Made by a program: the position numbers and the translations under genes. From positions 124,001 through 188,000 of the forward strand of contig SNVD02009909.1 in assembly GCA_013180625.2 (NCBI GenBank): a stretch of 64,000 nucleotides of DNA, read 5' to 3'. This DNA is from Boswellia sacra (taxonomy: Eukaryota > Streptophyta > Magnoliopsida > Sapindales > Burseraceae). Under the pieces are notes generated by a model that worked only from the letters and a program-made list of their open reading frames with translations, was not told the origin of the DNA and did not search any database. Positions 1 to 64,000 of this stretch are shown here, piece after piece (position 1 is the stretch's first letter; every line of letters starts with the position of its first letter).

Positions 1-345
1 GTTGAAGGAAGAAGTCTTGGTGAGGTTGTTCATCAAGCAAATTGTAAAGAATTCTACAACTTAGTGGAAAGCCTAGCTTGTGGAGGAGCTAGGAGTCCGT
101 GGAAGTAGGCAAGGTTTGCCGAACCACGTAAATTGAGATTACACTTTCTCTATCTCTATCCTCTTTAAATTTACTTTCACTTGTGATTATTCATTATTGT
201 TATTCTCTTGATTGTATCTCAGATAACTTCTAATTTCATCTTCATCATCTTTATTTTCAAAGAAAAGAGTGAACTAATTTTGCTCTTTCAAGAAAAACTC
301 AATTCACACAACACCCACCCCCCGGTTGCCATACCTGGGTCAACA
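1..345 (+). mobile_element. Copia-type LTR remnant (3' part)
   Basis: The segment has the look of the R/U5 end of a plant Copia LTR: a stretch reading GTGGAAGTAGGC, then GCCGAACCACGTAAATT near 118-134, then T-rich sequence, ending in CAACA at about 345. The 5' part lies outside the window, no internal retroelement sequence follows, and no second LTR is visible nearby. It could be the end of a full element or a solo LTR. The family call rests on pattern memory only. Confidence 0.5.
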
Positions 346-1735
346 ATCGTTACCCCAATTTCGACAAGCATGTAGGTTCCCACTTTAGCAGAGAATTTTG
401 CCACCCTTACTAAATAGCGAGAAAAAAAGATATAAAGTGTATTTATTGTACATAGATCTATTAAGATTCAATATGATGAAGCATCAATGCTTCTCAAGGT
501 TTTCAAATATTCGTTTGCTGGCTATTTCACTCTATTAAAATTAACAGTTTGAAAGGTACGTACAATTTATTTTTATATTGATTGGTGATATTTTTCTCAA
601 ACATTATCCTAAAATTCATTCTAAATTATGTATCAAATGATATAACATTACCATATCTTCTCATGATCTAAATAACAATTCACATAATAAATCATTTGAG
701 ATAAGCACTCTTGGGATAATTATTTGAGAAAATTATCATTACTCTTTTAAATTAAATATATTTTTAACAACATTGTCGCCTTCAAGGCACATAAAGCAAT
801 TTTCTATTAATTTTGCAGCGGAAAAACGTAGGATTTTCGAACATCTTTGTAACACATAAAATGAATGTAAAATTTGTAACTTACGTAGAACTTTTACATT
901 TTATATTATAAAATTTCGTTCCTGTATTGTTAATAATCCAAAGTAAATATATGCCCCCAATTTTATTGGATGCGGCAGTTTTAATTAAACAATTCTAAAA
1001 TTTAAAAGAGAAAAAATGAATATAGAAATTTAATAATTAATTTATTATATTTTCAGATATCCTTATACTCTTGTCGTATATTTTTATATATTTTAAGCAC
1101 TTTTTGTGCAGTTACTCATCCGTGTTATACTGAATTGTTTAATATAAAATTCGATTATCAATCATCCATTGATTTTCATTCAATTTTGTAATGAACAATA
1201 TTTAAAAAATTAAATGCATAATGTCAATTTATTTATTATTTTAAATTTTCAAATGATGTACAAAAATAATTTAATTAGCAAATGTCGAAATAATAAAATT
1301 CATGATTTTATCTTATTAAATAGATCTTCTAGTTAAAGCAAATGAATTATACTTTGTGAATAATTATATTTACATTAAAGAAACTTGAAGATCTATGTCA
1401 AAATTCTATTAATAGTAGATCTAAGATTAATATTTTTCTCTCTGAAAAAGGCTGTAGCCCCCACGAACCACTTTGTGGTTCCACATTGGAAAGTAACAAT
1501 GATGCTGATGCATGTAATATAAAATAAAGACAAAGTATTGAGTAAGGTGTTTTAATCGGCTTTGGACATATGTAATATGTGTTGTCAGCATAAAAGTTGA
1601 ATGATATCACCTCAGTTTTTGTAACTTCTCTTCATTGAATGAGCCTACTTGGTTTGTGTTTGCGCCAGTTACAACATTTCCTCCGTATAACAATTCTCAG
1701 TCCCTGTCTCCCTCTCCCATTATAGCTCAGGTGGA
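346..1735. other. AT-rich intergenic / AAP upstream region
   Basis: No gene is visible. The sequence is AT-rich, and the only ORF (minus strand, 1398-1610) resembles no protein family. A pyrimidine-rich stretch at about 1677-1720 just before the AAP start codon would suit a 5' untranslated leader. Confidence 0.4.
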
Positions 1736-4700
1736 ATGGATGCCGGAGAAGATGGGCGCATTAGAACAGGTACTAATTTTCAAGAATCATTATTAACTAT
1801 AAAATTTTATTCACAAACAGCAAAGTAATTTACATATATTATGCATTTCTTTTGCAGTATTTTAATTTCCTAATCAATCTTTCTGCAATTGGTGATCATC
1901 TTAAGAATATATGTTAATCTTGATCATGCATGCATGGAAACTCTTAGTAAGTTGAGCTCAAGAAATTTCTAGTGACTGTTTGGTGTGGCTTAGAAATAAT
2001 AAACTAAAAGAGTTTTTCAATCAATTCATGAGATTTTTTTTTTGAAAAATTGTTTGGTTCAATATGAGACTGTCCTTTTTAATTATGACAGAAAAAACTG
2101 TTTAATTTTAATAAATTCTTTGAAAATTTTCTTTTCTTATCTAGCGTATCTGCACTTACATATTGAAAATATCTATATAGTATTTGGGGGAACTAATTAT
2201 TTTTAAGTTCATTACAATTTACCTTTTCTAATTAAGGTTATAATTGACGACTAAACTTATACAACAAGTATCCAATCCAAAAACTAATAAAAGAAAAGAC
2301 CATTCCTCTATATACCCTTAAGATGAATTCCTTTCAATCAATCAATGTATCATTAAAAAAAAAAAAATTAACAACTTAACTATTTTGTTTCGGACACAGG
2401 TATTAGGACTCTAATTAGTTTTTAATATAATATTTTATTAAAAAATACACAAAATAAATTGAGCATATATATATATATATATACACACACATATGGGGGA
2501 GGAAAGAATTTGACACAAAATTAGACATAATTTTCTAGTCATTGATCTACAAAATTTAATAACTGAGATTATTGATGAATTGATATTATTAAATATTGAT
2601 TTTTAATCTCAACTATTAAATTTTGTGAAATCAATGGTTATAAATATGTATCTATAAATTGTTTCAAAAGTTTGTATTAAAAAATATACTCTCTAGAGAC
2701 ACACATATGTGTGTATATATATTATGTAATACAATTTACATAACCTAATGAAATAATATCTAATAACATTGGAAGAAAATTTATCCAAGAGAGACTCACA
2801 AGATCACTTTATTGATTTAGTGAGACTCCTTATTAAATGTTGACGCATTATTAGAGGTGATTTCTAAAAGTCGATTGAGAAAAGGATATACGAGAGAATA
2901 AATCAGCATCAAAAATTAAAATAATAATAATAATAAAACATTAAGTACCATTTACCAGATGTGAACATATAAATAACCATGCATACATTAGTAACAGTAC
3001 ACGAACAAGATCTACTTGCCCTCATCCAAGGCTCACAAAATTACAAAGAAATTTTCTTTGGTAACAATTAAACATCCGACTATATATCTATCAAATTTAT
3101 GAGTATATTACATAGTTTTACTTTTAACATCGGCAATTCCATATCAACTTTTTGATTGACCATTTGTCTTGGTAATTTAGGGAACTTGTGGACAGGAACA
3201 GCTCATGCTTTGACAGCTATGGTTGGTTCTGGTATATTGACATTACCATGGTGCGTGGCACAGTTGGGTTGGATTCTTGGTCCTCTTGTTGTTATCACCT
3301 TCGCAGCTATCACGTACTGCACAGCTCTCCTGCTCTGTGATTGCTACAGAACTCCTAACTCTGTTAATGGACGAAGAAACTATACGTATTCTGATGCTGT
3401 GAGAGCACTTCTAGGTACTACACTATGTACATTACTTTAACTGTTCTCTTCAACAAGAAGAAGCCCCAGATATTTATTATTTTTGTCCTTCTCTTTTCAA
3501 TCTTTATGGGGTTGAAAAAGAAAGAAATATGTGTGTTCAGCTGCACTGAAGAAACAAAATCAACCTTAGATTTCTTTCTCCTATCGTTTTATTTTTTAAT
3601 TTATTTTGATGTGCGTTCAGCTTCAAATATGTTCTTCTTCTTTGTTTTTTTAAAGAAAATCTATCGCTATTACTCTTTTTTTTTTGTTTTTGGCTAAGAT
3701 TCTCTGATTGATATTACAATGTTAATGAAGTACATATTTGGACACTCTTTGCAGGTCCAAAAAATGTGCTTATATGCAGTGTGATGCAGTATTCGTTGTT
3801 GTGGGGCACCATGATTGGCTTTACTATTACAACTGCCACTAGCATTGTGTAAGTTCCTTCAACAAAATTTTCAATTAATAAATAAAATTTCTTCTCTTCT
3901 CTAGACACTAACATAGTAAACATCTAAAAGCATGTCTTATGTTATTTTCATGTTAAAAATTTGTGAAGCAACTTCGCTTGTATATTCATTAATTATTGCT
4001 AGTCCTGTTGAATCATTTAGTAGTGTGCATCTTCTATCTATTCTTTGTATCAACTTCTCGCAGGACTATGACAAGGTCAACTTGTCGCCATCAAAAGGCA
4101 AATAACGCAAATTGTGGAGTATCTGGAAATCTAAGTATGCTTATCTATGGGGCAATGGAAATTATCCTATCCCAATGTCCCAACTTGAGCAAAGCAACAT
4201 TTCTTTCATTAGTAGCAGCAGTGACATCAGTTGCATATGCACTAATAGCCTCTGCTCTATCCACCGCAAAGTTTCTCTCCCACCCGAACTTCAGAGGAAG
4301 TTTGACATTTGATAACGCGGTTGAGGGCATAACTTTATCAACTAGGGTTTGGCAGATCTTCCAAGCTCTTGGAAACGTTGCTTTTGCCTACACTTACTCT
4401 ATCTTGCAGCTGGAAATTCAGGTTAATTTTACTCTTATAACCCGTACTACGTACTCGAAATTCAGGCTAATTATATAAGAATACTATTGAAGTTGGTGCA
4501 GGATACCCTGAGGTCAACTCCACCAGAAAATGAAGTAATGAAGAAAGTGTCACTTTATGCCATTGGGGGAACAACAATGTTTTACATTTTCCTGGCATGC
4601 ATGGGCTTTCTGGCATTTGGAAATAGTGTTCCAGGAAATATTCTCACTGGATTTCATCATCCATTTTGGCTGGTAGATATTGGCAACCTTTTGGTGATCA

Positions 4701-5604
4701 TACATTTAATTGGAGCTTATCAGGTATACTGCTCTCTAGATTAATATCCTTCTCTATCGGTTTGGGCACAAGTGAAAACTCATTACTCTGCTTAATTTAT
4801 GTATAACTGCAGTTGTTTAGTAATAAATACACAAAGTTAATTAATAAAACGAATTGATGGATGCATATAATCTATTTACAAGGTGGCAAAATTGCAAAAT
4901 CTTCTTTGAGATTTGGGCTAATAACAAAAATATAGAGTATTTGGCAAAATTATATTGACTTCTGACCTTTCCTCGTTTGATTTTATTAATAGACCATTAG
5001 GTCTCTTCGGAGTTAGATATGTGAATAGTAGAAAAGTGACAATGGCATGAAGATGATGAATAAAATTATTTTGGTCATTTTTAATTAATTATATATAACA
5101 GATTGCGAGGAGGTTAACTTGTGTTAATTAAAATGTTAAATAATCTTCCATTGCATAAAATTTTCCCAGGTGTTCTCTCAACCAGTTTTTGCGATCCATG
5201 AGAAGTTGCTTGCGTTAAGGTGGCCAACATCATTCTTGAATGCAATTTACATCATCAATGTTCCAAGCATCATCAGCAAATATGGCGCCATTCAATTCAC
5301 ACTCGGCAGGCTTCTCCTACGCACAATTTTCGTTATTTTCACCACCGGAGTTGCAATGATGTTTCCGTTCTTCAATGCGGTTCTTGGTGTTCTCGGCTCA
5401 ATTTCTTTCTGGCCATTAACAGTTCACTTCCCGCTAAGCATGTACATGGCTCAAACGAGAATCGAAAGAGGAAGCCTTATTTGGATGACCTACCAAATTT
5501 TGAGCCTCGTTTGTCTGATTGTTTCAACAATTTGTTTTGTTGGTTCAATTGCAGATATTCTAGAGCGCTTTAAGCATGCAAATATGTTTCATATTGAACC
5601 CTAG
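1736..5604 (+). CDS. amino acid permease (AAP family), intact six-exon gene
   Basis: Proton-coupled amino acid transporter of the AAP branch (AAAP superfamily), expected in the plasma membrane. Exons read as 1736-1769, 3181-3414, 3755-3848, 4064-4421, 4502-4723 and 5170-5604, all with GT..AG borders and matching phases. They total 1377 nt, or 458 residues, close to the family's usual 460-490. Family landmarks: a short N-terminus (MDAGEDGRIRTG), GNLWTGTAHALTAMVGSG with the first membrane segment, DCYRTP, GRRNYTY, ILSQCPN, FAYTYS, the exon joint LEIQ/DTL, PGNILTGF, HLIGAYQVFSQP and SFWPLTVHFPLSMYMAQ. About ten hydrophobic segments are visible. The first ATG of the open frame was taken as the start; its exon matches that of the second copy (19625), which supports it. 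No stop or frameshift was seen. The exact paralogue (AAP3/6/8-like) and substrates cannot be read from sequence. Confidence 0.9.
2467..2492. repeat. AT/AC microsatellite
   Basis: A run of TA dinucleotides passes into CA dinucleotides inside intron 1 of the AAP gene. It is a simple sequence repeat with no visible function. Confidence 0.8.
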
Positions 5605-6139
5605 TTATCACAAATAACTTTCTTAGAATTTCCTTTCTGTCTTTTTTTTTCTTTTGGTTTCTTTTTTCTTCGCATCATGGTGTAGATTTGTAAGAAGTAC
5701 TTTGCTAGTGTGTTGAAAATCTAATTGTTTTCTTCTCTAGAATTCGCTCACATATCACCTCCAAAAGCCAGCGATACCTATTGCAGATGAAAGAAGAAAG
5801 AGTGCGATAAAAGTTAGCTTTGAGATCTCAATAATTGAGCTCATAATACAAGATCCGCCTAGTTTTGTCCATAATTGAGTTGAAAATTTATTTTTAAACC
5901 AACTATTTCAAAATATGATAGTGCTACACTTTCAAAGACTATATGCAAAATTTATTTATAAAATTAATATGGCATCGAATGAATCGAATGATGAATATAA
6001 AAAGTTAATGTAATAAATAATCATATGGCATTGAATAAGTGATTCCATATTAACTTTGTATATAGACTTTATAAGTGTAGCATTACTTTTAAATTTAAGG
6101 TCTAAAATTAAAATTAAGGTTTAGGATCTATGCATTTAA
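5605..6139. other. AAP 3' flank
   Basis: Downstream of the AAP stop there is a T-rich stretch (5640-5665), probably the 3' untranslated region, then featureless AT-rich DNA up to the CACTA insertion. No gene seen. Confidence 0.4.
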
Positions 6140-7066
6140 AGTCACTACAAGAATTTTTTGCATATTTGTCACTTCACAATTTTTTTATTTGACAGTTTTT
6201 TAAAAAAGTGAGAAATTTAACCATGTCCTAAAAGTCAAACCTATCAATTCATCTTATTTGTCACTTTTTGTCTTATTCAATCACATATATATCACATTTT
6301 TATAAAAGTTTGACAAATATGTGAAAATATAATTTTTCTTTTCCCTCTTTCTTTTCATATTTTCTTTCAAATATGTGAATATAATATTTAAAATTTTAAT
6401 AAATTTATCTAAATATAATTAAACAATATAATTTTATTTTTAATCTAAAATTAAAAATAATTTTTAAAAATCTTTAAATTAAAGATAACATTATTATATG
6501 TATGAAAAGAATAAATTTTTAAATCTTAAATTTTAGAAAAATGAATTTTTAAATGTGGAAATTTTGTGAAATAAATAAAATTATTTTTTAATTTCAAAGT
6601 GATGAAAATCACATTATTTAATTGCTTTGATGAAAATTAAGCAATTAAAAATATCAAAAAAATTATTTTGCAATAATATAACATTTTAAATATGTAAAAA
6701 ATTATTTTAATTTATTTTAAAAATTAAATTAAAACATTTAGTGCTCTAAAAATTATAAAAAATTAGTCTAATGGTATAAATGAAAAAGTTTGAAATATAG
6801 GGACTGAATTAGGGATGGTTTTGATAATTTTTAATAGATATGGATTTCCTAGAATTTCACAATTCTATATAAAGAAAATGACACAGCCCTAAATCTAAAT
6901 CCCTAATTTCGGTTCTCTCCCTCCCCCGCTCTGAATGGCCGATAAATCACAAAATACAAGCATCTTTAACAGCATAGGTGCTTAGCTTAGCAGGTAGACA
7001 GAGAGGTGGCCTGAAGTGAACTGAAGGAACAAGGGGCTCGCCACCATCGCCACCCTCACCATCACC

Positions 7067-7168
7067 ATGGACTTGTCTTCATGGTTTCGACGCAGTGCTT
7101 CAAAGGGTAGCAAAAAATCCAAAACCCGACAATCAAATCAGCAACAAGAAGACAAAGAAGAGGTTTGA
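7067..7168 (+). pseudogene. captured first-exon fragment, unidentified gene
   Basis: An ATG follows a leader-like stretch and opens 33 codons, rich in Ser, Lys and Gln (starts MDLSSWFRRSASKGSKKSK, ends with a QQQED acidic tail), before TGA. The end of the frame coincides with the joint to antisense SUVH sequence, so the native exon is cut there. A little upstream, at about 6935, another ATG gives MADKSQNT, faintly like the start of FUBP-like KH proteins, but too short to claim. I do not recognise the main fragment. It may belong with the exons at 9363-9760. Confidence 0.45.
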
Positions 7169-7309
7169 CAAGGAGGCGCACATTTGAAGCGGGGTTGATG
7201 GCAATACTGGAACCAAACTACCAAGAGGTTTGACATCCAAAACCCATGATTTATCAAATGGAGCTTGAGGTTGAGGGACAGTATTGGAACCTGACCCCCC
7301 TCCTTCCAT
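7165..7309 (-). pseudogene. captured N-terminal fragment of a SUVH1/3-type histone methyltransferase
   Basis: Read on the minus strand from 7309, an ATG opens about 48 codons: MEGGGSGSNTVPQPQ, then FDKSWVLDVKPLGSLVPVLP. This is the conserved N-terminal signature of plant SUVH1/3-like H3K9 methyltransferases (proteins with YDG/SRA, pre-SET and SET domains). Only this start is present; the SRA and SET domains are absent. It lies antisense to the fragment ending at 7168 and shares its last bases, so two source genes were joined head to head inside the CACTA element. The assignment rests on motif memory; a profile or BLASTP search would settle it. Confidence 0.7.
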
Positions 7310-9362
7310 CGTGAACGCAAAAACCCATTTGGTAAGCCATTACCTGATGCTACCTCATGACTAATGCATTTGATTTAATGATTTTAATTCCTTTTTGAAT
7401 TTAATTATTTGAATTTTTTTATTTGGTGCTTAGATTCGGTTTAGGTGTTAATTTTTTAATTTTAATTTGTAAATTAGATGTTAATTAATGTTGGGAGTTT
7501 GGGATTTCATTTTTTAAATCTGAAATCACGATATGTTTATCAATTTAATTTGTTTGTGTTTCAAATCCACTAAAGTTATTAATTTATTCCAATTTTACAA
7601 ATAAAGTCTTGTCCTACTTGAGTTATTCGAGTCTAATGAATCACATGTATAGACAAATTATCTTTATGGCATGTTTCCATCTACAAGAAAAGGTTCCAAA
7701 AGATAAAGATTCCACTCAGCTTTTTATGCATTTACTCTGTGTGAGGCCCACGTATAAATATTGTAGCTTCTTCTTTGCTATCAACACCTATGAAATGTAT
7801 GTTATCCAAACAGACAAAAAGATTGAATTAGTTTAATAGCTTTTTTAATCTTTATTATCTTTACTTCTCTTGCCAAACCAATGATAGTGTATGCATATCA
7901 CGGGCTAATCCCAACTATGGAGAGATGTGGCTTGCAGCTGGCCATTGATGTTATAGGCAATTTGCATTATTTAAATGAGAACTTGTTTAAAAAAATGCGG
8001 AGGAAAAAGAACAAGTTTAAGTGATTAAAAGTGCAAAACATGTAATTGAAAAAAGAAGTGAAAGAGAATACACTTATTGGTTATAAAGCTACGTTACTTG
8101 CAACTATTGAAAACTTGTTTGTTTCGGGCAAATTCTCTAATCTTTCTTTTAGTAGCTAATTTCTTCTCTACTTGTTACTTTGACTCCCTCTCTCTTTCTT
8201 CTATTTGCTTCTCCTTCTTTCTCCTTGTACTCCTTTTACACTTATTCTTTATATATATATAAAGTCAATCGTCAAAGCTTTATAAAGGTGTAGAAGGGCT
8301 TTAAATGACATTTATTGACATTGTCTCAAGCATTATATTTTGTTTTGTATAGTCAAAGCTTTGTAAAGTAGTGTAACACAATGACTTTAAATGGCATTTA
8401 TTAATATTGTCTCATTCATTGTTTTAGGCCACATATTTTTTTACTTTTACAAATAAAAGTTTATCACTTGGTTGCAAGATTTATTTACATAATAATATTC
8501 CTTGACCAAGTTAAATTAGGTGGAAACCACTTCTTGATCCGACAAAGGCTAAATTTGGGCAAATTTTATTAAGGCCCCTAAGCTTTAAATGATTATTTTC
8601 AAGTATCACATTTAGTTTGGGAAGGTTGTTCAAGTTTGTCATGTTCTATGTTTTTTTTTCTCTTCTATTTCTTATTTATTTTGACTACTTCAAAAGGCTT
8701 TCTTTAACACTGAAATTTGTCAACTCTAATTCAAGAAAGGTTAGATAGAGAGAGAAAGGAGCATCTAACTAAATTTGATTTGCAGCTAGACATTTTCAAG
8801 TAAATAGTAATATTAGTATATAGCTGCTAAAATGTTATTTTTCAATTTTTTAAAACTGCTGATATTGAATTTTAGTGGGCATACAGAATTATTGATACTT
8901 TCTTGTTTATTGGTATGAGAATAAAGAACTATTGATACTTTTTTTTAGTGAAAGAGTTTTGTATTGAACTTGGTGACTAAGTTTTATTGAGTTTGCTAGG
9001 AAAAATTGGCTTTTACATCTATTTATGATAAATTTGTTTGCTAGCTAGCTTAAAGATAGTGGACATTACTTGGTTGTTTAATAAATTATCAGTTAATAAT
9101 AGTTATTCTATGTTATGTTACCTGCCACAAAAAAGATTAGCTTTGAATTTTGATGACTGGTTTGACTTAATATACCATAATTGAATCCTTGGAGTGAAGT
9201 AAATTTATGGATCTCCATTTTCTATTAAGTGACTTATTCATCTCGTACACTGTTCCTGATTATTCTAAATTTCAGTTTACATGTTCCAGGATTTTCTTTA
9301 CTTTGAGCTTAAGTTTGTTTGAAAACTTGCTCATAATCCAATCTTCCTCCTTTTTGTGCAGA

Positions 9363-9762
9363 TTGGTGAGTCAACTGGTGCTGAATGAAAAGCTGCACTA
9401 CAAGAGACTACTCAACTTGTGGAAACAAGGCTTGCATCAAATGCAAAAACAGTGAAGACTTTGTTTGGTGCAACTGAGGTTTGGTTTTCTGTCCTCTCTT
9501 TCTATCATTGAAATTACATGACACGTGTCAAGTACAAAGTAATGAGGAACTTTTTGGCCCTTATTGAGGATGTTGAAGATATAGCTATGTTTACAGCTTG
9601 AGATTGATGGTGATTTCCTATATTTTCTAGCTGATGCAGCAGTTATAGCGGTGAGCATAGTGTCTTATTCATGTTCTTTGCTTTATGATAATTTTCACAT
9701 TAATGATTTTGATGTTAAAATTTTCAGTTTCAATATGGAAACCCAGACAAAGCCACACCGAA
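9363..9762 (+). pseudogene. three captured exons of an unidentified gene
   Basis: Three blocks with plausible splice borders read in one protein style: about 9363-9477 (has one in-frame TGA; contains ETTQLVETRLASNAKTVKTL and ends FGATE), about 9598-9651 (LEIDGDFLYFLADAAVIA) and about 9727-9762 (FQYGNPDKATPK). They look like consecutive exons of a real plant protein, but I cannot name the family. The in-frame stop argues against a working product. They sit between the SUVH fragment and the lysyl-tRNA synthetase fragment in the CACTA element. Confidence 0.5.
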
Positions 9763-10224
9763 GGTACAGAAGCTCTATGAATTATTGGATTTCTTGTTAT
9801 GTATGAAATTGTTCTATTTGAAGTGCTTTAAGTTTTAAGATAATTTAATCACTTTTTCATATTACATGGGGCTACTGTGGTTTTAGTCTCCCAAAATTTT
9901 CCTTGTGGTATATGATTGTTTGGTCTTGATCACATCCTTGTGCTAGATGCAGAGATTCGAGTCAAGAAAACTAATGGCATGAAAATCTTGGGCTGGTTTT
10001 TCTTCTCTCTCTCATTCTTTATGTAGAATGATTTGGGTGCTATGACCAAACCTTCACCTTCTTGAATCTATGAATATGTCTAATATTTTAGTGGTTGGAA
10101 AATTTCTTGTGCATTTCATCTGTTGAGGGAAAACATTGTGCATTTCTTGCAATAAACATCTTGCACTGGGTTGAAGTTTGCTATGTTGAAACATGTTATC
10201 TTAGTATCGATATTTTTTCACAAC

Positions 10225-10867
10225 AGACATGCAAGCTTGACCAAGAGATTTGAACTCTTCATCTGTGGTCGTGAACAGGCCAATGCATATTCTGAATTGA
10301 CTGATCCATTGGACCAGGTAAGCTGATGTGGTCTCTGGATTTGCTAATGTTGTCCACTAACACTTTGAGTTCTAGTAATGTAGTATGATTAGCTGTTATG
10401 CAACAAATAAGCATGGTATTACCATGCATGTACTAACATATGGGTTTTTAGTGTGGTCGATAATAAAATAGAAGACTCTGTTTATGGAAAATTGTTTAAT
10501 AGAAGAATTCTTTTCAAGGACTTGGTGTTAGTAGCATATGTATAAACTGGAATTCCTATTACTACCAGTGCCCAAGTTGAAGAATGTATTAACTCAACAC
10601 ACCACATTGTTGTCCTGCATCACAAAACTGTGACTATTTTTGTTTAGTTAGAAATCAGAAGATATTGTCATTGATTTTAAATGGTGGCAGAGGGCACGCT
10701 TGGAAAAGCAAGTGAGGCAGCATAATGAGAAGAGAGCAGCAGCTGTTTCAGAGACATCGAGTGCAGAAGAAAAATTGGATAAAAATGATGATATCTCATA
10801 TGAAGTTACTCTTGATTATGACTTTCTGACTGCTCTGGAATATGGAATGCCACCAGCTTCGGGAATG
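10225..10867 (+). pseudogene. captured exons of an organellar lysyl-tRNA synthetase
   Basis: Two blocks match the C-terminal catalytic part of plastid/mitochondrial-type class II LysRS. About 10228-10318 contains [19 protein letters not shown] then ELTDPLDQ. 10691-10867 contains RARLEKQVRQHNEKRAA, a variable acidic stretch, then FLTALEYGMPPASGM. The intron between them keeps GT..AG borders. The native gene would continue into GLGIDRLVML (motif 3), which is missing, and all upstream domains are absent. It is therefore a fragment carried by the CACTA element, without ability to charge tRNA. Confidence 0.85.
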
Positions 10868-11482
10868 GTATTGTCATCTTTTGAAATTATTTTGATTGTT
10901 CTAGATCATTTTTTGGAAATTTTTTTGAGCTAATATGAATTAATATACATATGGGACCAAGTTTAGTTCTTGTCTTGTGGATGCCTGTAGATCATGGACC
11001 AGTGAAATAATTTTCTTCTCAAGCATATATCATGTGGCTATCTGTGAGTCAAAAAAGTACAAGTTACTGAAGTTAGTTGTGAATAATCACTGTTTTTTAG
11101 CATAGATTCTCTAGGAAATTTATGTGACAGTAATGCTTTATTTATCATTTGCTTACTCATTTATGTTTGTATAAGAGTTTCCCTCTAATGGAATTAGGAA
11201 TGAAATCTCATGTACTTATTCATGTTTTTAATCTGGTTACCTCTGAATTGCAAATTATCTTTACCACTAGTTGCAATACCTGATTTGTCATAATGGCAAA
11301 TATTGTGTTACTTGATTACAAAAAAGTTTATTTAACATTCCAAAATTGTTATCTTATTTTACTTTCATTAGGAACTTAGGAGTTTTATGAGAAATTTGTT
11401 TAATGTGACATATGATACAAATTATGAATTTCTTAAATTTTTTAAAATACATATTATATATATATTAATTTTTTTTTTAAAT

Positions 11483-11731
11483 ACTTGGCGGTTAAAAACT
11501 GTCAAGTATATATTTTTTTTTAATTTTTGAAACTATTATACTTGGCGGTCAAAAACCGCCAAGTATATTTATTTTAATTTTTAAACTTATTATACTTGGC
11601 GGTTAAAAACCGCCAAGTATATTTTTTTTAATTTTTAAACTTATTATACTTGGCGGTCTTTCAGATGCATATTTGGCACTTTGACCGACCGCCAAATAAT
11701 ACATATTTGACGGTCAAAGACCGCCAAATAT
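11483..11731. repeat. palindromic subterminal repeats of the CACTA element
   Basis: Four to five near-identical palindromes built as CTTGGCGGT, then TAAAA or CAAAA, then ACCGCCAAG occur about every 54-57 bp, starting near 11483, 11540, 11594 and 11648, with a variant TTGACGGTC..GACCGCCAAA near 11706. In CACTA elements, subterminal repeats of this sort bind the transposase (TnpA in En/Spm). Here each unit is itself an inverted repeat able to form a hairpin. Confidence 0.8.
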
Positions 11732-11753
11732 GATCATTTTTCTTGTAGTGAGT

Positions 11754-12440
11754 GTAGAAAGTATTTATAACGAAAAGAAAAAATTAAATGTGGTTTCATC
11801 ACTTAATTTATATCATATGTTTAAGTAATCTAAAATAAAGTTGAACTATAATTATGAAAAATATAAAAAAAAAAGATAGGCTTCTTTAGGTTGACAAAGC
11901 GACTCAAATGGAGCATACTCTTTGTTGGGTTTAATGTTGCTATCTAAAGTGTGCAGGTTATTAAGTCTCCAAGTATTAGAGTTAAACCATGACTATAAGT
12001 TGAAGCTTTTAGAAAAGTGACATAATATGATATCATTGTCATATTGATTCAATGGTGATACATTAGAATATCCTGTATTACTTTAAAAATTTAATCAAGT
12101 GGTGGTTATTGTTAGGATCATATTATTTTCGTTAGATACTGATTTTAAATTTGACATCTTGTGATAATTCATTACTGATAATCTTGCATATCTTTGAGTA
12201 TATTGATTATATTATCTAGGTGATAAAGATGGTTTGCATAGGAATTTATAAGAATATGTGCTGTATATTCGTTGTGCATACCGTAAATACAAAATATGTG
12301 TTCTGTTACCAAATACTCAAAGGATATCATATCTTCAAAGGTGTTCGTGAAGCTCATATTTAGGGAGGCTGGACTGCACTATGCTAGATGTGATTGAGAG
12401 ATAAAAATTAGAGTTGATTTATGTGAGAATAATCTTTTGC
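11754..12440. other. AT-rich intergenic DNA
   Basis: No coding or RNA feature is apparent between the CACTA element and the duplicated flank of the LTR array. Confidence 0.35.
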
Positions 12441-12444
12441 AAGT

Positions 12445-12610
12445 TGTATTGAGAGTTGAGTTTTCACTGTAGTGCTTTGTTTGTGATAAGAGCTTGCTTA
12501 TCAATTTATTAGGCTAAAGGCAACTACTAGAGTGTTTGTTTGAGATGTATGTAAGTTGTATTGCGAGTTGAGATTTTCGCTATAGTGCTGTATCTGTGAT
12601 AAGAGCATGC
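12445..12610 (+). repeat. tandem duplication of about 110 bp, second unit split by the LTR array
   Basis: A unit containing GTTGTATT-GAGTTGAG, GTGATAAGAGC and ATTAGGCTAAAGGCAAC occurs at about 12440-12545, and again from about 12550. The second unit is interrupted at 12610 by the LTR element and resumes at 16360 (CATGCTCATCAGTTCATTAGG). The uninterrupted first unit therefore shows the pre-insertion sequence. Confidence 0.75.
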
Positions 12611-13467
12611 TGCTATGTGTGTTTTTGTCTTGTTAGACTATTATATAATAGAGAATTTGTTTCTAAATTAGAATTAAAACAAATTGGGATTTGTATCAAA
12701 CTAGAAAGTTGAGTTTGATTATAATTTGTTTTAATTAGGATAATCTAGGTTACTCATAGTTGGACAAGGAAACTAAAATATGAAAAGTTTTGACCGTATT
12801 TCTAGTCTAGGAATAATGGTTAGACTAGGAATGAGACTCTTTACCCCATATAAAGCCTTGTACATATGAGTGTCGAGAAATCGATCAGGATATCGAGAAA
12901 TCGATCAAGTGAAAAGAAGATGGTAATAAATGCTTTAGGAGCCTTGAGAGACAGTAAGGACGTCAACGTTTGGGTCATCTTGAAAGCTACTATTGGAGTC
13001 ATTAATCGTGAGCAGAATCGTGATTTTGGAAACTACGGTTTGGGATTATAAACCATGAGTATAGATTGAGTACCTGTGGAAGTTTTTCTCTATTAGTTTT
13101 TCCTTGAAAGTATATATCATAGATTGGTGGTAATCTTGGGATACATACATAGGAAGTCTGTTAGTCTTTCCTTAGAGGCATATATCGAAGATTGGTGGTT
13201 ATCTTGTCGATATACCTAGGGAGGCTGTAAGGTTAAATCCTTGTCATTGCTGTTGATATTCTTGTATTTCTCCGTTATTGTTGATTGAAATAAAGTTACT
13301 GTCGAGATCTCCAAAGTGGATTTAAGCTTGATTGGCTGAACCACTATAAATCTGGTGTTCCTATCTTTTTTATTCTCTTATTTGTTTTTTTGCTTGTAGT
13401 TTCGTCATAATTTTGTCAATATCTCGGATTGAACGCTTTCGCGAAAAGCCTGAAATTCACAACAAAT

Positions 13468-13479
13468 TGGTATCAGAGC
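13468..13479 (+). other. primer binding site (initiator Met tRNA)
   Basis: TGGTATCAGAGC lies three bases after the end of the first LTR, matching the complement of the 3' end of plant initiator-Met tRNA, the usual Copia primer. The equivalent site is deleted after the second LTR. Confidence 0.85.
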
Positions 13480-13499
13480 TTTGATTCTAGAATCTGAGA

Positions 13500-13563
13500 T
13501 GGCTACAATAAAATTCGAGATGGAACAATTTAATAGCAAAGGTGGTGTTGGGAAAGAGTGATT
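13500..13563 (+). pseudogene. gag start remnant of the LTR element
   Basis: ATG at about 13500 opens MATIKFEMEQFNSKGGVGKE and then meets TGA. The paralogous internal region (from 14964) is better preserved and runs on through RFEIKVEYYSDRDSETSG to about 15175 (DLIQIKYT). The first dozen residues look like a Copia gag start; the remainder is not a gag I recognise and might be foreign sequence. Confidence 0.5.
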
Positions 13564-13792
13564 TAGATTAAGGTGGAGTATTGTTCAGATTGTGATCCAG
13601 AGACGAGTGGAATAGATGAAGAACACAAAGAGATTTATGAGAAAAAAGTGTTGGAATGGTTTAGGAGGATAGTTAGCAAGTTCAAGCAGTGATTGGACTT
13701 GATCCAGATCAAATATACTTGATGCCCCGAAGGGCTAGTGGAGAGCAGCAATTGGAATGAAGAAGGAAAGTTCGAAATCAAGATCTGAAGTG

Positions 13793-14030
13793 GTTGCGCT
13801 CCCACGCAAGGTGAGTTGCATGCCGGCACAAGTCTGGCAATAAAGTTGCACTCTTGCGCAAGTCTGCCAAGAGGCTTATGCTACCACACAAGGTATGTTG
13901 CGCTCTTATGCAAGTGTTATGCTCCTGCGCAATGTGGGTTGCGCCGCTGCGCAATAGCCATGGATTTGAACAACACTTCAGGCAAAAATATGGCACTCCT
14001 GTGCAACAAAGGTTGCGCACCTATATGACA
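13793..14030. repeat. degenerate palindromic TTGCGCTC..GCGCAA repeat cluster
   Basis: At least seven imperfect copies of a motif like TTGCGCTCYTGCGCAA, each nearly self-complementary, lie in the first internal region. A matching cluster lies at about 15247-15470 in the second. Copies are separated by 10-25 bp. Confidence 0.65.
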
Positions 14031-16364
14031 ACGTGGACTGGAAATCCTTCTTCAACGTGGAATCAAGAATGTTTAAAGACAAAAATAAGGTGACGACTGT
14101 TATGTGTGTTTTTGTCTTGTTAGAATATTAAACAATAGAGGATTTGTTTCTAGATTAGAATTAAAACAAATTGGGATTTGTATCAAACTAGGAAGTTAAG
14201 TTTGATTGTAATTTGTTTTAATTAGGATAACCTAGGTTACTCACAGTTGAACAAGAAAATTGAAATAGGAATAGTTTTGGTCATATTTCTAGTCTAGGAA
14301 TAATGGTTAGACTAGGAAAGCGACTCTTAGCCCTATATAAAGCCTTGTATGTATGAGTTTGGAGATATCGAGAAATCGATCGGGATATCAAGAAATTGAT
14401 CAAGTAGAGAGAAGATGATAATAAACGTTTTTTGAGCCTTATGAGGCGGCAAAAATGTCAACGTTTGGGTCATCCGAAAAGCTACGATTGGAGTCATTAA
14501 CTGTGAGCAGGATAGAGATCTTAGAAGCTTCGGTTTGGGATTGTAAACCGTGAGTATAGATCGAGTACCCGTAGAAGTTATTCTTTGTTAGTCTTTCCTT
14601 GAAAGTATACATCATAGATTCGGTGGTAATCTTGGGATATATACATAGGAAGTCTGTTAGTTTTTCATTAGAGGCATATATCAAAAATTGGTGGTTATCT
14701 TATCGATATGCATAAGGAGGCTGTAAGGTTAAATCATTGTTATTGTTGTTGATATTCTTATTTTTCTCTATTATTGTTTATTGGAATAAAGTTGATGCTG
14801 AGATCTCCAAAGTGGACTTAGGCTTAATTGGCCAAACCACTATAAATCCAGTGTTCTTATCTTCTTTATTCTCTTGTTTGCTTTCTTGCTTGTGGTTTCG
14901 TCATAATTTTGTCAATATCTTGGATTGAACGCTTCCGTAAAAAGCCAGAAATTCATAACAATAAAATTCGAGATGGAACGATTTAATAGCAAGGGTGGTG
15001 TTGGGAGAGAGCGATTTGAGATTAAGGTAGAGTACTATTCAGATCGTGATTCTGAGACTAGTGGAATAGATGAAGGACACAAAGAGATTTATGAGAAAAA
15101 AATGTTGGAATGGTTTGTGAGGACAGTTAACAAGTTCAAGCAGTGCTTAGACTTGATCCAAATCAAATACACTTGATGCCTCGAGGCGCTAGTAGAGAGT
15201 AGCAACTGGAATGAAGAAGAAAGTTCAGAATCAAATTTGAAGTGGTTAATGCTCTCCCCTAAGGTAAGTTGCGTGCCTGCACAAGTATGGTAGCAAAGTT
15301 GCGCTCTTGTGCAAGTCTGCAAGGAGGGTTGCACTACCGCGCAAGGTATGTTACGCTCCTATGCAAGTGTTACGCTCATGCATAATGTGGGTTACGCCCC
15401 TGCGCAATAGCCATGGATTTGAACAATGCTTCATGCAGAAATATGGCACTCCTGCGTAATAAAGGTTGCAGCCTACACCACAAAGTGGGCTAGAAATCCT
15501 TATTCAATGCAGAATCAACAATGTTTAAAGACAAAAATAAGGTAGAGATTATTATGTGTGTTTTTGTCTTGTTAGAATATTGGACAATAGAGGATTTGTT
15601 TCTAGATTAGAATTAAAACAAATTGGGATTGTGTCAAACTAGAAAGTTGAGTTTGATTGTAATTTGTTTTAATCAGGATAATCTAGGTTACTTATAGTTG
15701 GACAAGAAAACTGAAATAGGAAGAGTTTTTGTCGTATTTCTAGTCTAGGAATAATGGTTAGACTAGGAAAGAGACTCTTGGTCGTATATAAAGTCTTGCA
15801 TGTAGAGTGTAGAGATATTGAGAAATCAATCGGGATATCGAGAAATCAATCAAGTGGAAAGAAGACGGTAATAAACGTTTTAGGAGCCTCAGGAGATGAT
15901 CCGTGAGTAGGATCATGATCTTGGAAGCTATAGTTTGGGATTGTAAATCGTGAGTACAGATCGAGTACCTATGGAAGTTCTTTTCTATAAGTCTTTCCTT
16001 GGAAGTATATATCATAGATTTGTGGTAATATTGGGATATATATATAGGAAGTCTATTAGTCTTTCCTTAGAGGCATATATCGAAGATTGGAGGTTATTTT
16101 GTCGACATGCATAGGGAGGTTGTACGATTAAATCCTTATTATTGCTGTTGATATTCTTGTATTTCTCCGTTATTGTTGATTGGAATAAAGTTGCTGCTGA
16201 GATTTCCAAAGTGGACATAGGCTTGATTGGTCGAACCACTGTAAATATGTTATTCCTATCTTCTTTATTCTCTTGTTTATTTTCTTGCCTGTGGTTTCAT
16301 AATAATTTTGTCAATATCTCGGATTGAACGCTTCCCCGAAAAGCCTAAAATTCATAACACATGC

Positions 16365-17453
16365 TCATCAGTTCATTAGGCTAAAGGCAACCATTAGAGC
16401 ATTTGTTTGAGAAATATTAGAGTTGTAAAACAAATACAGTAAGTGTTTGGTGTAAGTCCTTAATGAATGTAAGCCAATATACTATAGTGAAATATTCCAG
16501 TTCTCAACACAGCTTGTGGATATAGGATAAGTTTTCCAAACCATGTAAAATCTTTGTTGTGTTTTATTTGATTTTCAATTCCTTGATTTTAGAACTTGCA
16601 GGTATATTTGTCCATTTATTAAACTTATTGAGGTATGTGACGTTTAATCTAGCTTCTCTTATGAGGTAGCAGATAAACAATGAATCTTAAACAAATAGAA
16701 TAATGATTTTTTTTTCAAAGAGCTTTTAAGATTAAATATCCATATCTTTTATCTCTTTGACCTCATTTATAAAAAATGATATCACTTGAAAAAGGTTGCA
16801 GTTATTAATTTTCGATATTGCTATTGACCTGTAAGGTGTCTAAATTAGATAGAAAAATGCTAATCTTACGTACTTTATATACAAACTCTTTTGGATAAAT
16901 TGATATGTTACAAAGTGATTCAAATTGTGAATATATTAATTCAACTATTTTTCTTTTAAAAAATGATAATGCGTGAATAAATGAATGATACCACATCTAT
17001 TTGTATACAAAATTTATAAGAGTAAATATATGTAAATCATTATTTAGATATAATAAGTCTAAAATACTAATTAATTAAGTAAAGATATTTTCATCTGTAT
17101 TCTTAGGACAAACATAAAGTTAAAAAGATAAAAATAGTAAATAATAAATTTAGTCATACCATTTCAAGGTTTTTTGTTTTTATTTTTATTTTTCTAAAAA
17201 ACATCAATGACTTTGATCTTGAAATAGTATGTAACATTTATTACTCACCAAATCCTTTGGCTAGTGCAGGTAGTGGGAGAGGACGTAATATATAAAGTAC
17301 AATAGCATCAAAATAGTGGTGACATATATTCACAAGCCAGAAGATTATATATTGGAATTCTTGCTAAAAGTGGGATCATGTTATTTAATTGAAAGATAGA
17401 AATCGGTTTGTCTCACTACTTTTTCTTAGCAAATCTATAAAAGATCGTGAGAG
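16365..17453. other. AT-rich intergenic DNA
   Basis: No gene seen. Around 17371-17417 a 45-bp stretch (TGGGATCATG..TATTTAATT..) also occurs at about 31057-31105 upstream of the resistance-gene remnant, indicating an old local duplication. Confidence 0.35.
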
Positions 17454-17570
17454 CACTACAAGAATATTTTTCATATTTGTCACTTTGCATTTTTTTTTAT
17501 TTGGCAGTTTTTAAAAAAAGTGAGAAGTATAACATTGGTTTAGAAGTCAAACCCGTCTATTTATCATATT
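17454..17570 (+). mobile_element. CACTA 5' terminus (same family as 6143-11750)
   Basis: CACTACAAGAATATTTTTC followed by CATATTTGTCACTTTGC, ATTTGGCAGTTTTTAAAAA and AGTGAGAA aligns over about 100 bp with the left end of the element at 6143. No right end (CTTGTAGTG) was found before the AAP pseudogene, so the element is truncated or its right end has decayed. Host-derived sequence follows (18003-18525). Confidence 0.75.
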
Positions 17571-18002
17571 TGTCATATTTGTCTTTATTCAATCACATAT
17601 TTATCACATTTTTTAAATTGTGATAAGTATGTGAATTCTAAAATTTATGTAAAATTATAGTAATTTCTTTTTTTTATTTAGATAAATATTAAGAAATTCA
17701 AATAGTAATATAAATATTTTGTTCAAAAAATTATGATTTTATGGTTAAATATAGATATATTAGAATTTAAAATCTTTAGCTAACAATTTATAAATAATAG
17801 AAAAATTAAATAATATATAATGGTTAAATATAAATTTATTAAATTTTAAAATCTAAATGCACAAATTATACGTAATAAAGAAATTAAATTTATTAATATA
17901 TTTAAAAAAAAGGGATACGGTGTCGTTTTGGTGGGTTTAAGGATATTTAATCCTAAGTGACTCTATCACCTTAAGCAACTAAACCTAATTCAACCTTAAA
18001 TC

Positions 18003-18210
18003 CGCATCTCTTCCAGCAGCTCCAAGTGCCTCTCCATCGCTTCACGGCTCCCCTCCACCATCGCAGTGTCATTGTTCCTCATATCCACGCTCGACTCGCC
18101 GCGTTTGCAGCCTGCCTCCACGCTCAACTCGCCGCGCTTGCAGCTTGCCTCCACGCTCGACTCGTCGCGCTTGCAGTTCTAAGTTCGGAATTGTTTGTGG
18201 GATGTTGATA
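18003..18210 (+). repeat. 33-bp minisatellite in a GC-rich leader-like stretch
   Basis: Three imperfect 33-bp units of the type CCACGCTCGACTCGCCGCG then CTTGCAGCCTGCCT lie at about 18083-18181. They sit in a GC-rich, CT-rich block unlike the AT-rich surroundings, similar to plant 5' leaders. The 60-codon ORF through it is repeat-driven (Ala/Leu/His-rich) and probably not a protein. Confidence 0.65.
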
Positions 18211-18292
18211 ATGTGATGTTATGTGTAATTTTGGTGCTTGGTTGGGTAATTTTACAAGTTTGTGACTTGTTGATGTATGTGTTTATCTACAG

Positions 18293-18525
18293 AAAGCTTA
18301 TAAAACTACTCTGATTCTAGCATACCAGAGTTTTGGTGTTATGTATGGAGACCTAAGCATATCGCCAATCTATGTTTACAAGAGCACATTTACAGGAAGT
18401 TTGAGATCTCATGAGGAAGATGATATAATTCTCGGGGTACTTTCTATGGTTTTCTGGACTTTGACTCTAATCCCTCTCTGTAAGTACATTATATTTGTCT
18501 TAGGAGCAGATGATAATGGTGAAGG
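18293..18525 (+). pseudogene. captured exon of a HAK/KUP/KT potassium transporter
   Basis: After an AG acceptor the frame reads [19 protein letters not shown], then YVYKSTF, then [19 protein letters not shown], then [11 protein letters not shown], and stops at a GT donor. This is the first conserved block of the K+ uptake permease family (GVVYGDLGTSPLYV in typical members, with G and T replaced here), ending exactly at the family's DNGEG|GTFALY intron position. The next exon (GTFALYSLLCRHA) is absent. It is a single-exon fragment after a CACTA left end, so probably captured. No transporter activity is expected. Confidence 0.85.
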
Positions 18526-18739
18526 TGCTCCCGAAAGACCTGCTGCATGTTTATCAACTTATTTGTTCAAATTCTCTGCCCTTTGTTTGAATTCCTGAAG
18601 GAGTCTGGCTCGTTCATGCAGGCGTGGCGAGGTATTAAAATACGTTTGCATTCTATTTCTTTATTGTGTACAATTGATATGCACAAGAGCATTGGTGATG
18701 TTGATATTTTGATGCTTCTACTAAGTTTGGAGGTGTGAA

Positions 18740-19624
18740 GGTTTAAAATTTATAAAAATCAGGAAAGCTGATGGCATGCTTTTCAGTAACAAAGTATGTA
18801 GCACATTCATAAATGCTCATTACCTTTTCTTTCCCTTTTTTATCCCAGTTGTATCAACATGCTTTAGCATTGTTCATCTTCTGTTAGGTTGATTTCATTA
18901 ATGATTTTAATTGTTGTCCCTGATAAGTAATAATAACGGTATCATGACGTTGATGTTAGTTATAGGGAATTATCTACTGTGTATATCTTCTCAAATGGTG
19001 CATATCGTGAAAATAATATAATTAAAGTAACAAAAGAGAAATATAAATAAAAATTGATTAATAAGAGCAAGGCTTTACTTTAATAGAAAAGGCTAATGGA
19101 TATAGAAACATCAAATTTAATCTGGAGCCAACTTACAATATTTGCAAAACCTTGGATTTAATAGGGCTCTTGGCTTCTCCTGATTTTTAATACCAATTCA
19201 GCCATAAAAAAACAATTTGCTGTTAACTGTACTTGGTTGAGGGATGCTATTAGAGAGACTTAAATACTGAAGTTAAGCATAATTATAAGTTAACAAACTT
19301 AACAAAGCATCAAAATATGTTAATATACAGTGCAACGTTATGCGGATATTTTCTATATGTTAAATTTATGTTGGATTTAATTTGATCTGAAATAGTAATA
19401 CTGATGCAAATAATGCAATTGAAGACACAACATTAATTGATCAGGTGTTTTTATAACCGTCAGACATGAGTGATATGTGATGCCACTTGATCAATTTCGC
19501 ATAATCTCTTTCAGTGAAGGTGTGCCTAGTTAATTTACTAGTTGTGAATATTTCCTTCAAAATAAATCTCTCTCCCTCTTTCCTTTTGCCTCTCCTTGCT
19601 TTTCAGTGGTTCCAACTGAGTAAA
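18740..19624. other. AT-rich DNA upstream of AAP pseudogene
   Basis: No gene seen. The last 100 bp before 19625 is pyrimidine-rich like the leader of the intact AAP copy. Confidence 0.35.
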
Positions 19625-20860
19625 ATGGAAGTAGGAGAAGATGGGCGCATCAGAACTGGTAATATCCAAATCATTATTAGCTATATTCATATAGACAAGA
19701 AAGATTTAATTTCTATAAATTCACATGTCTTTGCAACAATTCCTCATTAATTGTTTCCCTTAATTATTATTATTAATATTTTTGCAACTGGCTTTTCAAC
19801 CAATTGCTAGTGACTACTGTTTGGTATGGTATAAAAAGAACTTTCACTGCGAATAATCTTTTCAGAATTAAAAAAAAAAAAAAAAAAAACTATTTGGTTC
19901 GATGGAAATGTGCTATTTTTGTGAGTGAGAGCCTGTTCTGTGTTTTAATAAATTCTAATAAATGCTTCAGAATTTTTTTTCATTTTTCTCTGTAAATTAC
20001 AAATAAAATAATTAGGCTCTTTTTACAAGTAATTCTTTTATGCATACATATACATAAATTACCAAAAAAGAAATTATTACGATCATAATTTTTTAATTTT
20101 ACAGTTGAAATTGTCTGGGGTGGCCCACCATGGAAGAACAAAAATGAAATTTCCGTACGCTAATAAATGCATTATACCAAAAAAAAAAAAACAAAAAGAC
20201 ACATCACCTTCCGTATTTCTTACTCACCAATTCTGCGTTAAAAATAAAATCTACATTATTTTATGATGATCATGATCGGTTCTTTATAAAAAAAAAAAAA
20301 GGAATCGATCGAGTAGCATTTTCCTTGAAATGAAAGCTTTAAAAATAATTCATAAATTACTTAGATATCAATTTATTAAAATGAAAATATTTTCTTATTG
20401 TAAAGAAACTAAATTTTTTTATGATCTTGTTTTTGTGGTGATTCTGCAGGGAAGAGGGAACATGTGGACAGCAACAGACCATCCATTGACGGCGATGATT
20501 GGTTCTGGTACATTGACAGTACCACGCTGTGTGGCTCAGTTTGGATTTTTGGTCCTCTTGTTGTTGTCGCCTTTGCGGCTGTCACATATTACACAACTAT
20601 CCTTGTCAGTGATTGCTACAGAACCCTGACTCTGGTCATGGAAGAAGAAAGAAACTATGGCTGTGTGCGATTTCGTTTTCATTTCCCCGTTTTCCGTTTT
20701 GAACGTTTTAAAAAACAAGAGATAAGTGTGCATTTTTATTCCCAAAACTCATTTTCATAAAACAGATTTTAGGACGTTTTTACCCCTGGTTTATCCCCAA
20801 ATCTACAAACAGTTCCCAAACCCTTAAATCGTTTTTGGTTTCCTCTGCACCTGTCCTCCC

Positions 20861-21125
20861 TTTCCCCACCGAATACATCCTCTCTTACAACCGCCCGATC
20901 TGCCTTGCCACCATCGCCTCCTCCTCTCCTCTCATCCACCATCGGCGCCTGAGCCTTTGTCGTTCTCCATCGGCGCCTGGTTTTGAACTCTCTTGAACTT
21001 TTCCTCTCGTTCTCCACCGAAGACCACCTCAGAACCGCCGGTCGATCTGCCTTGCCACATTGCCTCCTCCTTTCCTCCCGGTCTCCATCGGCGCCTGGGC
21101 CTTTCTCGGCCTCATCACCTCTCCT
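20861..21125 (+). repeat. imperfect tandem duplication in the GC-rich leader region
   Basis: A unit containing CCACCGAA, ACCGCC, CGATCTGCCTTGCCAC, CGCCTCCTCCT and CATCGGCGCCTG occurs at about 20861-20980 and again at about 21005-21100. The region is strongly CT-rich and probably belongs to the promoter and 5' leader of the SmD2 gene. ORFs across it are by-products of base bias. Confidence 0.6.
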
Positions 21126-22244
21126 CTTATCTCCTCATCTCGGCTCATCTTCGCCACCGACACAAGCAGAACAAGCGCGGCAGATCGTTCTCGTCGTCGG
21201 TGCCACCGTCACCAGCCTTGACATCAGCCGCTTGCCCGTCAGTTCCGGCCTTTCTCGACCTCACCACCTCCTATCTCGCCTCTTCCTATCTCCTCTCATT
21301 CGTCGTCGCTGATCTGCTCAACTAATACCCGGTTGTGTGAGGTAACAGCTGAATGAATATATTGGGTTTTTGTGGATTTATTCAATGAAAAATGTGTGGA
21401 GATTGGTGTGTTTGCTGGTGGTAGTGGATGTTGGTTGCTCAAAATTCGGCGGTTTGTTGCGGAATTGATTTGTTTTTTTGTGTGTATAAAAATGAAATTG
21501 ATGGCTGAATTGAGGTGATTATTGGGTTTCCCTTGAATTGAAATGAATTGGTGAAATGAATTGGCTGAATTGAGGTGTTTTTTTGTGTGTATTCGGCGGG
21601 TTGTTGCGAAATTTGGTTGTTTTTTGTGCTTTAATTTAGATTGATTGCTCACACACGGTTTGCCTTTTTTGGAAATGCATTTGCTTTTTGTTTAACAATT
21701 CATTTCACAAAGATACAAAGGATGACAAATCTGGAATTCAGAATCAAGATGGCTGATGTGTGAGTGTGATTGGGTATCTGGATTGATTAATGTGTACATT
21801 TTATACTTGATTATTGCTATTGCTGTTATGCTCTTCCTCAAATTACAGTGTTAGTTATTGTTTTTGTTCTGATGGTGTAGTATTGGTCTTTTGCTGTGTT
21901 TGGTTGCTGAGAAAATGGCGGAGGTTGAAAAATGATTCTGGGAGTTGGATTGACGTCGATGAAGTTTGACATGTTAGGTGGGCCAAGATGGGTTTTCAGT
22001 TTCCAGAGAAGAAAAAGAAGTGAAACTATTTTTGGTTTATAGTTGCCGGAAAGTAGCCTAGGTTTATCATTGATTTTTTTTTCTTTTTGTAAAATAATAA
22101 CAACAAATCGTATGAGTTGGATATGAACCTTCCTGTGGATATATATTGTTTGCTATGAAAGAGCCTTTAGATTTCGTGATTTATTAAACATATAATTAAT
22201 TAATGTATGTATGTAAATTTGCATTGAAAATTTTTATAAAATCT

Positions 22245-22327
22245 CCTCTGAGGATGACTAAAAAATACTTTCGTTCTTCCGAGATGACATTGTGCGGAAA
22301 AGTTTTTGGAGACCTGAACTGAAGAGG
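22245..22327 (+). ncRNA. candidate C/D-box snoRNA, copy 1 (18S rRNA guide)
   Basis: An 83-nt unit closed by a terminal stem CCTCT/AGAGG. Box C is imperfect (AGGATGA), D' imperfect (CCGA at 22279) and box D perfect (CTGA at 22319-22322). Upstream of D' lies ACTTTCGTTCT, complementary to the conserved 18S rRNA segment AGAACGAAAGT. The fifth base from D' would pair with the A before CG, fitting 2'-O-methylation of the kind guided by U59/snR54-type snoRNAs (from memory). It lies in the presumed 5' untranslated intron of SmD2, on the same strand, a common plant arrangement. Confidence 0.6.
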
Positions 22328-22490
22328 CTCTTTCAATGCTTGATATATATCTGTAAATTGGTAATTAGGATTTTCTTTTTTTTTTTTAATTTCTAAAGGC
22401 TGGTTATTAGTTTATATAGCTCTTTAGCTTTCTTTTTTTTTTTTTTTAATTGTGGCTGGTAAATTTATCAGATTGGGTATGGAGATCTTC

Positions 22491-22572
22491 TCTCTTATGA
22501 TGTTGAAATGAAAACTTTCGTTCTCCTGAGTTTTAAAATGCTGAAAATATGTGGAGACCTGAGCTGAAGAGA
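22491..22572 (+). ncRNA. candidate C/D-box snoRNA, copy 2 (18S rRNA guide)
   Basis: An 82-nt paralogue of the unit at 22245. The terminal stem is TCTCT/AGAGA, box C ATGATGT, D' a perfect CTGA (22526-22529), box D CTGA (22564-22567). The guide ACTTTCGTTCT is kept in the same register before D', while the flanks have diverged. A second shared stretch, TGGAGACCTGA, precedes box D and may be another guide whose target I could not place. Conservation of boxes and guide with drift elsewhere is what selection on a guide RNA would leave. Confidence 0.65.
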
Positions 22573-22681
22573 TTTCTTAGAAGATCTTTATCGTCATTTC
22601 ATTAGCAACTTTTATTGAGTTTGGAGCATTGTTGTTTTCCTCATCTCATTCACCCTTGAGATCATTTGCTGGGTCAAATAG

Positions 22682-22780
22682 GTCATTGGCCGCCTCTTTA
22701 GAGGTGATGCATTTTGCTCTATTTTTTGGATTAGTGTTTGCTACATTGGCCTTGCTCAAGGCTTGCATGTCAAACATAAG
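22682..22780 (+). other. exon-like open block, unidentified
   Basis: A 99-nt open block between an AG acceptor (AAATAG) and a GT donor (AAG|GTAAAA) reads VIGRLFRGDAFCSIFWISV, then CYIGLAQGLHVKHK. It may be an untranslated exon of SmD2, another captured exon or chance. I do not recognise it. Confidence 0.25.
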
Positions 22781-23143
22781 GTAAAAATACAAGCTTGCGA
22801 AGTTTTTTTTTTGTTTTTTTAATAATATTTACTCATGTTAGCTAAGCCAAATTTTATCTTTCCTCTGTTTTCAATTAACTTTCTTATCAGTAGTTGGTAG
22901 TAAGGTTTTCTCATTTTTCTCATTTTCTAGCTCTTAATAAGATTAATCTGTTGGTGAGATAAATATTGTTAATGCTTCAATGTTTATGGGTTTGAATGTT
23001 GTTATGATGTTTGATCTGTTTACCATTCACACTTACTGTTTTTCAAGCATAATGCTGACGTATTTTCCCTTTGTTAAATGATATGCTTTGGTGTGTTTTG
23101 GACAGGTTTTAACTGAAGTTTTACTTGAAGAAAGTTTTCAAAT

Positions 23144-23854
23144 ATGAGGTACCACTCTTTTCTTCTTAATTTCTAGTAATTTTGTCTTGTTCATTGCAAT
23201 TTCTTTTAAATTACTGATGTCATCATCCTCTGTCTTTCTTGTTTTTTATGCAGCCGGCCTATGGAAGAAGATGTAAGTTAATTTTTCTGTTTGACAAATG
23301 CTTAAGCACACACTCACAAAATATCCCAATTTTGCTTTATATATATTGCCTCTGTTTCTTAAAAGTTTGGTGAATTGATTGCCGTAGAATGTCAAGAATG
23401 AGGAAGAAGAATTTAACACCGGTCCCTTATCTGTTTTGATGATGAGTGTTAAGAACAATACCCAGGTAATTTTTTGCTTGTGTAATACTTCTCAGTTCTA
23501 CTGCCAATGGTGATTTTCGTGTTTAAATTAAAATTTTCACCTGCTGGACAGGTGCTCATTAACTGCCGTAACAACAAAAAGCTCCTTGGTCGTGTGAGAG
23601 CTTTTGATCGCCACTGCAATATGGTTCTCAAAAATGTCAGGGAAATGTGGACTGAGGTTGGTTTTACCAGGATTTCGTTTTGTTTATAATTCAACATCCA
23701 TGTGTTAGAAAATAAAATATGATTTCTTTTGGTTTAGGCACCAAAAACTGGAAAAGGCAAGAAGAAGGCCCTCCCTGTAAACAAGGATAGATTCATCAGT
23801 AAAATGTTCCTCCGTGGAGATTCTGTGATAATTGTTCTTAGGAATCCCAAGTGA
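23144..23854 (+). CDS. small nuclear ribonucleoprotein Sm D2, intact
   Basis: Core Sm protein of the spliceosomal U1, U2, U4 and U5 snRNPs; SmD2 forms part of the seven-membered ring on the snRNA Sm site, pairing with SmD1 and SmF. Exons 23144-23148 (ATGAG), 23254-23272, 23388-23465, 23552-23656 and 23738-23854 splice to 107 codons plus TGA, the family's plant length. Landmarks: [28 protein letters not shown], then the Sm1 region [20 protein letters not shown], then RHCNMVL, the basic insert [15 protein letters not shown] and the Sm2 end [21 protein letters not shown]. All junctions are consensus. Oddities: MVLKNV where the family has MVLENV, and TEAP where it has TEVP at the last exon joint. 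A 5' untranslated exon probably starts after the AG at 23106. The gene lies inside the insertion in the AAP pseudogene. Confidence 0.92.
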
Positions 23855-24589
23855 CATAGATCTCCATTTTTTGTGTATGAACCCTATTGAATCTGTCTCA
23901 CCAACACCGGATTTGTTTAAAGGCACTTCTAAAGTTTATTTTCACTGGGGATGAAATCCATACGTTGCAAGATTGGCGGGATTAGTGAACAGCCCTTGTT
24001 TAGAGTGACTTAATCAAGAATTTGTATGTGTTGTGTAAATTAGTGGATCATGTTTGTTGAATTAGATCACTGATGTGTTCATCAAGTCCCATATTATGCT
24101 CTTTGAAGTCTTAGGCCAATCCTAGGTTTAAGTACTTATTAGAGTTTGCATTGAAATATTTCCAGCTCGGTTTTGTCAGTAACTCACTGCTCTTTAAACT
24201 TCCATTTTATTCACCTATTTATGCGAAATGAAATAGGGGACACACACGACTGTTTTTCTCATGTCTTAAGAATTTAAGATTCAAAGCAACCTAACAATGT
24301 TTTTGATTTTTTTTCCTTGGATCAAGACCTTGCTCAGAGTTCTGGCATTTTCTTGTTTAACACCTTCAAATGGTCAACAAAGTGATAATATTGAGAAACT
24401 TGGATTTCACCAAATTTCTATTTGTATTTAATTTAAAACCCTCAAAGAACAATTGTTACAAAATTAATCAGCAAATCCACAGGGTTTCTTTCTTCATAAC
24501 TTCAAGATAAGTAAAATTATATTGATTTTAATGATAATTTCATTGAAGAGTTGCTTTAGATGAATAGGGTTTTTGCATCCGTATAATCT

Positions 24590-24750
24590 TCCTCTGAGGA
24601 GATTCTGTCGTCATTGTTCTTAGGAATCCTCGAGTGAGGTAGATAGAGCTACATTTTCTTTTTTACTCTCACCAACATTATATCTTTTTTTTAGAAGGCA
24701 CTTCTAACGCAGTTTTCAGTTGGGATGAAATGCCTATGTAAATGTTGTCT
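24590..24750 (+). pseudogene. second, partial copy of the SmD2 3' end
   Basis: About 0.77 kb after the SmD2 last exon the sequence repeats its end: TGAGGAGATTCTGTCGTCAT then TGTTCTTAGGAATCC, reading L-stop-GDSVVIVLRNP, followed by a matching piece of 3' untranslated sequence (GGCACTTCTAA.., TGGGATGAAAT). The conserved Arg codon is TGA here, the native stop is lost and no upstream exons are present. It is a local partial duplication that has decayed. Confidence 0.8.
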
Positions 24751-25692
24751 TCGTTATCAAGAGTTTGTTTCAAGTCCCTTATCCACTTGCTCCTTTGCAT
24801 GCTCTCTTGCCCATTCCTACACGAATTATAATATATATCGTTAACTAGCATTGCATCATTAGCCCGAGGAATCCTCTTAATGCCCAGTTTAAATGATTTG
24901 CAGAAATTTGTCATTGTATCAGCTTCATCCAGAATTGACCTGTTAATCATGAAAATTTCCATCGTTGCAAAATTCTCATGTTTCTCTTATTGTCCTCGGT
25001 AGAGATCAACTATGAAAGATTAGCAATTTAGCATAAGTTGTTTGTTATTGAACGATTTGGGATTTGTTGCATTTCTCTTTATACTAAACTCTTCCAAATG
25101 CGTACCTCTGGTGATGTTAGTTTATATTTCCACATTTGTGAATTTATGAATTGATCATGGCTATGACCGGTCAAACATTTCCTAGGATTCTTCTCTATTC
25201 CAATTCACTTTTTATCTGTTTTAATTATAGAAATAATGAGAACTGAGTAGCAGAGAATGTAAAATTCATAACAGAGAGGGTGATATTTATATATAACACA
25301 CTGAATTATGAGAATGAATAACAGATGGGCAACGTTGAAAAATAAACATGAACCTCAAACGCTTAACATTGAAAATAAAATACGTAATATTTCGTGATAT
25401 AAAAAATGATTCCATGTTGTAAAAGATCCTGTAATTTATCATTAATCAATATTCTATTTGATAATATACATAGACCATTTTACAAGGAAAGGGGATTTCT
25501 CTGAACTCTTCCAGCGCAAGTCATATTCACTGATTAGTCTATAGTTAATCTCACCCTTTCTACCCTTCAATACCACTTAACGAAGATAATAATACTGCAT
25601 GTTTGCCATGCTTCATCAATTTGATTATAGATCGTTTTTTCCGAGCTTTATTTATGTTTATAGAAATATATATATTTTTTAATGTTGTGCAG

Positions 25693-25932
25693 AGATCTAA
25701 TATTCCAATTTCCATGCCCAAGTTTCCAGGACATAAAGGTATACATAACAGTAGGTCTGATCGATTGTGTACCAAAAACGAGGCGGATGACATTGAAGTT
25801 ATGGAGGAGCAACATGGAGATATGCCCACAGTTGAACTGAACATGTCAATTGAACGCACAGAATCATGGAGGCATTATAGGGACAACATAGCTTTAAGGA
25901 TGTGGCAAGATTATATTCAACGTAGGAGATAG
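25693..25932 (+). pseudogene. last-exon remnant of a PIF/Harbinger-like nuclease (ALP1-like)
   Basis: After an AG acceptor at about 25692 the frame is open to TAG at 25932: RSNIPISMPKFPGHKG.., an acidic stretch (EADDIEVMEEQHGD), then TESWRHYRDNIALRMWQDY and IQRRR. The ending W..RD.IA..MW.DY is the usual C-terminus of plant HARBI1/ALP1-like proteins (PIF/Harbinger transposase nuclease). The DDE catalytic core is not present upstream. This is either a truncated transposase exon of the surrounding insertion or a remnant of another copy. Family call from motif memory. Confidence 0.55.
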
Positions 25933-26130
25933 ATGTTTGTAATCATATATTTGTTTTTTATTGTAATGTGTTCGGGTATGTAAGGAAATAGTAATAACTG
26001 TTAACAAGCCTATTATTTATACAGTTTGATGGAACAAGTGTTTTGGATTCATTTCCAAACGCATTTTATCTTTTTGTTTTGAAGATTTATTTCAATGACT
26101 CATTATCTTGTTTTTATTTTAAAAATTTCC

Positions 26131-26581
26131 GGTGTGTTCTTTTATGAATCCAGTACTTTGGTTTTCAATTGAATTTAGGAATATGTGGTTGATTTTGAAT
26201 TTTTTTGAATTTTGAAAAGAATATGTGGTAGAAATTGAATAAAAATTGTATTGAAAAATGTGCAGAACAAAAAACTGAATTTGAAAACAAGAAAGAACAG
26301 AGAACAATTCCAGAATTCATTTCCAAATACATATCTTGTTTTTGTTTTCAAAATTCCAATTCCAGAAAACATTTCCAAACGCATATATTGTTTTTGTTCT
26401 CAAAATTCCATTTCCAGAAAACATTTCCAAATGCATATCTTGTTTTTGTTTTCAAAATTCCATTTTCAGAAAACATTTTCAAACGCATATCCTTTACTTA
26501 AAATACATTCTCTAAATCCATGAAATTCATTTTCCAAATCATTTTGGAAACAAAAACACTAAAAATAAGAAAGAACACACC
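26131..26581. mobile_element. MITE-like inverted-repeat unit at the right end of the insertion
   Basis: GGTGTGTTCTTT at 26131-26142 is the exact reverse complement of AAAGAACACACC at 26570-26581, giving a 451-bp unit with 12-bp perfect inverted ends. Between them, the block CATTTCCAAACGCATAT..TTGTTTTTGTT..CAAAATTCCA is repeated about four times with roughly 55-bp spacing. No target duplication is seen around this inner unit; its right end coincides with that of the 5.9-kb insertion, so it may be a subterminal structure of it. Confidence 0.6.
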
Positions 26582-28318
26582 CTATACATACCATGCTGCT
26601 GTGAGAGCATTTCTATGTACTATGCTACACTGTACAAATTAATTAATTGCAAATATATAATTTTCGTGTTTTCCTTCTCTCTTTTCAACCTCTATGGGGT
26701 TGACAAATATAAGGAAAACCACAGCTGTATGTGTTTCCAGATGCACCAAAGCAACAAAATCGACTGTTAATTTCTTTCTTACGTCGTTTTATTTTAATTA
26801 ATTTTATTATTTTCTCATCGATACAAACACAGTCAATGATTTCTTTTTCTTTTTATTTTTAAAGAAAAAATATCATTATCATTATTATTATTATTTATTT
26901 TTTGCTAAGATTTTCTAATAAATATGGAAATATTACTAGAGCAAATATTTCCACACCTTTTGCAGGTCCAAAAAATGTGCTTATGTGTGGCATGATGCAA
27001 TATTCATTGTTATGGGCGCCATGATTGGCTTTACTATTACAACTGCCTCTAGCATAGTGTGAGCTCCGCCAAAAAAAATTCTCAGTGAAAATAAATAAAA
27101 TTTCTTCTCTTCTCTAACGTAATAAACATTTAAATGCTTGTCTAATATTGCTTTTATGTTAAAAATTTGTAGAGCAACATCGCTTGTATATTCATTAATT
27201 ATCACCAGTCCTATTGGAGCACAGTACAGTATGTTTTATACTCTTTTTACGAAGTTTCTCTCAGGACTTTGACGAGGTGAACTTGGCTTCACCAAAAGGC
27301 ACATAACGCAAATTGTGGAGTCTCGAGAAATCTTAGTATGCTTGTATATGGGGCACTGGAAATTATTCTATCTCAATGTCCCAACTTGGAAAAGGCAACA
27401 TTTGTTTCCGTTGTGGAAACAATGGCATCGGTGGCATATGCACTAATAGCTTTGGGTTTATCAACCGCAAAGTTCTTTTCCCACCCGCAAATTAGAGGAC
27501 GTTTAATTATTGATAATGTGGGCGAGGGTGTACCTTCAACAACAAGGGTTTGGCGTGTTTTTCAAGCTCTTGGAAACGTTGCAGTTTCTTACACTGTCGC
27601 TATCTTACAACTCGAAATTCAGGTTAAATCTTCTATATATATATATATAACCCGTAATGTATTACTTAATTTTTATATCGTTGGGAAGGCGTGTCCTTGA
27701 ACAAGATTGTTGAAATTTTGGTACATGCAGGATACATTGAAGTCACCCCCACCAGAAATTGAAGTGATAAAGAAAGTGATACTTTATGCCATTGGTCGAA
27801 CAACACAGTTCTTCATATACTTGGGATGAATGGGCTTTATGGCATGTGGAAAAGATGTTCCAGGAAATTTTCTCAATGGATTTCTTAATCCATTTTGGCT
27901 TGTAGATTTTAGCAATCTTTTGGTAATTATACATTTAATCGGAGCTTACCAGGTACTTCCTCACTTAATCTATATACATATCCCTCTTTAAACGTTTAAG
28001 CAAATGCTTTGTTGAGGTTAAAAATAGTCTGAAACATTATATAGTTGCGACCTTACCTGGAATTTTCATTTAACTTTTGGATTAAGTAGTTTTTTAACAA
28101 GATTTTAAATACCTACATCGATAGATGTCAAGAAAATACTAGGCTTTTACATTCACGACTTCCTAGCTTGTAAAGAGTTAGGTTTGATTTTTTTCAGTTT
28201 TGTCTGATACATTATTGAAATAATAATCCATTGCATATATAAACTTCTTCCCAGGTATTTGCTCAACCAGTTTTTGCAATCCATATGAGAAGTAGCTTGC
28301 ATTAAGGAGGCCAACATT

Positions 28319-28655
28319 AAAGAAGTCAATCTGTGATAAAAGGGAAGCGCAAAGCTTTCATTGATGAGCAATGCATTATATAAAAATACAAGATGAATCT
28401 TATGGAAAGTACATTAATAACAAAGCTTTATACACGATAACAAATCAGCCAGCAAAGAGATTTTGAGATTTTTTGTAATCAAGAAAAATGGGATTTGTTT
28501 TGCTCTTCAGACTTGGATTTGTATTTCTCTTCTTCTTGATTGTTTTCCTCGTCAGACTTGGATTCGTATTTCTCTTCTTGAAAACTTCCAAGTACACTTG
28601 GATTATATTCCTTAACAAACATTATTCTTCAATAGAGTTTACACCATATGTTTTC
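28319..28655 (-). mobile_element. foreign insert in AAP pseudogene exon 6, resembling an mRNA 3' end
   Basis: Where the intact copy encodes the stretch after LRWPTSFLN, this copy has about 340 bp of unrelated DNA. On the minus strand it reads a short frame with a repeated acidic-basic motif (QEEKYESKSDEEN, EEEKYKSKSEEQN), a stop near 28485, then AT-rich sequence like a 3' untranslated region. It looks like the tail of another gene moved here, perhaps by transposition or during break repair. No terminal repeats or poly(A) tract are obvious. I cannot name the gene. Confidence 0.5.
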
Positions 28656-28984
28656 CAGCCATCTTCAACAAATACTGCATTCGCTTCACACTAACCAGGC
28701 TTCTCCTACGCACAATTTTCGTTATATTTGTAACAGCTGGATGTTCTCATTCTTCAATGCAGTTCTTGGTGTTCTCGGCTTAATTTCTTTCTGGCCATTA
28801 ACTGTCTCCTTTCCTCTAAGCATGTACGCGGCAAACAAAAATCAAGAAGGGAAGCTCCACTGGGATGATCTACCAAATCTTGAGCGTCATTTGACTGGTT
28901 ATTTCAATCATTTGTTTTGTTTGTTCAACTGCAGATATTCTAGATCGTCTTAAGCATGCATAATTGTTTCATATTGAACCCTAG

Positions 28985-30040
28985 ATAGCAGACATAAATT
29001 TCTGGGTTCTTTTTTTTTTTTTTCTTTTTTCGCATCTTAGTGTATACAAGTAACAAGCTTTTGCTTCCAAGTTCCAACTTACTATATATACTTCTACTAT
29101 TTAAAATATTACATTAGGGCTAGCAATTTGCACTCTCATAAATGCTCTCAAAACCCATTTCTTTTTTGCACTCATTTACATTATAAAAGATAATTGTTTC
29201 ACTCTACGTTTTTTAAATGACAAAACATACTCTTGGATAAATATATCTTAAATCCTTTCCTTTACACCACTCTCTACAACTAATCATGTATTGTGGATTG
29301 AACTAAGATTCTTGATCATGATTCATATTGGTTTATATTGCATTCTTTAGTTTCTTTTTTCCTTGCATAGCTAATCTGTTGAGAAATTTCCATTGCAATT
29401 TGGGGCTGCTTGTGTTCTCTTTGTTGAAGGAGGATTGCAGTCTCAAGTTTGGGTTGCAAAGATTGAAACAAATAATTTCAAATTGATGAAGAAAATATCG
29501 AATGAAGTTTGTTGTCTAGTATAGAATTTCAAATTAATGAAATTAAATTTCTTCAGGATTTATCAGGATACTGCACATTCTAGTGTACAGAGTGATTCAA
29601 ATTTTGTCTTTCTTTAATTAAGAGATCCCTTTTTTTTTTGTTAGAATCATCCCATAAAATGTTATTTTTCATGATATACTCAAATATATACTTCATGCAA
29701 ATGAAATTGTTTAATAAAAGAGAAATTAGGTTTGTACATAGCATGGATGTATATTCATTAGGTATACAAAATAAAGATTTTTTCATTTTTCAATTTATAT
29801 TCATGAAGGTACTCTTAGCAACTTCATGGACTACTTTGTTGAATTCAATTGCTAGGTGGTTTTATCATCAATCATTGACGCAAGGATATGTTAATGGCCT
29901 CCATTTGTTGTACATAGATCTATGTACTTTCAGGATTTTTGTCGCATTTTTCTCCATTTTCTAAGTATCTGTTTATTAGCAGCATAGATAATATATATAA
30001 TCTAGTGACAATATGTGAAGTTAATGGCTCAACTTGCATA
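28985..30040. other. intergenic DNA
   Basis: No gene is supported. Several ORFs of 70-110 codons are low-complexity and match nothing recognisable. Confidence 0.35.
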
Positions 30041-30049
30041 GTATAGGTA

Positions 30050-30672
30050 GAGAAGTCACGCAAGCACGCATCTGGAGCTGCACTGGAGCACTAGATGCAT
30101 GAAAGATGCAGTGTCAGACATGCGAAGGTAGCGACTTGGTGCCGTCAAGCAAGAAGTGTTGCGAAGAAGTACAACATTGGCGCACGAGCGCAGATTCTGG
30201 GTTTGTGAATTCATCTAGGAGAGTTTTGTGCTAAAGCGCGAGTATTGTGGTGCCAGAGCGCAATTCTGTTTCCTAGTCTAGATAGGATTTCTTGTTACGC
30301 AAATCATTGGCCTATAAGCCTTGGACTATAAATAAGTGACGTGTTTTTCAGTTTAAAAGAGATCTGAGAGGGCTGAGAAAGGAGAAAAAAATGAGAGTTA
30401 GGGTTTAGAGAGATTAGGAGTTTCTTAGAGAGAAATAAACTAAATTTGTTCTAGTTGTCTCTGTAAACACTCTTGTATCTCTTGTTTTTCACCATAGTGG
30501 ATTGATCATCACCAGCAACTGGACGTAAGATCACGTATTGCGGTCTAAACAAGTTAAATTCTTGTGTCCTTATGTTCTTATTCTGTTCCTTTTTGCTTGG
30601 GTGTGTGCTTAAACTCCTAGTTTAGTTCCACATTAAGTCTCTAGTGAGTGTTTGCGCCGCTTTTCTTCACAA
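30050..30672 (+). mobile_element. Copia-type LTR remnant
   Basis: The end carries the typical plant Copia U5 pattern: CTCTGTAAACACTCTTGTATC, CACCATAGTGGATTGATC, a stretch like GGACGTAAGATCACGTATTG, GTTAAATTCTTGTGTC, and finally TTCTTCACAACA at about 30672. A TATA-like CTATAAATAAG near 30330 suits an LTR promoter. No primer site or internal region follows, so it is a solo LTR or a fragment. The left border is uncertain. Confidence 0.55.
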
Positions 30673-31660
30673 CACAATATTAGCATTACATGAATTTTCA
30701 TTGTTGATAATTGATATAATATGATAAGCGAACAGTGAAATAGAGAAGTGAATGAGAAATGCTAACTTTCCATTACTTAGGTGTATGTAAATATCATGTT
30801 AAGGTGCGAATTTATAGAGTTTGTACCCTTAAAGGTATCCACCCCAAGCCAATAAACAATGTATGGTGGAAATTCCAATGTTGCATAAAGATTGTTTACA
30901 AGCCGGCAAGTTTGTCTACACTTGCTAAGCACAATGGAATAGCTACAAAACTTAAAATATTTACAAATATATACAATATTAATTATCTCAAGGGTATTTT
31001 CATAAATTTTTAAAAATTCAGCCCAAGGCTGGCCCTTTAATAGATCCGCCCCTGGTGGGATCATGCTATTTAATTAAAATATAGAAACTGGTGTGAGGTG
31101 TGTCTCACTTCTTAACTGTATACAAGATAGAAAGACTACGTACTTGACAAAGTCATTCTTTAGTATTACATTGGTAAGTGAAGAAGAAGACATAATCTTG
31201 CAATTTTTTCGAAGAGAGATTGCTTTAGTTAAAGCAATTAAACCACTGAGACTCAAGTTAGAGATTATATTTCTTATGACAGACTCAGACAGATTTTTTT
31301 TTTCACATTTCCCAATTTTTGCAATCTTGTTTTAGAAACTCTTCATTGGTATAGATTGTGGCTTCAACTTTGCTAAAATAGTGAGAGAGTGCCTTCGACT
31401 CTTGTTCCGTGCATGTTCTGAAGAGAGGAAACCTATATCATCTCAATAGACATAAGTATGTAGATTGAAAAAAATTGTTTCGGATTTTAATTTCCAACAA
31501 AAGGGCACTTTTTTTTTTTACTATATTTGAAGGTAAATGATTTTATCTTGTGAAATTTGATCCTTTGCTTTTAGAGCGCTGCTACATTTATACAATAGTG
31601 TAATCTAACAGCCTATAAATAATTATATTTCTTCCTTTGTTTTACATTATTTTCGTTAAT
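30673..31660. other. intergenic DNA upstream of the resistance-gene remnant
   Basis: No gene seen. It includes the 45-bp stretch shared with 17371-17417. Confidence 0.35.
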
Positions 31661-31667
31661 GCTCTAC

Positions 31668-31690
31668 ACACACACACACACACACACACA
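31668..31690. repeat. CA microsatellite
   Basis: About eleven CA dinucleotides, 200 bp upstream of the TIR exon. Confidence 0.9.
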
Positions 31691-32399
31691 TATGATTTTC
31701 TGATAACAAGATTTTGAAACAAAATTCATCTCCACAATTTGTCCTCCACATATAATATAGATATATAGGTGCAATTTCATGACTGAAAGAATTTTGATCT
31801 CGTATTTATAGGTAATCGGTGAGAAGTTTTCTGTTCTATTTTTCAATTTTTCTAGGATAACATATAGTAACAAGAAATTGCAATTGTTTGCATGAGCTTC
31901 CAAAACAACTCTTTGTCTCATTGGAAATACGATGTCTTCCTAAGTTACAGAGGCGAAGACACATGTTACAAGTTCACAGATCACTTATATAATGCTTTGA
32001 TTGCAAAAGATATTGATGTATGTAAAGATGGGAAAAAGCTTGAGAAAAGAAAAACCATTTGAAAAGAACTTAAAAAAGCAATTGAAGAATAAAAAATGTC
32101 AATTATTGTTTTATCAACAAATTATGTTTCTTCTACTTGGTGCTTGGAGGAACTTGATTGGATTCTCCATTGTATAGGAAAAAAAGGGCAAGAATTGTTC
32201 TCCCAATTTTCTATGATGTGGATCCATAAATGGTAAGGAAACAGATAGGATATTTTTAGGAAGCGTTTACTAAACATGAAGAAAATTTCAAGGAGAACAT
32301 AGACAAGGTGCAAAAGTTGAAGAAAGCTTTGACGTATGTGGCCAATCTCTCTGGGCGGGATGCAAGGGACAGGCAACAATTATTTCTTCTTCTTTGCAT

Positions 32400-34280
32400 C
32401 AGATAGTTTAGTTAAGTACAAAACTAACCTTCGTATGATTCAATTCAAGAGCCATAGCTAGCATTCTCAAGGCACTGATCTTCCTGGTGTTTAGCAAGTC
32501 AACATGTTAATAAGGTATTTTTATGTTTTTCCAAAACCAAGTTTTCTTACATTTAAACAACCAAAAAAATAAAATAATGCTTTTACAAAATTAAGTTAAT
32601 ATGTACCATCTTAATGCCAAATTCTGGTGTAGAAAAGTATATGGTAACATACACACCCTTCCCAAACAATGTCAGCTATATATTCAAATTCTTAAATGAA
32701 GAAGAAGAAATTTTGTGTTGTTAGGTTCTTTAGTGAAGAACAAGAAATTTAACTTTTGAAGTTACCATTATACCCTTAAATACATCATATTTAATAGTAG
32801 CACTCTAACGGTAGAGTCATTAAAGGCTGATTCAAAAAGGAGGGGTCCTTTCGTGTACTTAAGCCATACCTTAGGATTATTCATAAAATTTTCCCTAATA
32901 TGCATTTTACCTTTTCGTTTTTGGTTCCTGTTAACTTTGTCTACTTAGGATGATAGAACATAAGAGATCACAAGTTAAATTTTGTATGATTATATTGTAG
33001 AAAGTCTAGGGAGATCTTTGGCCTAAATATTTAGGCAAAATCATCAAATGATTCTGTTACTTTGAAATGTTAAATTTAAGAATCCTAAAGGCAATGGCTT
33101 TGGAAATGTAGTTGAAAAGATGTTATTCTTTTATGATAATAACTAAAACCTAAGGGACGCTAGTAATAATAATAGCTTTATTTCGCTTTGTTTTGAAAAC
33201 TTTAAACTCAAATAAAGAGAACATTTTATATTTTGGTAAAAGAGAAATTGAAAATGAAAAATAACTTAAATGTAATTTCCTTGCTTTATGCCTTTTCTTT
33301 CTTAAGTATAAAAATTAGAGTCATACACGAGATAACTGATCAGGATGTATATTTTTTTCAAGATAAGGATTCCCGTTGACCATATTTCTTATATGATTTT
33401 CCTGCAAGAATGTGATAACCATCCATATAGAATAAAGACAAAATGTCAATATATAGATCAATAAAAGTTCGACAAATATAATATCAATAGAGGCTCCTAG
33501 TTCATTTGTCCAATGAGTTGTACTGCATATATGATCATTCTATATAATTTAAATTATTCAATCTAAGATGGTAGAATATATATCACTGGGTGGGAAAATT
33601 CAAAAAGAAAACATACATTTTAAGGTACCCATCTTATTTCATTGTGATAGTCGTATGGGTGTTGTCATTTGGAATGATTATATGTGTGTATGTGTGTGCG
33701 CGCGTGCATTAAGAAAGGGTTGAGAATAACAAATTTACATCATAAAACAAAGTCATAAGGGAAAGACACTAAAACCAAACAAGACAGAAATGGAGCATAA
33801 ATTGTAAAAATCTTAATAGTAGTTAAGAAAATATGTTGATTAATTGTTCCTATTTTCTTTGCATAGAGAGTATGAATCTTTTTTATTAGTAATTTTGTTT
33901 GTTTCAGTCTAGCAAAAAGTACAACATATCTTCTACATAATCATTTGATAAATAATTAGCAAAAATAGGACCATAATATTATTTAATACTCTTAAAATGC
34001 TAAATAAAAGAAATAATACTATATGCATAAGCTATATATGTTAAAACCATGATAGTAATTTAGGAAAACAAATACAATTCACGTCTTTATAGAGTTTTTG
34101 AAAACATTAAATATTATAGTATATAGCTTCAAAATGTCGTTGAAGGTAAGAATTAAGACTTTATTTAACTACAATCTTTTCTAATAAAAATAACAAAAAA
34201 ACCTCTACATCCAATAACTAACATTACTATTTACGGTAATTGAAACATCACAACTTTATTCTTTCTCACTTAATAGGTCA
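32400..34280. other. large intron of the TNL remnant
   Basis: About 1.9 kb of AT-rich sequence separates the TIR and NBS exons. No transposon borders or coding blocks were recognised; a TG/CG dinucleotide run lies near 33680-33705. Confidence 0.4.
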
Positions 34281-35398
34281 TAGTCTAATCTTATTCGAGA
34301 TGTTGTCGAGAACATTTACCCAGGTTAACCAAATCAACTGATTTTGAGGGCTTAACAAGAATAGATTCACGTTTGGAGAAACTACGAAATCTTATATGTA
34401 TAAAGACATCAAATGAAGTTCGTATGATAGGCATATGTGGAATGGGAGAGCAGATTCACACTTGCTAGAGTTGTTTATAAGTTGATTTCTTGTGAGTTTG
34501 ATGGCAGTAGTTTTCTTGTTGATGCAAGAGAAACTTTAGGAAGATATGATGGTTTGGTTTCTTTACAAAAGCAACTTCTTTCTGATATCTTATTAGAGGA
34601 AGAAATTAGCATATGCAATGTCTATGACGGACTAGACAAGATAAGAAGAACATTGAGGAACCAAAAAGTTCTTGTTGTCATAGATGATGTGATACATGAA
34701 GATCAATTAGAAAAATTAGTCGGAAGGCATAATTGGTTTGGTTCAGGTAGTAGAGTCATAATAACAACAAGAGATGAACATGTCCTTAAAGCACATCATG
34801 TGGATGAAAATATAGGGTTGGGGAACTAAATCATGATGAAGCCCTTCAATTTCTCAATTTGAAAGCCTTTCAAAACCTTCAGCCTTCAGAAAACTATGTG
34901 AAGTTGTCAAATCGTGTTGTAATTAAGTTATTGTTGTGGTCTGCCTCTAGCTCTCAAAACTTTGGGCTCTTTTTTGTTTAATAGAACTTTAGATGAATGG
35001 GAAGATGCACTAGAAAGACTGGAACATGGTTTTAGCAATGAAATTTATCGCATAAACTTAAAATAAGTTTCAACGGACTTCAAGATACAGAAAAGCAAAT
35101 ATTTCTTGATATTGCATGTTTCTTCAAAGGTTATGATAGAAGGTCCATGACAAGAACATTAAATGGCTGCCATTTCAACACAGTTATTGGAATAAGTGTC
35201 TTTATTAAAAATCTCTCATAACTATTTTAAAGAGCAATATTTCGTGGATGCACGATTTGTTACAAGAAATGGGTTAAAAATTGTTAAGAGAGAATCTCCT
35301 ATGGATCCTAGAAAACATAGTAGATTGTGGGATGAAGTGTATATCATTCAAGTCTTGACCAAAAACATAGTATGTAATTCATAAAGAAGCTTTGAAGG

Positions 35399-35400
<2 letters not shown>

Positions 35401-35433
<33 letters not shown>
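35401..35433. repeat. ATT microsatellite
   Basis: About eleven ATT units in the intron before the first LRR exon of the TNL remnant. Confidence 0.9.
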
Positions 35434-35434
<1 letters not shown>

Positions 35435-38410
35435 TACATTCAATTTAGTGGTCTAGTTAAATCTCAATTTAATCAATCTTTTCATATTCTACCCTTGATT
35501 TATTTCTCACTCTTGATTTTTAGGGAACTAGATCAGTTGAAGGTATAATGCTTCAAAAAGCATTAAATTTAAGTGCAACTGGTGAAGCTTTTGAAAAAAT
35601 GATTAATTTGACATTGCTCAAAATCCATCATGTGCATCTTCCTAAAGGCATTCAATACCTTTCTAACAAATTAAGTTTGCTTGAATGGCATGGATATACT
35701 TCAAAATCCTTACCACCAAATTTGCAACTGGATAATATTATTGAACTTGACATGAGTTATAGCAACATCAAAAATCGTGGAAGGGAGCCAAGGTAAGAGC
35801 AATATTTTTAGTAACAAGATATATATAGTGAAGATATGGTAAACAAAACTAAGGAAAAAAAAACTAATTTCTTTGTTGCTGCTTTTTGTGAACAGTCTTT
35901 GAAAGAGTTGACATGCATCAAATTGAGAAATTGTCAGAAATTAACCAAAATGCCTGACATCACAAAGATCCCAAACCATGAGGTGGTAATTCTTAAAGGA
36001 TATACAAAGTTGCGTGAGATTCACCCATCTTTGCTACTTCACAAGAAGATCACTCTTTTGAGTCTCAAAAACTGTGCAAATCTTAGGACATTTCCAATGA
36101 AGATTCATATGGAATCTCTTAAAGGTCTAGATCTCTCAGGATGCCCTAACCTTGAGAATGAGGAAGAAGAAATTTTGGAGGAACTTGATATAAGGGGAAT
36201 TGTTGGGAGACAACTAGTACTGTCTATGTTTTCTATGCAGAATCTTAGAAAGTTACTTTTTGGTAGATGGAAGGGACGACAATCAAACTCGTGCTATTTT
36301 CGATGGTATTGGCAACTCTTTGATGGTTTGATACGAAGAAGAAATTTAAATTCGGGGACTTTTAGACTACCTTCTTTGTCAGGTTGTCATTTTTTAAGAT
36401 AGCTGGATCTTAGTAATTGCAATATAAGGGAAAGAGCAATACCCTTTAAAATTGGGGAATTACAATCATTATGGTTGTTAAATCTAAGCAAAAATAGTTG
36501 TGTCCCTACCTGCAACCATTATTCATCTGACTTACCTTTACCATCTTTTCTTAGAGGATTGCGAGAAGCTTCAATTCCTACCAGATATTCTATACCATAT
36601 AGAAACTATTCTAATAAATGGATGTTTTTCACTGAAGAGGTCTTTAGATGCATTAAGATTATCAAATTCAAATGCATGGGCTACAAATTGTTTCATTGTA
36701 AATTGCCAAAAGTCCCGTGATGGCAACACAACCGCATTTTCAATGCTAAAAGATGGCTTGATGTCCACTCTCATATGGGGTCGTGATAGGTCCCTCCAGT
36801 ATTTTGCTCAAGATTTGTTTCACATCATTGTTCCTGGAAGTGAAATTCCAGAGTGGTGCCATCAAAAAGAGGGTTTTTTGATAACAACAAGAACTCATCC
36901 ATATTTGTATAAAAGTAGTAAGTTGATCGGATATGTCATGTGTTATATTTTTGGTGTCCATAAACATTAACCAATAACTTCCAGAATCGGAGTTTCCACG
37001 CATCAGCTTAGACTTGGCATTTCTATTGTTGATGATGATATCTATGGTGCCAATATTCTATTTTCTGCATTTCAAATGAAGTTTAGTGACGTTATGTTCG
37101 AGCATATTTGGTTAGCTTTTGTGTCTCGTAGGGGTTACATTAGTGAGACATAGGAAACATATAATCCTGTGACTTTCCTATTCGGAATAGACTATGGTCC
37201 AAGATTGGTGATAAAGAGGTGTAGAGCCCGTCCAGTGTATGAACAAGATATTGCCAATTAGTTCGACCAATCTGCTAGCTCTACTATTTGGAATAAGAAT
37301 AAATTCTCTTATGAAGATTTTGATGGATCAACCATCAAGTCTTATGATGTCTCAATATACAGTCAATGTCACAGCTTTTATGAGGAAACAAAAGTTGTAG
37401 CCATCAATTTTATATATGCTCATCTGAATGAATTCATAAGTCTGCCACTTTAAACATCTTCAATGTTACCAAAGCCTAATAAACTTTATCTAACGCATTT
37501 TTAATAGACTAACTTCATATTCTTTTTTTGTGTTGATTTTTTACTTTCATATTGCTGGTGTCACACGTTGCACATGATTAATTGTCATCATGTAATAAAA
37601 ACATTAAAAGTGGATATTTTCCTAATCTTATTTATTTTATATAGATATTTTATATTAGGAGAATTTAACTAGAATATGATAAGTTAGGATTTGGTATCCT
37701 AGTTGAATAGAAAGTTTTATATTTGGATTAATTATCTCTTATTATATTAGGATATTATTTCAGTATTTTAGTTTACTTATGAGAGTATATTATCACTTCT
37801 TATAATGTTTGATCATTATCTAAACTTTCCTTATGAGTTTCATTGAGATTCTATAGGATTATAATGAGGATTGCAATTGATATCAAATATTATATAAAGC
37901 TATCTTCATAGCTTTTGGAGTGGGGCATTCAACGCATTCACGGCAAATTGAGAGATAGTAAGCAAGAGCAAGTTTGCGTGCATCTTTTATTTATTTTTTA
38001 TGTCTTGTGTAAAGCTTTAGGTTTTGGTTAATTTTTATAAGTCGTGTGAGCTTAACGGAGTTGAGTAATCACATAAGTCCGTACTTACGGGTGTTGTGTT
38101 ATTCTTAACTATGTTTAGTTAAGATAGTCGTGACAAAAAAAAAGAGCAACATTAGAAAAGCGTGTGAAAGATTATGTTTGTGATCGAGGTTGATCAAGTT
38201 TACATAGATTATATTAGTGAGTGGGTGGGTGTCTACCACTATAAAAAGTCCTAAGTCGAGGGTAAACACATACAACATAGTGGATTGCAACTCTTGTTGT
38301 CCGTCGATGTAGGTTGGTTATAATCGAACACGTAAAAATCCTATTCCAATATACGTTATTGTTTTCAATTATATTATTCATAACTACCATACACTACAAA
38401 AACTTTCAAT

Positions 38411-38422
38411 TGGTATTAGAAT
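38411..38422 (+). other. degenerate primer binding site
   Basis: TGGTATTAGAAT, two bases after the left LTR, is a mutated form of TGGTATCAGAGC (initiator-Met tRNA). Confidence 0.7.
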
Positions 38423-38465
38423 AGGTACATTGACATACAAGTGTAGATCAATTTTTTTTGTAGGT

Positions 38466-40090
38466 ATGGAAGGACTTCGGATTAGAGAATCGGCCATTCA
38501 ACCACCGTTACTTGAAGATGCAAACTATGCATATTAAAAAGTCAAGATGAGAGATTTGGTCAAATCAATTGATAAAAGAGTGTGGACAAGTATTGTGCAT
38601 GGCTGCATGCCCCTAGCAAAAACTAATGAGGTTGGATAGCAGATTGAGAAACCACAAAATAAGTGGAATGAAGCTGAATATCGATTAGTTGGACGGAATT
38701 CCAAAGGCATCAATGTTATTTTCATTGCTATCAGCATTCAATAGATCATATTATTTTCAAAGTGCACCACTACAGAAGAAGCTTAGGATATCCTTTAGGT
38801 AAATAATGAAAGTACTAAAAGGGTTAAAGAATCTAAGTTGCTTACTTTGACTTCTAAATTTGAGGGTTTAGTTATGCCTGAAGATGAAACCATTACTGAT
38901 TTTCATACTAAACTTTGTGAAATTATTAATTCTACTTATATTCTTGGTGAGGAATATACTAAGGCTAAAATTGTTGGCAAGATACGTAGATCTTTATCAG
39001 AAAAATTTCAACCTAAGGTCACAGCTATCAAAGAAAGCAATAATGTGAAAACATTCTGAGTTGATGAGTTGATTGGGTCTCTTTAAGCATATGAGATGGG
39101 TTTAAAGTCAAGAAAGAAGGAAAAGAGCATTGCCTTTATTACTTCTTTAAAAAAAGAAAAAAAAGATGACAAAATCTTAATGATTCCAATGATGAATTTT
39201 GCTCATTTGACAAAGAGTTTTGTCAAATATATGAAGAAAAATTGAGAGAAGAAAAATTGAGAGAACTTTGATGCTAGAAAATTTATTAAAGAAAAGATTG
39301 GAAGAAAAGGTCAAATTCAATGCTTTGAATGTAAGGGATTTGGGCATATTCAATCTGAATGTCCTAATTACAGGAAGAAAAAGGGATTGTGTGTAACATG
39401 AAGTGATGATGACGCAAAAACAGATGAAGAACCCCAACAATTTTTTAGCATTCAATGAAACTGTTTCAGATAAAAGGTAAACAGTTGTATCTGACATACT
39501 TAAAGATGTTGTGCCTAAAGTAATAGAACAGAACATATCAAACAATGATGAATCAAATGTTGAGAAGGATGTTGAATACTATGGAGAACTTCATGAGGCA
39601 TATAATGCACTCTATGAGATGTGGGAGATGCAAAAAGTGGAGATCAAAACTCTTCAGAATGAACAAGAAGTGTTTAAGAGTGAAATAACATCGGCAAATG
39701 AAAAAAATCATAAAACTAGAAGCTGCTATGACAGATAAGATTGAATATATCCAGAAAATTACTATAGAATTGGATGAGGCAAATAAGTGCATTAATCAAC
39801 TCAAGATAGGCTCAGTAAAGCTTGATCAAATTTTGAGTTTAGGCCATGATAATTCCATCGAAACATGGTCTGGGGTATGATGAAAATAATGGCGCTTCAA
39901 CATCAAAAATAGTGTTTGTTAAAGCTTCAAATTCCAGTAACACTTCTAATTCAAACTTTAAAGATATGATTGATTCTGCTTGCCCAATGCATTCTTTCAA
40001 TTCAAATCCAGAAAAGGTAAGAAAATTTGCTCCTACTTGCTTGTGGTGTTAAAGGTCACATTAGGCTTAGATGCTATAAATTGTAAAATT
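38466..40090 (+). pseudogene. Copia gag remnant
   Basis: ATG at 38466 begins MEGLRIRESAIQPPLLED; stops interrupt it early. 38838-39059 keeps a gag (UBN2-type) block: TSKFEGLVMPEDETITDFH, then KLCEIINSTY, then KIVGKIRRSLSEKFQPK. A CCHC zinc knuckle follows near 39318-39400 (CFECKGFGHIQSECPN). Two further open pieces (39511-39738, 39698-39880) read as coiled-coil-like Glu/Lys/Leu sequence, and a second knuckle-like piece, GVKGHIRLRCYKL, lies near 40048-40086 out of frame. Several stops and shifts show it is not coding now. Confidence 0.8.
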
Positions 40091-42237
40091 TTTTAAAGAA
40101 AAGGCAAGTCAGTTTTAGACAGTCACATAAGACACGACAGGTTTGGGTTAAGAAACATGAGACTTACTGCAAAGTTAGTGTACTTAATGTTTCTTTTAAT
40201 GATGATTGTCCTTATTCTAAACATGTGATAGAAAATAAAAAGTGTTTGAAAGATTTCAATCAGACAAGTGATGACAAAAAGTGTTGTTTAAAAACTTATT
40301 GAATCAAAAAATTATCTGCATTGAGCATGTTTCATCTGAGAATCAAATAATTGACCTGTTCATATAAGCACTAAGATGCATTGAGATTTAAAAAACTGAC
40401 AAATGACATTGGCACTTTTCAGTTACTTGAGTTATAATAGTGTTTAGTTAAGTTGTTTATCTATATAGCATCATTAGTCTACATATATTTAAAGCATGCT
40501 TGAGCTATTTTATTGGTATAATTTTACTGGTAATTTCATGTCAAATGCAGAGAGGGCTACCAGTATATGATATATGAAAGCCATCCATTAAGAATTACTT
40601 CAACGTATCTTAGAAATTTTGAGGTCATCCACTCAAATAGAAAATCGCTACCTCTATACATGTGTGTTAGTTATTATAGTCATTGAGAAAATTTATATTG
40701 AGATTAACTTTTGTTTGTGTAAGAAACATGCTCAGGTTGACCACTCAATTGAATTAAGTGATAAAATAATGAAAACATACTTATGTTTGATATTTATCAA
40801 TAGCTCTGATACATACCCAGATAGTTCTATTATGTGAATTTTAACTGTTTTCAATTATAGTTTGTACAACTTACGATCAGTGCTGTATGTCTGGCTCAGT
40901 ATGATTCTCTTGAGTGTATTTTGACATGTTAAAAGCACCATGTCAGCAAAATTGATTTGAGGAGGAGTTTGTTTAATTGCGGGAATACTTGATTTAATTA
41001 TTCTCTTGGTTTTTAAAATTTTTATTTTCATATTTATGCATAAATTGAAAGGGAGAACATTTAGTCAGGGGGAGTTTTTTTTGTTATTTTTTATTTTTTA
41101 CTTTGGCACTTGTTAAGAAAGCAAGGGGGAGAAGTATGGATGTTTCTGGTGTTATTTGGTTGTTTCTTTGTTTTTATATGCTGTCATTATAGTCTTCATT
41201 TTTGTGTTTAATTTTAGTTGCATTATATATACTCATGTATTTTTTTAGAAACATTTAGATGTTTTCATCACAAAATGCCAAAGGAGGAGATTATTGGTAT
41301 CACACGTGGCACACATGGCATTTGCATTGCACATGATTAATTTGTCATCATGTGATAAAAACATTAAAGGTGGATATTTTTCTAATCTCATTTATTTTAT
41401 ATAGATATTTTGTATTAGGAGAATTTTAACTAGAATATGATAAGTTTCGATTTGGTATCCTAGTTGAATAGGAAGTTTTATATTTGCATTAATTATCTCT
41501 TATTATATTATGATATTATTTAAGTATTCTAGTTTACTTAAGAGAGTATATTATTACTTCCTATAATATTTGATTGTTATATAAACTTTTCTTATGAGTT
41601 TCATTGAGTTCTACAGGATCATGATAAGGATTACAATTGATATCAAATACTAAATAAAGCTATCTTCATAGCTTTTGGAATGGGACATTCAAAGTATTCA
41701 AGGCTAATTGAGAGACAACAAGCAAGAGCAAGTTTGTGTGCGTCTTTTATTTGTTTTTTATGTCTTGTATAAAGCTTTAAGCTTTGGTTAATTTTTTTAG
41801 GTCGTGTGAGCTTAAGGGAGTTTAGTAATCACATGGTTCTGTACCAGTTACGAGGGTTATGTTATTGTTAACTGTGTTTAGTTAAGATAGTCGTGACAGA
41901 AAAAGAGCAGCATCAAAATAGCGTGTGAAGGACTATGGTTGTGATTGAGGTTGATCAAGTTTACATGGATAATATTAGTGAGTGAGCAGGTGTCTACCAT
42001 TGTAAAGAGTCCTAAGTCGAGTGTAAACATATACAATAAAGTGGATTGCAACTCATGTTACCCGTTGATATAGGTTGGTTATATTTGAATCACGTAAAAA
42101 TCATGTTCCATATACATTATTGTTTTCAGTTATATTATTCGTAAGTACTATACACTGCAAAAACTTTCACATATATACTTTTTTGTCACATCAGTTTTGT
42201 ATTGAATTTTATAATTTTCTTCTTTATTTTCAAATAG

Positions 42238-42972
42238 ACACAAGAGCAAAAAGATACTTTTGGATCAACTATGTGTATATTTGTCAAAATTACCTATCTC
42301 AAAAATAAAAATGCTAACATTGGCGATGACACATCAGTTTGGAATAACTTTTTGGATATATTGGTAAGTTCCAATTTATAGTGCCAATTAAAGAAAATAT
42401 ATTTGCCTACATTTAAGACCTAAAAAGAGGATTGCGAAGAAAAATTGTTGTACGAAATAACCATTGGCACAATCATTATAGAGCATACAATTTATTTTCA
42501 ATTAATTTTAGATTTTATTGTTGTTTAAACTTGTCCCTAGCCAGGCTTCCTAAATTCATCCTTGGTCATTATATCATCTTTCTTTGAGGATTAACGGATT
42601 TAAGATTTATTTTCATATTTACCATCTATAGCTTTGTATTTGCTTAAACAAAAACTTATATAATGAGAAAATCAAGGTTCATCTTATTCGTGGTAGCAAA
42701 CTAAAACCTATTCCATGAGATAATTTTTTTCTTTGATGTTCAATATGTAGGTGCCAAAAGTAAACAATTATATTAAATCAATCTGAAATGAGATCAAAAC
42801 CTCTAAACTAAGCTGTTCGAACAATGATGAGGCAGAGCCTACCGGAAATAACATCTATGATGTTGTTACTACAGAACCTAGAAGACTAAAGTTTGAAATC
42901 ACAAATCTGACACCTGTAGAGGGCAAATACCATCTTGAGCCTTTGCTTAGCAGATACCTACAGTATGTTTAG
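42238..42972 (+). other. two exon-like blocks of an unidentified gene
   Basis: Block 1 (about 42238-42363) follows an AG acceptor (TTCAAATAG), is open, contains NANIGDDTSVWNNFLDIL and ends at a GTAAGT donor. Block 2 (about 42752-42972) follows an acceptor, reads VPKVNNYIKSI, one TGA, then SNNDEAEPTGNNIYDVV and TEPRRLKFEITNLTPVEGKY, and ends at TAG. They lie just past the right border of the Copia element, so they may be downstream exons of the locus it entered. I do not recognise the family; they do not look like TNL domains. Confidence 0.4.
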
Positions 42973-42974
42973 AT

Positions 42975-44228
42975 TTAAAATCCTACCATGATGTCATTTT
43001 GGTTGATAAAAATCAGAATGTGTTTTAATGTTTAATGAGACTTGTGCAACATTTTCTAGTAATGCTCAAAACTATAATTTACTTTTTTATTTGTTATTTT
43101 AGTTGTACAATGAATTATAAAAATTTCCTGAATTTTGAGAATATCACAAACTAATATAATAATGTTTGCGTTAATTGACAATAGATAAATCTCAAATGGT
43201 ACTAAACGACCATTGACCATCATGTCAAGAAATGGTTATTGACCATCAAAATGTTGATGCACATTTTTGAAATACTAGAAAAAGGAGTTGAGGCTTGAGT
43301 GGATCATCAGGTGAAGATCCTAAAAACTTAGAAAATGGTCAAAGGGTGCCGATGGGAACCCTCGAGGCTTAAAGTTAGCTTTCAGCACACCAAAATTCTC
43401 TAAGTAAGCTTCATGGAGAAAGAGAAGCTCTAAAATTTAAAGAATTCTAGAGAGAGAGTTTAGAGAAATGTGCATACATTGAATAAATATCAAGGGGATT
43501 TATATAGACATTAGGATGGGTCATTGTTGGATTCAGATAATAAGCTCAAATAATGGGCTTCGGTAATGTATCCACATTGGACTAATTAAGATCCAAATTT
43601 ATGTGACCATAACACAAAGTTAGAAGTAAATTAACTTCCAAATTATACTTCACCAATTTTTTACTTTCAGCGGTACATGACCTATTTTTAGGCAAACAAG
43701 GTGAAGTACATAAAATGAGCAGCTACTTGAAGATAGAGCACATCATCGGCCCCAATATAATAACTCCTAGCAAAGTATGCTAAACGTCCAGCTATAGCGC
43801 GTATTTATACACATGTGGCTGGCTCTCAGCAATTATAGTAAGCCTGATTGTCTGGGAAACTTTCGTTTTGGTTTAGACCTCCAAAGATGGCTCAGACTAA
43901 GATATTAGGGTCAGGACTTTGGTGAGTGGACAAATGGTTGGAAGCCACAATTATAACCTCTGCTTCTGCAAATGAATTTGGTCCAAACCTAACCATTTTG
44001 GAAATTTTAAATTTTAATTGGGTTCAAATTACCTAATATGTAATTTACCTAGAAGTCTCAAATTAAAAGGAAATTAAAAAATCAAATGTCCAAAGATCAA
44101 TAAAAAAAATTATGAACTGGTATTGAAGATTGGTTAACTAAGCAACTTCCTTGTCTTTTAGTAAGTTTTTCTTTGTGGCTTTCATGTACTTAGTATAAAT
44201 TTTAAGAAGGAATATTATGGATGTAACA
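42975..44228. other. intergenic or retroelement-derived DNA
   Basis: No gene seen. Because an LTR end and primer site lie just after the hAT element (53442-53486), part of this stretch may be the LTR that the hAT element split. A left LTR border was not found. Confidence 0.35.
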
Positions 44229-45299
44229 GATCAAATGAGGGATGGCAAAACAACCCGGCCAGGGCGGACCCAGAAAACCCAGTTATCCAGGGCCAGGGAA
44301 TTACCCAAAAAACCAAGGTAATTGGCCGGGGTCGGGGTATGATTTTTTTGCCCGGTCGGGGTCGGGGTCGAAATGGAGGTGTTCCGGGTCGGGGACCGAG
44401 GATTGAACCCGGGGTATACAATTAAAATTAAAAACTATATAATTTAATCCATTAATTTTCAATTCTTAAATATAACCCCTTAAGCCCATAAGCCATTTTA
44501 CTAGAATAAGTCATAAAAAAATCTAACAAATTCAACCCAAGTCCAAGCCCAGCACCAGCCCACCTTTTGTTTTTAAAAATTAAATTAGTTTTAAGAGAAT
44601 GCAACAAGGGAGATTCTAACCCTTTCCTTCAATAAACAAGGCTAAGGCACGCCACCGCTGAACTAGGTCCAACTTTGCAATTAAAGAAGCAACATAGGAA
44701 ACCTTAAAATATTATTCGTTTAAATAAATTAAATGATTTCTAAATATTTAGATTACAGGGGATTCAAACCCAAGTCCCTATTATAAACGATAAGGCAGTG
44801 GACTGCTGGGCTACAACCTACTTTGGAGCAAAAAACGCATGCAACATATATATAACCAGAACCAAAAAGAATCAAAATTTCAAAAAAAATTATACAACCC
44901 GGGTTTTAATCCCAGGTTATTGGAAAACCCGGCTCCGCCTGGGGTACACCAACCCCGGTCCTAGAAAAAAAAATTTCAAAGAAATATAAAATAGATCTTT
45001 TATGTCACTAATTTTATGTCAGTTCTTAAAAGAATGACAAATATAAAAACTCCAACTTAAGTCAAACCCATATGTGTCACAGTACACAAAAGGCGGGCTA
45101 AGTTTGATGTCAAAAGTTTTTTAATTGTGACACATATTAGTTAATATAAAAGGAAAAATTTTCTAAACCCTAAAATCCATCCCCATCGCCTCTTCTCTGA
45201 AATCCGATTCCATCGCCTATTCACCTTGTCTCTCAAAAGCGATCGCCTCTTCTCTGAATACCATCGCCTCTTCGCCTCTTCTCTGCAAGGATTTTAGCG

Positions 45300-45461
45300 T
45301 TCCCCCTCCTGTTGATGACTTCTAAGCCGCTAAGAGGCGCGCCGAGCAGATTACTGCTCGCCTTCTCAAATCAGCTCCTGCCGACGCCAAGCACCATCGA
45401 GTCGAGAATAGCTCCGGCACCTTCGATTCCGCTGAGAAAGGCTTCAGCTCCCATCCCACTG
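45300..45461 (+). pseudogene. captured exon of a FUBP-like KH-domain protein
   Basis: The frame VPPPVDDF-stop-AAKRRAEQITARLL, then KSAPADAKHHRVENSSG, then EKGFSSHPTG, ending at a GT donor (45462), matches the region before the first KH domain in plant FUBP-like proteins (typically VPPPMDE..AKQKAQEIAARLLN..AKRPRVDNG..GFSS). A CAA-to-TAA change is visible after DDF. A CT-rich leader-like stretch with repeated CCATCGCCTCTTC precedes it (45170-45300). The KH domains are absent. This is the first of four host fragments in the element. Match made from memory. Confidence 0.65.
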
Positions 45462-45497
45462 GTATTATTCTTGCCTATGCATAACAAACAAAATGAC

Positions 45498-45794
45498 ATG
45501 GTCGAAACTAGACGCAGCTCTTCCTCCTCTTCCAAATGCTCTCTTCCTCCTTCTCAAGCCTCTCCTCCTCCCTTCAATAAGCGATCTAAGGTTCTTTCTT
45601 TTTATCAATTCGTTTTTATGCTTTCTTTTTAAAGAGGAAAGATTTGAATCTAGGGTCTGATTTCTGTTCTGTTTGGATTGAATTTTTTTTTGGTGAAACC
45701 CTAGGTGAGGGAGGTGTCTTCGTCGACAAACGACGCTCCGGTAGTGGCGCCGTCGCCGCCTGAGACCTTGAAGACCGGGTCTAAATCTCAATAG
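45498..45794 (+). pseudogene. captured first exons of an FHA/AAA-type ATPase
   Basis: ATG at 45498 opens MVETRRSSSSSSK, then SLPPSQASPPPFNKRSK, with a donor at 45591. The next exon (45705 on) reads VREVSSSTNDAPVV..PPETLKTGSKSQ and stops. MVETRRSSSSSK..SPPP..KRSK is the hallmark start of the plant nuclear AAA ATPases related to Arabidopsis At4g02480. More exons of what looks like the same gene recur at 49545-50330, on the other side of the myosin block. The joint to myosin falls at about 45790, inside an exon. Confidence 0.75.
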
Positions 45795-48700
45795 TTACAA
45801 CAACATTTCAATCAGGTTAGTCTTCTGAACAAGTTAATGTAACATGTTACTTTTGAGACAGACACAACTAATTTTTGTTATTTACAACTGTATGCTTGCA
45901 GCATGTGCTTAAAATGGAGCAGGAAGATTATAGTAGAGAAGAGATAGACCGGAGCTACATAGAGTTTGTTGATAACCAAGATGTGTTGGATCTTATTGAA
46001 AAGGTTTTAATATTTTTCTGTGCGACCATTTAGCTAAGCATTTTGTGTTTCCTTTTCTTTTGTCTGCTTTCTGGGCTTCACCTATTAGGAGTTGCATTCC
46101 TACAATCATGTCGTGATGGATTATTATCATCAGCTCCTATGTAACAAGTGTGCAAATTGCTTTTTGACAGAAACCTGGAGGAATAATTGCACTCCTAGAC
46201 GAAGCCTGGTATGCTCTGTTCTTTGCACTCTGTTTTTTAGATATTCTTTTGAGATGACTGAAGTTCTTTTCGTGGTTGTTTAATGCAGCATGTTTCCCAA
46301 GTCCACACATGAAACCTTTGCGTAGAAGTTGTATCAAACATTTAAAAATAATAAGTGCTTTATCAAACTGAAGCTTTCCTGCACTGATTTTACCATATCA
46401 TACTATGCAGGGAAGGTAAAAATATCCTGTCTTTGTTACATAAAACTTTTTCTTAGTTTTACAAATTTATTTTAATAAGAAATGTAAAATTTTAATAAGA
46501 AATGTAAAATTTTATGCAATTTTCATTAATTTTTGGAATCTTTCTAAACATTGAAGGTGACATATCAAGCCAATTACTTTCTGGACAAGAACAAAGATTA
46601 TGTGGTGGCTGAACACCAAGCTCTGTTGACTGCTGCGAAGTGCCCTTTTGTGGCAGGTCTATTTCCACCACTTCCAGAAGAATCATCAAAATCATCTAAA
46701 TTTTCTTCCATAGGATCACGCTTCAAGGTAACTGTGTCTCTTCTCTTTTCTAGTTCTCTTGTTTTCTTTGTCTTTTGTTATGGTGGTAATGCTCTGAGTT
46801 CAACTTGTCTAGGGTTGAGTTCTATATTTTAGCCATTTTAGTATTGGTCTGCATGTCAAATTGGAGGGTTATATTTACATTGCTTAGCTTTTCTTCACAT
46901 GTCATCCCACAAGACACAACTTCCATAACATTTCAATTTTGTAAAAGTCTCGCTGAGCCTATAGTATGCATTCAACTCTTAGGTATCAATTCTCAATCTG
47001 ATTTGTCCTTTCCTTTATAGATATGGTGAATTAATTGTAATCTGGTCTTTATTTTCCTTTCAGAAAATTTAGATTAAAGTTTTTGAGTTTAGCTTATGGC
47101 AAGCTTTCACTTTGAACTTGACTTGTGGATGTTTTTGTCTTTATGCCATTGTTCCTTCCACTTTTTGAAATTGAAAATTGATGAATGCTTGGAAGTGAAG
47201 TGCCAATAAGGTGCCCTTTGTTTGTTGATAGTTTTAGTAATGAAGTTGGCTCAATTGAGTGTGGTACACTTTTTTGAATCTTCAAATGTTTGTTCCCGAA
47301 ATGAATGTAATTATTCTCTAATTCCATTCAAGTTTGTCTTATATCATGCTTCCTAGTCAGTTTATGACTGATATTTGTGCTCTGGTTATGCCTTTTGCTT
47401 CTAGTTCTTCGGTGGTCCAATGATTCCTTCATTCCTTTTTTGTTGTAATCTTTTTTATTATAATAGAATAGTGCACTAAATGGTTGTTATATATCCAATT
47501 GTCTAAACTTCAGTTACAACTTCAATCTCTGATGGAGACCTTGAGCGCAACAGAACCTCATTACATCAGATGTGTGAAGCCGAATAATGTCCTAATTAAA
47601 GCCTCTTATTTTTTAGAATTCCAATGTCATCCAACAATTACGTTGTGGTGTGAGTAGATTATGCTTACTGCATTCTCTTCTAGATTCTATTTCTTGCCAT
47701 TTTTTCCCGATTCTCCATAATAAACTGGTTTTCTTTTATACTTTTAGGGCGTTCTTGAGGCCATTAGGATCAGCTGTGCTGGTTATCCTACTCGGCGTAC
47801 CTTTTGTGAGTTTGTTAATCGTTTTGGTCTACTTGCTCCTGAAGTTTTGGAAGGAAAGTAAGTCCCGTTAATATGCTAACTCCTGCAGACTTTCTGATGA
47901 TGATGGAGACTAATACAATTGTAGGATAAATTGCTTAATTTTCATTAGAACTCCATGTACTTTTCTTCTTCCTTGAACAGCTACGATGATAAGGTTGCAT
48001 GTCAGAAGATTCTTGATAAAAAGGGACTGAAAGGATACCAGGTGATTGGCACTTCCCTGATTGTTTTCATCATTCCTTGTTACTCTACTGCTTTATTAGT
48101 TTCGCTTGATATTTTGCTTTACTAATTGCTGCTACATTCAATATTATTAATTGTGATCCCTTTTATTAAGTTTTCTACATTTCTTTCCATGTGTATTAAT
48201 ACACAACCACCAAAAAAAGGGTTCTATCCTTTGCTTATATGTATCATTACATGTGAATGATTTTCTTGATGCATGCTTGCTTTGCAAATAGGTAAGACGA
48301 AGGTTTTCCTGAGAGCTGGTCAGATGGCTGAGCTGGATGCTAGGAGAGCAGAGGTGCTGGGAAATGCAGCCAGAACCATTTAGAGGCAAACCTGTACCTA
48401 CATTGCTCACAAGGAGTTCATCTCATTGCGTAATGCTGCTATCATGCTGCAATCTTATCTCCGAGGTATATTCTCTCTTGGATTTTGTTAAATGTGCCTA
48501 CCTCAATTAGGTGTGGAGTTCCATTTTCAACTATTTTTGCTAGGAATATGCTACATCAATGACAAAAGAATTGAAGTTGCATCGATCATGAGAAGTCTAA
48601 TATATGTTTCTCATATGGATTTTTGGGACAAGATGTAGTCATCTTGACTTAGCAAATATATAAAATAGTGTTTGAAATGAAATGAGATCCAAATAGTGGT

Positions 48701-49385
48701 GAACAAAATGGCAAATTGTTAGAATTATTTTATTTTCCTTGTCTCCATATTCATTTTAAGTATGGCTACTTGTTACTTTTCCTGATTTTGACTAGGTTCT
48801 ATATAGCTAATCCATTTTGTAACTCTAATATGGTATGCTAACTTCTTGCTCTTTTCAGGTGAAATGGCCTGCAAACTGTATGAGCAGCTGCAACGCGAAG
48901 CTGCATCTCTGAAGATCCAGAAGAATTTTCGACTGTATGTTGCTAGGAGTTCCTATTTAGCTGTTAGGTCATCTGAGATAATGTTGCAGACAGGCTTAAG
49001 AGCAATGGTTGCACGCGATGAGTTTAGGTTAAGGAAGAAAACTAAAGCTGCTATCATCATTCAGGTAGAATCACCCATCTTCAACTTAAGTATCTGTTTT
49101 ACGTGTGTGCGCTCGTGTGTATATTCATGGAAATTGCAATTTTTCTAATGAGATAGATTAATCAGCGTTTGTGGATCTTAAAATAAGATTGGAGTTTTTA
49201 TTTGAGGAAATTTATTATGACATACATTACAACACCTTTGATTTTTATCTACCTGTCATTTACAGGCTCACTGGCGTTGCCACCAAGCTTATTCTTATCA
49301 CAAGAGACTCCAAAAAGCAACTATTGTTTCTCAGTGTGGCTGGAGGTGTAGAGTAGCCATAAGAGAGCTCAGAAAGCTTAAAATG
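45795..49385 (+). pseudogene. captured myosin XI segment (motor C-half, converter, IQ motifs)
   Basis: About eleven exons of a class XI myosin, the actin motor of plant organelle transport. In order: LQQHFNQ (45795), [20 protein letters not shown] (45902-46003), KPGGIIALLDEA (46170), CMFPKSTHETF-stop-KLYQT (46290-46420), [32 protein letters not shown] (46558-46728), [20 protein letters not shown] (47514-47600, then a frameshift), [19 protein letters not shown] (47750-47859), YDDKVACQKILDKKGLKGYQ (47981), [24 protein letters not shown]-stop (48292), and IQ-type exons to 49385 ending ELRKLKM. The ATP-binding N-half, coiled coil and cargo-binding DIL domain are missing. In-frame TAGs near 46323 and 48380 and the shift at about 47607 show decay. 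Confidence 0.92.
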
Positions 49386-49544
49386 GTTTGATTTTAATGC
49401 ATAGTTTCTTTTTGCACTTGTCACATTTTTTGATGCAACATGTGGTTGCAAGAGAATAAGAGATGAAGCTAGCTTTTCCTTTATGTTTACTTTTCCTTAG
49501 AAATAAAGTAAGATAAATAGTTCAATTCTGAGATTTTTATCAGG

Positions 49545-50330
49545 ATAAAGCAGCTAATATCACGGGTGGGTCTGCAGTAGGCTCACAGGCCCTGCCAAAG
49601 CCAGAAGCATCTACTGCATCATGCAAAAATTACACTTTTAAAAAAGGCATGTTGTTTATTTTGTTTATTTTTTTTCCCTTGGAAATACTTGATTATGTTT
49701 TGGCATTGTTTGGACGCCATTAATCTCTAGCTGGATTGAAGATTATAAATTATCTTTTCAGGTGATAGACTGAGGTTTGTTGGTAACGTACCTGCTGGAA
49801 CTTCCCCCGTGCAACCTAATTTAAGGTATATTATTGCACAATTTGTAAGATTTCGTAACTTCTTGTTTTGTTATTAATACATTGATGGCCATGAAGGATT
49901 GTTGTACCTCACTAGATGGCCTCCATGACGGGCCTTTTCTATTATTATTTGAGTTGTGTTGTCCAGTTAATGTATCTATAATTTCTTTATAATTGTTTAT
50001 GCATGTAATATCTTTTTTAACCTTATTAGTCCTTTGGCCTTGTGTTTTTGGTAGTTTTCTCCCCTTGTTTATTTTATTTTATTTAAAAAAATCTAAACAA
50101 CATACTAAGACGTTGATTTTTGATTTATGTGATTTTGTATCCTTATTCTTTTACGTTGGGCAAATGGTTTCATTTATTTTATACATGCACTTTTTCTGTC
50201 TTTGATTCTAACTGTTCTCCCTATTTTAATGCAGGGGACCCATTGTTAGGCTTCGAGGCAGAGTAGTCCTTCCTTTTGAAGAATTGGAAAAGTTGCATGC
50301 AACAATCTCCTTAATCTAGTATCCATTAAT
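49545..50330 (+). pseudogene. captured middle exons of an FHA/AAA-type ATPase
   Basis: Three exons: about 49545-49648 (ITGGSAVGSQALPKPEAST..YTFKK), about 49763-49827 (GDRLRFVGNVPAGTSPVQPN), and from about 50235 (GPIVRLRGRVVLPFEE, then a stop at 50317). YTFK-GDRV-FVGN..LRGP..RGRV-LPFE is the conserved block upstream of the AAA domain in the same ATPase family as the fragment at 45498, so the myosin block appears to sit inside this gene's fragments. The catalytic AAA module is absent. An in-frame stop precedes the synthetase exons. Confidence 0.65.
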
Positions 50331-50599
50331 GAAGTGCTTCATGAATGGTTCTGTTACCCCTCTAGATACTCTAAACGTGAACCTTGGTGTTAACATTTAT
50401 CTTACTTATACCTTTTGGTCTAGCTATGTTCATGTTCTCACTGTCATCAACATGGACAAGCTACTTAGTTTTTTTTTTTTTTTAAATGCCAGCATCATAC
50501 ATCCCTTGCCTCATTTCTTTCATGGGTGTATAGAGCCCATATTCATTTAGAAATATACTATTGTTGTTTGAGTTGCTCAATTGTGTTGCCATTTTTTAG

Positions 50600-52748
50600 G
50601 TCCTTGCTATTTTGGAACTTTACAGACGTGTTTATGAAGAATTCTTGGCCGTTCCTGTTATAAAAGGCAAGAAAAGTGAGCTAGAGAAGTTTGCAGGCGG
50701 GCTTTACACGACAAGTGTGGAGGTAATTTTTTACTAACATGTAAGTTTTGATTATCTTTCTTTGTCATATTAAATGAGGTTGAGATGCATGCATTTATCA
50801 TTGTGCTTCTGTCTGAATCAAGAACATAAATGTTTGCCAGGCATTTATTCCGCACACTGGTCATGGTGTACAAGGTGCAACTTCACATTGCTTGGGCCAA
50901 AACTTTTCAAAAATGTTTGAGATAATCTTTGAAAATGAGAAGGGAGAGAAGGCTATGGCCTGGCAGAACTCTTGGGCATACAGTACTCGGACAGTAAGCT
51001 TTTATATCTGTCGCTTGAGTTGAATGATTTCACTAAATCATGCTACAGTTACAAATTTAAGTTTTTTATTATATTTTTGAAGATATAAAACACTGAGTTT
51101 TCTTAAGTTATTATTTAATTACTGTTGGTAGCTTAATTCACTTTCTTCTTGATAAATTCTATAGAAAATATTCCTTTCTGTCCATTCTTTTGCTAGGCTC
51201 GTCTCTTATTACTTTGCCGTGTAATGTAATCATGAATTTATTGTGTCATTAAGATAATATTTCATGCTGTTATTGGTGATAGTGGGTATCTGCTATCAGT
51301 TTGGCATTTTACTTTTCTGATTTGTTTGATATTTGCACAGCTTGGGGTAATGGTGATGGTTCATGGCGATGACAAAGGCCTGGTGTTGCCACCCAAAGTG
51401 GCATCTGTGCAAGTTATTGTAATTCCTGTGCCTTATAAAGATGCTGACACTAAAGGAATTTTTGATGTCTGCACTGCCACTATTGAAACCTTGGGTGAAG
51501 CAGGTATTCGTGCTAATGTGGACTTTAGAGACAACTACTCTCCTGGATGGAAATATTCACACTGGGAAATGAAAGGTGTTCCTCTTAGGATTGAAATAGG
51601 ACCAAAAGACTTGGCAAATAATCAGGTGAGCAAGAATCTCATTTTAATTTGTTGGACTTCTCTTCTACATTCATGCTATGGTTGTTGATCTGCTATTGAT
51701 CTCATAAAAGTTACGTGCTGTTCACCATGACAATGGAGCAAAAGTTGATCTGCCTAGGGACTCTTTGGTTAAGCAAGTAGAAGAACTTATTCAGAATATT
51801 CAAGACAGCATGTTTGATGCTGCAAAACAAAAACGAGATGCTTGCATTCAAACTATAAAAACTTGGGATGAGTTTGTGGAGGCTCTTGGCCAAAGAAAAA
51901 TGATCCTGGCTCCATGGTGTGATGAGGAGGTACATCAATGAAGATTCAACAAGGGAGACCTTGAAATTTGTTTTTGCATTAATTACTTGATGGTATCTCT
52001 TTTAATGTTTTAAATCAAAAGTTCTGGTTTAGGTTCTTTGTTTGTTTGATCTTCTATGACTCCCTCATTTCCTCCTCATGTTCTCTGTAGTCATAACTTG
52101 ATTATTTATCAATATTTGCACTCGTCAGTTTTGGCATTAATTTTTTACTACTATTTTCCTTTAGTTGTACTATTGCAGAATATTTATCAATATTTAGTTG
52201 TACTGGTCAGTGTTAAGCATAGTAGATGTTCGAGATCTTCTCACTCATGAAGCATGGAATGCCTTTTCTATGAACCTTGGCTGATTAAATTTTCTGTCTG
52301 TTTAATTTCTCTTAGGAGGTGGAGAAAGATGTGAAAGCGCGAACTAAGGGTGAGATGGAAGCAGCTAAGACCCTTTGTTCCCCATTGGACCAGCCAGAAA
52401 TGCCTAAAGGTACCATGATAGTGTCATTATTCGTACTAACAGTGAACTTCTAAATATTTCTATTTTAGTTGCATTTATGGAGTTGAAGGGGAGGCAGCTA
52501 GAATACCGTGTCATTTTTTGTTTGCCATTGAATAATATTTGTGGATTCATGTAGTGGAGCTTTTTTCTAGTAAATTGTTGCTGCATTAGGGAGTGGGTTT
52601 TGTGGAAATGCTTGCTTATGAATGGATAGCATTAGCCATTAATATTACATTTTTTCTGATGTTTTTATTATTAAATTTTGTAGGTAATAAATGCTTTGCC
52701 TCTGGGAAGCCTGCAAAGAAGTGGACCTACTGGGGCAGAAGTTACTAG
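50600..52748 (+). pseudogene. captured C-terminal half of cytosolic prolyl-tRNA synthetase (frame still open)
   Basis: Six exons, 50600-50722, 50841-50993, 51341-51625, 51711-51929, 52316-52409 and 52684-52748, all with GT..AG borders, join to 939 nt with no internal stop (312 codons). They cover part of the class II catalytic core ([20 protein letters not shown], then [11 protein letters not shown]), motif 3 (YSTRTLGVMVMVHGDDKG), the anticodon-binding domain (VASVQVIVIPVPYKDAD, YSPGWKYSHWEMKG, IEIGPKDLANNQ) and the C-terminal domain with the eukaryotic/archaeal-type end WTYWGRSY. The N-terminal part, including motifs 1 and 2, is missing, so it should not charge tRNA. Listed as a fragment because it lies in a transposon and lacks its own start, but the open frame is notable. 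Confidence 0.88.
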
Positions 52749-52869
52749 ATTTCTCAAGGTCTTTTGACATAGCATTTCCTCTCTTCGTTTGATTTTTGTA
52801 TTGTCTATGCACATCTGGTTTGAAACACAGGAATTTCAACAGGATGTATTTCTTTATAAAATTATTGTT

Positions 52870-53350
52870 ACTGAAAACCATGGGATATATAAATTTTTAT
52901 ATGAAATGACACAAATGTCGTACTTGTGTCACTCAGTAAATGACTCGTGTCTCACACGTTTTGTGTCACTCGGTGAATGACATATATTATAATGTCGGCC
53001 AGAAAACGACACATATAATTTTTATGTGATGTTCTTTTTGTGTCACTCAGTGAATGACAATAAATATGTTTCAACTAGTGAGTGACACAATTTAATTATA
53101 TATGTGTCGTTTGGTGACTAACACCACATTTGTGTCACTTATTGGCAGACATATTTGGTACAATCCGACACGTATGACAAATATTTGTTCCATACATATC
53201 TGTTTCTAAATGACACATATCTTGTGTTGATTTGACCAAGTGACACGTATAGGAATAAGTGACAGGTCCATTTATGTCGCACGAAAACCGACATATATAT
53301 TGATGTATGTCAATTTTTGCCCGACATAAAAAGCCTGTTTTGTTGTAGTG
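52870..53350. repeat. subterminal repeats of the nested CACTA element
   Basis: About fifteen short motifs of the type GTGTCACTCAGTGAATGACA, TGTGTCGTTTGGTGAC and GACACATAT occur in both orientations, forming many small inverted repeats up to the CACTA right end at 53350. Confidence 0.75.
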
Positions 53351-53441
53351 AATTTTCGGGACTAGGGCTTGCAATTGAAGGCCGGGGCCGGGGGCCGAAC
53401 CATCGACCTCGGCCCCGAGTTTTACCATCCCTAGATCAAAT

Positions 53442-53486
53442 CGTGTAATCATATTATTATTGAATTTCTAGCATGTGGTATCAGAG
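53442..53486 (+). mobile_element. LTR 3' end and primer binding site split from its LTR by the hAT element
   Basis: After the hAT duplication the sequence runs 32 bp to TTTCTAGCA (a plausible LTR end at about 53473), two spacer bases, then TGGTATCAGAG (53476-53486), the initiator-Met tRNA primer site. The hAT element apparently landed near the end of an LTR. The rest of that LTR should lie before 44229 but was not delimited. Confidence 0.5.
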
Positions 53487-54520
53487 TTTGGCACATGAAT
53501 CTGATGCATAATTATGATTATTTATTATGTGTGCAAAAATTGTGTGATTTTTGTGCATAAATAGTGCTCTAAACGTGCACTTTTTGTGTTATTAATGTGC
53601 ATAATTTATGCCATTATAGTGGATTATTTGTTCTAGTAATTGACGTGCAGTATAAGTGTTACAAACAAGCACATCAGTATAATGAAATTGTGTAATTATC
53701 ATGCAAAAAATACTGACTTACACGCACTAATTGTAGGAAAATCATGTGAGTTACGTGCAATTATTGTGCCAAAATTGCACAACTTACATATACAAACTAC
53801 TTGATTTCACTGTAATGAATGTAATTAATAATTTCAACTGTAACGTATTTATAACAAACTCTTTTTACAATCTAAGTTAATAAGGTATAATTAGATAGAT
53901 AAATATATTTAATTTTCTTAATTTACTTTTATTTTTTATCCATCTAATGATATTTTGTCAACTTATGCGAAATAATGAGTTGGTTGTAGATAGATTGTAA
54001 GTGCATAACATTAAAATTATGATTTTTTTTTACATAAAAAAATAATGCAATTTTTGTGGGTAAATACTGCTATTAACATGCACTTTTTGTGCTATTAATG
54101 TGCGTTACCTCTGCTATCGTAGTGCACTATTTGTTCTACATATGTGCTATTAACGTGCACTTACTGTGTCAAAATTGTCGATCACTATGCAGTCTATGCT
54201 GGATCTGTTCGATCAACGTGCCGAGGCTGTGCAATTACTATATAAAAAGTACTGACTTACGTGCAATAATTATGCCAGAATCGTGAAATTTATGCACTTA
54301 TATACTGTGCCAAAATTGTGAACTTGCGTCCACTTATTGTGCCAGAGTTGTAACTCAAGGGCACTTACTGTGCCAAAATTTTGGAACTAAGTTGCATAAT
54401 TGTGCTAGAATAAAATCATACTATTGTAATTCTTATAGGATTAGTGGAATATTTATTTATATAATTCTACTTTTTATTCAAGTTTAGTTTTATTTTTGTG
54501 GACTGCTTGTCTTTATTTGT
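53487..54520. repeat. retroelement untranslated leader with a degenerate GTGC repeat
   Basis: A loose 15-20 bp motif (RTGCACTTAYTGTGCYAAAATTGTG) recurs many times over 1 kb, in no coding frame. Position after a primer site suggests the 5' leader of an LTR retrotransposon. No gag was recognised downstream. Confidence 0.5.
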
Positions 54521-55252
54521 GTAGTTTTTCTTCTAATATAATTCGTAAGTGCTTACCACAAAAAAAAAAAATCGCAATATCGTATTCCTGATTTGAATTT
54601 CCAGACTTTTATACGCATTGTAAAGAATTGTGTAATTTGATGAAGTTTTTCATAGATTATACAAGTTGAGAAGTAGAATCAAAGCTAAAAATTGTATATA
54701 CGAACTGTAACCTGAACAAGACCGGCCCGATTTATTAATTCTTTAATGGGTAAATTCCTCAAACCTCCTATGAAATATTGAGAAATTCCGTGAAACTACC
54801 ATTGGTTTCTGAAAATACTAGGCACCTCCCCTACCATTAGTCTTTGTTAATGTATTTGAGTAGACACCTCCCCTACCATTAGTCTCTGTTAACGTATTTG
54901 AGTAGTTTTTCTTCAAATATAATTAATAAGTTCTTATCATATAAAATAAAAAAGAAAGAAAGAGAGAGAGAGAGAGACAAATCACAGTATTTTATTCCTC
55001 ATTTGAATTCTCAGACTTCAATTTATACACATCGTAAAGAATTGTGTCATTTGATAAAGTTTGCTATACATTATAAAAGTTGAAAAATAGAATTAAAGCT
55101 AAAAATTATATACCGTATTATAACCCAAACAAGCTTGGCCCGATTTATTAATTCTCTAAAGGCTCCACAAACCTCCTATCTAAGAGGTTTCAGGGAATCC
55201 CACAAAGAAATACCAGACACCTCCCCTGCCGTTAACCTTTGTTAATGTATTT
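54520..55252 (+). repeat. tandem duplication of about 370 bp containing a 42-bp duplication
   Basis: Unit 1 (about 54522-54863) and unit 2 (about 54904-55250) share GTTTTTCTTC..AATATAATT, GTAAAGAATTGTGT, AAAGCTAAAAATT, GGCCCGATTTATTAATTCT and CACCTCCCCT. Between them, 54822-54863 is repeated directly as 54864-54905. A GA microsatellite (54959-54977) lies in unit 2. No coding content. Confidence 0.75.
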
Positions 55253-57411
55253 GTTAATTAAATTAACAAAACTGATGTATTGACTAAACTACCCTAACTT
55301 ACTTTAAAACAAGGATCCGCGATGATTTGAGGTGTTGTGTACTGTGGCACCATTTATGTATTTACGTATGTTTGTACAACTTGTTAAACATTCAACAAAT
55401 AAATAATAACAATATTCAATGAATATCGATTCCAGTAGAACAGTTCTTTCTTTTTCCCCCTAAATATTTAGTTAAACAAATGTTTGATAATAAATCCTAT
55501 AAAAAATTGATGTGCCACGTGGCATATGATTATTAGCTGATTTGTAATCTAACACGAACCTCACCAAACTGGTACGATTATTTCTCCCGAAGGCTCCCAA
55601 AATCAAAATCTAAGCCTCTCTTTTCTGCCTCAACTCTCTAATCTCCACCTCTCTCGACCGCCGTGCCGACCGCCGGTCAGCTGCAGGCCGCCAACAGGTC
55701 CAGTCTTCGCCGATTATCATTTTCCGTACACCGGAGTAGCTTTCGTACTCCCTTTAATTTCTTTTCTTTTTCTTGCTTTTTTGTGTCTCTCTTATGTTTT
55801 CTTGTTAGGTTGTTAGTTATATGACTTCTTTTATGTTAGGTTTTTTTTTATTTTTTTTCCGATTGACATTGGTTTGACCTCATCATTAGTTTTGGAAATC
55901 ATAAAACTTCATTGTAATATTCCAGAACTTTTAGGATTTAAATGTAATTTTCCTGCATGTCTGGGTGAACAAGCCGCCCAAAAGGTCACTTGAGAAGCCA
56001 CATTTTAGTTTGGACAGGAGAAGCTTGTTCCCGCCTATTTCGTTTCATCCATTTCCGCTCTTACAGGTTATCTTCACTAACTTCGTCTGGGGAGTTTGAA
56101 CTTTTACCTTCCATGGCCAATTAACCATCTTGCTAATCATGGGTTGATTTTTCCCCCTTTTTTGTTATTGGCGATTGAAAATCAATAGAAATGGTTTTTA
56201 GTTCAATCTATATTTGTCTCTTTGACTGGTTTAGATGTTAATTTGAATTTTATATTTCTGTTACAAGAGATGGGTCTGTTTGAATCAAATGATGCTAGCT
56301 ATGGAGTTGATAGTTCTGGTTCTAATATTGTCTCTCCCGTGTACTCTCTCTTTCTGCAATTTCCTATGTAGTAAACCGGTTTCAGATATCTATCATGGGC
56401 TATGCACAACTCGTCATTGGCCCTGCGGGAAGTGGGAAGGTGAGTTAACCACCTGGGTTAAAAGCCTTGTGATTTTGGGTAGTTTGTGTACTGGAAAACA
56501 TGAAACTACCTTGGGAGAAAACATGAAAATAACCTTAGTCTTAAGGACTGTTTTGAAACATAACCAAACCCTATGTTTTTTTAGAGTCTAACCATGTGTT
56601 GAGTTGTCTAGTTGTCAAGTTAGATTGTTTGATATCTTAATATTGCTGGAAAGGTACCTAGCTATGCCAAACAAGTGTTTGACAAGGTGTTGGATTGTCA
56701 AGCAATACTTGATACTTGTTGAGCTGTTGATTATTATGTCTTTATTTTGAGAATTGGGAGTAAATTGGGTATATAAATAGGATGTTCGCTATGACATCTA
56801 GAAATTATTAAAAAAAAAAGCTTTTTCTTAAAAGGCCCTCCAAAAGTTGCTTATCTTTTATACCTTTTTGTCTGTGTTACTGAGCTTTTAGAGGAATCGT
56901 TCAGTATTTGCTCTTTCTGCAATGTATCACTATTTTCTTGGTGGGTTCTTGCCTTGTGAGTGATTTTGGTTAGTTTGTAGATTGAGCTTTTAGGAGAATG
57001 CTTTGTGATTTTGGTTAGTTTGTAGATTGAGCCTTAGGAGAATGCTTTGTGCAATGAGTTGCTATTTGCTTGGTGGGTTGTATGCTTCAATGACTTTTTT
57101 TTTTTAAATTATTATCAGTAAACTTACTGCTCCAGTTTGTCTCAATACTGTGAGATTGTTCACGGCCTATACATATTGTGAATCTAGATCCTGCTGTGGA
57201 AAATTTTGACTCCCCTGTAGCCATGGTTAGCGTAGTTCTTTTATTGCTTGATCACTTGGTAAGTTCAATGAAATAGTTTATTTCTTTTGTTTTGGAGCAA
57301 TTTAACGAATTTATGCTTGCAGATTTTAGAGAGCTCTTTTCTTTGGAATATGTTATGGAGGAACTTGGATTGGGTCCTAATGGTGGCCTGTTACACTGCA
57401 TGGAGTGTCCA

Positions 57412-57705
57412 TTTTAGAGAGGATATTTACATGGGTTAGTTCAAGTTGGATCATTGCAGAAAGAGATGCCATGCACCCACTTATGAACTTGGTAACATTG
57501 GTGAAAACTGATACAAACAAAATGGTAAAGTCTAAGCAGGGAGCATAAATGATTAGTTACAACAACGTGCAGCATGTTGTAGAACTTAAACAAACCTGTG
57601 AATCTAGCAAGTATACAGCACAAACTGTAAAATTCCTACGCTTCAAATGCTCCACAAATTTCCGAAGCACAGGCACATGTGAGAAAAGTTCTATCTGGCC
57701 TATCA
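57412..57705 (-). pseudogene. inverted exons of the GPN3 pseudogene
   Basis: Read on the minus strand, about 57705-57600 encodes GQIELFSHVPVLRKFVEHLK then RRNFTVCAVYLLDSQ, followed by an intron, and about 57510-57412 encodes TNVTKFISGCMASLSAMIQL then ELTHVNILSKMD. These are exactly the GPN3 residues missing between the plus-strand exons ending at 57411 and starting at 58529. The segment is therefore inverted within the gene. At the left joint the sequence is ATGGA-GTG-TCCAT, an inverted repeat made of CATGGA from one exon and ATGGA from the flipped one. The right joint lies somewhere between 57720 and 58528. Confidence 0.85.
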
Positions 57706-58058
57706 AGCATTTTAAATTTAAAGAGAACTAGAATAAATTTTAACAATAGGAGAAATGGAAATAACAGCATGGCAAGACCAAACACTTCCACTAAATTACA
57801 TCATTGTGAAAGGAAGAACTTAAAGGAACTCCAAAAATTCATTGGTAGTGACTAGGAACATTTCATAGCTGAAGAAAAAAGGGTGCATATGATTCAAAAT
57901 TATTTTTGAGCTTTCCCAAAAATAAGGAGAAAGAATGTTGTGCGAAAAACTAACGCTAATTTAATCAAAATTTTGTCAAGAGCTAAAATCACAAGGCAAA
58001 AAGACACAATCTCCACTTCTAGACGCATGAAAGTTTAGCACCAGGACACAAAAGTCTC

Positions 58059-58118
58059 TTGCAAATTGAATCCTTGTTTAATAAGAGCTTGCAAATTGAA
58101 TCCTTGTTATTAATAAGA
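58059..58118. repeat. tandem duplication of about 27 bp
   Basis: TTGCAAATTGAATCCTTGTT followed by TAATAAGAGC is repeated directly twice, in the flipped segment or next to it in the GPN3 remnant. Confidence 0.8.
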
Positions 58119-58767
58119 GCTAGTTGGTACAGTGTCACATATAATCTACTTTTTGTATGCTGTTCAATTTTCCCTAACGAGTACAAGCCCAAGCTCGTGC
58201 TTGACATCCTCATAGTTCACATTTACAGAATAGGCCCCCTACCCTTTATTCCTCTCCCACATCAATTAACATTTGCAAACAAATACGTAGAAATCCGTGC
58301 ATTCTCAGACAACTATTAGATAACTGGGCAATCAAATACTAGATAGTCATCATCCATGTAACTATCCAATTCTTCAGTCAGCCACACGCGCGCTTGTGCG
58401 CGCAAGCCCAAACGCGCACACGCACAACTACTAAGACTTGCAAGTCACAGAAAATTCATAGTTATAAGCCCTTGACCAAAAATGATAACTACAACTCAGA
58501 AAATGTTTCATATCTTTGTTGCTCTTAGCTACTTGAACCCAGAAGCTCATGTTCTGTTGTCAGAGTTAAACCAACTTATGGCTCCTCAGTTTGCAAAGCT
58601 GAATAAATCTCTGATGGAACTGGTGGGTAATCCAACGCTACTTTCTTTTTGAATTGTCAAGATAAATTTCAATGAATTGTTTTTAATGATTTCAGTCGGT
58701 TAAATCAATGAAGGAGGTACTTTAACAGTTCTATTTAATTTTCATCTTTTTTTTTTTAATATATGTG

Positions 58768-59805
58768 GTTATGTCCAGGGATGGCAAAAATTCGGGGCCA
58801 GGCCGGGGACCCAGAAAGGTTTTTTAATCTCCGTCCCTGAAAAATTCTTCAAAAATTCCAGGACTAAACCGGGGCCGGGGAATTTAATTCCGAGGCTAGA
58901 GAATTGAATTCTTCGGATATGTACCTGGATTTTTTAATTCTATTTTTTATTTAAAAAAATTGTACTTATATTTGTTTTTACAAGCAAATACAAGGCCGTT
59001 ATAGTTAAATATGATACAAAAAGGTAAAAAAAAAAAGTTAAAATAAGTAACCTGCCAAAAACGCTCGACAAAACTCGATAGCGCTCGATACGACTCGACA
59101 TGTAAGTGTCGAGTATCGGATGATGTATCCGACACTCATACGACACTTAATGTCTTCTAAAATAGACTGATATCGAGTGTCGGATACATCATCCGACACG
59201 ACTCGACACTAATGTCGAGTGTCGGATGCATCGTTGAGTGTCGGATGCATCCGACACTCGATGTTTACATGTATGTTGTGTCGGATTCACAACCGACACT
59301 CGTTATCTGTCTATTTTCTAAGACATCGAGTGTCGGATGATGCATCCAACACTCGACACTTACATGTTGTCGCGTGTCGGATTATGCATTCGACACTCGA
59401 CACTTACATGCCGTCGAGTGTCGGATGCATCATCCAACACTCGATGTTTACATGTATGTTGTGTCAGATTCACAACCGACACTCGATATCAGTCAACTTT
59501 CGAAGACATCGAGTGTCGGAAGATGGATCTGACACTCGACACCGACATGTTGAGTCGTGTCGAGCACTATCGAGTTTTGTCGAACGGTTTTACAGTTTGC
59601 TTGTTTATATTGTCGTAAATTAAATAAATTAAATAAAATGTATCTTTATATTTATTCCGGGCCGAGGAGCCTAGTCCCTGGCCCTTGCCCGGTCCCAGGC
59701 GTTCTCCGGGATTCCTCTCCTCGTCCTCGGCTTAAATCCCCAAAATTCTGGGAGGAGCCGGGTACCTGGATCCATCCGGATACAATTGCCATCCCTAGTT
59801 ATGTC
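58768..59805. mobile_element. 1-kb non-autonomous hAT element
   Basis: Starts CAGGGATGGCAAAAATTC at 58776 and ends GCAATTGTATCC..-type, giving TAGGGATGGCAATTG on the minus strand from 59797. The perfect 8-bp duplication GTTATGTC flanks it (58768-58775 and 59798-59805). GC-rich subterminal blocks (CCGGGGCCGGGG) match those of the 9.2-kb hAT element, so both belong to one family. No protein is encoded; the core is a palindromic satellite. Confidence 0.93.
59060..59580. repeat. palindromic satellite inside the hAT element
   Basis: Dense array of TCGAGTGTCGGATG and its complement CATCCGACACTCGA, often meeting as GAGTGTCGGATGCATCCGAC. A larger unit of about 183 bp is visible: GATGTTTACATGTATGTTG recurs at about 59260 and 59443 followed by TTCACAACCGACACTCG. 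The ORFs here read the repeat (RVSDASSNTRHLH and similar) and are not genes. Confidence 0.88.
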
Positions 59806-61390
59806 TTCCAATATATGGCTAATATTTTGGAATAAGTGCACAAATGTGTATTATTTTTGCTTTGTTATCTTCTATTTCTTTTTTAAACTGGTTTAAGGAT
59901 ATGGCTATCTCGTCCTATGCTTTATTTATTTTCCCTTTTAAAAAGTGGTTTGAGATTAGACTCTGTGAACGACTGCTCCTACATAAAGAGAGATATTTCG
60001 TCTCTCCAAGCTATTGTCTATCTATTTATGATACAATTATTGGAACTTGTATTTTCTTGTAGACAAAAAGAAAAAACTACTGCACCTGCATTTGTTTATT
60101 ATAAAATATTAAAAGCATATTTTTATCTTAAAGAGTGCTTGAATTGAGTTTCTAATTAACTGTTCCATTTGATATTTTGTTTGTCATATTGAGATTCTCA
60201 TTGTTGATGTCAACCGGTCAAGCCTCATCCCAATAGTCCATATTTGGTTAGATTATGATTAGTTTGTAAAAATTCGATTCTATAAGCCCAAGCGATATAG
60301 ATCAGCATACATACTCATTAATAGTATGGATCATGACCCATACTTTTGTATCCATGCTAGGCTTGTGGAAACAGACCTTTGCTTTATTTTATTAGTTAAC
60401 AAAATTATTTATTTATTTATTATTTTGTTTGTATAAGGAGCAGATAAACTTTGTCTATTTAAAGAATTAGATCTTGTATCTACTAAAAGGCTAGTTTAAT
60501 TGGTTGAATGACCCAAACCCAATTTATGGTCTACAAAAGTTGAATGAAGGGTGGGGATAGCCAAGATGCATCCATATACAACATAAATATGATACAATCC
60601 ATTTTCATTTTGATGAAATGTTGTTTAACCTTTTTCTCTTTCTTCCTTCCCTCCTATATGGCTTTAGAACCTGTTTGATATTTGGGTTATTTGATTTATT
60701 GCCTCTCGCATATCAATGGAAAAACTGCATATCCTTACTGCCTTTCACATTACATTTACCCTGAAGTTTGTAAAATTTAATATTCATGTTTATTTTCTTA
60801 GGAAAAAAAAATTGTGTTAATGAAGGAGAATGAGTGGACCAGCTGTTCACTAGAACAAAAGCCTGTAGAGGGAATGAAAGCTATACATTAGGTTCCAGGC
60901 TTTGTATAATATATGTAAATCTTTGTCTTAGTAAGCCTTCATGGACATGTGAATAGTCTTTACTATAAGCATCTTAAGAAAAACTGTTTAACAACCCCTT
61001 CCCGATTGAGCTGGATGAAAAAGAAAGAAGAGTCCTGAAATTCTTTGCGAACTAAAGTCCATAAAGATCCTCGAAACCCAACTCTGTCCTACAAGTGCTA
61101 CTTTTATTCCTTCATATCCTTAAAAAATACAGACATTCTTTTCTTGCCAAATCACCTTCAAAGGAGCTAAAACTGGACATTTCTCTACGGTCTTTGCTTT
61201 CTTCATCTTCCTAAAGCATACACATGAAATGAAGTGTTGAAATCATTCAAGATTATTTTTTCTATTCTTTTTTAGTCCACTGGTTTTTGAATGGCATGTC
61301 TATTTTTTCCGAAATAAATTAGGCCATCTTCGTAACTAGATTTCTGTGACCTTTGATGTTCTAATTATTATATGATTTTTGTGGTATTAG
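59806..61390. other. intronic / AT-rich DNA of the GPN3 remnant
   Basis: No coding or RNA feature recognised between the hAT element and the GPN3 exon at 61391. Confidence 0.35.
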
Positions 61391-62419
61391 GTGGATGAGT
61401 ATAGCATGGTCAGTTTTGCGGCACTTGACTTGAGGAAACACAGCCGGTATTGTCTCTCTCATGAATATGTTTGCGTGTTTCTCTCTGTGGAACATATTTG
61501 AAACATGAGATGCTTCTCTGTCATTTTCCAGATCATTTAGATGAACTTTGTATCTGGGTGTTGAAGTGTGAATTCTTATAAGCTTTTAAAATAGAGGGAA
61601 ATGACACGGGAGAGACGCGGGGATTTGGGATGATGGTTCATAGGTCTCTTTAACTTTAGCATTCCTTAGCTTCAAGGATGAGGATTGTGTGCTTGGTTTC
61701 TTGCCTTTTATATGTTTTGCGTATACATGGTTTGTATTTTGGAGCTTCCGTGCATGCTTTCAACCTTCGTATCATGCTTCCTTCTGCAAAGCAATGCACT
61801 TTAATTTTTTGTTTGGTGTTTCAAGGTTGTTAACAATTTACGATAGCAAACTATTTAAGACTTTAAATTTATTCATTCATTCTGGCTCTCCTAAATATGC
61901 TTTTTGTTAATCAAAAGGTTTGTCTTACGAATTTGCTGACAATTTGTCACATTTTCTAAGCAAATAACGCATATATCTATGGTGATAAAGCATAGCTGGC
62001 CTAGATGTGAGTCCTCCCATGGGTGCAATTGTTATCACTGGACCTATTACCTAGGATGACCATAAAAGAGAACAAAGGACCTAATCTCTTTTGCTTTTAC
62101 TCTTATGTTCCTGAGCCTTGGTTCTTCATGTTATTTTATGAATTGCTAAGAACTTTTGGTAAGTCATTAATGTTATGAAGGGTTTAAAACTAGAGTGGTT
62201 TTACATTAACATTGTCATATGATTTAAATGGCAATTCTGGCTTGTTTTCTTTTACAGTATACGATATGTATTGAGTCAAATTGACAACTGCATCTAGTTC
62301 GGAGAAGACGCAGATGTGACTGTTGGGGATTTTGATCACAAGATGCAGATGATTAGCCCCATTGATCGCTTGAAAATCATTACTGGGTTTGCTCATTTCT
62401 GGCCCCGTTGACACTGTCG

Positions 62420-64000
62420 TGCATGGTTAAAACAATGACTTTTGTAGATATCTTCTAAATTTGAAAGGAAAAAAATTGGCTAGTTTTTGCTATAGCTGTG
62501 GTGATTTTTTTTTTTTCTATTTTTTATAGGAAACAAACCATATCAGAGGAAAAAAAAAAAAAAAAAAGAGGTTGTGCAAGAGTGTGGACCAAATGTCCAC
62601 TAGAAGGGCGTACCCTCCCTCACAAAGGGGACATAACAAATCAAATAAACTCAGATAAAAAAGATTCTATATTTTCTATCTTGATGAAATAGTGCAGCAG
62701 AAAAAAAAATATTTAAATAAACTCAGGTCAAGACTCTTCTATGGTTATGCTGGATTGAAATGTTTTGGTAATTGAAGCTCATAAGGATGTCAGGAGTTGA
62801 ATTTGGGGAAACATTTTGAGCCCTTTTGCATGTAAAAAAATACAGAAGCCCTCCAACTTGTCAAAATTATTGTTCTTCAAGTCTCACTAAATTCTTTGTT
62901 AGCCCCTTTCTCAAATTTATTTTTATATTATCAAAAATACCCTTCAAATTGTACAACTCAATCCTCTTCCAGATCGCATCTACCTTCACTACTCTTTTAC
63001 ATCATTCATCATGAAGTACCGTCCAACATGCTTATGGTTTCGGTTTTTGTTAGTTTCTCTCCTATTCAAACAAATTTATGACTTAATCTCATACCCATTT
63101 GCACAAAAAAAGTAAATAAGATGTAACCTACTAGAATTTCAATTTTACCATTTGAATAAAAATCAGTTTTTTTAACAAAAATTATTTGATTATTGGGACA
63201 AAAAATTATTTCTTATTGTTTTCAATGTATGGATGTTTGGATTTTAGACTCTTCAAAAAAATCTTGGATCACATTTTTCCACTTCATGTATTGATCACTC
63301 ATGGCGTGCATGGAGAAATCTCAAGCTCCAAAAGTGTAGAATCTAGACAATGCCATTCAAGAAATAGTCTTACAATTCAAATAGTTGGCAAAGTTTTACT
63401 ATTTTAAAATGACCTAGATCTAATTTGTCATGCAAACTGAAGAAACTAATTTTTTTTTAATTTCTCTTTCAAAGATAACAAAAAAGAACAATATGAAAGA
63501 AGAAGGAAGATGATGGATTTTATTGTCAATAGACATTAGAAAAGATGAAAAACTTTATAATTATGTGAAAATATATCTAAAGAGGGGCTTAAAGGGGATT
63601 TGATGGGACTTAGATACCAATATTCTATCAAAAATAGACATGAAGATGGCCCAATTGTTAGTTTTAATACGTTAAACTTAACTATTAACAATGAAAATAC
63701 ATTTCTACCCTTTAAGAAACTGCAAAACACTTCCATCTCATTTAAACGTCCATCAAATTAATCCACACATTTCAATACACTTCTATCAAAACCCAAGTTA
63801 AAATCAAGAATTTATCAATTGCATCTCTCTTCAACCTATTTCTCTTCATTTTCTCAGTAAACAAACAACCTTAAAAATCAAACCCAGAGACTAGAATCAA
63901 ATCCCAAAGACTAGAATCAAATCCTAAAGAAGCTACAATTACACAATCAAATCATACAAAATTAAATTCCAAAACAACATACACCTGGGTATACACTAAT
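62420..64000. other. AT-rich DNA without recognised features
   Basis: Only short low-complexity ORFs occur. Two poly(A)/poly(T) runs lie near 62508 and 62552. No gene, RNA or transposon border was recognised. Confidence 0.4.

Follow-up and report, generated by a model that had tools for sequence, protein, structure and literature searches.

A short hAT transposon of Boswellia sacra, very probably invaded by a CACTA-type element carrying host-gene fragments

In the window, that is the whole 64,000-nucleotide stretch of Boswellia sacra DNA analysed here, positions 44229-53441 (both 8-bp duplications included) hold a nested unit that is very probably a common short plant hAT element, invaded later by a CACTA-type element with pieces of a myosin and of a prolyl-tRNA synthetase (ProRS) among its scraps of host genes. 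The hAT itself (44237-53433) is of an ordinary, short and non-autonomous kind and encloses a CACTA-type element of 8.4 kb (about 44986-53350). This reading follows from the hAT relatives, which are mostly about 0.8 kb long and, in the seven that were aligned, continuous across the point where ours is split. The cargo, made of the myosin piece, the C-terminal part of ProRS and FUBP-like and FHA/AAA-ATPase-like pieces, belongs to the CACTA element, since relatives of the hAT elsewhere in this genome form complete elements of about 0.8 kb, uninterrupted at that place. The original prediction had the hAT carrying the exons and moving the CACTA unit, a view with which these complete short relatives do not agree.

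The outer boundaries are those of a hAT. The sequence GATCAAAT has four exact copies in the window (13707, 39824, 44229 and 53434), and the last two, at 44229-44236 and 53434-53441, exactly flank GAGGGATGGCAAAAC and, as its reverse complement, TAGGGATGGTAAAAC. The left arm, with the end GAGGGATGGCAAAAC, measures 749 bp (44237-44985, plus strand) and was delimited by alignment to the relative L003 and also to L001 and L004; the right arm, with the end CCATCCCTA (53351-53433, plus strand), was delimited on L003, where it meets the left-arm match. The terminal 15 bp agree at 13 positions and represent what we take to be the CAGGG/TAGGG type of hAT end. When an 8-bp direct repeat is demanded directly outside 15-bp ends with at least 13 matching bases, lying 200-15,000 bp apart, 44229-53441 is the sole such structure in the window. 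Without a requirement on composition, a structure of this kind arose in 10 of 60 first-order simulated windows; with at least six matching bases being G or C, as in our ends, it arose in one of 300. The left-end sequence occurs at 498 places in the source genome against one for a reversed control pattern, so that a chance origin of the ends no longer needs to be entertained. An 8-bp duplication and short inverted ends common to a family are the marks of the hAT superfamily. The predicted perfect duplications and hAT ends are thereby confirmed, and the coincidence of end repeats that might have undone the prediction is not borne out. Within the window, matches to the joined flanks of the element all lie entirely to the right of the join and give no empty site. 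Stretches resembling tRNA had been noticed by eye in the left arm; they were dropped, as ARAGORN found no tRNA gene in 44229-53441 and Rfam gave no match in 44229-45300.

The relatives of the hAT argue for nesting. We sampled 24 loci (L001-L024) out of the 498 places: four (L001-L004) were chosen for having both exact ends near each other in the place list, and the others were the first 20 remaining among the 100 places listed. At least ten of the 24 (L001, L002, L003, L004, L006, L008, L011, L013, L016 and L024) hold both arms in one short piece, spanning 0.80-1.36 kb, with seven of them at about 0.8 kb (for instance 796 bp in L001, 811 in L003, 802 in L004, 813 in L013 and 801 in L016). The 8-bp duplication is perfect around L001, L004, L008 and L016, has one mismatch in L003, L013 and L024 and two in L002, and does not match in L011 and L018, the latter having matches to the left arm and to one half of the right. 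The remaining sampled relatives are diverged, incomplete or extend past the piece examined. Against L003, identity amounts to 83.8% over 44238-44978 and 85.6% over 53347-53433, and the two matches meet at L003 base 965. All seven relatives taken into a multiple alignment (L001, L002, L003, L004, L006, L013 and L016) continue across the insertion point, with a gap shortly afterwards in L004 and L016; their identity to our hAT is 80.7-85.1% in five, 66.7% in L002 and 62.7% in L016. Conversely, 44986-53350 went unmatched in all 24 loci, at 1.3-1.8 kb compared per locus. The arms alone therefore constitute a complete family member. A Pack-hAT would hold its fragments with no other element around them; ours is not one, because the cargo sits between CACTA subterminal zones and the arms are complete by themselves.

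The inserted element (44986-53350, 8,365 bp) was delimited by a terminus, by subterminal repeats and by the continuity of the relatives. Its 3' terminus CACTACAACAAAACAGG, on the minus strand, is exact and ends at 53350, and the adjoining repeat zone (52850-53350) holds five copies of TGTGTCAC; the 5' zone (44986-45180) holds two, at 45073 on the plus and 45127 on the minus strand. All seven window copies of TGTGTCAC thus fall within two zones that make up 1.1% of the window and that were delimited after the positions of the motif had been seen; with the looser motif TGTGTCA[CG], seven of eight copies do so. Subterminal repeats at both ends are characteristic of CACTA elements, and the soybean Tgmt* likewise has few on the left and many on the right (PMC2613891). 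The 5' terminus, placed within 44966-44990, lacks its first bases, probably through later erosion, so that the terminal inverted repeat is present on the 3' side alone. The CACTA sequence that had been predicted is hence real as to its 3' end and subterminal repeats, but possesses no complete 5' end. At the junction the window reads TTTCAAAGAAAT where the hAT relative L002 has TTTCGAAGAATTTCCC. The probable target-site duplication is AAT (44983-44985 and 53351-53353), which demands that the left flank be read as hAT sequence mutated by two substitutions and one inserted base; the alternative is AATTT (44972-44976 and 53351-53355). Three bases are given for CACTA duplications in PMC2613891, and five nucleotides for those of rice and maize in PMC8903248. 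The sequence CCTAGAAAAA was considered as a left CACTA end and dropped, the relatives identifying that stretch as hAT sequence. No transposase was seen by eye in the plus-strand reading of the element, and a Pfam search at E 0.1 with the longest 10 of 24 minus-strand stretches of at least 50 aa returned no transposase family. These minus-strand stretches also returned one sub-threshold match to Pfam DUF3127. Fragments of host coding genes (myosin and ProRS; others putative) and the absence of a transposase of its own place the element among the Pack-CACTA type.

Two of the four host genes originally proposed are identified by Pfam and PDB matches. The myosin block (45902-49385, plus strand) comprises the later motor domain and the IQ region in ten further exons (myosin head, Pfam E 1.2e-70; IQ, E 2.4e-12; among PDB sequences 7dhw matches best, E 3.4e-123). 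Its match begins at position 401 of the 679 of the Pfam motor domain, and it bears two nonsense codons and one frameshift; it is a broken pseudogene from which no working myosin can be encoded. The ProRS piece (50600-52748, plus strand) consists of six exons encoding 312 residues and a stop codon, with no internal stop and with five introns that all have GT and AG ends (PF09180, E 3.6e-25; PF03129, E 1.1e-18). It matches PDB 7v8k (E 2.4e-111) over 312 residues, from residue 173 of 499 to the final one. The plus-strand orientation and retained introns that had been predicted are indeed seen for both pieces.

The other two genes, FUBP-like and ATPase-like, find no support in Pfam or PDB. The plus-strand segment 45308-45461, with one in-frame stop and a GT donor, is presumably an N-terminal FUBP-like fragment; its description as a KH exon is not confirmed, there being no KH match in Pfam. 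The same segment gave one sub-threshold archaeal Pfam match (E 0.089). We likewise tentatively take as FHA/AAA ATPase-like a first exon (MVETRRSSSSSSK..., 45498-45590), the first part of an exon at 45705-45815 and internal exons at 49544-50283 (GC donor at 49647), all on the plus strand, the third exon of the last group being broken off at about 50283. The exon at 45705-45815 is chimeric, ATPase-like exon 2 being fused to a myosin exon with an in-frame TAG at the joint; the predicted joint inside an exon, at about 45790, can be read directly near 45791 (...KTGSKSQ*LQQHFNQ). Pieces do lie on both sides of the myosin block, but their description as ATPase flanks is as tentative as the identities are. 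Two further joints of the cargo would fall within 45462-45497 and 49386-49543. Between the internal ATPase-like exons and ProRS, the stretch 50284-50599 probably takes in the joint of these two pieces together with the last part of a ProRS intron.

Could the whole 9.2-kb composite have moved as one, with CACTA and cargo carried as a macrotransposon by a hAT transposase at work on its outer ends? The perfect outer duplication and the 13 of 15 agreeing bases would fit, and movement of large hAT composites is possible in maize according to PMC3260210. Yet a prior insertion of the hAT alone would leave the same duplication just as readily, at least ten of the 24 family loci are complete short elements, none of the 24 (of 498 places, 1.3-1.8 kb each) matches 44986-53350, and gene capture by hAT elements is called rare in the same source. 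We consider such a movement improbable, and a little more so its combination with an open ProRS piece still transcribed in a chimeric RNA. If the whole unit had moved, one transposon superfamily would be spreading exons captured by another. The hAT duplication records the insertion of the hAT only and is therefore no proof that the hAT carried the cargo; more generally, when a composite is bounded by a target-site duplication, this is no proof that the outer element moved its contents.

Helitrons of maize typically hold several same-strand gene fragments, and one inside our element might have collected the pieces in the same orientation. They are named among carriers of gene fragments in PMC3260210. 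A crude scan for a hairpin and CTRR gave one window site, 59212, outside the element, and the cargo is flanked by CACTA subterminal zones, which leaves this origin still less probable than the composite movements. Least credible of all, to the point of being negligible, is that the exons are genuine host genes and the repeats accidental: the open ProRS piece with its regular introns speaks for it, against which stand the myosin and ProRS matches that start far inside their proteins, the two stops and frameshift of the former, the joining of different proteins within one exon, and a hAT backed at family level by the genome count and aligned relatives. Later nesting of a Pack-CACTA is also a simpler account than a hAT carrying cargo.

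With high confidence, we thus propose two separate insertions, hAT first and then CACTA. A non-autonomous hAT of about 0.83 kb, from a large family, would have inserted and made the GATCAAAT duplication, a step that is well supported. Then a non-autonomous Pack-CACTA-type element with host-gene fragments would have entered near the right end of the hAT; its insertion boundary is well supported, the AAT duplication probable. The CACTA element would have copied genomic DNA with introns, and stepwise capture of the cargo is plausible, given ATPase-like pieces on either side of myosin and the intra-exon joint. Since no transposase was found in it, it would need an autonomous CACTA in trans, and since the tip of its 5' end is missing, it has probably lost its mobility. 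Chimeric RNAs may be transcribed from the cargo, by analogy with the soybean Tgm-Express1. The locus would be a further instance in which DNA transposons of plants reshuffle parts of genes, and one where the order of events can be read.

Transposons with gene fragments are already described in plants, and the arrangement, called uncommon in the original prediction, comes down to an element of a known class nested in another (PMC1947982, PMC8903248, PMC4290129). Tgm-Express1, of the CACTA superfamily in the wp allele of F3H, holds fragments of five host genes and, like ours, combines intron and exon regions from several unrelated ones; it measures 5.7 kb, lies in an F3H intron and has demonstrated chimeric transcripts (PMC1947982), whereas ours, of 8.4 kb and situated within a hAT, has no intact 5' end and is known from sequence alone. 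As in the Pack-CACTA and other Pack-TYPE elements of PMC8903248, a non-autonomous TIR element holds coding DNA, ours being known as one nested copy. On wheat chromosome 3B, PMC4290129 counts 140 CACTA-mediated capture events, with 17 captured genes possibly chimeric and 46% having a likely functional structure, the remainder being pseudogenes; unlike ours, these were recognised by two same-family elements flanking a gene. Our hAT resembles the maize Ds and Ds-like elements, which are short, non-autonomous and hold extraneous DNA including nested transposons; two Ds2 and nine Ds-l4 hold gene fragments themselves (PMC3260210), whereas here the gene DNA lies in the nested CACTA.

The 8-bp duplication GATCAAAT lies at 44229-44236 and 53434-53441, and the terminal sequences just within it, GAGGGATGGCAAAAC on the left and TAGGGATGGTAAAAC on the right on the other strand, match at 13 of 15 bases. 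By itself this hAT layout is not overwhelming, because a comparable structure of ends and duplication was present in 10 of 60 simulated windows with base composition disregarded; with the G/C content of the observed ends, it was present in 1 of 300. The identity is settled by the source genome (638.6 Mb), where GGGATGGCAAAAC occurs 498 times (223 + 275) against a single occurrence of the reversed control. The hAT ends and duplication of the 9.2-kb element originally predicted at 44229-53441 are thereby confirmed.

Among 24 loci fetched from these 498 genomic places, both arms lie within one short element (0.80-1.36 kb) in at least 10, about 0.8 kb long in 7 of the 10, and the 8-bp duplications of these relatives are perfect in four, with one mismatch in three and two mismatches in one. 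The closest relative (L003, 811 bp) matches 44238-44978 of the left arm at 83.8% and 53347-53433 of the right arm at 85.6%, and the two matches adjoin at the same base of L003. All seven aligned relatives are uninterrupted at the point where the window element is split, with a gap shortly beyond it in L004 and L016. Because its relatives are short and continuous through this point, the window hAT is an ordinary family member, non-autonomous, about 0.83 kb long and interrupted by a single foreign insert. Of the original prediction of a hAT holding a CACTA with its cargo, and moving them, the CACTA sequence inside stands, and movement by the hAT is not supported; none of the 24 fetched hAT-family loci contains a match to the insert.

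At its right edge, 53350, the insert has the minus-strand sequence CACTACAACAAAACAGG, typical of a CACTA terminus. All seven copies of TGTGTCAC in the 64-kb window fall in the zones 44960-45180 (two) and 52850-53351 (five), as do 7 of the 8 window copies of the looser motif TGTGTCA[CG]; the nominal P of 2e-13 computed for the latter is only a guide, because the zones were picked after the sequence had been inspected. The soybean element Tgmt* shows the same imbalance, with 4 repeats within 159 bp on the left and 24 within 732 bp on the right (PMC2613891). Damage is evident at the 5' end: after the hAT flank TTTCAAAGAAAT comes ATAAAATAGATCTTTTATGTC, which can be aligned by eye to the 3' end CACTACAACAAAACAGGCTTTTTATGTC no earlier than about the eighth or ninth base of the latter. 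The CACTA target-site duplication is likely AAT (44983-44985 and 53351-53353), since the hAT relative L002 has TTTCGAAGAATTTCCC at the insertion point; an alternative duplication is AATTT (44972-44976 and 53351-53355), which would place the CACTA start at 44977.

Cargo exon boundaries were placed by hand and splice signals were then checked. The myosin piece, which we take to be class XI, covers the later motor domain and the IQ region (Pfam Myosin_head positions 401-679), its nearest PDB sequence being 7dhw. Its 417 residues as read are broken by nonsense codons in two exons, one in that from 46289 and one in that from 48292, and by a frameshift within the exon from 47514, and the splice acceptor before 48292 appears to be out of the expected frame. 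The prolyl-tRNA synthetase (ProRS) piece, whose six exons are separated by five GT-AG introns, matches 7v8k from residue 173 to the C-terminal end and is open over 312 residues up to the terminal ...KKWTYWGRSY. The absence of defects in ProRS, against two stops and one shift in myosin, may reflect a later capture of ProRS, or chance.

Of the four host genes proposed as exon sources, myosin and ProRS are backed by Pfam and PDB, and searches of both databases left the FUBP-like and ATPase-like identities unsupported. The piece at 45308-45461, which contains a single in-frame stop and shows no KH match in Pfam, presumably derives from the N-terminal region of a FUBP-like protein; we assume that 45498-45590, 45705-45790 and 49544-50283 are parts of one FHA/AAA ATPase family. 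Near 45791 the second ATPase-like exon continues into a myosin exon, with TAG at the junction; one ATPase-like donor is GC instead of GT, and the final ATPase-like exon is truncated near 50283. Every recognised piece is on the plus strand, a 1 in 8 chance for four independent pieces. No transposase was seen in the insert, by eye on the plus strand or by Pfam on the minus strand, where the ten longest stretches out of 24 were searched.

Most likely, a non-autonomous CACTA would have acquired genomic segments with their introns, through copying errors during the repair of excision breaks (a suggestion quoted in PMC3260210) or through neighbouring insertions being mobilised together (as PMC8903248 proposes). 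The myosin piece is flanked on either side by ATPase-like pieces, which would be consistent with a second capture into a first, and the cargo-filled CACTA would afterwards have inserted into the hAT. The soybean CACTA Tgm-Express1 similarly carries fragments of unrelated genes, five in number, with introns retained (PMC1947982), and 140 CACTA-mediated capture events are given for wheat 3B (PMC4290129); the window element therefore belongs to an already known kind. Gene capture by hAT elements themselves, called rare in PMC3260210, is not what is observed at this locus.

Elsewhere in the window, 12610-16362 looks like an LTR retroelement, with long direct repeats (12614-13467 and 15553-16362, 82%) and a primer-binding-like TGGTATCAGA at 13468, immediately after the first repeat. 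A second TGGTATCAGA site lies at 53476, 35 bases beyond the right copy of the hAT duplication, and the hAT may have inserted close to the terminus of an old LTR; the window holds no second copy of the hAT left flank. Possibly CACTA-like features are a minus-strand CACTACAAGAAAAA end near 11743-11750, next to tandem GGCGGT-bearing units (11481-11750), and tandem units with TGTCGGATGCATCCAACACTCG at 59109-59562. A 185-bp repeat (6143-6325 and 17454-17635, 83% identity), with CACTACAAGAAT at the start of both copies, is perhaps CACTA end sequence. The open stretch 35815-36402 matches the LRR entry PF25019 at E 1.1e-06, just above the curated cut-off, and may be the end of a gene of the resistance type; the adjoining stretch 36488-36970 gave no match. 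Segments 3490-5655 and 26678-29028 are duplicates (75-78%), the first with two open stretches matching the amino-acid transporter PF01490, and a 0.85-kb direct repeat (88%) occupies 37568-38408 and 41327-42169. Two snoZ159/U59 C/D box snoRNAs, with starts 246 bp apart, lie at 22244-22573.
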